A program made the position numbers and the translations under genes. Positions 1-64,000 of a stretch of DNA of 64,000 bases are shown here, piece by piece. Under the pieces are notes generated by a model that was given only the letters and a program-made list of their open reading frames with translations, was not told the DNA's origin and ran no database searches. The stretch comes from Selaginella tamariscina (lineage: Eukaryota > Streptophyta > Lycopodiopsida > Selaginellales > Selaginellaceae). The DNA is taken from positions 1 through 64,000 of the forward strand of contig PUQB01000408.1 in assembly GCA_003024785.1 (NCBI GenBank), given 5' to 3'. Each line of letters starts with the position of its first letter. Positions within the stretch are counted from its first letter, which is position 1.

Positions 1-1905
1 ATACAAGAAGCATGACAAGCGTATGCACAAGTTCCTCTCCATCATAGACCCAGACTTGGGGGAGGAGTGGTTCCAGAAGGTGACAAACATCTCTCATAAG
101 CAGTGTCGCTGGATGGGCATTGAGAAGCTGTATGCGATGTCAAGGGCGAAGATTCCAAACATGCTGCGACTCCGATACCTGAACAAGCTCACCCGTCTCG
201 AATCCAAGGCAGAACAACAGACACTTGGGCTACCGGGCATGCAGGACAAAGAGTGGATCAAGTGGTTCACCTTGGACTTATATTGGAAGGCTGTGCGCGA
301 GGAAGCCATTCAGATCCTTAAGGGGTTGCGAGAGGATGGTGAAGAAGTTGGAACGGATGTCGACTTCATGAGCTGGTTTGACGAGATGAGAATTCGGAGC
401 AAGTGCCTGGTCTTTCAGCCCTTCCATGACTGCATACGGTTCACTTATTCGATGGAGCCGAATGAGTTTCTGGAGCGTGAGGAATCTGCGCGTCGGATGA
501 TATGGAGGTAAGCTTTCAATCCAGCATTGCTACTGTCTGACTTTGTGTTGCAGGTTCATACTGGCGAAGCAAATGACACCGTCCCATACGATGAAGCTGT
601 GGACAGATCATACAAGCGAGCCTCACATGTGGTCGAAGAGCAGAGGAGCTCTAACACCGTTCGAACGGGAGCATGTTCCATTCTGGCTCGACTGTCCGTC
701 GCAACAGCCACCAGCTTGGGAGAGCACACTATTCGACATGCACGCCAATGATCTACCAGCGATTTTTGGGAGCCAGAAGAAGTAGAGGCTATCAAGAAGA
801 GCAAGATGAAGAAGACGGTGCGGAAGACAACTACACCTGCAAAGGGATCGGGAGCGGGACCAAGCTCTTCTACAGCACCTCCGCCGGCATTCGACTTTAC
901 AATCAATGAGGTACAGCCACTTGTAGCTAGTTTGGACATCAAGGACGACCTGATGACCTTCATCCCGACCCTGGCTGCATCCCGTGGATCCTACGACCTA
1001 GCTGTGTGCGACATGGAGGAGATGAGCAGGTCTTTCTTCGAGCCAGGTGCTTCCCAGACAGAGGTGTACACCAAGCTCCGAGAACAGGTTGACAGACTAC
1101 ATACGGTTGAGTCACAAACGTTGTTCCAGGAAGTGGTAGGTGAATACGGCTTCAACCTCATCATCCTCGACTTGCCCAATGAGCTTGTATATGGAGGTGC
1201 TAGCATCAACAAGGACATTGTGCAGCTAGATCCGGTGAAGTTTGAGGAGGCCTTGCAGTTCAGTGGAATGCACTTGGCAGCGAGTGGTTTCATGGTCGTC
1301 TTCGCGAGTTCTCCTTCTGTTTCGGCGGTGATTCAGGCGGCTGCAGTAATCAACTTGGAGGTTGCAGGGACTTACAGCGTCTACCGTGCACGAGGCTGGG
1401 GATACCGTGACAAAATTAAGGTAAGCTAGCTATTCAAGTTCAAGTTTAACTTGGTCTATGTGGCAGGATAACTTGTTAGTTCTCTTGGTGCTGCAAAGCT
1501 CTGAGAAGAAGTCGAAGAGGCCAAACCCTCTGGCGTTGACGAACACGATCCTCGTCGACACTGCCGACCGTTATCAGGAGGCTTGGTAAGGAAGTGCTTT
1601 GCTATGTTTATCCTAATGGAAGATTGTGCAGGATTATGATTCAACCGAAGAGTGTTCGACTCATGCAGCTTTTGATCGAGCGTCTCAGTAGACCTGGCGA
1701 CCTAGTCTGGATATTGGTTCCGGAACGGGTCATCATTGTTAGCTGCCGTCGAGCTCGAAGGAATATTATAGGAACCGAGAAGAGTTTCGAACTCTCTAGG
1801 TGGCAACAAACAAGCTTGCAGAGAACATTAGACCAGAAGAGTTACCTACTCAAAACCTCCACGTCCAAGCGTAACTGGTGGTTCGAGAACTGCAGCTTTA
1901 CTTAA
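1..1905 (+). CDS. beta-class (permuted) amino-methyltransferase-like protein, 5' end outside window
   Basis: Probably the C-terminal part of an N4/N6-type amino-methyltransferase (PF01555-like fold); the substrate cannot be told. Exons read to 507, then 554-1420, 1467-1585 and 1632-1905; all three introns are exactly 46 bases, with GTAAG donors and CAG acceptors. Exons 1-2 give a Trp-rich region I do not recognise, then a basic linker. Exon 2 has a motif IV-like strand, FNLIILDLPNE, where active enzymes have (D/N)PP(Y/F/W), followed by a hydrophobic strand (GFMVVFASS). Exon 4 has VRLMQLLIERLSRPGDL, then LDIGSGTG and SLLAAVELEG in shifted frames, then IIGTEKSFELS; this is the motif X-I order of the permuted class. 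Odd points: a one-base frame change at the T-run near 765, and three one-base losses between about 1705 and 1770 that together restore the frame. The catalytic motif is unusual, so activity is doubtful. The family is fairly sure, the function is not. Confidence 0.62.
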
Positions 1906-1940
1906 GATGAAGAAGAAACTTTAGCTAATGTATATTGAGT

Positions 1941-1946
1941 AATAAA
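1941..1946 (+). promoter_or_regulatory. possible poly(A) signal of the methyltransferase gene
   Basis: AATAAA lies 36 bases after the stop codon at 1903-1905, just before an A-rich run. It fits a 3' end signal, but the local AT richness makes a chance match possible. Confidence 0.3.
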
Positions 1947-1984
1947 TTAAGCTAATATAAAAAAAAAATTAAAAAGAAATACAA

Positions 1985-2115
1985 CAGTTTTAATAGAATT
2001 CTTTTTTGCCGACTGAGGCCAATACTGCCTACCAGAAAGAATATTCCAAAATATTCTAGAATATTCTTGAATATTCGAGCCCAGGCCTCCTGGGCCCCAA
2101 GCCTCCAAAATGGCG
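1985..2115. repeat. dispersed repeat with heat-shock-element-like array
   Basis: A stretch with GCCGACTGAGGCC, alternating GAA and TTC triplets, then GCCTCC words. From 2054 to 2076 five units run without a break as TTC-nn-GAA-nn-TTC-nn-GAA-nn-TTC, and another GAA-TA-TTC lies at 2039-2046. A related copy with the same order of parts is at 7330-7495. The repeat relation is seen; any heat-shock-factor role is inference from the known nGAAn spacing rule. Confidence 0.5.
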
Positions 2116-2261
2116 ACACTCACATACAGGCACACAGATACACGCGTGTACACGTTTCAGAAGAATACAAACTGTGATCAGACAAGCCAATAATCACATA
2201 GTTGCTTGTTATGATTGAGCAGCAGAAAATTAAGACCAGTTAACGCGTATACACAACACGT

Positions 2262-2262
2262 T

Positions 2263-2308
<46 letters not shown>
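2262..2308. repeat. (GT)n(GA)n compound microsatellite
   Basis: About 12 GT units pass directly into about 10 GA units. The same GT-then-GA junction recurs in most minisatellites of this window. Confidence 0.8.
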
Positions 2309-2309
<1 letters not shown>

Positions 2310-2518
2310 CCTGTGAATGAGATGAAATTCAGCTCCAGCCATCCATTTCGAAGCTGCAGAAGAACGCACATTGAACAAATGAACGGTGAGATTGAAGAGA
2401 AAACTTACCGGATTCAATCACAATGGTTGATACATAAGTGTTACAGATTGAGGACGAAGAGCACACGCAGAAACAATATATTCAATGTATGATAATCATA
2501 CAGAGAATTATTAGATAA

Positions 2519-2605
2519 TGTGAAACCTCTATATATATAATTTGAAACCTTTATACTTATAGTGTGAAACCTTCATATATAATGTGAAACCTCTATGTGT
2601 ATAAA
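2519..2605. repeat. short tandem repeat, unit about 28 bases
   Basis: Four imperfect copies of a unit starting GTGAAACCT followed by an AT-rich tail, just downstream (on the minus strand) of the small gene ending at 2615. Confidence 0.55.
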
Positions 2606-2614
2606 AGACAGATA

Positions 2615-3274
2615 TCAATCGATGGATTTGATGTCTGACTCCTCCAGGTTTTGATGCACACCGTTAAAAACTATGTATATAAATAAACATATACGTATGT
2701 ACATGTATAGTGTGTATATATAATTATATAAGCATACTAGTATATGCATTTGCTTGTTATATAATATATTATAATTTTCTAAACACTCTTTTTCGCTTTG
2801 TATGCAGTCAAAACCTTGAAAAGAATCAACGGTGACAAGCAAAGCACCATAAAACCTTCAAGTAAAAGGTTTGGATCTAAATAGTACGCTTAATATTATA
2901 GAATACTTTATTATATTTATATTTAAGTACAATTTTACAAAATTAGATATTATAATATAATTATCACAGACGCGTGATATAACATTGTTTCTAGTTTAAA
3001 TGTCAACAAGGAAAGACCACGGGTTGTAAACAATCATATTAAAATAATAGTTTAATAACAATAGCGTGTTTCATTATATAATAAAAGTAAATGTTATATA
3101 TGGCTAAGATTAATTAACATAATGAGATATTATTAGAATAAAAGCATACCTTTGCGGTACATTTATCAGACTGTACGCAGTCTCCTGAACCCATTCCTTG
3201 TGAATACAGTGATCTTTACACCACTTATACACGTGAACTACACGTCTCTCCTTTGTGCAGTGGTATGCGGTTAT
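2615..3274 (-). CDS. C-terminal exons of an unrecognised protein
   Basis: Three minus-strand exons fit together: 3274-3150, 2855-2815 and 2670-2615, ending in TGA at 2615-2617. Introns obey GT-AG and the phases agree (2, then 1). The encoded tail has a basic, Cys/His/Trp-containing stretch (HVYKWCKDHCIHKEWVQ), then RFYGALLVTVDSFQ, then an acidic end (QNLEESDIKSID). I do not recognise the family. Exons further 5' are not visible; the gene may start near or beyond the hairpin at 3493. The agreement of three splice phases argues against chance, but each exon is short. Confidence 0.42.
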
Positions 3275-3492
3275 CTAAATACGTATGATGCACACATAAA
3301 TATTATGATCAACGTACGTATTTTAAAACATATACATTGAATACAATCTGTGTGTGCGTTGTGCACATGCGCGCGCGTGTGTGTGAAGTATTCGAAATGA
3401 TGTGCATACTTCATATATAATTATATCGATATAAACATACATACATATAGTACACAGACACATAGACCTATATACACATACGTACCTCGAAA

Positions 3493-3523
3493 ACTTCTCT
3501 TACTACTTAAGAGTAAGAGAAGT
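3493..3523. other. short perfect-stem hairpin
   Basis: ACTTCTCTTACT and its reverse complement are separated by seven bases (ACTTAAG). It stands between two minus-strand genes at the edge of a GC-rich block. It could be a terminator-like or mobile-element end structure; no function is shown. Confidence 0.55.
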
Positions 3524-3524
3524 C

Positions 3525-3836
3525 ACATGTGGGCATTTTCACCCGGGCCTTAAATCAAGATTTAGGGCACCCTTAACGGCAAAGGTGGTGTTGTTACATG
3601 TAAATCACCCTTGCATGTCATTATTGATTAAGATAATGATAATTGACATCAATTCACTTTAAATCGACGGTCAGAATTTGGGTCGGGTGCACCCGGCCCC
3701 CTCCGGGTGGTTCTCGCCACCCGGCCGTGGCCGAGTGCACCCGGCCCGGGCAAATGGCTGGGTGGCCACTTTAAGGCTGCTGTTACATGTGGACACCCGG
3801 GACCCGGCCCGGGTCCTGGGCACATGTAACACCGCC
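3525..3836. repeat. GC-rich block with CCCGGG palindromes between genes
   Basis: In strongly AT-rich surroundings this block is rich in CCCGG/CCGGG words, including nested palindromes near 3690-3750 and 3793-3822. TTACATGT recurs near 3594 and 3783, and ACATGTAAC lies close to the right edge. It begins beside the 3493 hairpin and stops right at the RSM22-like stop codon. It may be a non-autonomous element or a 3' flanking island. No coding frame was convincing. Confidence 0.4.
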
Positions 3837-4663
3837 CTATAAATAAGGCCACAGATCACCCCAACGAGCTTTCTTAGCCTCACGATGAAGAACCCGATGC
3901 TTGGCACGAGTCACAATCAGACGGTCGAAACTCCCTGAGGATGCGTCACGTTCTGCACTGCGGCACACGTCAAGAATGACGTGCCTCCCTCTACGGTATG
4001 GCTGAAAAATGACACGTCCCCATCCCCACTCATGTTTGCAACTGTCTCCGTTGATTCCTCCAGCTCATCGTCCTTGTCACCTACATATAACGCGTACATA
4101 TGTAAATTTACATGTACACTATTTGTGTATATGACCTCCAGCTCATACCTACATACAACACGTACATATGTAAATTTACACACATGTACATTATTGTGTA
4201 TATGACCTCCAGCTCATCTTGACAATTACATACACAAGTATCGAGAAAAGGACGATATGATAATGGGTATGTACGTTTTGTGTTCGTGTCTACTTTCCCT
4301 CCCTCCCTCCCTCCCTCCCCCCTCTCTCTCTCTCTCTCACACACACACGCGCGCGCGCGCGCACACACACACACACACAGCATATGTACCTCATCATCAT
4401 GCTCGTCTTCTGTTGCTTGACCACTAGCAGCAGTCAGGAATCCTGGAACCCAATTCATACATACACGTGATTTACATATTTTATACAAACATATACATAC
4501 ACCATACGCGTGATGTGTGTGTGTAATGAACACAAACATATTGCATACCTTCCTCCCCTTCTGATGATACATTACTACCATGCTTGATTTCAGCGGTATT
4601 TACGACTTCTGCACACAACAAAGAACCAGTATAACACACACGTGTGCACCACACACACACGCA

Positions 4664-4695
<32 letters not shown>

Positions 4696-7218
4696 ATATA
4701 TATATATATATATATATCACACATGCATACATAGATATACTACACATTCACATGTACACATAGGACACACACATACACACACTGACCTTGCTCTTCCCAA
4801 GTATCGATACATTCTTCAGATTTGACTGTTTCCTTTATTTTGCCGTCTTCTTCACTATCAGCATCATCATCGGCCGGTCTATATTTAACGACATCATCAT
4901 CGTCACTGTTAACTTCTTCTGCATCTTTACCTGCAAAACACACATATTATACACACGGGCATACATACATTATATACATACATCTGTATGATTACTTACA
5001 TATTTAGTGTATGTGTCTCCCTATATATGAATATATAAATATATATGTATATTGTTATACACTAATATTATTACATGCCAATGCAAAGTAGATATAACAC
5101 GACAACGCCCATACTACACGCATATGTGCGTGCGTGTGTGTACCTGTTCTTCATCATGTTCTTCCTTGCTATATGCAAACTCTTCGTCTGTACTAACGTA
5201 ATCTACAATAAGCTCATTCACAGGCTCTTCTTCTTTGTCAAGTTGTAGTTGAATATGATCCAGAGGCCACTTCATTCTAATGAAACATCATTAATTCCTT
5301 ACACACACACACATATTGCACAGACGCATGAATACGCACCTTGGACGATGACACCGCAACGCAACGTACACATATTTCTCGTTTTCATATCCTCGCAGCA
5401 TTTTACTAGAATGTTTCTGTAGACAAACATATAGATTTATATGTTCTTATATTTCTTATATATCGATGTATATGTGCGTCGATGTGTATATGTAGTTATG
5501 TTTATATTTACCTTGGCAGTTTTTCTGTGTAGTGTTCGTTCAAGACGCTGGACAAAATGGCAAAACTGTTCTGTGCCATCCATTGGACACCCACCGTCAT
5601 GTGGACACTTCATACAATGAAACGCATTAGTGTGTGTGTATGCATGTGCATATACAATATACATATGTAGCAATTCGTCGCTTATATACCAACATATAAC
5701 TTACTGGAGCCACAACGTGAGCACCACCGGACGGTTTAACAATCTTCAAGCTCGTCTTTTGTATATTCTGTGATTTGAAGCTATTCGTCTCGCTTGTAAC
5801 TTGGTGCTCTTTGATGTGTATCCAGCAATGAACTTCTTCGCTTGAGCCACTCAAGAATTTTCTTCGTCTCCGTAGTTTCTAGTAAAATAATATACACGTA
5901 TATATACGTGTACATATGCACAGATAGATATATACGTATTATAAATATGTGTGTGTATATGAGTTTGTAACTCACCTTCCTTTCAAGAGCGAGGATATGT
6001 GCTCGGATACCTCTAACCGTCAAAGAACCTTCAGAAGTTCCAGGTTCAATAATCACCTGCATTTTATATATATAAGTTAATGATATAAATATATCTAGAT
6101 ATATACAAAGTAATTATTGTACTACAGTAAACCACTTACAAGAATATCACGAGTGAGAGCCCACAGCTGGCGTGCAGCAGTAATTTGTTCTGCTACTGTT
6201 GATAACTCTCCAATAGAATAACACTGAAACATGAAACATAATTACAAGACATACATATCAATAATATACATATTACATATATATACATATAAACAACATA
6301 AACATACGGAGTGTATAGAGCTTACAGCCATAACGATGTCATGACGAGAGTGGCGCGTTTTAGTAGATAAAACTCGCAAGCTTTTGTGATTATACATAGC
6401 CGGAGCATCATCCAGATCTTCACCAACCAGCACCTATCAGGATGTAAATAATAATACCATGGATACTTATTATTCTTCTCATTGACTTAAGTTCTCATTT
6501 ACTTAAACTAAATCAATAAATTTCATATACAAAATATCATGCTACACGCATGTTGTGTGTGTGTTGGACATGCATTACCAAGTATTTCTTAGAAGCCGCA
6601 AGATAAAGAAGATCAAATTGAAGAATAAATATATAGTCTCTCTCCCACCTTCTCCCCCCCCCCCCGCTTTCTCTCTCTAAACCACACACACACACACCAT
6701 ATGGAAGTCCTGGTCCAGAACCATAATCTAAGGCATTAACCGGCTTGAATCTGGAAGGCGGCGTGATATCTGTACGATAGAATATTTTAGATTTTTACAC
6801 AGTTTACTTAATATCGCGCGTGTGTGTGTGTATGTTGAAGTTTTATGCATCAATATACATAACAACGGTACTAAGAACAATTATACTACCATTGATCAAC
6901 AAACACGGATACTAAGATATACATATGGTATTCTGCCTATGTGTGCATATAAGTGTACACATACAGTTATTTGCGTGCTAGGATATTATGTAGTAACTAA
7001 ACACCACTAACATAGATATACTAAGATTCAAGTTTCTGTACTGTACACGTACATATAACTCGCTAACACACACACACATGCATACCATGTAGTAAGTAAG
7101 CAGTTATGCTGCTTGACTTGAACCCGGATGACACATATTTCTACAAAGACAATCGCTCAGTGAGATGGAGGTTTACCGTTTGTTGATGAATTACAGCAGA
7201 GTTGACGACCCACCGATG
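3837..7218 (-). CDS. RSM22: RSM22/METTL17-like mitochondrial ribosome assembly factor
   Basis: Rsm22-family proteins have a methyltransferase fold and help assemble the small mitoribosomal subunit. Minus-strand exons that fit family order and phase: 7218-7177, 7140-7086, 6769-6698 (SAM motif I-like LDYGSGPG), 6433-6326, 6223-6140 (ITAARQLWALTRDIL), 6056-5976 (VIIEPGTSEGSL), 5878-5705 (ends GGAHVVAP), 5607-5512 (CPHDGGCPMDGTEQFC, the family Cys cluster, then HFVQRLERT), 5416-5340 (YVYVALRC) and 5276-5144 (RMKWPLDH). Several acidic exons follow (4.4-4.95 kb). The last exon ends RWGDLWPYL and TAG at 3837-3839. Introns hold CA/GT and CT/GA tracts. Not resolved: the N terminus, one exon between 6698 and 6433, and exact joins in the acidic part. 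The conserved blocks look intact. Family call is strong. Confidence 0.82.
4090..4225. repeat. tandemly copied 3' splice-site segment in the RSM22-like gene
   Basis: A unit of about 60-70 bases holding (minus strand) a TATGTAG or TCAAG acceptor-like end, ATGAGCTGGAG and a following GTCATATACAC donor-like start is present about three times just before the last exon. It multiplies possible acceptors or tiny exons at this place. Confidence 0.55.
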
Positions 7219-7329
7219 CTACAAGGATAAATGGTTTACATAAAAATGCTTTGTTTAAATAATAATTTATTGAACTTTTTTATAAAGTATTCAAAAAAAT
7301 TTCTAAAAATCTAAATGATTTATTTGTTG

Positions 7330-7495
7330 GTCGGCAAATATTAAGCCAGTCGGCATATTAAAAAAACTTATATATTCTAGAATATTCTTGAGAATATTCT
7401 AAAATATGCTAGAATATACCTGGAATATCCAGGAATATGCTAGAATAATACAAAGCCTCCTGAGCCGGAGCCTCCTTTTCGCCGAGACCCAACTT
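7330..7495. repeat. second copy of the HSE-like dispersed repeat
   Basis: It shares GTCGGC words, GAATATTC arrays (TTC-TA-GAA-TA-TTC at 7375-7387, GAA-TA-TTC at 7392-7399) and GCCTCC words with 1985-2115. It sits just upstream of the first visible exon of the RSM22-like gene, where a promoter or an insertion that cut off the 5' end could be. Confidence 0.45.
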
Positions 7496-7689
7496 GGTGA
7501 ACTTTAAGTCGATACAGGCAAAATAAAAGTAATCATTACATGTGTAACGTCACTTGTGATGAGCGGGATAACGGGGAATAATCTCACGAGCGCAAAGCGC
7601 AAGTGAGGTTATCCCATTGTTATCCTGCCATGGCCAACTGCCTCAAGCGTGTTATGCTACGTGGTAAATTTTATGTTAAATATAGTAAA

Positions 7690-8118
7690 AGTGATGTTCA
7701 GGCTGGAACACCACTGGGACAGTGGTGTTCTGGCTCTAAGAGAAGTGTTACGGAGGATAAAAACATTCAATCCAACGGATAGAAATCAGCAGATCTTTAT
7801 AACACGAGAAACTTTCACATCAGACAAGGTCCAAAGCCCCAGTTATGGAGTGGTAAACTGCAATAGCATTGCAATTGTTAACATATATGTTATAACTGTG
7901 CCTCTGTCTATCAATTTTCAGCCACAAACATGAGATTCAATAAGTTTCAATCGCTTTGTTAAAGGGTACAAACCATGAAGGGATAAGGATCTGACTCTGA
8001 ACACTTATTTATAAATTTTATAATGAAAAATACGGACCCAGACAAGGAATGCATCGGACAAATCTCCTCAAAGGTTTCACTTGAAACTGGTATCCCCATG
8101 CCTCTTCCCAGTCAAGGT
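7690..8118 (+). CDS. possible exon(s) of an unrecognised gene
   Basis: A plus-strand stretch of balanced composition encodes LEHHWDSGVLALREVLRRI, then FNPTDRNQQIFITRE and ends near 7860. A second stretch at about 8018-8118 ends TCAAG before a perfect GTAAGT donor at 8117-8122. The composition differs from the AT-rich flanks. I do not recognise the product and cannot join the pieces, so it may be part of a gene with long introns or a relic. Confidence 0.25.
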
Positions 8119-8121
8119 AAG

Positions 8122-8892
8122 TCGGATTTTGTTTTATTAACAAAAACAAATTTTATTTTATTAACATTATTCTGGAATCTTCTAGATGATAATTGATACT
8201 TATTGACATTAATGAAAAAATCAAATCTGTATATAATAATTTACAAGGCTATATTATCTTTATCAATTCATTCATACACATACATTTACACATAGAAGAG
8301 TTGCACATTTTAAACTTTAGAAATATCTATCTGGGGACGTTGTGTGTGTGTGTGTGTGTGAAATGATCATAGTTATATATATGGAGATTGGTGAGTTTCA
8401 TGTCCCTGGTGAATCTGAGCGGGTATATATAGTGTCTATTTCATATAGAACTTTATATTATAGTAGTGTTAGATGCATTTATACACTCTATATATACATA
8501 GACATATAGACAGGCAAACACTTATACATGTTTATATATATATTCAGATGCATGTGTACATTACATTCTATATTACATTTTATACGTATATGTACAAGCT
8601 CTCTCTCTCTCCCCCCCCCCCCCCCCCCTCTCTCTCTCTCTCACACACACACACACAGTGATATTAAAAGCATATATATAAATTGAGAGTGTTGTAAAAC
8701 CATATTCATATAACTATACGTGTACGTATACATAAGTGGCTACATTATAAATACGTATATTCAGGTACTAAATCACCAGGTGTGTCTGACATGAACAGCC
8801 AGTCTCTGACAGGAGAACCCAAGTCTATTTGTAATTAGTTCTTTTTTCAACATATTTACACAAAATTTTCTCATTTGTTTAATTCATCACCC
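8122..8892. other. AT-rich stretch with microsatellites, no gene seen
   Basis: It holds (GT)n at 8339-8360 and a run of about 17 C flanked by CT and CA tracts at 8600-8658. One short non-repetitive piece lies near 8760-8840. Nothing else is supported. Confidence 0.6.
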
Positions 8893-9228
8893 TTTGAATT
8901 AATCCCACTGGTCTTACGCAAGCGGGAGAAATCGACTCGGTGGGATTAATCCTGCTGTCTTGAGGCAGGCAAGAATGAGTAAGCGAGATTAATTCCACCT
9001 GGCCTGAGGCGGGTAAATGAGATTAATCCTGCCCAATACACTTAAAAGAGAAGAAATTGTAAAGGAATGTGTATATTTAACCAGATTAATCCTGCTGACT
9101 CATTCTTGCCCTCCTCATGACCAGGAGAGATTAATCCCACTGGCCTTAGGTGAGGAGGAATCGACTTCGCAGGATTAATCCTGCTGTCTTGAGACAAGCA
9201 AGAATCAAGTCGCCAGGATTAATCCTGT
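8893..9228. repeat. dispersed cluster of GGATTAATCC-type palindromes
   Basis: About nine copies of (G)GATTAATCC or one-base variants, each followed by CTGCTG/CCACTGG-like words and AGGC(A/G)GG pieces, spaced about 35-45 bases. The core is the same as in the large GC-rich array at 39395-40795, but here it is more diverged and less GC-rich. Confidence 0.65.
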
Positions 9229-9870
9229 CGAATATATACAAATACACACATATTCACAAATACATACACATGTCACAAATACACACATACATACATATAC
9301 ATACATTCCATAAATATACATAAATGCACAAATACACAAGTACATGTTTGTGTGTGAGAGATGTAAAGAAATAAATTTATATATACAAATACACAACATA
9401 TACAAATACATGCAAAAATTATAATATATAAATACACATATATATACATATATACAAGTGTGTGTGAGAGAGAAAGATAAAGAATTTATATATACAAATA
9501 CACAGGTATACACACATATAGGTGTGTGTGTGTGTGCGAGAGAGAGAGAGAACAAAGTGATAAAAAAATATTATAGGTTCACAGATACACACGTACATAT
9601 ACATACGGGTGTGTGAGAAAGAGAAAGAGATAAAGAAATATTAATATACAAATACACATGTACATATACATATATGTGTGTGTGAGAGAGAGATAAAGAA
9701 CTTATATATATAAATACACATGTACATACACATACAGGTGTGTGTGTGAGAGAGAGAAAGAGATAAAGAAATTATAATGTACAGATACATAGGTACATAT
9801 ACATACATTGTTTGTGTGTGTGAGAGACATGTCAATGTGTGTGTGTGTGTCTATATATATATATACAAAT
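9229..9870. repeat. minisatellite, unit about 90-110 bases
   Basis: Six to seven units of the form ACAAATACACA(T/C)(G)TACATATACATACA-(GT)n-(GA)n-(A)AGATAAAGAA-(TATA)n. Open frames here arise only from the CA/GA repeats. Confidence 0.75.
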
Positions 9871-9989
9871 ACACACACAAACAATGTATGTATATTCTAT
9901 GGCATGCTTATATGTTTGTATATACACATTACAATCATACACACTCAAAAAAATATTACCACAATCTAATGATTGAGATGGATTGAGTC

Positions 9990-10255
9990 ATGATCCGAGG
10001 AGCCGTGTGTGTGTTGGTGCAAGTGAATGAGTGGATTTGTGGTGCCGCTGCTATCTGCTGCCGCTCTCTGGTTCCGCCACTCTTTGCTCATGCCTTCCGC
10101 CTTCAACTCTGCCTTCAGCCTTCAAACCCTCTTTGCTCTTGCCTTCCTGCGCTGTGGCAGCCTTGAATTTGTGGTGTGAGTGTCTGTGGTGCTGCCTCAA
10201 ACCCTAAGAAAAAAACCCTAAACCCTAAAATCTATATTAACCCAATCCCAATTTC
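9990..10255. other. GC-richer island ending in telomere-like units
   Basis: From 9990 to 10200 the sequence is much richer in GC (CTGCTGCCGCTC, GCCTTCCGCCTTCAAC) and could be a gene 5' end on the minus strand, but no frame is convincing. At 10200-10230 it passes into AACCCTAAACCCTAAAA, two plant telomere units. Confidence 0.35.
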
Positions 10256-10257
10256 AT

Positions 10258-10950
10258 ATATTGTGTGTGTGTCACACATATACACAATACATATGGATCA
10301 TGCATTTAACATGTGTGTGTGTGTGTGAGAGAGAGAGAGAGTGTGTTAAGTTATCACATACACACAATACATACATTAGTTATATACATACATACACACA
10401 TGTATACACACAGACATACATACATATATGTGTAAATGTGTCACATACACACATGACATATGGATCATGCATGGGTTTAACATGTGTGTGTGTGTGAAAG
10501 AGAGAAAGAGAGACTTTGCGTGTTAAGTTATCACATACACATAATATATACATCACACATGTACACACATATAATATACACATACATCACACATGTACAC
10601 ATATATAATATACACTGTACACACATAATATACACATACACGCAATACATACATCACACATGTACACACATATAATATACACATACATGCAATACATACA
10701 TCACACATGTACACACACACCTATAATATACACATATACATACACATACACACAATACATACATAAACACATGTATACACATACACATACATACATGTGT
10801 GAATGTGTCACATACACACAGGACATATGGATCATGCATGGGTTTAACATGTGTGTGTGTGAGAGAGAGAGAGAGAGACACTTTGAGTGTTAAGTTGTTA
10901 CATACACACAGTACATACATCACACATGTACACACATATAATATACACAT
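10258..10950. repeat. minisatellite with higher-order units
   Basis: Three copies of a long unit (CACATACACA...GACATATGGATCATGCATGGGTTTAACATG, (GT)n(GA)n, then TTAAGTTATCACATACACA) start near 10272, 10440 and 10808. Between them lie shorter 50-base repeats of CATCACACATGTACACACATATAATATACA type. Confidence 0.75.
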
Positions 10951-10965
10951 ATACTAGACATCATT

Positions 10966-11062
10966 TGTCAAAGTTTTAACCCAAAGGGCCAACACGTGGC
11001 AACATGTGGCTGCCAAGTAGCCATTCGGTGTCATCACCTTGTATGAGCAATGCTAAGTCTTC
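10966..11062 (-). mobile_element. LTR fragment of the 1.69-kb solo-LTR family
   Basis: Starts TGTCAAAGTTTTAACCC and matches the 3' end of the full LTRs at 13718 and 46773, read on the minus strand. Only about 97 bases remain, so it is an old partial copy. Confidence 0.7.
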
Positions 11063-11139
11063 TATGTAGATTATATTAATGTTGATATATGTATGGGCTC
11101 TAAATTATATCAATAAATTAAATAAGCTTCTACTAGAGA

Positions 11140-11640
11140 GAGAGAGCTTCTTTACAAAATATCAAGCATGTATAATAAATGATATATATACATGAGTAAT
11201 TCGTGTATTACACAATATTATTATTACTTTATTATCATTAATATGTATGCATTACTATACATATATTATAAACCTCATAGTGGCTTCTCATGGTATCCAC
11301 CACTTTTGCAAATTCTTGTTGCCACTATAATATTAAGAATAATTATCTCAACATAAGTAAATACATAATTACTTATTATTAATATTATACTTGGCCGGAG
11401 TCAATTTTCAACTCCATGAATGCTTTGATAAACCGATGCAAAAAAAAAAATAAAAAATGTTAAATATATAATTTTAATATTTCATTTCATATTTTATTAA
11501 ATTTAACTTTAAATTCATCTGTTAATATATATGAATAATTGAATATATAGAAGAACACACATTATAAATATAGAATCATGTTGAGTGAATTACATATATT
11601 TACATTTATAGTATATAATACATAAACATATATATTACAT
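11140..11640. repeat. dispersed AT-rich repeat, copy 1
   Basis: It shares long collinear similarity with 41815-42270, for example AATGATATATATACATGAGT and AAATGTTAAATATATAATTT, with scattered changes. No coding capacity is seen; it is probably an unclassified element. Confidence 0.6.
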
Positions 11641-12780
11641 TTATATTTATTATATCTAGTGAATACCACATTACCAATTGATAGTGCAGAATTTAGATTT
11701 TAAAATTAAAATGCAAAAGAAATTTTTTTTGTTAATTGTAAATCGTAAATAAATAAGCAATTAAAGTATATGTATATGAGATTTAATTTAGGTTCTAAAG
11801 TTTGCATTTTAATAATAAGATTATAAAAAACCTTGTCAATTTAGTGATTAAATAAAGTAATTTACCAACAAGCGGGTGTCTTAATATTAAAAGTAACAAG
11901 AGAAACTCACTTGGTTGCGAGTTGCTTATGAATGTTCCACTTTGGTTTTGAGTTGTTTATGAATGCTTTATTTAGCTGTGAGTTGTTTGAGAATGTTGTG
12001 GGTTTCCATATCCATTACAAAACTCGCCCTATGCGCAACCCTGAGCAACTCTGCACACATTCATCATCGTGATTTTGAACCCTAAAACCAGTCCTAAACC
12101 CGTAATAATTTGTTCTCACGTGACATAGTTTTCATTATTTAAATATCCCTTTATATAAAACATACAATATTATTATTACATTATTATTAATTATTCATAG
12201 AAAAAGATTTCATATGTTCAAAAATAGTATATATATTATAATATTATATAATAAATATACTAACATACATTGTGTCATAATTCTTACCTAGTAAAATCAT
12301 TTGACTCAAATAGATTATGCATCACTCAATTAAATAATATTAAAACCCTCTCGTAAATACCGATTGGTTCTTTGTAGAGTTTACACATTCTTTCATGAAA
12401 CTAATAAAAAGAAACACATTAATTAACAAATCTAATTGATACAAGTTGATTGGAAACTCAGTTAGATACTCATATTAGTTTATGGTGCAAGTTTTTTATA
12501 CAAGTTTTACTTTTGGGTGAAATAATTTTAAAAAGTAGCATTTCAAACTATACATTCATAAATTAGCAAGTTTATTGGAGTTCAGACTCAAATGAACTAG
12601 TACTTAGATTGGAGCTCGGACACTGAACTCTTGGATTGTACTGTTTGGACATTAAACTCATTAGACTTTACTACTCGGCACCAAACTCACTAACTTCATC
12701 TCAAACATTTTGTAAGGACTTCATCTAGACTATAATATGTGTTTGATCCATCTTCGCTATTGGTAATTTCCACTTGTTAA
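11641..12780. other. AT-rich intergenic DNA, no gene seen
   Basis: Near 11915-12020 there are three related GAGTTG(C/T)TTATGAATG units. Otherwise I see only long AT tracts. Confidence 0.6.
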
Positions 12781-15480
12781 AATTACTCATGTATTATATT
12801 AAATTTTATACCTTAACAACTCTACACACACACATACACACAAACTCTCTCTCTCTCTCTTTCTCTGGCACAAGGCACGTGCATACACACACAACTTTAT
12901 TGTTACCCCTTATCCTTTATAAGTTTTTCAGAGACATCCTCAACCACCTCTTATTCTAAATGATATAAGAGTTACCATTTCTCACATATAATCTCTCTCT
13001 CTCTCTCTTAACACACTCACACCCACACACACAAACACACAACTTTGTTATTATCTGAGGAATCCTATTTGGTTTCTTTAGAAACATCCTTAGCCACATC
13101 CTTATTCTAAATTATACAAGAGTCACAATTCCTTGTTTGTAATAACAACACTTTCTCTTTCTCAGGCACACACGCACACACACACAGTCACACAACACAA
13201 CTTTGTTATTACTAAAGAATCTTATTTGATTTCTTCAAACATCCTCAACCACCTCTTTATTTTAAATGATACATAAGTTACCATTCCTTGCAAAAACACA
13301 ACATATACACACATGCACACGCACACACACACACATAAAACTCTCTCTCTCTCACATAGGCACACATGCACACACATAGTCACACACCAATGTCACACAC
13401 ATAACTTTATTATTACTTAGAGAATCATGTCTGATTTTTTTATAAACACATTCTTAATCAGCTCCTTATTTTTAAAATAATACAAGAGTTACCATTCATT
13501 ACTTGTAAAACACAAATATTCAACACACACAAAATTCTTTCTTTTTTTTCTCTCTCTTAAGCACACACACAATCACACACACACAAAATTCTTTCTTTTT
13601 TTCTCTCTCTTAAGCACACACCAATCACACACACACAAAACTTTATTATTATTTTCTTGAATGGGGAATTTTGTTTATTTTTTGTAAAGACATCATTGGT
13701 CACTTTCTTGTTCTAAATGTCATAGTTTTTACTATGACTCGATCCTTTACTTTGAAGGTTGATTATTGTTACCTACTGTACTATGTTGATGGACCCTAGA
13801 TGTAATGAGAAACTTAGTGCACTTAGGTGTTTAAGGGTAGTCCGACCGTTATCTTTAAATGTCGCGATAAACTCTAAGCGAAGGTAGCACTTACTTTTTA
13901 GAAAACCCACCCGATTTTGACATCCTAGTTAAGATGAGTTTGACATGTTAAATAGGGTTAGGAACACCCCTAGGGTTGACCTAACCCTAGGGTTGCCCTA
14001 ACCCACGCCCTAAAACCCCACCCCCCTTGGGTAGGGTTTAGGGGTAGGGGTTAGTGTGAAAACTCATCTCATTAACTAAGGGGTTGGCATTCCGTGCCAG
14101 CCCACTTACACATACAGGAAAAGAGGTGGGGGGGGGGGGGGGCTTCGTCACATATATAAGGTAGAGTATGTAGGAGTGAGGGTTCTGGGTTCATGACTGA
14201 GCTCTCTACTCTTCTCCCGATGCAAGTTTTAGCTTGTGTTGTCAAGGCACAACCCTTTTGTGCCGCCCTAACTTCCAGATGATAGGGGTACGTCTCACCT
14301 TCGAGGTAGCTTACCCTTAACGTTGGGGAATCCATGCCTGAAAGGTCTTGTCGGAATGCACGTTTCAAGATGTAGAGGTTGAGACTTGTCTCCAGCCTCT
14401 CCTCCATGTCAAGCTAGGTGTAACACTCACGGCCAAGCAAGGCACATACGTGTCCTTGTCCAACTGTGGCATGGGATCTTGTTTGACAGGTTCACGTTAC
14501 TTAGTTCCTGAGGGTTCACTAGAGTTGGCATTTAGGAGCCACGTTTGTGGCACTTGGTGCAACTCTCGAATCTAAGGGCTATGGCATGATAGCCACATCG
14601 TGGAAGGCAGTGTCACATGGAGATGTGACACTGGGTTAAACATCACAGATACAACGCCCGTTGGGGTTGTGTCATGGGAGTGTCGCCAAGGGGTTGGATA
14701 CTCTGGTAAACAGACATGCTTGTGCTCGCACTAGGGTGTTAAGCCTTGGGCATTTGCTCAAAGGAGGTTAGGTCTCGTAACTAAGTGTGTTTTGGCTAGG
14801 GGAGTGTTCTACTTGGAATCTAGGGGTTGAACAACCTAAGCTTGTTAGCAGGAGTTTTTTCATGAAGCACTCGCAAGGTCATGTACTTAGGGTTATCCAA
14901 ACCTAGCCTTAGGGAGTTTGCTTAGTAGAACACTCGTGTTCGTCTATGGCGCACACTCGTGTCCTCACTAAGTATTAGCCTTAGGTCTAGGGTATGACTT
15001 GGCCACTCAAACCCTTAGGGATTAGTCGTGGTTCAGGGTACCCCTTGTCACCCTAAAGGGGTTGTACTCCCAAATGAAGGTGATTCCTCAAGGGGTAAGT
15101 GACAATGCCTTGGCTCTGTCATGGGGTATGTGTGAGACACATCTCCTTTGTGGGGTTAGGGCATGAGCCTATTTAGGTCTAATGGGACATGATCCTAAAG
15201 TTTACTCAGGTTATCCTCTAGGGTTCAGGGGATGGTCATTCTAGGGGACTTAGGGTAGGACTCTAAGTCTTCTGCCTAATTGGGCCTATGAGTCAGACTC
15301 TTAGGGTTATTTTGAAAAACTTAGCGTTGCTCACACAGGGTGATGACGCTGAATGGTCACTTAGCAGCCACGTGTTGCTATGTGTTAGCCCTTCGAGTTA
15401 AAACTTTGACACTAAATGATATAAGAGTCACCATTTCTTACTTGCAATAACTTTTTCTCTCTCCCTCTCTTCTCTTTATA
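12781..15480. repeat. minisatellite, unit about 170-200 bases, split by a solo LTR
   Basis: About five units, each with TTATTCTAAATGATA(T/C)AAGAGTTACCATT-like words, a (CT)n tract, a (CA)n tract and AACTTTGTTATTA. The array stops at 13717, where the solo LTR begins, and goes on at 15412 with CTAAATGATATAAGAGTCACC. The LTR therefore landed inside an existing array. Confidence 0.75.
13718..15411 (+). mobile_element. solo LTR (1694 bases), Ty3/gypsy-like family
   Basis: Begins TGTCATAG and ends TTTGACA, the TG...CA form of LTRs, and is flanked by a perfect 5-base duplication CTAAA at 13713-13717 and 15412-15416. Inside are a G-run near 14128-14142 and a TATA-like word (CATATATAAGG) near 14151, fitting a promoter-bearing LTR. 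No internal region remains, as expected after LTR-LTR recombination. The intact duplication suggests moderate age. Confidence 0.85.
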
Positions 15481-16123
15481 ACATATATAATATACAATAC
15501 ACACTTACCTATAGTAAATTGAAATTTATGGATTTTGATATTTGAATTTGTTAATCTGAAACCTTATATGTTAATATAGAACTAGTTGACTTTTGCCTAA
15601 GGTTACATATGACAATCAATTTGTAATTTTTAGATGTGTGTGTGTTGAGTACCTGCTGTAAGATGCATTGCTGCTCCTGTAAGAATCCATGTTAGAATTA
15701 AAGAATGTGTTTCACTAAATTATATGCAAATGTAGGCTTCACATTGTGTACTTTCTTTCTTCCCTCTTTGTACAATTGGATATCCTATGATTACCGATTG
15801 CTTTTTATTACCTCTTTGTGCAACTAAAATTCCCTTTTTTTTCCCTTGTGCATAGAGATAACTATAATGTTCCTTAGGTTCATTCCTTGTACCCAAACTC
15901 TTTCATTGTATGAAAACCATAAAAGAGCATGCATATTACAACTTATAAAAGTATTGAACTTTAAATTAGTTAACACATTTTTTTTTTTAATTGTACAAAG
16001 CTTATAAAGCATACTTTGTGTTTACACAATGTTTTTGAAATTATTATTTTTTTAAATACTAAGTAAAAATAGAGCAATCCTAAAGTGGGTATGACAGATA
16101 TTCACATGCATAACATCCCTTAC
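15481..16123. other. AT-rich spacer, no gene seen
   Basis: Mixed AT-rich sequence with poly-T runs near 15835 and 15980. No coding or RNA feature is supported. Confidence 0.55.
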
Positions 16124-17777
16124 TGTCAGAGTTTTAATCCGAAAGGCTAACACTAATGGCCATCCAATGTCATCACCCTATGTGAGCAACGCTAAGTCTT
16201 CCAAGATGACCCAAGAGTTTGACTTAGATGCCTAATTAAATAGAAGATTTAGAGTCCTACCCTAAATCCCTAGAATGACCATTCCCCAAAACCCTAGAGG
16301 ATATCCCGAGTAGACTTTAAGATCCTATCCTAATAGACCTAGACTGGCTCATGCCTAACCCACAAAGAAATTTGTCTCACACATATCCTCATGACAGAGC
16401 TAAGGCATCGTCACTCACCTTAAGGAATCACTCTCATTCGGGAATACAACCCCTTTAGGTGACAAGGGTACCCTGAACCACGACTAACCCTAAGGGTTTG
16501 TGGTCAAGTATACCTAGACTAGGGCTAATACTTAGTAAGGACACGAGTGTGCGCTGTAGCGGACACGAGTGTTCTGCTAAACAACTCCCTAAGTTAGGTT
16601 TGGATAACCCTAAATATATAACCTTGCGAGTGCTTCACGAAAAAACTCCTGCTAACAAGCTTAGGTTATTCAACCCCTGGATTCCAAGGAGACACTCCCC
16701 TAACTAGGCCAAAGCACATTAGTTACGAGACCTAACCTCCCTTGAGTGGATGCCCAAGGCTTAGCACCCTAGTGCGAGCATAAGCATGCATGTTTGTTAA
16801 AGTATCCAACCCCTTGGCGACAAACCCATGAAACAACCCCAAAGGGCATGTCTCGGGCATTGTATCGTGTGACGTCTAGCCTAGTGTCACATCTTCATGT
16901 GACACTACTTTCCACGATGTGGGCTATCATGCCATAGTCCCCCTCCCTCCCCTAGATTCAAGAGTTGCATTAGGTGTCACGAATGTGACTCTCAATGCCA
17001 ACTCTAGAACCCTCTATTATTCCTTAGGAACTTGGTAAGAAAACCCTGTCAACCTAGAACCCACGACCACAATTAAACAAGGACACGAACGTGCCCTACT
17101 TAGTTGTAAGTGTTGCTCTTAGCTTGACGTGCTAGAGATAAGCTGGAGACAAGTTTCAACCTTTGACTTTTAGAATGTGCAATCCTCCAGTCATGAATTT
17201 GCCAACGTTAAGGGTAAGTAACCCAAAGGTGGGATGTATCCATGTTATTTGGAAGTTAGGGCAGCACAATAGAGGGTTGTACCTTAATAACACAAGTTAA
17301 AGCTTGCACCGATATAAGAGCAACGAACTTAGTCATGAACCCATGAGCTCTCCTACATGTATTACTTAATATATGTGATAGAGGGCCCCCCTGTTTTCCT
17401 ATTTATATAAGTGGGTTGGCACGAAATCTCATTCCTAAAGGAATATACTTGGTGAGTTAACTTAATGATCATTGACCCCTAAACCGTAACCTGTCAAACC
17501 TAGGGTTTTTTTAAACATATCCGACATGCCGAACTCACCAAAATTAACCATTAATCCAACCGAGACACCGAAAATCAAGGTAACAGTTTTTTAAAGGTAA
17601 GTTCTAGCTTCGCTTAAAATTTCTGTAAATACCTAATGACACCCGACTGAAATCATTATATACCCAAGTGCACTAAGTAGGCCTATTTTACTACATATAA
17701 AGCTTATCAACATAGTTCAGTAGGTAACAACAATCAAACATCCAAAGTAAATAGGAGTCATAATAAAAACTATGACA
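16124..17777 (-). mobile_element. solo LTR, minus orientation (1654 bases)
   Basis: The reverse complement matches the LTR at 13718-15411 along its length; on the plus strand it starts TGTCAGAG and ends CTATGACA. The flanking five bases do not match perfectly, so it is probably an older insertion than the 13718 and 46773 copies. Confidence 0.8.
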
Positions 17778-20700
17778 TACTATTATAAGGCCTATAATGG
17801 CAATAAATTCATTTAGAATATTATAAAAAAAATACCACATTAAAAAGAACAAAGCGTAAGAAGATCATGATTTAAATTTGATGGCCCTATTCTATGTAGA
17901 TGCATTTAATATAACATGAAAGAAGACATTCCTTTATCTTGGCGGTGCATGGATGTGGCTCCCCTTGCTTGCAAGGGATAATCAGAGCTTGTTCCTGACC
18001 ATGTCTTGGTCAGTACATCATAATTATTAAAGAGTTCAATATGATTCTAAAGATTTGATTTTGTTTGTTCAATAAATTTAAATATCTTAAATACTCAAGT
18101 ATTGGTTAGGGAATTCATCTCATTAATGGAAACAAAAGGTAAAAGTTGTGTTATTCATTTGATTTTCAAATGTGCCATTTAATTATATATTTCTATGTAA
18201 GGACAAATATATTAAGTAATATTTTAATCAAAAACCAAAAACCAACATCATAAATTAGCATGTGAAGTATATGAGTTAATAAATCAACAAAGAAAACTAT
18301 CATATTTTATAAACTAGCATATTGAAAAAACAAAAGTTATTAATTATTCAAAAAACAAACCGCAAATTAACAATTTCACTTAAAATTGCTAGTTTTTTAT
18401 AATAGATTTTAAAACGAGCTTCTAGTGGCATAATGGGAGAGGGATAGTGCTATTACACATTGTACATTCACTTTCATGTATGTGTTGTTTATTTATATAA
18501 AATTCTTAGACTTTGAGCTTGTTTAACTGGTTTAGGTTTAGGGTTTAGGGTTTTAACACCTTTGTTAGTTAATTTAAATAGGTTATTAATTTAAATAATA
18601 TGTATTATTGGGTTATAATATTCATTTAAAAAGGTTTTAATGTATATGTATGTATATTATTTTATATTTTTAGGTGTATATAAATATGTATATATATAAA
18701 CAATATTCCGTATATTATTGTAAAAGTATTATTTCTATTAAACAATTTTCCTACATTATAATATTCATAAATTGCAACTAGTGATATAATTTTTAATTAC
18801 TAGTTCTTATGATTAAAATAATCTTCAATACTATAATTATTATTTAATTAAAATTAAAAATTAAAATAAAATCTAAATCATGGTCACAAATCACTACGAC
18901 TGTCACGTGACGTCTTGACATCATAACCCATCACGACGCCTCTGGCTGTTACCGTTTATTGTAATGAAAAGTATGATGTGGCCATATTCGTACATTACTT
19001 AATTAATTTTATTCAATTATTTTTTAAATATTTAATTAATTTCAAAAATATACCCATATAAACAGTATACCATCACAACGTCTGGTGAGTCTTGCTAGAC
19101 GTACTCGCCAGACGTCGCAATGGTATTACTTCTTAAAATGAAATAATACGGTGACCATGATCTAAATATATATTCTTATAATATACTTACACATAAATAT
19201 ATTTTAATCTTTTACAATTATCATTTAAAAACTGAAATTGAAAGTTACTTCAATTCAATTATAACCACGCTTTTATAAATCTTAGTATTGAATCTAATAA
19301 TTCAGGAAATAAAATATAATTGAGTCATTCTCATATAATTTTTATACTAATGTCTTAAATTAAGGTGTAATATGGCAACAGCTTCATCATGTTATCGCAT
19401 ACACACCTATTAAGATAAAATCTAACCATGTTTATTAAAACCCTATCAAAATTTGAAATAATAATCACGTACACATATAATATAGAACATTTAAAATTAA
19501 ATTATGTTAACAAATTTGTTAGTTTGAGTTCTAGTATATATTTATATATATTTATAAATATGTGTATTTACAAATTATTTTTTTGTTAATATATTTTAAT
19601 TTCATATTATTATTATTATTTTTTAAACAAAAGTTATTTGACACACACTTTTTATATTTAAAGTAGATGTATAATCGTATTAAATATTTAGACGACTTTC
19701 ACAATTTAAATAAACACACACTTGTGATAAGTATGGAATATCCACTACATCTCTACCGTCCAAAAGTTGAGTTCAATGCATAAAGGTAAGCACATACATG
19801 CACCTCATTCGTGCAGGTGTACCTACATACGTTGTCTTGATGTGTGTGTGTATATATATATACATGTGATCCATACCCTTTGTATCGGTAGTATCAAAGA
19901 AGGCCTCTTTAAAGATGCAAGAAGATATAAGTTAAGTATATACAACATAAATTGTGCTATATATACTAAATTAAAATTTATAGCAGATACATGTAATACA
20001 TATAATATATACATTTTATAAATATATTTTGTAGATATACATTTACTTATATGCATAGACATATATATATTATGATATCCTATGTTTGATGTGTGCTCAA
20101 ATAGGTTACATGTATTATAAAAATTGTGTTCTACTATCTAAATACTCAGGTACTTGCAAAGTGTATTTAAGCATATATATGGATACATTACATATTTAAT
20201 ACATATATGTATATGTATATAAAGTAACCGAAGTAATCGCGATAAATATATATAATTACGATTATTTATAAGAAACAATACGATCAAAATACATTCTTGA
20301 CTGTTCTAATGTTTATAACTAATGATATTGTACAAAAGAAACATAGTTTTATATTTTCAATATTGTACGAAAGGATTATTTATAAACTGTTTTATAATAT
20401 TCATATTTATATGTTTTCTTGCAAAATTCAATTATAAATATCAAAGCTGCCTTAATGGAAGAAAAATATACAAGTTTCCATATATATGTATATGAAAAAT
20501 ATAAAATATTCCAATTATAAATTGCAATAAGTTTGTGCATTTCTACTTTTAGATCACCAAAGTGGAACAAGAAAAACAAAAGCTTTGAAATATATATGTT
20601 ATTTGTTAAAATTATCGATGTACATTACACATAAATTCACACACACTCATAATCGCATGTGCGCACCACATGATAAACAAATATAATACATCATATATAT

Positions 20701-21553
20701 ATACAAAAAGGTTCAACTGAAGAGAACATCGTCAAATGTCATATACACTTGCACACACACACAATGGTATACAAATAAGCTTATGTGCATGTATGTTGCA
20801 TACATATATACACAGCATGAGTGTCACATATCTACACCATGCAGCGTATATACATTTGCGTAATGTTTACCATATACAACATTCTATACATGTGATTTAA
20901 TAATCCATGTCTATGACGTGGTCTATGATAGAAATGATACAATTGAGAATCCTTAAGTATTTTTGTAATAAAACACTCATTAAATTTATTTATTTTATTT
21001 ATTGTTTATCAATTTGTTATGTATAGGTAAACTGATAAATATGCACAAATTCTTTTTTCTTTCTCTCTATATATACATATTAAACATACAGAAATTCATT
21101 TTTAAATATATCTTTATATAATGTATATTCAAGATTTAATAAATATACATGTAATACACCAAACGTATTCATATATATATATATATATGACTCCATGTAT
21201 TTAATTAATAAAAGATACTATAACGATTTTAATTTCTATAATCTTAAAATTTTGATATATTTTTACTATTATTTATATTTAACTTGGTCTATTCTAATAT
21301 TTCTAAATATACTTCATCTTTAAAGTGTAAAAATGTAAATTTGTAATATTTCAACAATTTCAGCCATCAAGCTTCCTTACCTTAGTGTATTTTATTTATT
21401 TTATGATTAGAATAAACTGAAAAAAAAATATAAACATTCAATTAAAACTATCCTTATTATATATTTTTATATTAAAATATTTTAACTTTCTAAAGAAATT
21501 TAAATAGAATTTAAAGTTAAAATAACAATTATAGCATATCTCTAGAATATACT

Positions 21554-21587
<34 letters not shown>

Positions 21588-23240
21588 ACACTTTATTTTA
21601 AAACATATAGGATATTATTATTAATAAACCGCCTAACTAAGACATATCTTAGGATATATTATAGGGGAATTTCCATATAAGGACATTATCATAAATAATT
21701 ACAGATAAGGGAAAAATGAAAAATAATTAAAAATAAGGGAAGAATATAAAAAGTATTTACAAACGGGGAATACTTGAATGCACATATGGACAATAATTAT
21801 TATCTAACTTTTTTTTATTATTTATTAAGTTTTATAATGCTTTATGAGGAGGTCCATAGTATAACACACACACACACACACACATCCTGTTTTACATTCA
21901 CTTTCAGCATTCAATAATTCACTATATGTGATGTCACACACACATTGCCTAGGCACACATAGAAACTCGTTAAGGTTTACTATGTTTTTGGATAAAATAG
22001 CTGTACATACAGGGAGTGTCAACCTCTAACATAATACTTGCATAAATGCTTTGGAGTTTGTTCAAAATATTATTAATTGTCGGTCTCTTTATATATTTCT
22101 ATACACATGTACACATACACATGTATAAGAGCATTTGGTCCTATCAGCAACAGACCACACACACACATTTATTGTCTTGAGTTACTTTCTCTTATTCTCA
22201 CCTGAAAGAATTACAGTCTTATCTAGTGGTCTTCAATTAACTTAATGCATGCACTCAAACGCGTGCACACACACACACACAGTTACCTTATGGAGTTGTT
22301 CTTCTTGACTTTAAGAAGATGGTGTATGTGAGTAAGCAGTTTATATGTTGACACACAGGTGTTGATCAGAAGGTCTAGTGACAACTATAAGCATGTCAAA
22401 CCCTTCTAAAGCATTATAAGAAATATTGTCACCAAGTGTGTTAAGACTGTTATATATATAGGAGCACTATTGCCAAACTTAAAGTTGTGAATCTAATTCT
22501 TGTGGTCCTTTGTATTAATTATAATTAATTAATTTTGATGGAATATAATTTTTTGCATATAAAATAAGTGAAATAATTAATCATGATTAAAAGAGGGGGG
22601 TCGTATATTAGAATTTACCTAGAACATCAATTGCAAAAAGTATTTCAAATTTTTTTAAAATTCCATACTTAAATGATTATTAATTTATTATTTAAAAACA
22701 AACCTACGTGAATGTTCAAAACAATATTTTAAGATGTTTATAATTTATTTAAGAAAGAAAGTTTCTCAATAACACAACTTATTATTAATTTATATTAAAA
22801 CATCATATGTAATAATTTTAAATTAATGAGAGAACTCGATAAGAATTTAATTTATCAATCTTATGGTATTTTCCTTTATCACTTGAGTACATGTATAATG
22901 TCACAGTTCTTATATAAGAAAGTTATTTGACTCAAGTAAATCGTACATTATTTAATTAAGTAATGCAAAGGCTTTTCTTATAATATTAATTTGCCCTTTG
23001 CCTTTGAGGAGATAAATAATATTCTTAAATATATATTTTTTATTCGTTAAGTATGCTTCAAAGTTTTGAGAATATATTACTTTAAATAAAATAAGGATTT
23101 TAGTAATGTGCATCTTAAGTAGGATTTATTGACAAATGTTTATATATATCACAAAAAAAACATGATAATCCTATTCTATTATGTATAAAGTTTTATAATA
23201 AAAACTTCAAAAGACTTAACAAAGAAAAAGAAAACGATTT
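17778..23240. other. long AT-rich region, no gene seen
   Basis: More than 5 kb of AT-rich DNA with AT dinucleotide tracts (21176-21188, 21556-21582) and small CA repeats. At 18531-18556 there are plant telomere-like GGTTTAGGGTTTAGGG units. Apart from the inverted repeat at 19068-19125 I see nothing I can support. Confidence 0.6.
19068..19125. other. inverted repeat, 23-base arms
   Basis: TACCATCACAACGTCTGGTGAGT pairs with 19103-19125 with about three mismatches and a 12-base loop. ACGTCTGG/CCAGACGT is the best-kept core. It is GC-rich in an AT-rich region, so it is likely a small mobile-element remnant or hairpin. Confidence 0.5.
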
Positions 23241-23331
23241 GTTAAATGTATGAGGGCCTTAGCGTGGAAAGGATGGACCACCTCAGGCTCGGCAAAAGCA
23301 CAGATAAACGACGGTCTGCCTCAAGACGCTC

Positions 23332-23880
23332 ATGAAGAAAGCTGTGATTGAAGAAGAACCAGCGGTTAAGATCAGTAAGGGAAAAGCTCCGGTTGAGGAA
23401 GAACAAGAGGAGGATGAGCAGTTAAGAGCGAAAAGGAATGGGCGAGTCCGAGATTACAAATGCAACCAGCCATGGGGATGTTTCCACAAGGTTTTCTTGC
23501 TCAGAATCCACTCACGACTGGTGATGATGCGATGCAGAATACATTCAGGTACTTGAATATTTACAGTGTGTGTGTGTGTGAGTGTGTATGCACGTGTATG
23601 CTCATATTATATATAATCTGTTTTATTACTTATGGAGCCTCAATGTGTATATATATTACAATAAACACTGTACGTATCTGTGTGTGTATGTGTGTAAACT
23701 ATATTATATTATTAATATGTTATATATATTGGTATTATATTGTATAATTTACAGGATGATCCAAATTACTTGCAAGCTTATTATCAAAACCAGGATTATA
23801 TGCAAGCTTATTATCAAGCAGATCCATATGGCCAACAACAACAGATAACGGGCTTTGATCAACAACAAATGATGGGATAT
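23332..23880 (+). CDS. fragment of a Gln/Tyr/Met-rich low-complexity protein
   Basis: A first exon-like stretch (about 23332-23548, before a GTACTTG donor) encodes a charged segment (ISKGKAPVEEEQEEDEQLRA) and, one frame over from 23460, MQPAMGMFPQGFLAQNPL. After a GT-rich intron, an acceptor near 23754 opens an exon with YLQAYYQNQDYMQAYYQ, DPYGQQQQITGFDQQQMMGY. The composition resembles prion-like tails of RNA-binding proteins, but no RNA-binding domain is seen. The frames of the two exons do not join cleanly, so there is a frame error or a different splice. The 3' end runs into a GT/GA tract. Family unknown. Confidence 0.35.
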
Positions 23881-23907
23881 GTTCTTTGCTCCTGTGGTGT
23901 GTGTGTG

Positions 23908-23942
<35 letters not shown>

Positions 23943-24190
23943 CATTCACGCGCACAACATAGCTGTCCTTTGCCTTCTGTCTGGGTTCTTCTTGGGGTCA
24001 AAGCTCTGTTCAGAGCTGGTGGAGCTCTTTGGTATCCGATCCTCCATGAAGAACCAAAGAAAGAGGAAGACGAAGACGTTCATGGTTAGAAGAGACTATA
24101 CCAGTTCTTCGTGATGTTCTGTATGGGAAAAACACTATGTAAAAACACATACATAACACTATGTGTGTGTATAGACACAGACATACCAAC
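23880..24190. other. GT/GA tract and unclear coding-like stretch
   Basis: After the tract at 23898-23942 there is a balanced-composition stretch (23945-24116) open on both strands. I cannot decide whether it belongs to the Gln-rich gene (+) or to the next gene's 3' end (-). Confidence 0.3.
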
Positions 24191-24522
24191 GTGCATTTAC
24201 CTGGTTCATCGTGATGTTCTTCTTCGTGTAAGTCCACAATGACACCGATCTCCTCTTCTTTTCCTCTACTTTCTCAGGCTTTACCACCTTCTTTAACTGT
24301 TTTAAGAATAGGGTTCCATCTTCCAGACACCTCATCACAAACCATGTCCTGTAAAGTATTTACATAAGAAATCACCTATATATACATGCATGTGCAAAGA
24401 TGTTTGTGTGTGTGTGTGAGAGAGAGTGCGTGAGTGAGTGAGAGAGAGAGGTGCTTTAGGTATATATATAAGATATACAGATGTACCTGAACACACACAC
24501 ACACACACATATTTGGTATAAT

Positions 24523-24572
<50 letters not shown>

Positions 24573-24754
24573 GTGCTTTAGGTATATATATAAGACATAC
24601 CAATGTACCTGATATATATATTAAACACACTTAATATTTCATATAATTGTGTGTGTGTATGTGTGTGTGTGAGAGAGAGAAGTGTTTTAGGTATATATAT
24701 AAGACATACCAATGCACCTGATATATACACACACTCAATATTTTTTGGTATAAT

Positions 24755-24791
<37 letters not shown>

Positions 24792-26924
24792 AGAGACAGA
24801 GACAGAGTAAACAATCTCATATATATAGTGTCAAGCTATATACCCCCCCCCCCACACACACACACACACACACACACACGGATAGTACAAAGGACAGCGA
24901 TGATAACCAATGCTCACAAGGGATAACTTCAAATAGTGACTCCTTACATTCTGAAGAACACTGCTTTACATGTACTGCAATCCAGGCATAACTATGCCTG
25001 ATTTTCATTGAATATCCACAGTCAGGAGTTGCACCAGGATTACTAGGCAACTGCCAATTTGTTCCCCTTTGTATGCATATCCACATTCCAATGGTGGCAT
25101 ACAGCATATATGTGTATATATGTATGTAACACATGCAATCGCACACACGCATATACATGTGGATATAACTATGTAGTATATTAATATGTGTACCTGTATG
25201 GGGGATAACTTAGCAGCATAGACGTCTTCAGCGAAGGTATAAGGCCAGTTATCACAAACCTTTAAAGAGACGCATTCCTCCATCTTTCTCCATTGCGTAC
25301 TATTTACCTTACGTTGAAGATACTTGAATAATCTTTATACATCTTAAACTTTATACCTTTCACCTTTTTGCCACCACCTATACATTGTGATCAATATATA
25401 TATGTATGTATACACATATACATATATACACATGCGATGTACGTATATTGCTATGTATTTATAAATGAATGATATACCTGGTAAACATGAACCCAAGCAC
25501 TGTGATGGCAAACAGCATTAGAAGAAGAGAAGACGTGATAAAAAATTGAATTTTCACAAAGTCCAGCCTGTTTACGAAAACTTGAATATATATCTATAAT
25601 GGATGTATGTATCCACACATACATACACACACAAGTGACAAACATATGTTATACATCTTATGTATATGTATGTACCTGTTAAACCATACACCAATAAAAC
25701 CAACATAAGCGTAATGCTGAAGAGAAATCCAATCAACATAACTCTACCCAATAACACGTTCAGGCATTCACTCTTCAACTTAGTTGCCAATCGACTCGTC
25801 ACTACAACAAACATATCAAACTGTGCGCACGTGTGCGTGTGCGTGTATATATGGTGTCTATGTACACACACACACACACGATTTACTTGTAAGTACTGGT
25901 ATTCCCATAAATAAACAGAATAAGTTGAGTCCCATGAGCATGAAAGTTGCCCAGTCTGTGGCTGCCTCGCCGTATGCCCAGCCTTGCTCCGTTCTCCATC
26001 CTGCCATCATTGTTAATACATTCTTTGCAACTCCTGTCTTTGCACCCGCCATTTTCTTCTCCCAGTCTTTCCCTGCAAAACAATATATACGTATGTATAT
26101 AAATGTGTATATCTGAGACATACAAGCGCAGATTATATACACGTAGCTACTAGATGAGTATATTATGTGTTAATGTACATATATTTATCATTCATACATA
26201 TAGACTATACGAAAGCATTCAAAAACGTCTCATCTATCTATAAAAATCTCTCTCTCTCTCACACACACACACACGCACACGCACACGCACGCACGCACAC
26301 AATACCTGCTGCTTTCATTTTTTTCTTCATGTCTTCCTTAAACACATGTCCCTTTGCATGCATCAAGGCTTTCATCTCATGTCCTCGTTCTCGCATTTTA
26401 GCCTTTAGCTCGTGTCCTCTTTCTCTCATTTAGTCGTGACCTCTTTCTCTCTTTTTTCCTTCAACTCATGACCTGTTAAAGAGAATTAGCTATGTATATG
26501 AATTATTTGTTGTATTGATACCTTTTTCTCGCATTTTCGCCTTAAACTCATCCGAATGCATTTCGCGCATCTGAAAGTAAATTCTTACTTTTGTGTGTGT
26601 GCGTGCGTGTGCGTTTATGTATATTATCATTACGTGTTCAAGTTGAGTATATATATAAATGTTTCACCTTTGCCTTCATTTTTTTTCTAAGTTCATTCCC
26701 CTTCGACTTCATCTTTGCCCTCATTTTTTCATCTTGGCCTAGAGTGAAGCACCTGTATCACAGTTTGTATAAATATTCAAATATATATGCACATATACAT
26801 GTATGTAGCGTGTGTGTGTGTCCGTACCTTTCTGCTTCATCTTGTCCTCCATTTTGTGGCCAGCCTTTTTGAGCATATCCTTGAATCCTCCAAAATGGTA
26901 ATGTTTTCCATGTTCTTTCTCCAT
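24190..26924 (-). CDS. unrecognised multi-exon membrane protein with Lys/Met/His-rich repeats
   Basis: Minus-strand start ATG at 26924-26922. Exons 26924-26828, 26738-26668, 26570-26522, 26472-26306, 26072-25887 and 25801-25676 follow GT-AG; the phases agree except inside 26472-26306, where the frame changes once. The N-terminal part is repetitive and charged: KAGHKMEDKMKQK, AKMKSKGNELRKKMKAK, MRERGHELKAKMRERGHEMK. Then come hydrophobic segments: FMLMGLNLFCLFMGIPVL, VMLIGFLFSITLMLVLLVYG and, in an exon at about 25573-25484, FFITSSLLLMLFAITVLGF. Further exons near 25.3-25.2, 25.08-24.9 and 24.35-24.2 kb continue with Cys/Trp-rich and basic segments (PEKVEEKKRRSVSLWTYTKK); the final stop is not fixed. 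I know no family with this layout. At least three membrane segments after a charged coiled or helical N terminus. Confidence 0.5.
24400..24800. repeat. minisatellite inside an intron, unit about 125 bases
   Basis: Four units of (GT)n-(GA)n-GGTGCTTTAGGTATATATATAAGACATACCAATG(T/C)ACCTGATATAT-...-GGTATAATT. It lies between two exon-like parts of the minus-strand membrane-protein gene. Confidence 0.75.
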
Positions 26925-27183
26925 GTTTAAAAACTCCACCCAGTTTAAGATGGTGGTGATGATGTTTTTTGTGTTTCTTTGGAGCCATGACAATCTGCAT
27001 ATAAACATGCATATACACACATATATACACACGTGCTTTGCTTGTTACACAAATATTTCAGTCCCAAATATCTACATATACATATATACATACATATACA
27101 AGTAAATATAATCTATATGTATACTTCTTCCTGTGTCTATATAAGTCTTTAACAGAAAGCATATAAATAGATACACACTTAAA

Positions 27184-27453
27184 AGGAAGGGGAAAATTAT
27201 CAAACTGACCCTCTAGTTTTGAATAATTATCAAATTGACCTTGGCTTACACATTACCACACACACATGCAATGTTATATATTTAGCATTAAACAATATAT
27301 TTATCATTTGTGTTATATATTTTAGCTTTAAACAATATGCATGTGTGTGTTAGTTATTATTAAGGTGATTAATGACTCAAGGTCAGTTTGATAAATTTTC
27401 AGAACTAGAGGGTCAATTTGATAATTTGATAAAGGTCAGTTTGATAATTTTCG
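27184..27453. mobile_element. MITE-like element with long inverted ends
   Basis: The two ends are inverted copies over about 50-70 bases (AAAATTATCAAACTGACC at the left, GGTCAGTTTGATAATTTT at the right, both followed by a second ATCAAATTGACC-type unit). CTTAAA at 27178-27183 and 27454-27459 is a likely target duplication. There is no coding capacity, so it is a non-autonomous DNA transposon copy. Confidence 0.6.
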
Positions 27454-27759
27454 CTTAAAGAAATACACACACATCGTCACACATGGGCGTAGATGCTTAC
27501 GCCTATCTTTCTCTGGAAGCCCTTACCTCCTAATGTAATGTTTAAGAAGGTATATTCTGTAAAAGCAAGCACTTAAGTAAAATATTAAACACACCACACA
27601 CACACACACAGACACAGCACAAATAATACTTACATTGCAATAGCATTGGCTTGCCTATAAGACCAATCCACCAATAGCCAATTTGCCCTAAAATTTATAA
27701 TAATTTAAAAAACAGTTGACCTAAACAGAGCTCTCTGTTTTTAGGGTTCTTGGGTGGCT

Positions 27760-27907
27760 ATGGCGAAGGGGAAGAAGACGGGGCGCATTCTGATCAGGTT
27801 GATCTCTGCAGCTAACACAGGATTCTTCTACACGTAAGACGTCGCACAAGATCGAGCTTGTTAAGTATGATCCAAGGGTGAATAAGCATGTTCTCTTCAC
27901 TAAATGA
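27760..27907 (+). CDS. mitochondrial ribosomal protein bL33m, frame broken once
   Basis: bL33 is a small protein of the large (mito)ribosomal subunit. The reading MAKGKKTGRILIRLISAANT, GFFYT, then KTSHKIELVKYDPRVNKHVLFT, matches the whole bL33m length of about 50 residues and ends in TGA. Between FFYT and KTSHK (near 27834) one extra base changes the frame. The rest is well conserved, so this could be an assembly error, a recent pseudogene or a retrocopy (no intron). The sequence CACGTAAGA at the change looks like a donor site, but no matching acceptor restores the frame. Other copies in the genome must exist if this one is dead. Confidence 0.7.
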
Positions 27908-27929
27908 AATGATGCTTTCACACATGTAA

Positions 27930-28010
27930 GCTTCTTTTTATAGGTACATTCTATTAAATTATATATATGTTCTTCTATGAGGCATAAGACGTGAATTAAC
28001 ACCACACAAG

Positions 28011-28046
<36 letters not shown>

Positions 28047-29560
28047 TTTTGAGAATTACACAAACACCAAATTTGTCTCTGAACATATATTTTGGAATAT
28101 TTTTAATGAAATTATTACGTTATGCCATGACTATGGTCGACTTTAAAAAGCAAATAAAATATTAATAATAGCTCATTGAAAGCTGTATAATATTTATATT
28201 TATATCAAATATTTAAAAATCAGGTTATTCTTATTATCACATTTTAGTTTTATATAATTATAAACATATATAATATATCATATTAAGGTTTTAAAAGCTC
28301 AGTTCCAAAATATTATACATATACATATATTTATATTATGAACTCAAATAGTGAAGTACCATATGTGTTTAAGCCCCTTTATACAAAATACACCATATTA
28401 TTCATATATTATGACACCTAAGATATTATTAAATCTATACTAAGGTTATTTCAAATTAATGATTAAGATTTCATTATAAAAGTAAGGTGAAAAAAAATAG
28501 AATGATAATATTATTGGGGTGGGGGGAATAAATGATTATTTAAAAACTAAGTACGTAATAAAGTTTACGGTAAAATAAATACAAATACAAACATATACAT
28601 ATATCAACTAGTTATACATATGTATATATCTATAGTACATAGTATTTACATTATAAATAATTATCAGACTTTGTGAGGCGCAAGAATAATATTCTTAGCA
28701 GAATTTAATATTTTTGAGGTGGTGAATGTGGACACTTAGTCCTATAGAATGCAAAGAATATACTAAAATTTATTCGAAATGTATGGTTCAGATTAACCTG
28801 AAGTAATAATAATATACTTAGCGATCAAGATCATCCGTATGATTAAACTTTTCTTTTTAAGTTACATATAAATTATATTTAATATTAAAGTATTAAATTA
28901 TTATTTATGAGAAATAAAACACATAGGAAAATAAATCATATATGTATACATAAATAAGATTATGCTTATGTATATGTATAGCAAGTTCTTAATATTTATA
29001 TTTAATTATAATTTTTTATAAATATAAGCACACGTGTATATAATATTTTTCTATTTATATTTTTAATTCTCAATTTACTATTATTATTAAATAATAATGT
29101 TGAACATAAATATATATTTATTATATATTTGTGTTCTATTAATACTCCTTTCAGCATTGTTTTGGAATGTTTTAAAGCCAGTTTTTTAACTTTAAAGAGC
29201 AGATTAATTATTGAAAATTTGGTATGTAGCCGGAAATATGCAATAATAAGACCGGACCGTAAGTTACCCACCCCTCACATTTCCGGCATATTTATTACAT
29301 TAATTAACCCCGTTTGACCACTAAGTTAATTTAAGGGCTAGTGCGAAACAACCCGGTTATGTATATAGTGCAATAATGTATATTGTGTGCGTATATATTG
29401 AAGTCATATAATTGGTGCAGATTTAATATTTTTAAAAAATATTCGATATAGTTTAGCATGTTTATTCCTTAATATACATGATATGTAAGTTTATGTATAT
29501 AAATATAACCTTACACGTACAATATGATATAAATATATTTAAAACTCTGCGTTTTAGGGC
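27930..29560. other. AT-rich intergenic DNA, no gene seen
   Basis: CT/CA tract at 28013-28046, then AT-rich sequence. Nothing coding is supported. Confidence 0.6.
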
Positions 29561-29586
29561 AGATTAGGGTTTATTGATCTGCAGAT

Positions 29587-31190
29587 ATGGGTTTCCCAGC
29601 GGCGAGCGTTCTGGTGAACCGGCGAGTGGATCTTGTGGCTGCAGGGGGCGAGCGCCTTGCGCTGGTCGCACATCTCCGCGAGGAGCTGGAAGCGGCAAGA
29701 AATGGTTCGGATCGTTCCGCAGAAGCAGAAGCTGAAATCAAGTACTTGAAAGCGGTAGAGGAGGCCCGTGAGGTGCTGTTCGACAGAAATGAGGAGGTGA
29801 CAAAGCTGATCAAGCTATTGTGCATGGATCCAATCTCGCCCATCCTCGTCCTCGGCCCCAAGGACACAGGTAAGAGCATGGTGCTGAAGCATGTCCAAGC
29901 GCTCTGTGAGAATCTGGTTCCCGTTTCCTCTTGGACCTGAGGGCGTCAGAGTTCCTCACACCCGACGCATTCGCAGCAGAGATGAAGGCGCGCCTTACTG
30001 GCTGGCTTGACGTTGTTTTCGAGCTCATGGGGAGTCTGCAAGCCGAAGGTGTCAAAGGGGAACACCTTTTTCGGAAGTATGATAGCGGAAGTGCGAACGA
30101 AGGTGTCACCTAAGAAGGCTTATGATGTATTCCGTAAGGCAGTGGAGAGAGCTTCCGGCCTGTCGCAGGTGATTTCTTGCTTCTCTAAGTTCCTGGTCGA
30201 GGACCCGACTGTAGGCGCGGTGCTCATAATTGACGAGACCGACTGCCTCAAGAGCTGGGAGAAAGACTTCTCGACAGACCTCAAGGGCTACTCGAGTTCT
30301 TCACATGGCTACGAAGCAGCAGCGGCGCGCTCGCGTTATTCTTTTGTCGTCAGACGATTTCTTCCGGTCTTGGCTTCATGATCAAGCAACGCTCCAGTAC
30401 CGTATCGTCGGCGTGGGAAACTTTGACGAAGCTGCGGCTAAGGAGTTCTTTGCCAACTACTGTTTCTTCGGGATCAGTCCCCAAGAACCTTGGGAGGACA
30501 AATGGAGCGACATATTTTCAGCTACTGGTACGCTTTGTTTAGTTTAGCTCCTGATTGATTGATGGCTGACTTATTTCAGGTGGATCTCCAAGCCAGCTGA
30601 GGCTGGTTGCTCAGCTGGCTTGTGATATGCCGTGGAAACAGCAGTACTGTCGCTGGTCATCGATGCTGTCAACATTGGTGGAGAACACTGTCTCCAAGTT
30701 TTCGAGCGAGGATCGGGTGGAGATACTGAAAGCTATGAGCTTGTGGTGCAGAAGAATGGATTCGTGTACAAGAATGAATGGAGAAGACGGTGCGGAGGGA
30801 TGTGGTGCTGAAGATGGTGGAGGACAACATATTTCACCTGCGCTACTGCACACCTGCGGTGGCATACTCGGATGTCGATCCTGGTGAGCTGTATGGCAAT
30901 TACATCATGCCTTTCAGGCCTCCGTATTTGGAAGCAATGAGGCGATTTGTAAAAGCCAACGAGGGATGAGAGGCAGCTTTGTTGTACCCGCCCAAACTGT
31001 TCCAGATTTTTTGGAGGAAAAGCTTACAGGTAGGAAAGACACACACATACACACACACACCACGCTACGCACGCACGCACGCACAAGACACAGCTTCACA
31101 CGTATTGATTTGCAGAAAGTCCACTTCCGTCTTCAGTTGATATCCAGCCTTTTCTGCAGGAGCACAGTCCTCTGGCCGGTCTTGTATTCA
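29587..31190 (+). pseudogene. P-loop ATPase-like gene, frames broken
   Basis: A GC-rich island starting with a good ATG at 29587. Order of parts: an alpha-helical N terminus with AAREVLFDRNEEVTKLIKLL-like wording, Walker A GPKDTGKSM near 29850-29880, a helical middle (SPKKAYDVFRKAVERASGL), Walker B VGAVLIIDETD near 30211-30243, then FFRSWLHDQATLQYRIVGVG and, after a small intron near 30530-30580, QLRLVAQLACDMPW. Later frames give VLKMVEDNIFHLRY and FRPPYLEAMRRFVKANEG. The layout recalls AAA/STAND-like ATPases, including the ATPase core of trypanosome RHS proteins, but that is weak. The reading frame changes near 29930, 30090-30110, 30290-30310 and 30740-30780. These may be consensus errors or true decay. 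The substrate is unknown. Confidence 0.55.
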
Positions 31191-31541
31191 TGTGTGTGTG
31201 TGTGTGAGAGAGAGGGAGAGAGAGTTTTGCAATTTAATAAAATAATAGTATTATAGAAACATTGGAGCGTGAGGCAGCAAAATGTTCGTCTACGTAGCAC
31301 GCGCACACGCGCACATACACTTAGCAAAATGTACCATGAGTAAGAAGGAATGTTGCAAAGCCCCAGAAACAGTGTGTTACAAGTAGAAGTGTCTTTTACT
31401 ATTCTGTTAAGGAATAACACAGAATCCCAGACATAAACATCAGCTTTCTTTGGGGAGTCACAAGCATACAGTATGAAATAAAATAATACATTATGAAATA
31501 AAATACTTATAAGCTTCACCTTGTGGCTTTAACGTTAATTT

Positions 31542-31840
31542 TTAACTAACTCTAGACAGAACCTGATGTACAATTGCAGTACCAGCCTTCATGCCATCCA
31601 CAGCTGCACTGACAATGCCACCTGCATAACCGGCTCCTTCACCGATGGGATACAATCCCCTCATTGATGTACTCTCAAAAGTATCTGGATTTCTCACTGG
31701 AGTTTCATTTTAGCATATGTAAGTATGCATACATACCTGTGGTCTGTATGGTTGTGTGTGTGTGATATAGAGAACCATTTGTCAGTACCTCCACCCCATG
31801 GAGAAGTGCACGGTTTGTCGATGAATCAGGCATCTGTTCA
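31542..31840 (-). CDS. last exons of a PDE327-like FAD-dependent oxidoreductase
   Basis: The minus strand encodes PVRNPDTFESTSMRGLYPIG, EGAGYAGGIVSAAVDGMKAG, TAIVHQVLSRVS and TAA at 31542-31544. This is the characteristic C-terminal FAD-binding block of the plant FAD/NAD(P)-binding oxidoreductases related to Arabidopsis PDE327 (plastid-linked) and their bacterial relatives. A further exon at about 31839-31792 encodes NRALLHGVE before a GTACTG donor, which also fits the family order, although the join phase is not clean. The rest of the roughly 600-residue protein is not seen upstream, so either very long introns or truncation. Confidence 0.65.
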
Positions 31841-31849
31841 TTATTCAAT

Positions 31850-32274
31850 TATTTCTGGAGCATTTATTTATTAACTATTTTTCTAGAAAATTCTTTAATG
31901 TATAATTTTCAAAACTATATGGGCTAAACTAATTAATAATAATGCTAGAGTGCTATTTATATCATGTAGTTAATAAAATATATAATATATGCCATTAATA
32001 CTGGAAAGTCGTTTACAGTAGTGATGGCTCCAGTGGGACGATTATGTAATACTGCAATGATAATTAATTAATAAATACTCAAAATCAAGGAAAAACATAT
32101 ACCAAATCTTGTATACGTATGAAATACATTAATTTTGATAAAATCATTAAAATAATTAACTTAATTAAGTATGATTAATGGAGGGAACTTAAAAAATTTC
32201 ATAATAGAGACATGTATATAACATATGTGTGTATTCATATACGTGTATGTCATCCGACATACTTGGATTGTTCA

Positions 32275-32305
<31 letters not shown>

Positions 32306-34500
32306 GCACTCACGTCCTTTGGCAAGTACCACGTACACACATAGACATACACAGACTTGTGTTTACACTATACACACTCACACACGCACGCATATAGAAA
32401 TATGTTGATAATAAGAAATGTGCGCGTGTGTGTCTACATTTCTATTTATCTATCTATCTATCTATGTGGGTGTACATACTTGTGTCTAGTAACAAAAGCG
32501 ATGTGGGTATGTATATATATTTATGATTGGGATAATTAATATAATTTGATCATTATATATGTTAATGTTATGGTAATCCTGTACAATAATGTGTATATGT
32601 GTATACATATGTGTGCCCCTCGCATGACATGCAAATCAAACTACGAAGTGTTAATAAATTTTCTCATTTTGCCTAATAGAATTTAGATATAATTAGTATA
32701 TACAAATGTGATTTTAAACACAATTTGGGCTGTATATATTTAGAATATACTATATTATTATCACTGTATAAATTTGATAACTTTTTACATTGTGTATATT
32801 ATTTCAAATATTCAAAGATAAATATCTCAAATTTATAATTGAAAATATAGTCAAAATTATTAATTTATATCATGACTGTGAGACAAATGTCTGTAACAAT
32901 ATTTAATTAATTATTGTAGAACTTTCTTAATTTTACCATCTTTAGGGCCACCTAGTACTTTGCTAGATGTTTTTAAACTTTCTCAAACATTAGTTTATAG
33001 AATATTCTTGTTTTTTCAAGTATTTTAAAAACACTCCTGTACTATAGAACTTAATTAATTAATTTATAAATTATATTTACATAGTTACAGTGGTTCAGGC
33101 GTATGCTGAACCACAATGGTCTCATTATGAAGCGGCCATTGTATTATTGTAGTATGTTGCAATAAATATGGGACTTAATTTTTTTGTTATTGAAGCTAGT
33201 ATTGTGGTGAATTTGTTTTTTAAAATTAATAAGCAGTTAAGTAAAGAATTCTAAATATAATTATCTTGTTTACCTTATAGTTTTAATTTTATTTAAAACA
33301 TATCTAAAGTCACTATTTTATGAACCTAATACACTTGTGTAACTTCTTATTCTCATGTCACTTTGAAGGTCACCTTCTAATCCATTGCTCATTGTCGTCC
33401 ACAAATTTTATTGATAAACTAGTTAAAACTTATACTACATTTGTATTATACATATTCCAAGCCTTTACCATGTCTATAAAAACCTGATTGGTATCTTAGC
33501 AAAAACTAAGTGCACATTATAATTTATAACTTTCTTATAATACATGTGTGTACTCATGTCTAGTTGCACTACTCCATAATAGTCTTTAACATTTCCCTCA
33601 CATTGTTTTTGATAACACTAATCAAGTCTGTATATATTTGCCCAATTTATTACGTTTACATATGTTCTTATTATTTAAACTAACGCAATTAATTGCTTAC
33701 CTAATCCTTTATTCTTCTTTTTTTTATGTTGTCCCTCTCCCTTATGTTTTATTTTTTTATGCGTTAAACACTTACTTATTATTAGAGTAATAATATCCTT
33801 TAACTTTGGAGTCACATGTATCACAAACAATGTAATCCAACTAGCATAAATAATTATCAACTTCATAAAATGTCAATCCTTTAGCCTATATGTTCCAAAT
33901 CCAAGGTCTTTTATCATGATGTCAAAGTGACATAATTTCTTAGTTAACATTTTTCATAATCACATATTATGAAAAAATAATCAATTCAATACCTTAATCC
34001 AAAGAAATTTGTGCTTTTTAAAATTTATGTGTTGAGCTACATTTTAAAATTCATTATCTAGTAGTACTTGAACTTAAGTAGTATTACACAAATGAATTTT
34101 GAAACTTAAGTTACAATGTTAAATTTTCTTCAATTAGTACCACTTAAGTTCAAGTGATATAAATTAAAGAAAATGTGACACTATAGCATAGTAAAATATT
34201 ATGTAATTTAATTGAAATAGTATAAACGCACGTTGTAACTAAAGTAGGCATGATACGTGAAAATGGGAATATAAAATAAATTACTAATTAATACTTAAGT
34301 TTTAATTATTAATTAATCATTTAATTAATATGTAATTAAGCCTTAAATATTAATTAATTAATTAATTAATCCTTCAATAACCTTACTTAGTAAGGAATAT
34401 TCCTAAAATATCTTAGAATATTCATATTATTCTAAAAATAGTTTACAATAATGAAGAAATACTATCAAACATAATTACAAATGAAATCATTTTCTTATCA
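31850..34500. other. AT-rich DNA with a CT/CA tract, no gene seen
   Basis: CT/CA tract at 32273-32308, (ATCT)n near 32448-32464, otherwise AT-rich. A short piece at 31990-32060 is of balanced composition but cannot be assigned. Could be introns of the FAD oxidoreductase gene. Confidence 0.5.
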
Positions 34501-34513
34501 ACATGTTAATTTT

Positions 34514-35889
34514 TTATAAATACTTTCTTCCTATCATACAAGAAATCTTCTTCATTTTGTCTAAATCATCACTCTCCGGATTAATCAAATCATTTTGGTC
34601 AATATCTTGATGTTGTTGCCACCACTTAACACTCTCACGAATGCAATTGGGAGTTGCCATCCTTGTTAATACATAAGATGTGATAAGAGAAGGTCTGCAT
34701 AAAGGCTCATCTAAAAACTGACGTTCCTTAAGAATAATATTATAAAGCGCCCGGTTGCTATCCTTCATTTTATAAAATTCAAATCACGAGAAAGAAAAGC
34801 TTCAGGAAATGTATGATACGGTGGATACTGCTCACAAAAATTTTCGAGATTCTTCTTTCTGAGGCACGTATCCAAGTAGTTCACTAGCTCATCCATGATA
34901 TCGGTATCAGAATATGGATCGAAAGTGATTGGATGAATACAAGCAATGTTTTGGTTGAGCATAGCCTTCTGAGGAGAGTCGTCTACACTAACATCTGTGC
35001 GTTCTTCATTATCCTTAAGCGACTGATCTCCCCATGAGTCCCAATTATTCTTTCATTCTTGAAGAAGTATGGCTTGCTTTCCTTTCTTATATTGTGAAAT
35101 TCGAGAGGTTTATAACATATTCGCTGGTCAAAAATCCAATCTTTACGAATCACCTCTTCTGCAACACTACAATGTTTCTTAAGCAAATTCAACAGCGGTG
35201 TTAAGTTATGAATCTGCATGCATGACCAAATCCCCACAAGCGCACCCATCTCCTTAAGCTTTTGAAAGAGACGATCCAACCCTGGACGAAAAATAATATC
35301 ATATCGAAATTTACCATGACAAGGAATGAAATCTCCTTGTTTGATTTCTTTTTTCCTATCCTCGGGCCTTTGTCGATGAAGCAGAACACCATTGACATCC
35401 AACAACACAATATGGCCATGAGTAACATGAGATAGCGTTGCCTCTTGAATACTTTGCAAATCACTTGTTTGCTCCCTTTCACATTTATCCGTTGCCACTA
35501 TCTCGTTGCCTATCCCTTCATCATTTAATTGTACATCATCCTTACAAGATTCAGATATTGCATGCGCTGAAGAAATTGATTTCGGAACTGAAGCCAATAA
35601 AAATGATGATGAAAAAACTGAAGTGGCCCCCATGGTAACGATGTTTTGAGCTGCATTATTATCCATTTCCTGCATGAACTCTGTCATTCTGACATGTGGC
35701 ACAAGAAATTGTCGCCAAACCCCTCTCTTACCTCATGCCAATGCTGAAAATCCATGTTCTCAATTGTTTCATTACATCTGCAAAATGATAATTAGCTGAC
35801 CTTAAAATTATCAAGGTATATTATTTACCTTGTTAATGTGTGACCCATGTTTGAACTAAAAGCTTCATTAATCCTTGAGAATTTATTTT
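34514..35889 (-). CDS. FCP1/NIF-type HAD phosphatase domain, possibly the C-terminal part of the ParB-methyltransferase gene
   Basis: FCP1/SCP-like proteins are Asp-based phosphatases, several of which act on RNA polymerase II tails. Exon 35889-35829 and exon 35777-onward encode an N-terminal linker, then HIVLLDVNGVLLHRQRPED (plant-type DxNG variant of the DxDx(T/V) loop), KFRYDIIFRPGLDRLFQKL, GALVGIWSCM, and after one frame change near 35050, WDSWGDQSL and VDDSPQKAMLNQNIACIHP, the third motif. It continues to LVNYLDTCLRKKN and, after another frame change or a stop near 34767, a tail ending at 34514. The second Asp of the first loop is replaced by Asn, so catalysis is uncertain. The first exon begins at an acceptor only about 68 bases from the neighbour's stop and joins it in frame when a GTAATA donor at 35991 is used; see the fusion finding. 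Confidence 0.68.
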
Positions 35890-35956
35890 CTGTACAAATA
35901 TAAACGAAATATACAAAAATGCCTTATGTTACACTCATTTACAACTATTCGTCACT

Positions 35957-38900
35957 CTAACAATTCATTAACAATTCTTCTTCGCTATTACCTTCTGAGT
36001 GAGGCGAAGAAGGTCTAAGCCGCTTGTGAGATGGTTCAAGATCTTCTGCATCTTCTATTGATGTTTCCATGGGTAATGGAGTGTGCGAATGTTCTGTACT
36101 CCTCGAGATAACTTCCGGTCTAATATCTGATTGAAGTTCGTCCTCAGACTCCGACATTGAACCAGATTCGTCTTCAGAGCTATCGCACTTATCTGGAGGG
36201 AACTTTCTCAAATACTCCTTTATGGATTCGTTGGGGTATCAGTTGAGAACCTATCTATCCACTTGTTCAGGTCCTCAACCATGGTCTTATCCTTTTCAAC
36301 GGCAAATACACATGTATGCCGAAGGTAACACTCCTTCAAGACGGACCCCCTAGTGCAGTAGTCAAAAACCCACGCATCACTGTGAGGACCCCTGATCAAG
36401 TTGACGATGCTCCGTGCCGCTTGACTTGTGATGTTTGGATAACGTACATTGCCGAATACGTCACTCTCCTATCGGTGTATCGGATGGAGGTTCAGGGCCG
36501 TTGGAGTGCAAACAGATGCCTGGCCAGTCATTTGGAAGTTTGAAACTGTTTGGCGCATTCCTAACAACCAAGTGAACAACGAATCAATGCACTTCGGATC
36601 AGCATCATTCATATAAAATCCTGTCCAACGATGTTTATTCCTCTTGGCAAAGGAGAAGGCAAAGGTATCGGTGACATGAGCAAGAATCAAGAAATAAATA
36701 CCTGAAAAGTAGATATCAGTCAAGAGTGCAAGTATGAATTCAATAATAAATACCTTCTTTGTACATGCTTGCACGGCTAAGTTTCTCCACCAAATCCTCT
36801 AGTGTCCTGTCTGTCGAAGGATTTTTTGACACCCGCCGATCCATCACGAACAATTGAAACGGTTTCCTACAAGCAGTGATGGTACCCCATAAAGTCTCCG
36901 AATCCAACAACAAACATCTGTAGGGCTTGTCGTGATTCGTAGCATCCTCCTTTATAAGGTTCAACTCGGTTCTCCGCTGCTGAAGGACTGCCATAAGAGA
37001 AGGCGTCATCGCAATGTTCTCCTTTTGGCGTTGGCGTGCAATAGATTCTTGCCCAGATCTTCCGATTGATTCACCCATTCGACAAGCATATCATCGTTTG
37101 TCACATGCAAATATTTGCTGACCTCTTCGTATGTTGAAGCCGAAATCCAACCCAGTTTGTGGCAGTGTATTCCCAACCACTCCTTGAAGTGCCTGACCGT
37201 CTTCAACTCCATTGCCTTGAGATGAAAAGGAGAGGTGGGCTGCTGTTGTTAATCTGTAATTTGCCATCAATCACCAAATCAGCCAAGACTTCCATCTCCT
37301 CCATCGTTGTTCCATTTAAAGGCTTCAACCATGTGAGCTTGAAATCGTTGTCTACATCCTTTATAGATTGAACAGACTTAGACTTCGGCGTCTTACTGGG
37401 TTTCTTTGCAGACTTCTCTGAGGGCTCCACTTCACTTGTCTGCTTCTTCTTCAGTGTTCCTTTTGCAAAGGATTCCATAATCCCCAACCATTTCGCAAAG
37501 ATCCTATCCTCGGGACAAGAAATCAACATCATCAAAAGGATGTTTCCTTCCCGCCCACCTGGGCAAAATCAACTGCTACAATTTCTTCAACTCTCTGAGG
37601 AAAAGACAGATTAATATACCGGCGAGATAAATCCCGCCCAAACAATTTGCTTACCCGGTATTCCGCAGATTGTGTATTCCCTGCGGTAGCTCTTTGTGGT
37701 CGCTGAAGAGATTCCCACACGGCTCGCGTGTGTTTGAACTTCTCCCATATTTTGCTGTTGTAGTGGTTGGTGTCTGCAGCGTCCCATTCGCCGATAACTT
37801 ATGGTACTGCTCGATTGTGAGATTCGGCTTCGCTAAAAACGCCGATCTTTTCGTCAGCTTCTCACGGGTATGCTCGGAAAGTTTTGTTGCCATCGTTCCT
37901 TTGTTGTGTTCGTCGAGAAGTCGTTGGGCTGCCGTTATTGTGTGCTGGCCACTAATGATGTAGTACTTAACTGATTTTCTATTCTCCGTCTGAACCTTCC
38001 TCATTTGTTCGGTGTTGTGATCCACACTTTGTCAGCGCCTTTGTGTCTTTCGTAGTATGCGCACAAAACAGCATTATGTGGAACGGTGTAAGAATTGTCG
38101 TCCTTCATCTTCTCCATGAGCTCAGCTACACGTTCCTGATTCAGTGGCCTGTAATTGAAGTTTGGGTTGACGCTGCAATACTTAACCCTACACTGGTAAA
38201 TCCTATCATCCAACATCATTTCCTTGTGGCTTATTGCAGCATGGGACGCCACAGGTGCAGCTGACAAAACGACTAATGATTTTCTTCTACGATCCGAATC
38301 AACATGTGTGATCCCCGATTGATGCTGTTCTAATGTTCCGGCACACTCTTCCAGCTCCCGAAATTTGCTAAGCAAATTGAACGTGATCTGTAAAGAACCT
38401 GAGACCAAGCCACCCTCTCAATCTCCTTTATGATGTCGCAGTGTTCTTCTTCAATGTGAAGAGGGACGATTGCTCCACTTGCTGATTTTCTGTATTGTGA
38501 AGCAATATCTCCTGACAATACACCTACTCGATGAGTCTGAAGATCTTCGAAGTAGACATCCAGATGGATCCCCTCCATAGATGGGCTTTCGTTGAGTTGA
38601 AGAAGAACTCCAAGGTCAACATCATTAGTGAACACGTGAACGTCATTATCCACAAGTCGACAAAACCACCCGAAATTAATGTTGTAACTGGACCTCTGGA
38701 TCCGAGAACGTGACATTGGATGGAACGAGGCATATGTGTCGAGCATCGTTCAATCTGGGTTCACAGCATGCTTTCGGATGCTTGACTAGCACACCCACTT
38801 TCCATTGTTTTGCTTGTCCATGCGATGTGACAGAGGTTAGTTTGACAGCAACCATGGTTGTTCCAATGCGCTTCCCGTTTAGTTTGAAATATGGCCAAGT

Positions 38901-39096
38901 TGATTCCAGAATCCCCCTGCCCATCTCTTCTCCTGCTCTCGTCTTTAATGTTACCTCAATTCCACATCTGAATACAAAAATGATTAGTTCAAGCACATAT
39001 CCGAGTATAACAGATTTTATTTTAATTCTTACCCAGAATTTGACGACGACTCCATACTAATGACTCGATCTCCTTGTTTAATTAAATCGTCCTTCT
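35957..39096 (-). CDS. ParB-like domain plus amino-methyltransferase-like domain protein
   Basis: Minus strand. An exon 39096-39033 (acceptor TTGCAG; encodes KDDLIKQGDRVIS) joins in frame to exon 38967-36754; exon 36701-35957 follows after a 52-base intron. Order of parts: an unrecognised N terminus (GRGILESTWPYFKLNGKRIG); NYRPLNQERVAELMEKMKDD near 38150-38090 and VKYYIISGQHTITAAQRLL near 37970-37910, the ParB/Srx-fold layout with the GGQHR-like motif as SGQHT; a charged linker (KKPSKTPKSKSVQS); CLLLDSETLWG near 36915-36885, where a DPPW motif IV would be; DWPGICLHSN; NVRYPNITSQAARSIVNLI; and VFDYCTRGSVLKECYL plus FAVEKDKTMVEDL near 36380-36280, which fits motif I and the acidic SAM strand of beta-class methylases. 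A Ser/Glu-rich tail ends at 35957. About eight to ten one-base frame changes separate these pieces. The domain calls are inference from motifs. Confidence 0.6.
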
Positions 39097-39196
39097 GCAA
39101 AATAATACACTATGAATACAAATCATATAAAAACGCACACAACTTGTATAAACCCGAATATACAAAAATAATACACAGAGAGAAGTAGACGGAATT

Positions 39197-39283
39197 AACT
39201 GTCCAAAGCTCACCTTTGTGCTAGTTCAAAGGAAAGATAACATTTCGTTTTAGAACCACCACAAATGTGAGCTCTGGACAGTT
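39197..39283. other. long imperfect hairpin, miRNA-precursor-like
   Basis: A left arm of about 36 bases from 39197 pairs with a right arm ending at 39283, with about five mismatches and a short loop; best-kept core is ACTGTCC...AGCTCAC...TTTGTG. Size and pairing resemble a plant pre-miRNA or a small foldback element. It lies upstream of the first exon found for the ParB gene, so it could also be in that gene's 5' region. Confidence 0.4.
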
Positions 39284-39394
39284 TTACATAGTTTCCTAGC
39301 TTTTACTCGAAATATTATGATAAGATGATAAAAGTAAATAAAATGAGATATGCAACTTATATATACTAATACACATATATTTCACATGGAAGGT

Positions 39395-40795
39395 GCGGCG
39401 GGATTAATCTCGCCACCCCTTCAATGCCTCCTGAAAGAGTGGGCGGGATTAATCTCGCCACCTTTCTGGAGGCCTTGAACGGGAGTGCGGAATTAATCTT
39501 GCCACCCTTCTCGGTCTCAGAGAGAACTGGGCAGGATTTATTTGGCACACCCCTTCAGTGACTCCAGAAAGGAGGCGGGATTAATCTCGCCCACCATGTA
39601 AGGGATGGTTAAATGAATTTCCCCACCCTTCCCATTCTCTCCATTGGTATGTTGTAAACCTTCTACGTCTCAGACAGAAACGTTTGGGATTGGTGACTCA
39701 CCAATGGAGAAAAAGGAAGGGTGGCGGGATTCATTCCTCCAACAGGCATTGAAGGCTCGGCGGGATTAATTGCCGCCCAGGGCCTTCACTCGGTCCCTAT
39801 GCGGCGGGATTAATCCCGCCGGACGCCAATTCCTGCTCGAAATCGGCGGGATTAATCCCGCCGCCTAGGCCCTTTAGGCAGTCCTTTGGGCGGGATTAAT
39901 CCGCCGATTCGCGCAGGGCTGGGATTAATCCCGCCGTGTACGCATGCCTGCGCGGAATCGGGCGGGATTAATCCACGGATTCCGCGCAGGGCTGCGGGAT
40001 TAATTCTGCCGCCTAGGCACTTCAGGTAGGCCAATGGCGGCGGGATAAATCCCGCCCGATTCCGTGCAGGGCATGCGTACGCGGCGGGATTAATCCCGCC
40101 GCCCAGGCCCTTCACTCGGGCCTTAGTCGGCGGGATTAATCCCGCTGGACGCCAATGCCTGTGCAGAATCCGGCGGGATTAATCCGCCCGATTCCGCGCA
40201 GGGCATGCGTACACGGCGGGATTAATCATGCCGCTCATGAGGGTAACGAATGAGCGGCGAGATTAATCCCGCCGGACGCCAATGCCCTGTGCAGAATCCG
40301 GCGGGATTAATCCCGCCGCCTAGGCCCTTCAGGCAGGCCAATGGCGGCGGGATAAATCCCGCCCGATTCCGCACAGGGCATGCGTACGCGGCGGGATTAA
40401 TCATGCCGCTCATGAGGGTAACGAATGAGCGGCGAGATTAATCCCGCCGGACGCCAATGCCCTGTGCGGAATCCGGCGGGATTAATCTCGCCGCCTAGGC
40501 CCTTCAGGCAGGCCAATGGCGGCGGGATAAATCCCGCCCGATTCCGCGCAAGGCATGCGTACGCGCGGGATTAATCATGCCGCTCATGAGGGTAACGAAT
40601 GAGCGGCGAGATTAATCCCGCCGGACGCCAATGCCCTGTGCGGAATCTGGCGGGATTAATCCCGCCGCCTAGGCCCTTCAGGCAGGCCGCGGCAGGATAA
40701 ATCCGCCCGATTCCGCGCAGGGCATGCGTACGCGGCGGGATTAATCCCACCGCCGAGTGGCTAATTATATAGCGGCAGGATTAATCCCGCCGCTA
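39395..40795. repeat. GC-rich satellite of 18-base palindromes
   Basis: About 28-30 copies of GGCGGGATTAATCCCGCC or near variants, spaced 35-60 bases. The exact unit is its own reverse complement. In the right part they are ordered in a higher-order unit of 174-175 bases: GAGCGGCGAGATTAATC recurs at about 40252, 40427 and 40601. Linkers are also shared and partly palindromic (GCATGCGTACGCG, GCCGCTCATGAGGGTAACGA, CCTAGGCCCTTCAGGCAGG). GC content is far above the flanks. Left copies (39395-39600) are more diverged. Open frames on both strands are by-products. Function unknown. Confidence 0.85.
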
Positions 40796-41084
40796 CACAC
40801 ACACACACACAGATATATACAGATACTGGTACACATAATATATGTATGTATACATAGGTATATATATATATATATATATGTGTATATGTATATCGTGTGT
40901 ATGCGTGTGTGAAACAAATAAAATCATACAGATAAACAAACACACACACACACATATATATACAGGAGTGTGCGTGTGTGCGAGAGATACAATTAACAAA
41001 TCAATAAAATTATACAGATACACACACACACATAATATATATAGATAAATAAATAGAATTATATATATATATATATATATTATA

Positions 41085-41130
<46 letters not shown>

Positions 41131-41155
41131 ATATAATATATCTGTGTGTATATAT
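40796..41155. repeat. CA and AT microsatellite block
   Basis: (CA)n tracts, then long (AT)n runs (41068-41140) that are largely self-complementary and could extrude cruciforms. Confidence 0.7.
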
Positions 41156-41814
41156 ATGAATATCATATATAAATGATTATTTAATGCATAGTATTCATTT
41201 AGATTATATAAAATATTTTATTTATTGTACAAGTATATTTGGTATTTAAATTATATCTTTAATTATATTAAATAACTGATTTTATTTTTCTTTTCTTTGT
41301 AAAATTCTATTTCAATTGGGAACACATTCTTCATTGGCTATAATAAACTATAAATATATTTAATATCAAAAACATATATTTAAAAGCAACATATAGTGTA
41401 GAATATATTTATTTTACATCATGTAAATATGCAGTGTAGCTATGCACACATTAGTGGTGTACAATGTAAGCATATGTATTCACCATTTTAACCATATATA
41501 TGTATGTATATTCTTATGTATGCAATGTATGTATTTTGTATTATATAAATATACACATGATTTATTTCTATATGTGTGTCATACATTTATATACATATAA
41601 TATGTTTTTTTTTATGTATATATTTAGAATTATTATCTATATTTATTCAATGTTAAAAATTATAATATAATATGAATTTAAAATTATTTAAGTAAGTTAT
41701 TTAAATGAATCAAATAATATTTTAATTCAACAGCATTGTTTTTTTTTAAAAGGATCTTACAAATTTTTAGTTGGTCATGATTGAATTTTAAAAAAATTTG
41801 TTCATTATAGTGAT
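41156..41814. other. AT-rich DNA, no gene seen
   Basis: No coding frame, RNA gene or mobile-element end is supported here. Confidence 0.55.
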
Positions 41815-42270
41815 TATATATACTCATAATATTAAACATGTATAACAAATGATATATATACATGAGTAATTCTTATATTACACAATATTATTATTATCTC
41901 ATTATTACCTTATTACTATTATTTAATATGTATGCATTGTTATATAATAAACTTCGTAATGGTTTCTCACTTTTTTTGAAAATTCTTGTTGTCACTGCAA
42001 TATTATTAATAATTATAACGATTAAATAAATAAATAATTATTTTATTATTATTAGACATGATTAACATCATTATTCAACTTCATGAAATGCGGTGCGAAA
42101 ATAAAACATAAATGTTAAATATATAATTTTAATTTATTTAATATGTTATTACATTTAAATTTAAATTCATCTTATTAATATTTATGAATAATATAAACAT
42201 ATAAAGAAAACACATTATAAATATAGAATACATTTGAGTGAATTATATATTTACATTATATAATATAAAC
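41815..42270. repeat. dispersed AT-rich repeat, copy 2
   Basis: Collinear with 11140-11640 over nearly the whole length, in the same orientation, with many small changes. Confidence 0.6.
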
Positions 42271-42296
42271 TATACAACACATAGTTTCATAATTTT

Positions 42297-42372
42297 TATA
42301 ACGAAGTTAGTACATCGATATTTTGTGTTTTTTTTATAACGAAGTTAGTATATCGATTTTTGTGTTTTTTTT
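42297..42372. repeat. tandem duplication, 37-39 base unit
   Basis: Two copies of TATAACGAAGTTAGTA(C/T)ATCGAT followed by TTTTGTGTTTTTTTT. Confidence 0.7.
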
Positions 42373-42390
42373 ATTAAGTTGGTTAACAAA

Positions 42391-43326
42391 AGATAACCCT
42401 AAGAATCTGACTCTGGGCGCCATTAGGCAAAAGACTTAGAGTCCTACCCTAAGTCCCTTAGAATAACCATCCCCTGAACCCTAGAGGATATCCTGAGTAA
42501 ACTTTAGAATTCTATCCTAGTAGACCTAGACAGACTCATGCCCTAACCCTACAAAGAAGATGTGTCTCACACATACCCCCGTGATAGAGCTAAGGCATCG
42601 TCATTTACCCCTTGAAGAATCACCCTCATCTGGGAGTACAACCCCTTTAGGGCAACAAGGGGTACCTTGAACCACGACTAACCCCTAAGAGTTTGGGTGG
42701 CTAGTACTTAGTGCGAACACGAGTGTGTGCCATAGGCGAACACGAGTGTTCTACTAAGCAAACTCCCTAAGGCTAGGTTTAGAAAACCTTAAGTACATGA
42801 CCTTGCGAGTGCTTCACGAAAAGGCTCCTGCTAACAAGCTTAGGTTGTTCAACCCCTGGATTCCAAGGAGAACACCCCTAGCCAAGTGTGCCTAAGCATA
42901 CCTAGTTACGAGACCTAACCTCCCTTAAGCAAATGCCCAAGGCTTAGCACCCTAGCGCGAGCACAAGCATGCCTGTTTGTTAGAGTATCCAACCCCTTGG
43001 CGACAAGCCCATGACATAACCCCAAAGGGCATGCCTCGGACATTGTATCATGTGACGTTTAGCCCAGTGTCACATCTCCATGTGACACTGCCTTCCCCAA
43101 TGTGGGCTATCATGCCATATCCCTTAGATTCAAGAGTTGCACCAAGTACCACAAATGTGGCTCATAAATGCCAACTCTATAACCCCTTAAGTGAACCCTT
43201 AGGAATTGGGTAATGTGAACCTGTCAAACAAGATTCCACGCCCACAGTTGGACAAGGACAAGAGTGTGCCTTGCTTGGCCATGAGTGCTACACCTAGCTT
43301 GATGTGGAGGAGGAGGTTGGAGACAA
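42391..43326 (-). mobile_element. partial LTR of the 1.69-kb family
   Basis: On the minus strand this matches the 3' half of the full LTRs (compare 14390-15330). It is followed at 43327 by gag-like sequence on the same strand. Old, incomplete copy. Confidence 0.75.
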
Positions 43327-43900
43327 ATAATCGGTTATCACACCATACAGCACAACTATTGGCCTTAGATAGAGTCTTTGGATCATCATAGCAGGAGGTC
43401 CTTGACATCGTTGCAAAGACCATGACGGAACTAATCTATCAAGGCCTCTTCATCCCAAGGAACATCACATGCCAAAAATGGAACTCGGAGGCAGCTTTTC
43501 AAAATCATCGAATAATGGTGAGTTCCTTTCTAAAACCATGCTCGTGCAGTTCCTGAGAAGTAATCCAACCAACCCACCTTCGAACGATTGTCTGGATAAC
43601 GACTAGGATTCATACGAATCACTAAACGAACTTGATTCATGAATTCATGAAATTGAGACCTTGTCCCATCAAACTTCTTCAATAAGCTCACCTTTGGTTC
43701 CTTTGCCACCATAGAAGCACCTAGCCTTGCGGCTGATTTTGCAGTTGCCCAATTCACCTTGCAAGCTCCTTCACTTATTCCACTAGTCTTTGGCTCCATA
43801 AGGTTTTGTTTTTCATGCATCCACTGTGTCTTCTCCTATTCCAGATTTAATACTCTAGCACAAAGAGCATCCAATTCCATAATCACTTAATCGTATCCCT
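43327..43900 (-). mobile_element. Ty3/gypsy gag remnant
   Basis: The minus strand shows retrotransposon-gag wording (KVSLLKKFDGTRSQFHEFM, then a TGTARAWF-like block) and, further on, ALIDxFRHGL-like and CDNRLF-like words. It is a broken fossil with several breaks. Together with the opposite-strand pieces at 45519-46772 it shows that this locus was rearranged after insertion. Confidence 0.65.
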
Positions 43901-44199
43901 CTTATTGGGCCATTGTGATGCAATCAAAACATGATTGAATGTAAAAAGAAAATTCTAGTTTAAACTGTCATATGCCCTAAAATAGAATTAAATAGAAAAT
44001 TTAGCAATTCTTTTAAATTAAGAAGAAAAGAAAAGAAAAGAACAATGAGAATTGCCCCACAATTGGTGTTGAACTAGAATACCTAAACTTTACCTTAGCT
44101 TTCCTTAAATACTTCTCTTACTTAGAATATTCTCTAGCATCCAATGTTCTAGGATAAAATTAGAATATTTTGGTATATTCCAATGGTTTATGACACACA
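43901..44199. other. AT-rich spacer, likely gag upstream remnant
   Basis: AAGAAAAG-type A-rich sequence and TTGTGATGC-type words; nothing firm can be assigned. Confidence 0.35.
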
Positions 44200-45518
44200 T
44201 CATGTTTGGGTTTAGAGTCTAGCATCTAGCTTTGTGTTTAAGGTTTAGAGTTTAGGGTTTAAACCTCAAACCAAGCTTTTATCATCTAAGTATATATAGA
44301 CACACACTCTACAAGCTAGGGTGTCATAGTTCTAACTTGGTGGGTTGACTACCTGGGTAAAGATTATGGGATATGTGGGCAAAAGATCCAAGCGGACTTG
44401 GGTCATCATGACCAGGGACCTTCTCATAAAACACTAATTGACCCTTTGTCTAGTTGGTATAAGGGGAGAGGGAAAGGTTTTAACATTTGGTATCAGAGCG
44501 GTCCCGAGTTCGATTCTTATCAGGGGATAAATTTTGAGTAAAGCTCATGCCACTTGATCATATGTGCCCAGCCAAGCGTAGCGTAAGTAGACAAGTGTCT
44601 CAGGGAAAGGCCTCTGGCTTCCTTTAGGGGACCGCCTCTAGCTGCACCTTCTAGAGGAAGGCATAGTAGCAACTCCTTGAGTCTATGAGAGGAAGGCATA
44701 GTAGCAACTCCTTGAGTCTGTGAGAGGAAGGCATAGTAGCAACTCCTTGAGTCTGTGGATGAGGGGGCATTCACTTTTTCAAATGGGTGGAGAGTGTCAT
44801 AGTTCTAACTTGGTGGGTTGACTACCTAGGTAAAGATTATGGGATATGTGGGATATGTGGGCAAATAGCAACTCCTTGAGTCTGTGAGAGGAAGGCATAG
44901 TAGCAACTCCTTGAGTTTGTGGATGAGGGGGCATCCACTTTTTTAAATGGGTGGAGAGTGTCATAGTTCTAACTTGGTGGGTTGACTACCTAGGTAAAGA
45001 TTATGGGATATGTGGGATATGTGGGTAAAAGACCCAAGCGGACTTGGGTCATCATGACCAAGGGCCCTTTCATAAAACACCAATTGACCCTTTGCTTAGT
45101 TGGCATAAGGGGAGAGGGAAAGGTTGTGACATAGGGTGTACTAGGGCTTACATATACACACACGAAACATTTATAAACTCCCATATGCACACAAACGTTA
45201 AAAACATCTAGTTATGGGGCTTAGTGTTTAGGGTTTAAACTCTAAACCAATCTTTTATCATTTGAGTGTATATATATACACACACTCTATGGGCTAGGGT
45301 GTACTAGGGCTTTGTGTTTAGGGTCTAGGGTATATGGCATTGGGTTTAAACCCTAAATCAAACATTTATATATATATATATATATATATTATACTAGGTG
45401 TAGAGTTTAAGCATTTATTGATAAGGCATATATATACACTAGCGGGTGTAGGCTTAGTGTATAGGGTCAAGGGCTAGGGTACCTATAGGGTTTAAATCAT
45501 AAACCAAACAATTAATGA
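44200..45518. repeat. telomere-like tandem array split by a TRIM
   Basis: Units of about 110-130 bases with TTTAGGGTTTAAAC(T/C)CTAAACCAA, TTTTATCAT, (TATA)n CACACACTCTA(C/T)(A/G)(A/G)GCTAGGGTGTACTAGGGCT occur at about 44205-44321 and again at 45132-45518. The TRIM at 44322-45131 interrupts them. Confidence 0.6.
44322..45131 (+). mobile_element. TRIM (miniature LTR retrotransposon) with internal duplication
   Basis: LTRs at 44322-44485 (164 bases) and 44959-45131 (173 bases), both starting TGTCATAGTTCTAACTTGG and ending TTTTAACA or TTGTGACA. Right after the left LTR, TGGTATCAGAGCGG (44488-44501) is the classic plant primer-binding site for initiator tRNA-Met. A purine-rich tract (AAATGGGTGGAGAG) precedes the right LTR. 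The element is flanked by a perfect 5-base duplication TAGGG (44317-44321 and 45132-45136). The internal part is non-coding; it holds GGAAGGCATAGTAGCAACTCCTTGAG repeats and a third, partial LTR-like copy from 44795 to about 44866. Fairly young by its well-kept ends. Confidence 0.88.
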
Positions 45519-46191
45519 TGTCATAGTTTTTACTATGACTCGACCCTTTACTTTGGACGTTAATTATTGTTACCTATTGTACTATGTTGATGAACCCTAG
45601 ATGTAGTAGGAAATAGGCCCGCTTAATGCACTTGGGTATCTAGTGATGGTCCGGCCGGGTGTCATTAGGTATTTGCAAGAAACTCTAAGCGAAGTTAGAA
45701 CTTACCTTCTAGAAACCCACTCCCAATTTTGACGTCCCAGTTAGGCTGATTGGTTAATGTAAATGAGTTTGGCATGTTTAGTAGGGTTATGAACACCCCT
45801 AGGGCTGACCTAACCCTAGGGTTGCCCTAACCCACGCCCTAAAAACCCCCACCCCTTTGGGTAGGGTTTTAGGGTTAGAGTTAGGCTAAGTTAAACACTC
45901 TCTCATTAACTTAATAAGGGGCTAGCTAAATTCGTGCCAGCCCACATACACATTCAGGAAAAGAGGGGGGGGGGGGGGCTCCGTCACATAAATAAGGTAG
46001 AGTATGAGTAGAAGAGCTCCTGGGTTCATGACTGAGTTCGTTGTTCTTCTGCCGGTGCAAGCTCTAGATTGTGTCGTTAAGGCACAACCCTCTGTTGTGT
46101 TGCCCTAACTTCCAGATGACAGGGGTACATCCCATCTTGGGTAGCTCACCCTTAACATTGGCGAATCCATACCTGCACGTTCTAAGAGGCA
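45519..46191 (+). mobile_element. partial LTR of the 1.69-kb family, 5' part
   Basis: Matches the 5' part of the LTRs at 13718 and 46773, including TGTCATAGTTTTTACTATGA, the G-run and the TATA-like word, and passes straight into gag-like sequence at about 46192. Together with 42391-43326 it covers complementary parts of the LTR on opposite strands, which fits rearrangement of the locus. Confidence 0.75.
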
Positions 46192-49100
46192 ATTGAATGT
46201 CTCCATGCACCCCATATGTCCCATGGAGTATATGTATGCAATAGTAGTAGCATCACCCCCAGTCACACCCAACACGATGTCAATTCCTGTTCATGTTCCT
46301 ATAGATGGTCCAGCTCCCATGGAATGTAAAGCAACTCAAGCAAGACGCCATGGACCCTTGACCGAAGTAGAGAAGCATCGTCGTAGGACCAATGGTTTGT
46401 TCTTTAATGTGATGGTCCAAGTCATATTGCAATAAGCTACCCCAACAAACCCAAGCATATGATCAATCATGTCCACTCCCAGAGTCCCAAGTGTGTGATC
46501 AACCATGTTCGACCCCAAAGTCCCAAGCCCTTGAGTAGGAGTAACAGTTTTGAGGTCCTTAGTGAGTTGGACAAGTAGTTAAACAAGTAAGTCCAGTCAA
46601 AGTCGGAGCCGTTTGGCTGGACAATCCCAAACATCGAGAATCTTTACACATAGTTGGCTTCATCCCATCATCTCAAGTCAGTAAGTCCTTTGCAACACAT
46701 GCCTAGCTTTCCATTGCAACAGGCCACAAGGTAACTGCTCCGACTTTGTTGGATTTTAGTTTTAGTCTCAGTTGTCATAGTTTTTACTATGACTCCCCTT
46801 TACTTTGGATGTTGAATGTTATTACCTACTGTACTATGTTGATAAGCTCTAGATGTAGTAGGAAACATGCCCACTTAGTGCACTTGGGTATTTGGTGATG
46901 GTCTGGCCGGGTGTTATTAGGTATTTGCAAAAAACTTTAAGTGAAGTTAGAACTTACCTTCTAAAAAACTCTTACCCTAGTTTTCCATGTCCTGGTTGGG
47001 TTAATGGTTAGTTCCGGTGAGTTTGGCATGTCAGATATGCTTAGAAATACCCCTAGGTTTGATAGGTTAGGGTTTAGGGGTCGATGGATAACTCACCAAG
47101 TATATTCCCTCTGAGAATGAGATTCCGTGCCAGCCCACTTATGTAAACAAGAAAACAAGGGGGGAGGGGGGACCTCTATCACATAAATAAGGTAGTATAT
47201 AGGAGTGAGGGTTCTTGGGTTCATGACTGAGCTCGTTACTCTTCTCCAGGTGCAAGCTCTAGCTTGTGTCGTTAATGCACAACCCTTTGTTATGTCGCTC
47301 TAACTTCCAAATGATAGGGGTAAGTCTCACCTTCAGGGTAGCTTACCCTTAACGTTGGCGAATCCATGCCTGGGAGGTCTTGTCGGGATGCACGTTCTAA
47401 AAGGCAGAGGTTGAGGCTTGTCTCCAGCCTCCTCCTCCACGTCAAGCTAGGTGTAGCACTCATGGCCAAGCAAGGCACATTCATGTCCTTGTCCAACCAT
47501 GGGCGTGGGATCTTGTTTGACGGGTTCACATTACCCAATTCCTGAGGGTTCACTAAGGGGTTCTAGAGTTGGCATTTAGAAGCCATGTTTGTGGCACTTG
47601 GTGCAACTCTTGAATTTAAGGGCTATGGCATGATAGCCCACATCGGGGAAGGCAGTGTTAAATGGAGATGTGATATTGGGCTAAACGTCACATGGTACAA
47701 TGCCCAAGGCACACCCTTTGGGGTTATGTTATGGGCTTGTTGCCAAGGGGTTGGATACTCTGACAAACAGGCATGCTTATGCTCGCGCTAGGGTGCTAAG
47801 CCTTGGGCATTTGCTCAAGGGAGGTTAGGTCTCGTAACTAAGTGTGCTTAGGCACAGTGTCCTCCTTGGAATCCAAGGGTTGAACAACCTAAGCTTGTTA
47901 GCAGGAGCCTTTTTGTGAAACACTCGCAAGGTCATATACTTAGGGTTTTCCAAACCTAGCCTTAGGGAGTTTGCTTAGTAGAACACTCGAGTCTGCCTAC
48001 GGCACACACTCGTGTCCTCACTAAGTATTAGCTCTAGGTCTAGGGTATAACTTGGCCACTCAAACCCTTAGGGTTAGTCATGTTTCAGGGTACCCCTTGT
48101 CGCCCTAAAGGAGTTGTACTTCCGAATGAGGGTGATTCCTTAAGATGTAAGTGACAATGCCTTAGCTCTGTCATGGGGGTATGTGTGAGACACATCTTTT
48201 TTGTGAGGTTAGGGCATGAGCCTGTCTAGGTCTACTGGGACAAGATCCTAAAGTCTATTTGGGTTATCTTCTCGAGTTTAGGGGATGGTCATTCTAGGGA
48301 CTTAAGGTAGAACTCTAAGTCTTTTGCCTAATTGGGCCTATGAGTCAAACTCTTAGGGTTATCTTGGAAGACTTAGCGTTGCTCACATAGGGTGATGACG
48401 CCAAATGGCCACTTGGCAGCCACATGTTACCACGTGTTGGCCCTTTGGGTTAAAACTCTGACATCAGTCGTGGATTCTAGACCTGTAGTATCTAGTGCAA
48501 TTGTCAAGGAATCTGAGCCAGTACAGGTCACATTAGGAGAAACCTTATGCTTCAACATAATTTATAGTCCTGAGTACCCAGTTATTCTTGACACACCATG
48601 GTTCGAGTTACACAACCCATGCATCGATTAGCACAAGCGACGTTTCAACTTACCAAAGAAGGTGCAAGATCCTGAGTTTTCGATATTAGACTCTCAACCA
48701 TTTGTGGATATGCATGATTTTTTTGGATGAGTTCATTCAAGAGAGTAAGCAAGATCCATTGTTAGTTTTTACAATTGTGATCAACCCAGCTTCCGAGTTT
48801 GCTCCCTACCAAGTATAATGATTTTGCTGATGTTTTTGATAAGGTTTGGGTTAGTAAGCTTTCAGAACATTGACCTTATGACTATCCTATCAATCTTATT
48901 AAAGGAGCCTAACCTCTTTGGGGACCCATTTATGGTCTTTCCCCGGCAGAGCTCGAAGCCCTTCAGAAGTACATTAAGGAAAACCTTTTCATTGGGTTTA
49001 TCCGACATTTTACGTCTCTAATTGGTGCACTGATCTTTTTTATTAAAAAGAAAGATGGATCATTGCGTTTGGTGGTGGATTATCACGGCCTCAATAAGGT

Positions 49101-49964
49101 CACCATTCATAATAGGTACCCTCTACCATTGATATTTAATTTGTTAGAGCGACTCGTTAGAACTAAGTACTTCACCAATATCGACTTGCGAGGTGCTTAC
49201 AACTTAGTTAGGATTCGCTTAGGAGATGAGTGGAAGACTGCATTTCATACATGATATGGGCATTTTGAGTATACAGTGATGCCATTTGGTCTTAGTAATG
49301 TACCAACTGCTTTTTAACACATGGCCAACAACATCTTTCATGAGAGTTTGGACATGTTTGTCATTATTTATCTTGATGATATTTTGATTTACTTGAAGAC
49401 TTTGGAGGAGCATGAGAGTCATGTTTGATAGGTTTTGTAGAAGCTATAGGATCATGGCCTTTATGCAAAACTCGAGAAGTGCAGTTTTGAGCATGATCAT
49501 GTGGAGTTTCTAGGCTATATGGTATCATCTGAAGGAGTGGTTATGAACCCTGTTAAGGTAAAAATAGTGTTGGCACCACGATCAGTTTGCAATGTGCAAT
49601 GTTTTCTTAGCTTTACCAATTTCTACCACAAATTCATTAAGGACTACTCCAAAATTGTATTATCACTTACTAAGTTGACCTAAAAGGATAAGTCCTTTGA
49701 GTGGAATCTGGAAGTAGGCTTTCACATCTGCTCCAATCCTAGCACATCCAAACTTGGAGAAGCCCTTCATCATTGAAGCTGATGCATCGATTTTACATAG
49801 TAGTATACTTTTTCAGGTTGATGATGATGGTCAACTTCATTTAGTTGCTTTTCATTCCCGTAAGTTCCTACTACCAAAGATCAACTATGAGGTACACAAT
49901 AAAAAGTTGCTAGCTATTGTGGATTTATTTGAGGAATGGAAACATTTCTTAGAAGAATCACCAT
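46192..49964 (+). mobile_element. Ty3/gypsy internal region, fossil, interrupted by a solo LTR
   Basis: Parts in order: end of gag with the pre-zinc-knuckle wording RRHGPLTEVEKHRRR near 46340-46390; a solo LTR (46773-48463); a protease-side region with FNIIYSPEYPVILDTPWFEL near 48550-48610; reverse transcriptase with [20 protein letters not shown] near 49057-49120, [11 protein letters not shown] and the YLDDILI box near 49370-49390, FLGYMVSS; and RNase H with KPFIIEADASI and LHLVAFHSRK. Integrase and a proper 3' end are missing; it stops at the LTR at 49965. Broken, with perhaps ten or more breaks; old. Confidence 0.8.
46773..48463 (+). mobile_element. solo LTR (1691 bases) inside the Ty3/gypsy fossil
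   Basis: Begins TGTCATAG, ends TCTGACA, with a perfect 5-base duplication TCAGT at 46768-46772 and 48464-48468. It is the same family as 13718-15411 and nearly the same length. It was inserted into the gag-protease part of the older element. Confidence 0.87.
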
Positions 49965-51669
49965 TATTAGAGTTTTAACCCGAAGGGCCAACACATGGCA
50001 ACACGTGGCCGCCAAGTAGCCTTCTAGCGTCAATTCCTATGTGAACAACACTAAGTCTTCCAAGATGACCCCAAGAGTTTGACTTAGATGCCTAGTTAAA
50101 TAGAAGACTTAAAGTTCTGCACTAAGTCCCCTAGAATGACCATCCCTCGAACCCTAAAGGATAACTTTAGGATCCTATCCCAGTAAACCTAGACAGGCTC
50201 ATGCCTTAACCCCACAAATGAGATGTGTCTCACACATACCCCCATGACAGAGCCAAGGCATTGTCACTTACCCCCTTGAGGAATCACCCTCATTCGGAAG
50301 TACAACCCCTTTAGGGCGACAGGGGGTACCCTGAACCACGACTAACCCTAAGGGTTTGAGTGGCCAAGTTATACCCTAGACCTAGAGCTAGTACTTAGTG
50401 AGGACACGAGTGTGTGCCGTAGGCGGACTCGAGTGTTCTGCTAAGCAAACTCCTTAAGGCTAAGTTTGGATAACCCTAAGTACATGACCTTGCGAGTGCT
50501 TCACGAAAAGAGCTCCTACTAACAGGCTTAGGTTGTTCAACCCTTGGATTCCAATGAGAACATTCCCCTAGCCAAGTGTGCCAAAGCACACCTAGTTACG
50601 AGACCTAACCTCCCTTGAGGCGATGCCTAAGGTTTAGCACCCTAGTGCGAGCACAAACATGTATCTTTGCTAGAGTATCCAACCCCTTGGTGACAAGCCC
50701 ATGACACAACCCCGAAGGGCGTGCCTTAGGTGTTGTATCGTGTGACGTCTAATCCAGTTTCATATCTCCATGTGACACTACCTTCCATGATGTGGGCTAT
50801 CATGCCATAACCCTTAAATTCAAGAGTTGCACCAAATACCACAAACGTGGCTCCTAAATGCCAACTCTAGAACCCCTTAGTGAACCCTTAGGAACTAGGT
50901 AATGTGAACCTATCAAACAAGATCCCATGTCTACAGTTAGACAAGGACACGGATGTGCCTTGCTTGGCCATGAGTGCTACACCTAACTTGACGTGGAGGA
51001 GGAGGCTGGAGACAAGCCTCAACCTCTGCCTTTTGGAGTGTGCATTCCAGCAAGACCTTCTAGGCATGGATTTGCTAACGTTAAGGGTAAGCTACCCTGA
51101 AGGTGGGACGTACCCTTGTCATTTGAAAGTTAGGGCGGCACAATAACGATAAAAGCTATAAAGCTTGCACTGGCAAAAGAGCAAAGAACTCAATCATGAA
51201 CCCAAGAGCTCTCCTACTACATACTCTACCTTATTTATGTGACGGAGCCCCCCTTCCCCTCCCCCCTCTTTTCCTGTATGTGTAAGTGGGTTGGCATGGA
51301 ATGCCAGCCCCTTAGTTAATGAAATGAGTTTTGCACACTAACCCCTACCCCTAAACCCTACCCAAGGGGGTGGGGGTTTTAGGGTGTGGGTTAGGGCAAC
51401 ACTAGGGTTGGGTCAACCCTAGGGGTGTTCCTAACCCTATTTAACATGCCAAACTCATCTAACTGGGACGTCAAAATTAGAAAGTAAGTGCTACCTTTGC
51501 TTAAAGTTTCTCGCAATATTTAAGGACAGCCGGCGGACTACCCCTAAACACCTAAGTGCACTAAGCAGGGCTGTTTCTCACTACATCTAAGGTCTGTCAA
51601 CATAGTACAGTAGGTAATAACAATCAACCTCCAAAGTAAAAGGGTCGAGTCATAATAAAAACTATGACA
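49965..51669 (-). mobile_element. full-length LTR, minus orientation, with adjacent purine tract
   Basis: The reverse complement matches the 1.69-kb LTR family end to end. On the minus strand, the bases just upstream of its TGTCATAG start (51670-51683) are AAAGGCGAGGAGTG, a polypurine-tract-like run, preceded by an open stretch DVNEDIDIFKGEE. This suggests a 3' LTR with some internal sequence left, rather than a solo LTR. The outer flanks do not form a matching duplication. Confidence 0.72.
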
Positions 51670-53627
51670 CACTCCTCGCCTTTGAAAATGTCAATGTCCT
51701 CATTGACGTCTAACTCCAAGACTAGATAATGTTAAAAAAAAAACTAACCAAAATTAACATATCACTCTATGTGGAGTTAGCCAAAAGTTCACATAATTTT
51801 TACCCCCCCTTGCATTATGCGAAACCAAGTACTTCAGAATCGTCATTCACTGAGTTGTAAACTCAGCTGCCAAAGGCACCACCTGTGACATGAAGTCACT
51901 TGGAAACCTTTTGCACATTTGACATGCATACAACACAATGGTTAATTTCTTTACTTAACTAGAATTTATATTGGACTTGGTTAACAAGAAATAAAGGCTT
52001 GCTTTATTCCTTAATATCAAACGTTGTTGACAACCTTTGTCATCTAACACACAATAACCACTTCTCAAATGTTTGACCAAACGCCTTTGCATTTCTTTGA
52101 TTTTCCAATGGTCCCACATCTCCACATACTATGGTATTATAGCCTTACATTTCTGCATCCCTTGGTGTTTCTCGTTACCCCTTTTTATAAGGGTTTGCGA
52201 CTATAACCTATCCTTGTTTAGTATATAGTTACGCCAAATTAAGTATGAGACTTTTATCGGAATCAAGCTCTTTTCCAATACAAGAGTACTATTTCATAAA
52301 ACCTGTTCTTTGTAAACATGTCAATCTGGCTAAAGGCAATCACAAAGGCGCATGGTTGTATACATGTATACAACAAGGTCTTGCCAACCAACCAACTGCC
52401 ATCCACTTGGTGTGTTATTAACATAAATTTATTCTTGATAAGAATCAAATTTACTCAAATCTGCGACTAAGTGTGATAGCCTTACTATTCATCTTTCGTA
52501 ACCAACTTTGTATTTTTTATAACACCGACCAGTTCATGGACCAGATAAGCTAACATACATTTCTTACAAAACAATGTGGAAACCATGAAATTCAACCCAT
52601 CTCTAGTGCCTCAATCGGTGATCTTTAGATAGCACGTGTCTTAACTAACACTCTCGTTGTACTCATTTCCCAAAGAGCATATCATACCAATAACTCCTAA
52701 CTCTTTATCTCACTAAGTTCAAAATACCGAATTTCAAAACTTAATTTCCATGATAAGAGTCTCCATGAACTTGTAATATTGCACGCCTTCATAATATTAT
52801 ATTTATTTCCAACTTTCAAATTGATTATATAAATGTTTCTCAACATTATACCGAAGTATAGCATTTCTACTAATTTGAGCAATTAGTGTTTTGACAAGTA
52901 TCTTTAAACTAATCCTTATTCCATAAATAGTTACATTTTGATATTGATACTCTCGAACTGATAACGATCGTCTTAACATCCAAATCCTAAGTTTAGTAAA
53001 TAGTTATTACATTAGTGAATATAACCTTCCAATCGTATCAATTTATCGACATGGTTACAACTATAATATGGACATTGTTTTAGTTTATATAAATTAAATT
53101 TTAGTTTTAAGATGGAAATAAATGGTACTTCAATATTCTGAGGAACTGTTCATAGACTAAGAGGAATTATGAATTAGTGTTTGGTTCATCTACCTGATTT
53201 AATATATTATCTTATACATTAATATTATCATGATATTGAAACACCACACTAACTTCATGTTTCAGTTATATCTCTTAATTCAGTAGATCTTTCCAAACAT
53301 GAATAAGATATCTAGTTTAGTATATTGAACTAAAATACATTATTCATTCTAGACACCTAATAATTTAAAAAGTACCACATTGCTCCTCAAACAATGTATT
53401 GAAAAATACCTCATTTCTCAACTAACTTGAAAACATGTTTCAAAAGTACTGCCCTTACCAAAATGTTAAATTCAAATCCGCTTGAATCTTTATATTTCAT
53501 GATTATGGCCACCTCATGTGATTATAATTAAGTTTCAATATTGAGCGCTCCAAACTTAATATTCAAGAGATATTATACCATACTTTGCCAAGTCATTTAT
53601 AACTAATCTTAGAAAGACTGTCACAAA
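51670..53627. other. unclear region, partly old element remnant
   Basis: The first 60 bases look like the 3' end of an internal region of the LTR element. The rest is moderately AT-rich, more even than typical intergenic DNA here, with short open stretches on the minus strand, but no domain could be named. Confidence 0.35.
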
Positions 53628-53689
53628 TACTTCCAATGCTACTCTATAATATATATATATATATATATTATAGAGTAGCATTGGAAGTA
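53628..53689. other. perfect 62-base palindrome
   Basis: The two 31-base halves (TACTTCCAATGCTACTCTAT then AT-alternating bases) are exact reverse complements with no spacer. Such a structure forms a hairpin or cruciform and is unlikely by chance. Possible origins are a foldback insertion, a repaired break or an element tip. Confidence 0.9.
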
Positions 53690-55780
53690 CATTAATTCAT
53701 AAGAAGCTGTTACAATATGAAAAGAAAATATATTTATTATTTATTTATTATGGACAAATTTACAATTTTAAATAAGAAATTTATACTATATATATATATA
53801 TATATATATATTACACACATATATACATACTTATTTTATACTATATACATTTACCTATTACATATATTTAAAATTTTACTATTTAATATTATTAAAATTT
53901 TATTATTTATGATATTTCTTTTAAAATGATTTACACTCAAAATTTTAAAATAAAAATTTATAAATTAAATAATAATTTAATGATAAAATTTTAGATGAAA
54001 ATTTAAATAAATTTTCAAAAAAGAGTTTAAAAATAGAGGAAATATATAAATGTAACTTATATTGATGATGATGATGTACGTACATAAGAATTCATATATT
54101 ATGAGTTACTATTTTCTAACAGTGTCAAATAATTAATAATCTGTATATGTCTAAATTTAAATTGGTTGATAGTAGTGAATTTTTTTTCTTTATAAATTTA
54201 TTATTATATAAACGTGCTGAATGAAAATTATGTCAACTTTGTAAATTCTACTAACTTTTGGAATATGCATACAGTTTTTCAAAGTGTTAAAACTTTCATG
54301 AATTTCATTTAGTCTTTACACATCACTACATTGGAATAGATAATTTTATACTATGTAAGTTTTAAAAGACTTTATGTTGTATAGAAAATTGTAATGTTAA
54401 GAAAACATCTGAAATGTGTTTATACAGACTGTAATATATATATATTTATTATTTTGTATGTATGTGTCTGTACAGATACATAGTCTTAGCCCATAGTTGC
54501 AACCACACGCTGTTTACATATTCTTCCTATAGACTTTAATTTCATTTTAATCATAATAAAATATTGTGTAAAAATAAAGAATATCCAATGTTTCAAATAT
54601 AATTTCAATATTAGTAATTTCTTCATACTGGCAAGAAATCAGACTAATTTTTATGTTGAATATGTTATAAATACACCTTAATACATTAAAATTATCAATT
54701 AAAAAACAGTTATAAGATTATAAAAACTTTGGACAATCGGCGTCTGGACACCTTTTATGAATCCGGAATTTTAAAATGGAACACGCAAAAGAATCACATA
54801 CTATAATTATATAGAAATATCCTTTTAGACCATACGCCTTATATGTATACAATCTTTAATTATAGACAAATACACATCTAGGTATACATGCAACTCAAGT
54901 TTGCAAACATGTTACTGTTCATCTGCGCCTATTTTATCTTCGTAAAGCACCTTAAAATGTTTCGGCAGTCGTGATTGTTAGAGAGAAAATATGAGCTCCT
55001 TTTTGTATTGTTTTATTTGGCTTGGAACTCTTTCACTTTAACAGGTGACTCTTGCTTGACAAATCTATGACCACTCTTCTTTTTCTTTAATTTCTATTTC
55101 AATCCAATTTGTCTTTATATATTATGTAACAGTATATTTTATAAAAGTTCTAGTATATTTATATTTATAAATTGTGACTATTTTATATTTATTTGAAATA
55201 GCACAATATAAATATTTATATATGTATGTAGAGATATATAATTATCTTGTCAATTTTATTTATGATACTATATTTCTTAAATAAAAATGATTAATTTTTA
55301 CACGCATTGAAAATATTTAATTGTGTTGATATTCACATTTATTTATTGTGGCCATTTCTTTAAATTGATTTAATTTATATATGATTAATTTTACGTTCTT
55401 TTATATTCAATATGATTTAACAATTATTGATAAAAAAATTATTAGACCCGTCAAGTATATATGTGTATGTTGGGTAGGTTTTACTGTACAGCCCCTCTCC
55501 CTTAATCACAATTAATTAAGTTAATAATTTTATATGTATTTAGAGGATAAAGACCTTCAGGGTTAATACATTTCATCTATATATAAGATTGGTATATAAA
55601 CTTTTTTTTAAATACATGTTTATTTTGGTTTTTAGTATTTGCCAATTAATCAATTTTTAATTAATTACCACTAATAGGGAGGCTGTATACCATATTCCTT
55701 GAAGACTTAGCACAACAATTACGTATAGTTAAAGTTTGATTGAGGCAACATAACCATTAAATACATTAACTATTATGCAC
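53690..55780. other. AT-rich DNA, no gene seen
   Basis: AT tracts (53788-53812) and featureless AT-rich sequence up to the LINE. Confidence 0.6.
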
Positions 55781-58700
55781 CAGCAGAGAGATGGTCGAGA
55801 GAGTGCACCCAACTGTGGAAGCAACTACTGGATTGGCTACTTGGGGATGTAGAGGAGTGGCTGCTTGCTGGAGACTTCAACATGTTGGAGCTGGAAGACG
55901 ATTCGACAAACCCAATCATGGCAAGGCAGACATTGAATGCAGCACAGGGGCAACGTGAGCAACAAGCATGGAGAGCTTTGAGAGTAGCGATGGGGATCTC
56001 GGATGCCTATGAAATGGAGAGGTTTATTCTGCACATCCCTAGATACACGTGGATAGGGACTCTTCCAGGTGGAGCCAAGATTGGCAAGCGACTTGACCAC
56101 TTCTACCTCTCTGCTTGGTTTATGGAGCGAAGTGGCATTCTTGGGTGCCGTCAGGAATTCAGGATATCAGATCACTCACCAGTTCTCCTCACGGTAAAGT
56201 GTTCAGCACAACCAGGTGCTAATGTGAGGCCTGCAGCAATTACTAGGAGACTTGTAAGGACCCGTAAGTGATGAACCGCATGGAGGAGGAATGGAGAAGG
56301 AGATCAGAGAATGGAGATGCTGACCTAGTGGGATTCTTAAGATATGCATCGACGTCTTGTCGGGAAGAGCAACGGGTGCGACACTCAAAGGTCTTTGGAC
56401 GTATCCGAGCGGTCCGTGGTAGCCTTGCTACTTGCCAACGTTTGCTAGCTAGATATGTTGACCATCCATGGCTAACTGCAAGGGAGGAGAGCCTACAAAA
56501 CCACCTTGAGTAGTTGGAGAGTGAGAAAGCAAGGGACTGTCATCGACTCAGGGATTTGAGATGGTATAAAAGTGAGAGAAAACTGGATGCTTAATTCTAT
56601 CGAGTGATCCGGCCGACGTCGAAAGGAACATCAATCTTTGGATTACGAGATTCTATAGGGATTACATGGACTGATGTAGATGGCATGCTAGATGTGGGAT
56701 CTCAGTACTTTGAACAACTCTTTCTAGTTGAACCATGGACAAGAGACAAGTTGTATGCATGCACGGTGGTGTGGTTGGCGCTTGTTCCGAGGGTTATAGA
56801 GGAGATGCAATTGATTCTGCAAAAGCCCTTCATGGTCACTAAATTGCGGCAAGCAATGTTGGCACTCAATGGGCGTGATAAGTTGCCGGGGCTGGATGGT
56901 CTCCCAATGGAGTTCTTTGCACAAGCATGGCATTGGCTGGGAGAAGCTGTGCTTCAGGAATGGATTGTGGCAAAGAATAGCAACCCACTACTTCCTTGGG
57001 CGGATGCAATCACGGAAGGTGTAATTGCTCTAATCCCGAAGGAGGGACTGGCAGACTTGGCAGAGGTGCGAAGTTGGAGGCCGATCACAATGCTCAACTC
57101 GGTGTACAAGATATACGCTAAAGCGATGTTGACTCGGCTGCAACCAGTGATGCGAGTGGTGATCAACCATGCATAGAATGGATTCCTACAAGGAAGGCAA
57201 CTATATGAGAATTTGGCCACGATGTTGTTGGTAGGAGAAACCATTAGGGAGGAACAGGTTCCGTATTGTGCGCTACTGCTGGACGGAGAAAAGGCTTATG
57301 CAGGTAGACTGGACCTTCCTGGAAGGTATGATGCTGAGGATGGGCTTTCCTCAACCATTCATTAAGTGGACTGCCCGACTTATAGGAATTCAGGTAGCCG
57401 TCTCTTGATCAACGGTTATCTAGGTCGACATGTTACCTCCAGCGATCTGTTCGCCAAGGGTGTCCTTTGGCACCCTACCTTTTCCTCATACATGCGGAAG
57501 CGATGAACGTGTACCTGACACGTCTTTGTTTGGCCCCTATCTATGGGATACCCCTACCACAGTCACAGTGCACAGAACTCTTGACCTCCAGTTGCACAGG
57601 AACTACTTGGGAGCTACTTTGTAGATGACACGTGCTTCCTGGTGCGCGGAACATGGGAGAACCTGGATAGACTCAAGCACTTGCTGGATTGTTTTAACAT
57701 TGCAGCTGGAGCAAGGACCAATTGGCATAAGTCGAAAGGGATTTGGTTTAGTGAGCAGCCACAGTTGAATTGGGGTCTCATGGGATTTGATTGGTTAGAG
57801 CGGGAGCAAACAACGAGATACCTGGGTGTGCAGGTGGTGCCCAATATGACCTAGGACGACAAAGTGCATTTGTGCTGCAACGTCTTCTCGGCCATCTCAC
57901 ACGGTGGGGAAGCCGTAAACTATCCTTGCCAGCTAGAGCTATTGTAGCCAATGCGGTCTTGCTAGGATCCTTGTGGTTCTACGTGGGCATATGGAGCCTT
58001 ACGGATAGAACCCTTAAGGAGATACAATTGCTGGTTAGGGCCTATGTCTGGCAGGGCGATTCGTCCAGGAGGAAGTACTAGGCACGTGTTCGGTGGGATT
58101 CTTGTGCAAGATCATGAGCACAAGGTGGTTTAGGATTGGTTCCCCCGGGCCCGACAGCGAAGGCTTTGCTGGTGAAGATGGTGATTCGCAGCCTATTTCC
58201 CGGCAATCAAGCATGGAAGGGCATGCTCTGGGCAAGGATGCTACGAATCAAACCAAGACGTCCGTCCAAAGTGCAGGGAGCGCAGTGGGCAGAGGACCCG
58301 AGGTGGTTGTTCAGCCGCCCACCATTCAGGGACGCGTCTACAAGGGGGTCGTTTAGTGGCACTTTATTGAGATACTAGGAGGAACTTCGGGCCACGCTGC
58401 AGCTAGTAATGCCATCCAGGTTGGAGGAGGTCACTTCTATGCCCTATTCCTACATGATTTGGTTCATCCAGGGTATCGGGATCCCAGTGGGTGATGAGTG
58501 CATGCCCCAGGGTGTAAAGGCTGTCTATCGTCGATGGCATGCGGTAGGTTTACAAACGGTTGGCCAATGAGGAACTCTGGACGTGAGACAAGGAGCAGCG
58601 GTTGAATGGGTTTGACAATGGGAGCCGAACAGATCCCAACGGAGATTAACAGCTAGTGAGATCACAGCCATTAAAATCCTAGCGTCTGCTCAAGTGCAAG

Positions 58701-58969
58701 TGCTCAAGCCTTTCGGTGGTGTCTGGCCACAACCAATATGCAGGACTAGCGACTAGGTAGTTCTAGCAGGTACAATATGGTATGTAGCGCATCTGGAGGC
58801 AGGCGAGGGAGCATGTTTCCAGCCAGGTAGGGAAGGTTTGCTTACGCCTCACATAGTTTAGCTTCATCCCTCTACCAAAGCTTGTGGATTCTCAACTGGT
58901 CAGGTGTGGTCAACATGAGCCCGAAGCGGCCGGTGGTGGATCCGCAGGTACGTCATGGAAAGTGGTACC
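55781..58969 (+). mobile_element. L1-like LINE, 5'-truncated, part 1
   Basis: A plant-type L1 element. It starts inside the endonuclease (EEWLLAGDFNMLELEDDS near 55850; YTWIGTLPGG and ISDHSPVLL as later endonuclease motifs), goes on through a linker, then reverse transcriptase: LPGLDGLPMEFFAQAWHWLG near 56890-56945, VIALIPKEG, RSWRPITMLNSVYKIYAKA near 57070-57130, NGFLQGRQLYE, a FVDDT box (YADD type) near 57610-57622, and after it ARTNWHKSKGIWFSE. The C-terminal part continues to 58969 and resumes after the nested element at 63650. Stop codons occur near 56270, 56511, 56592 and 57174, and the frame changes several times (near 57295, 57410-57620 and 57850), so it is dead. The 5' truncation is typical of L1 insertion. 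Confidence 0.82.
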
Positions 58970-61900
58970 TGGTTAAAGGTAAAATATTAGGAGATAGGAC
59001 GTCCTACTGTGGAGAGAATAAGGGTAGGAAGGTTTGTAGTAAGCATGAAAGGAAAGGCTGTGAAGGAGGAAAATCCTTACCGAGAGGAAAAGGTGCGTAA
59101 GGAAAAGGAAAGAAAGGCTGTGAAGGAGGAAAATCCTTACCGAGAGGAAAAGGTGTGTAAGGAAAAGGAAAGAAAGGTTGTGAAGGAGGAAAATCCTTAC
59201 CGAGAGGAAAAGGTGAGTAAGGAAAAGGAAGGAAAGGTATGAAGGAGGAAAATCCTTACCGAGAGGAAAAGGTGTAAGGAAAAGGAAAAGGAAAGGTGAG
59301 TAAGGAAAAGGAAAAGAAAAAGGAAAAAGGAAATATCAAAGGAAAAGGATGACGTGGCGAGAGGAAGGGTAGTTAAAGTAGTTAGGGCAAGGGAGAAGGG
59401 TCTCCAGAAGGGTCTCCACAAGAAGTTCTAACAGGAGAAGGGTCTCCATTTGAAGTTCCAGCAGGAGATAAAGGTTCTCTACACTTTGTCTTGTATTCAT
59501 GTTAGTAATGAAAGGTGCATATTATAAGATCTTGTGTGTATGTATGTGTACTCTCAATGAATGGATCTAACAAGGCAATAGCCAAAATCCGTTCTTGCCC
59601 TTGACTTGGAGACCAGTCATTGTGGCTTTGAGAGAAGTTTTGATATATATATGTGGAGAGTTGAAGGAAAGAAAGTGTGTAGCCTTTCCTAAATAGGAGA
59701 AAGGAAACCGGTTAAACAGGAAAAGGTGGGATTTCCGGTTTTCCTGTTTAACATTTGGCGACCACGGAGGGATTTCGCCATTGCAGTGTTAGCATTCATT
59801 GAGAAAAGAGGCTAAAAAGATAGAATTCTCATTCTGAAAAAGGCTCAGAAGGTGTAGAGCGGATGTGTAAAGGAGAAGGAATGAATGGAACCTTGGAGGA
59901 ACCATGTCCTGATCCAGCCTTAGCTGATCAAAGGAACCAAAGGCAGGCCAATAGAGTGGCTGCCCAACAGCAACCTGAAACTGACGAAAATAGACGTCAA
60001 AATATCCTTGGTAAGATAGTAGAGGATATTGCAGAAACAATACAAAATCTGAGGCTGATCCAGAGAATTGGAGGCAGTATCAAACAGCTGGTTTAGAGGA
60101 GACTGTAGAGGAAGGAAGGAGTGCCTGTTCATAACCGAGATTGCAAGGAGAAGGATCTCCTGAGAACTCCCGAAGAGGAAGGGAGGAAGGTGTAAGAGGA
60201 AATACACCAGAGCAAAGGTTATTACAAATATGGCACTTTTCCCGGGAATGTTTGGGGGTACGGTGATGTATCCCACATTCTCTGCAGGAAAGAAAGAAAA
60301 TCCGAAAAGGCACTTACAACAGTTTGAAGAGGTAGTAAAACTGTATAAGGTGAGATGCAGAAAGGCTGCTTATATTTCCACATACATTGAAAGGAAATGC
60401 CTCTGACTGGTATTATGATTTAGAAAAGGAAGTCAGAGGATTATCAGAAGGTTACTGATGCTTTTAAGGAATATTTCAGAAAGGAGGAATTGCCGGAGGA
60501 ACATTTAGAGAAGTTAAGGACTATCCTTCAAGGCAAAACAGAAAAGATAGATGAATATACACACCGTTTTAAGAAACATGAGAAAAAGTGTAAGGCATAT
60601 GTAAAGATGGATGCCTTATTGCAATGGTATAAGCAAGGGTTGCTAAAACCATATAGAGATCTAGCACTTACTATCAATGAAAAGGATAGAGAGGATCTCA
60701 TTGATCAATTAAAAATATATGAGAAGAAGAGAGGCAAATAGAAAAGATTGCAAAGGAAAGCTGAAAGTATATGGAAAAAGGAAGAATCCTCTGATGAAGA
60801 GGAAGAGGAAGCTGATGTAGTAAAGGTTGTAAATATCCAATAGATGAGAAAGCATTGGCTCAAATGAAAACCTTAAAGGAATGACAGTTAAGGAGAGATA
60901 AAGGCAAAGGTATGGTGCACTAAATGTAACAATCCGGGCCATACGGTGGAGGAATGTAGGCTGCAACTGCCTACATGCCAAATCTGCAGAAAGGAAGGAC
61001 ATGTAGCCCGAAACTGCAGACATTTCCTGAACCAGAATGTGGCTGGTATAGAGAGAGAAGGAGAATGGATGAACGTCCACCTCCTAGAAGGTTCCCACCT
61101 AACAGGAATCGTGGGAATGATAGGAATGATAATGTTCCTTATGAGAACAGGAAAAATATATGGCAGAAGGAATGAAGTTCCTTATCAGAATAGGAACATG
61201 GATATTATGAGAGAAGGAATGATGTTCCTTACAAAAACAGAGAGGATAGGTATTATAGAAAAAAATGGTCCATACAATGGACGACAGAAGGATAGATCCT
61301 ATATAGAAAGAAATGATAAACAATATAGAGGAGAAGCAAGACCTTATCAAGGTCAAAGAGGCAGAAATGAGCAATATAATCAGGTCAATGATAGACAAGG
61401 ACCACAGGGTAGGAATTTTCCTTCCCAGGTTTGTTATACATGTGAAACAGGACATATCTCTAGGGAATGTCCTAGGCGGAATGTACAACCTCCTACTTCC
61501 ACCAGAATGACTAATGTACAGCCTACAACACGGCTTATTCAAATAGAGGAGGAAAAGAATGAGTATCCACGTTGCAAGGGCAGTTATAGCTCTTCAAAGA
61601 ATGAGAAGGAATCCTTTATGATGGAGAAGGGAGGTAGTTACTATTCCTAACAAGAAGGAGAGCTTGTTACAAAAAGGTAAACGAGCAGGAGCAGGATCCT
61701 GACCAGAAAGGTCAGACTGATAACGAATCAGAAGGTATAAACAAAGGTGATATAATAAAGGTGAACAAAGTTTTTCATTATTACATTACATGATAAAACA
61801 ATGGACTCCATGTATCACCAAGCTATAAATAGGAGATAAAGATTACGCTTGGACATTGATAAAGGTAGCTCCTTATATAGAAACCAGATATTAAATGCAT

Positions 61901-63649
61901 TAAGTTAGTTCAACAAACATCACCTTCACAGTGAAGGATATACAGTTTGTAAAATGGATAAGGAAGTACTTATGAAGGTGATTATGATGGACAAGTTCCT
62001 TGCATCACAGTATATGGGAAGAAATAAGCTAAAACGAGTGTTAATAGATGGAGGTTCAGGTGTGAATTTTATTGAAGAAGGTGAATGTAAAAGGATGGGT
62101 TTAGGACCAATCCAACCTGCTCCATTTAACCTTAAAATGGTTGATCAACGAAGTGTAAGGTCACTAGACATAATGAGAGGAGTCACTATCACAGTAAAAG
62201 GATTCAAATATAGATATCCTTGCTTATCCTCAAAAGAAGAAAAGGACAATGTTATACTATGTTCTTAGCCAGACTATGGATTAAGTCTGATAAGGTTATT
62301 CAGAATGGAAAACAGGAAAGATGATGGTAGAAGAAGGAGAAGGAAAACCAGTGATCTGTAATCATACTAAAAGGTATGTTAAAAAAAATCCGACTATTTT
62401 TTAGAAGATATGATTGGTTTAATGGGCTAATGACCAGAAAGAGGTAGAAATCCTAAAATCATATCCTAATTTAAAGGTCTTAACAAATATTGACCTTCAC
62501 GTAGTGCTAAAAGGAAAGAAAACTGTTCAGCAGAAGGAAAACGACAACCTGGATTACAGAAAAAGTTTTATAAGGCAATTGTATAAGATTGATTTGCAGG
62601 AACAACCTTCAAGTATACATATGTGTATACCACAGATCCTTTAAAGCAAGTGAACATAAACACAGAAAGAAGCCAAAAAACAGAAAGGAAAAACTATTCA
62701 GGAACAGGAAGAGAAAGCAAATGCTGTCCTAAGGAACAAGATGCAGGAAATCAAGTGCTGCAACTTAAGGTATCAACTTCCAACCAAGAACTTAGGAAAG
62801 TGAAGAACAACTTTTGGAAGTATAAAGGAGAGAATCCACAGTACCATGAAGATAAACATCCAAAGGAAGGAATAGATAGTTGCCGTGAGGACAGCAATGA
62901 ATAAGGAGGGGGCAGTGTTAAAGGTAAAATATTAGGAGCATAGGACGTCTACTGTGGAGAGAATAAGGGTAGGAAGGTTTGTAGTAAGCATGGAAGGAAA
63001 GGCTGTAAAGGAGGAAAATCCTTACCGAGAGGAAAAGGTGCGTAAGAAAAAGGAAAGAAAGGCTGTGAAGGAGGAAATCCTTACCGAGAGGAAAAGGTGC
63101 GTAAGGAAAAGGAAAGAAAGGCTGTGAAGGAGGAAAATCCTTACCGAGAGGAAAAGGTGAGTAAGAAAAGCAAGGAAAGGTTATGAAGGAGGAAAATCCT
63201 TATCGAGAGGAAAAGGTGAGTAAGGAAAAAAAAAAGGAAAAGGAAAAGGAAATATCAGAAGGAAAAGGATGACGTGGCAAGAGGAATCTCCAGAAGGGTC
63301 TCCATAAGAAGTTCTAACAGGAGAAGGGTCTCCATTTGAAGTTCCAACAGGAGATAAAGGTTCTCTACACTTTGTCTCTTGTATTCATGTAGTAATGAAA
63401 GGTGCATATTGTAAGATCTTGTGTGTATGTATGTGTACTCTCAATGAATGGATCTAACAAGGCAATAGCCAAAATCTGTTCTTGCCCTTGACTTCAGAGA
63501 CCAGTCATTGTGGCTTTGAGAGAAGGTGTTTTGATATATATATGTGTGGAGAGTTGAAGGAAAGAAAGTGTGTAGCCTTTCCTAAAGGCTAGGAGAAAGG
63601 AAACCCGGTTAAACAGGAAAAGGTGGGATTTCCGGTTTCCTATTTAATA
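58970..63649 (+). mobile_element. LTR retrotransposon (4680 bases) nested in the LINE; gag and protease only
   Basis: Left LTR 58970-59753 and right LTR 62916-63649, with TGGTTAAAGG/TGTTAAAGG starts and TTTAACA/TTTAATA ends. A perfect 5-base duplication GTACC lies at 58965-58969 and 63650-63654. A primer-site-like TGGCGACCACGGAGGGA begins at 59756 and a purine tract (AATAAGGAGGGGGCAG) ends at the right LTR. Inside are a gag-like region (near 60480-60740), three CCHC-type zinc knuckles (about 60920-60960, 60980-61020, 61433-61475) and an aspartic-protease-like LIDGGSGVNF near 62040-62070. No reverse transcriptase, RNase H or integrase is seen, so it looks non-autonomous. The frame has several breaks. 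The LTRs are similar but carry indels, so it is of moderate age and younger than the LINE. Confidence 0.85.
58990..59330. repeat. 60-base tandem repeats in the left LTR
   Basis: About four copies of a 60-base unit containing AAGGAGGAAAATCCTTACCG and AGAGGAAAAGGTG(C/A)GTAAGG. The right LTR has a matching set at about 62990-63240. The repeats are purine-rich on the plus strand. Confidence 0.8.
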
Positions 63650-64000
63650 GTACCAACTGTATTGGTTTCATGGCTAGACGGTGGAGTGCTTGACTTGGAC
63701 CCGAAAATGTGGAGATGGAAGAATGCACAAGGGCGGGAACTCTTTGGATATGAACCACGAATGGGCCGTTCCCTGTTTGTTGGCAAGTTGACACCTTCGA
63801 AGCTGTAGGAGCACCTGCCTTCCTAGATCCCTGGCATAGTGTTTCGGCCTAGACGTTCATGTGGCTCCTTCTTCAAAACAGCTTAGCAGTGTGTGGAATA
63901 TTAGAGGTCTGCCAAACACAAGTTGTGGTGTGTGTGGGTTACCAGAAACAGAACGACACTACTTATGGGACTGTAGGAGGGCCCGAGTCGTGTGGTTTTG
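63650..64000 (+). mobile_element. L1-like LINE, part 2 (3' region with zinc-binding motif)
   Basis: The LINE continues directly after the nested element's target duplication: MWRWKNAQGRELFGYEPR, LFVGKLTPSK, then, in other frames, SVWNIRGLPNTSCGVCGLPE and TERHYLWDCRRARVVWF. The CxxC...HxxxxC pattern is the zf-RVT motif common at the C terminus of plant L1 proteins. The window ends before the 3' tail. Confidence 0.8.

Follow-up and report, generated by a model that had tools for sequence, protein, structure and literature searches.

Does the minus strand of the window (the whole stretch of DNA analysed, 64 kb) between positions 39055 and 34514 encode one protein in which a ParB-like domain, an amino-methylase and an FCP1-type phosphatase domain follow each other? 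Such a protein was proposed in a sequence-only reading, and the six peptides quoted there are all found on the minus strand. Our results indicate that this region is a genuine eukaryotic coding tract. Specifically, 3.0 kb of it (38966–35960) can be crossed without stops by 11 frame switches as compared to 31.0 ± 3.8 in shuffled sequences, and none of 300 shuffles is as low. Intron 1 has an acceptor ranked 3 of 322 and a donor ranked 10 of 237. The tract is interrupted about 10 times by changes of frame, most of them losses of a single base, and the gene is therefore decayed or carries assembly errors. Because frame changes, which the sequence-only reading did not point out, cut the ParB-like, methylase-like and NIF blocks alike, splicing at 35991/35890 is not enough to open the frame throughout; that would take many more introns, often weak ones, or base corrections. 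A gene model free of frame changes, with 15 introns, was rejected: it still includes one stop (39057), treats intron 1 as coding and removes coding-looking stretches, including YYIISGQ of the ParB motif. No candidate out of 8000 scored reached E ≤ 1 in a protein search with the joined upstream tract, and three single ORFs of the target found no relative in viral contigs. Searches of PDB sequences returned nothing or just weak matches to unrelated chains, NCBIfam and PHROGs matched the blocks weakly to unrelated or unnamed families only, and Rfam gave zero matches at gathering level.

Table 1. Positions of the features discussed, in window coordinates.
Feature	Position	Strand	Basis or remark
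Array of ~30 copies of the 18-bp palindrome GGCGGGATTAATCCCGCC	39397..40791	.	23 of 29 spacings are 41–46 bp
Exon 1 (MESSSNSG; ATG at 39055) and intron 1 (39032-38968, 65 bp)	38968..39055	-	Three-frame translation
Frame-broken coding tract: N-terminal region without known family, ParB-like block, linker, methylase-like block, acidic tail	35957..38967	-	Minimum frame switches and frame path
ParB-like block, RIYQCRV...PLNQERVAELMEKMKDD...YYIISGQHTITAAQRLL	37915..38204	-	Own profile; frame change near 38024
Methylase-like block, FQLFVMDRR...AWVFDYCTRGSVLKECYL...VFAVEKDKTMVEDL	36259..36865	-	By eye only
Intron within methylase-like block	36753-36702	-	Frame changes cut the block too
Stop of upstream tract, TAG	35959-35957	-	
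Candidate linking intron, 102 bp, GTAATAGC...TTGTACAG	35890..35991	-	Splice-site ranks; contains the TAG stop
First exon of NIF half	35829..35889	-	In-frame ATG 35848; AATAAA 35887-35882
NIF/FCP1-like coding part	34514..35777	-	Pfam PF03031; frame losses near 35048 and 34782
Possible further intron in NIF part	35731-35670	-	Own reading; donor rank 1 of 237
Stop of NIF part	34516-34514	-	
Separate gene, possible beta-class amino-methylase C-terminus (RPGDLVW/DIGSGTG)	1..1872	+	Coding tract; frames joined by eye

Among the three claimed domains, the NIF/FCP1 part is the only one that the family searches confirm. PF03031 matches one unmodified ORF with 1.4e-08 and 35.1 bits, above the curated cut-off of 21.8, and the joined pieces with 1.1e-11 and 45.1 bits. 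The canonical catalytic motif of NIF/FCP1 domains is DxDx(T/V). The target shares with PF03031 phosphatase domains the profile match along the domain, VDDSPQKAML included, but it has D-V-N-G-V in place of the catalytic motif, as Asn replaces the second catalytic Asp in LLDVNGVLLH (35405-35376, minus strand), and it is preceded by a long N-terminal extension that matches no family. The putative intron 35731-35670 combines the top-scoring donor of the tract with an acceptor outside the 20 best. When the joined NIF part was used in a protein search, none of 2024 candidates appeared at E up to 1. In our best explanation this part would most likely act as a phosphopeptide binder or as a weakly active phosphatase-like domain.

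The ParB identity of the block at 37915–38204 is plausible but weak. The ParB N-terminal motif is hydrophobic-x-G-x-(H/R) ahead of AA..L, and YYIISGQHTITAAQRLL is present; when the joined block was shuffled, 30 of 2000 shuffles reached its score with our own ParB profile, which is suggestive. Taken separately, the two halves rank 8 and 10 among 707 ORFs (E 12 and 16). In hhalign the block is the best local match (P 0.18), and hmmsearch with the same family gives 0.14, but elsewhere and off the ParB motif. The curated collections give the label no match: PF02195 has zero matches in the target up to E 10, no ParB family in Pfam or NCBIfam matches, and no such chain is found in PDB. The best Pfam match of the block is the unrelated PH_BUD3_C (E 0.0043; 17.4 bits vs a cut-off of 27), and a phage tblastn with one ParB-half ORF gave no match.

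A methylase fold in the target gene is not supported by our tests. Our own methylase profile scores the block no better than chance (407 of 2000 shuffles are as high), PF01555 has no match in the target gene, and neither a methylase family in Pfam or NCBIfam nor a methylase chain in PDB was matched. Classic amino-methylase motifs are (D/N/S)PP(Y/F/W) and FxGxG. VMDRRV and VFDYCTRGSV occupy the corresponding places, and both classic motifs are missing in the frames read; should the frame changes prove to be errors of assembly, residues at the breaks may differ from those read. Variants named in the main text of PMC8885841 are SPPY, DPPY, NPPY and DPPW. The order claimed for the target, ParB and then amino-methylase, is like that of the ParB-N-terminal site-specific DNA methylases of phages and bacteria (e.g. 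UIS74605.1 of Morganella phage Mecenats66), and the short motif II.G.H...AA..L is common to both. Unlike these enzymes, the target lacks the catalytic and AdoMet motifs as read, and neither of its two parts gives a significant profile match.

The window holds another methylase candidate, a separate gene whose 5' end is truncated by the window edge (1–1872, plus strand). With joins made by hand its PF01555 score of 26.7 bits equals the cut-off, and with X at the joins it is 13.6 and 15.5 bits. None of 2000 shuffles scores as high with our own methylase profile, the joins having been picked by eye to suit the motif; the unjoined ORF 1540–1902 ranks 4 of 707 (E 1.4). Judged from these scores, and only with such eye-picked joins, the gene may carry an amino-methylase end. 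We make no paralogue claim for it and the target, since their local alignment is unconvincing: shuffles were as high in 271 of 500 cases for the C-terminal half, in 23 of 500 for the methylase parts (106 of 500 at lower gap cost) and in 522 of 2000 for the motif region.

The breaks themselves may have two origins. We put the chances at even that they are assembly errors within an intact gene, with no decay. In the target and NIF tracts combined there are 9 base losses, a single stop and 2 gains, one of which comes from an intron; four transposon tracts of 6.05 kb in all have 10 losses, 10 gains and 9 stops. Moreover, the gene at 1–1872 has four losses inside about 120 bases of otherwise preserved motif; these four are an eye reading only, because the coding model detects no shift in 1640–1872, which speaks against assembly errors. 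A uniform error process should also enrich losses in transposons, and no excess is seen there. Also against assembly errors, some of the breaks can be expressed as extra short introns.

In the one-gene reading the ParB-like, methylase-like and NIF parts would be joined into one spliced gene through the 35991/35890 intron. The sequence-only reading correctly placed both splice sites (donor 35991, acceptor 35890/35889), the intron length of 102 bases and the junctions 35829/35777, and the joins are in frame. The donor (6 of 237) and the acceptor (5 of 322) rank well, and the GC content of 0.28 is intron-like. From the upstream stop to the next in-frame ATG there are just 108 bases, which in a gene-poor, repeat-rich window would favour a single gene, and all four gene-model runs take the intron, though they were forced through to the NIF end. 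Several observations oppose this. The NIF part was said to have no start of its own, which is wrong: exon 35889-35829 contains an in-frame ATG at 35848 (MGHTLTR|CNETIENM). AATAAA at 35887 sits about 70 bases past the upstream stop (one occurs in 223 of 1544 similar AT-rich 100-bp windows). GC3 is 0.35 in the NIF half vs 0.50 in the upstream half, of which the last 91 codons also have 0.35. tblastn found no NIF near or behind the other candidate methylase gene, at 1–1872. Sites within coding sequence score equally, acceptor 35281 inside the NIF domain ranking first, and this copy has no continuous frame unless further introns or corrections are assumed. A fusion is thus possible on these sequence features, its chance falling slightly short of one half. 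The own ATG, the AATAAA, the GC3 gap and the lack of NIF behind the gene at 1–1872 would equally suit two neighbouring genes, of which the ParB-like/methylase-like one would stop at 35957 and the NIF one would begin at 35848. This arrangement fits about as well as the fusion and has, in our estimate, some two chances in five; it leaves the strong acceptor at 35889 without use, and about 110 bp would be a very short distance between unrelated genes in a sparse genome. The one-gene and two-gene readings are mutually exclusive, and either of them is compatible with assembly errors and with a mobile-element origin.

The palindrome array, which had not been reported in the sequence-only reading, lies about 340 bp upstream of the coding tract. 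One extra copy of GGCGGGATTAATCCCGCC (37621-37638) falls inside a candidate intron that separates the ParB-like block from the methylase-like one, and a decayed second array is at 8939-9212. A link to prokaryote sites was dropped: the palindrome occurs in 49 stretches of the genome_contigs set, of which 48 hold a single site and the other holds two, and in 1 stretch of viral contigs. The tract could be part of a mobile element, the array being its terminal or regulatory repeat. The adjoining array, the palindrome copy inside the gene and the second, decayed array are in line with this, but the 25 longest of 298 inverted-repeat pairs in 31500–42500 lie within the array or within adjacent AT/GT repeats, none of these 25 flanks the unit, and a tblastn search with the target gave no further copy within the 64-kb window. 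We regard this origin as unlikely, at about one chance in four. Far less probable, and quite speculative, is that ParB-like DNA binding, an amino-methylase fold that has lost catalysis and an FCP1-type domain of atypical kind are united in one eukaryotic protein, which would bind the array of palindromes spaced by about 43 bp upstream of its own gene, like plasmid ParB on centromere repeats, and would thereby couple DNA binding at specific sites to signalling through the RNA polymerase tail.

Our best explanation of the whole, held tentatively and at a little less than even confidence, is a gene-poor eukaryotic locus in which a NIF/FCP1-type domain lies downstream of a long frame-broken coding tract, both on one strand. 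The upstream protein would consist of an N-terminal region of no known family, a ParB-like fold, possibly a vestigial methylase fold, and an acidic tail with a basic patch. Most likely it would be a nuclear nucleic-acid binder with methylase activity absent.

What the sequence-only reading proposes, a bacterial-type amino-methylase that is joined to another domain in a eukaryote, is described in bdelloid rotifers: according to PMC8885841, whose main text does not contain the word ParB, N4CMT carries the SPPY motif, the PF01555 domain and a chromodomain. The target tract has no match to these. The three-domain ParB–methylase–NIF layout was not found among the matches listed from the open-licence literature; if the three parts are one protein, its layout would be absent from those matches. 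What is secure is the atypical NIF domain that ends a broken gene next to an unusual palindrome array. If true, the capture of a bacterial methylase architecture by a eukaryote would merit tracing.

The minus strand between 39055 and 34514 holds a real coding tract, made up of an upstream tract and a NIF/FCP1-like part (NIF part). In-frame stops are avoided with 11 frame switches in the upstream tract (38966–35960; 300 dinucleotide shuffles need 31.0 ± 3.8 and at least 22) and with 4 in the NIF part from 35777 to 34514 (15.9 ± 2.7 in dinucleotide shuffles, lowest 9); on the opposite strand the switches are at chance (28 vs 28.2 and 13 vs 14.6, respectively). With its GC content of 37%, short GT–AG introns, transposon-type matches and long dinucleotide repeats, the window looks eukaryotic. 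The transposon remnants, one of whose two reverse-transcriptase matches is under its cut-off, are taken for Gypsy-type and LINE-like elements (the element names are our own). An ATPase-like stretch at 29578–30560 (plus strand; PF01637, E 3.5e-05, under cut-off) is readable in several frames, and frame switches over 29578–30980 are not clearly under chance (9 vs 12.2 in shuffles, 29 of 300 as low).

Features of the window and their coordinates
Feature	Position	Strand	Content
Upstream tract	38967–35957	−	ParB-like block 38204–37915; methylase-like block 36865–36259; stop TAG 35959–35957
NIF part	35889–35829, 35777–34514	−	NIF/FCP1-like coding
Proposed linking intron	35991–35890	−	102 bases
GGCGGGATTAATCCCGCC copies, ≤3 mismatches	39397–40791; 37621–37638; 8939		26; 1; 1
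Decayed second array, ≤5 mismatches	8939–9212		6 copies
Second gene	1–1872	+	truncated at window edge; possible beta-class amino-methylase C-terminus; catalytic-site-like peptide LDLPN
Transposon remnants	48780–49980, 55744–58375, 60164–62640		reverse-transcriptase, gag and zinc-knuckle matches

By three-frame reading and a simple coding model, the upstream tract carries 1 stop, 7 single-base losses and 2 gains; the NIF part, counted from 35667, has 2 losses. The clear intron 36753–36702, unmasked in the coding-model run, accounts for one of the gains. Such near loss-only damage looks like read errors. Assembly error and decay are nevertheless both plausible: a uniform error process should affect transposons likewise, but the coding model finds 9 stops, 10 losses and 10 gains in four transposon tracts (6.05 kb) of the same window, our yardstick for frame damage. 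The coding tract can also be modelled with zero frame changes by allowing 15 short introns, but this model splices out coding-looking sequence and several of its splice sites are low in the weight-matrix ranking.

The NIF/FCP1 assignment of the sequence-only reading holds, with PF03031 matching at E 1.4e-08 on an unmodified ORF and 1.1e-11 with frame pieces joined. The motif reads LLDVNGVLL, and ordinary catalysis seems doubtful because Asn stands where the canonical motif has its second Asp. Donor 35731, the best-ranked of the whole tract by weight matrices, may mark one further NIF intron, read as 35731–35670. This acceptor choice abolishes the frame change there; the acceptor is outside the 20 best, and the 15-intron model chose 35731–35689 instead.

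The other two labels fared differently. A profile built from 29 aligned phage and metagenome proteins places the two halves of the ParB-like block 8th and 10th among 707 window ORFs (E 12 and 16), and against it 30 of 2000 shuffles score as high as the joined block. With a 123-protein alignment, hhalign places its best match in the 993-residue joined tract, YIISGQHTITAAQRL, on the ParB motif (P 0.18). By hmmsearch this family scores E 0.14 on the tract, with the best stretch at another place. In Pfam, PF02195 (ParB N-terminal) has no match in the block up to E 10, and the best match is PH_BUD3_C (E 0.0043, under cut-off). The ParB identity is thus suggestive only. As for the methylase, VFDYCTRGSVLKECYL...VFAVEKD resembles by eye a nucleotide-binding motif. 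We do not adopt this identity for the target gene: the block has no Pfam match, 407 of 2000 shuffles are as good, and both signature motifs are absent.

Does the linking intron join both parts into a single spliced protein? We give this slightly less than an even chance. Splice sites were ranked with weight matrices based on plant-like consensus values (237 GT and 322 AG sites in the tract). Donor 35991 ranks 6th and the acceptor before 35889 5th, as good as the tract's other introns (e.g. donors 37654, 35828, 39032 and 36753 rank 2, 4, 10 and 13). The two parts join in frame, GC in the intron is 28%, and in a window this sparse a spacing of only ~110 bp between unrelated genes would be unusual. 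However, equally high ranks occur within coding sequence, where acceptor 35281 of the NIF domain comes first, and the NIF part does not lack its own start as had been claimed, since exon 35889–35829 contains an in-frame ATG at 35848. AATAAA at 35887, ~70 bases past the stop, is weak evidence against fusion because 223 of 1544 similar AT-rich 100-bp windows contain one. GC3 differs between the upstream tract (0.50) and the NIF part (0.35), yet the final 91 upstream codons also have 0.35. No protein of this layout is among the literature matches listed (layout, ParB in eukaryotes or plants, eukaryotic amino-methylation, FCP1 fusions).

An array of the 18-bp palindrome GGCGGGATTAATCCCGCC begins ~340 bp upstream of the target ATG. 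With ≤3 mismatches the window has 28 copies vs none in 100 shuffles, the one at 37621–37638 sitting in a candidate intron of the target gene; with ≤5 mismatches, counted without shuffle control, the array has 30 near-identical copies, and 23 of 29 spacings are 41–46 bp. CpG is not depleted in it (observed/expected 1.1 vs 0.61 window-wide). SopB, a ParB protein, binds 43-bp repeats adjoining its gene on the F plasmid. This resemblance leads to the boldest reading, judged improbable, of a ParB-like protein that would bind repeats beside its own gene; against it, the target's ParB call is weak and tblastn found no target gene copy beside the second array. The target's 5′ flank also contains a strong hairpin at 39197–39283 with arms of ~31 bases (−48.1 kcal/mol, z −7.0; none of 200 shuffles reaches this stability). 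It has no Rfam hit at the gathering threshold and may represent either a short inverted-repeat transposon or something like a microRNA precursor.

By local alignment the second gene is not convincingly similar to the target, and its neighbourhood gave no NIF in a tblastn search with the target's NIF part. Its tract needs 4 frame switches vs 18.0 ± 2.7 in shuffles. With frame joins its end is readable as RPGDLVW/DIGSGTG/...AAVELEG/RNIIGTEKSF, although the coding model found no frame shift within 1640–1872. None of 2000 shuffles scores as high as the joined methylase part on our own profile, a test biased towards a match because the joins were picked by eye to fit the motif; the unjoined ORF 1540–1902 ranks 4 of 707 (E 1.4, same profile). 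PF01555 gives E 6.2e-06 with error-containing hand joins; once the joins are corrected and written as X, E is 0.067 and 0.018. The second gene nevertheless makes the better case in the window for a eukaryotic beta-class amino-methylase.
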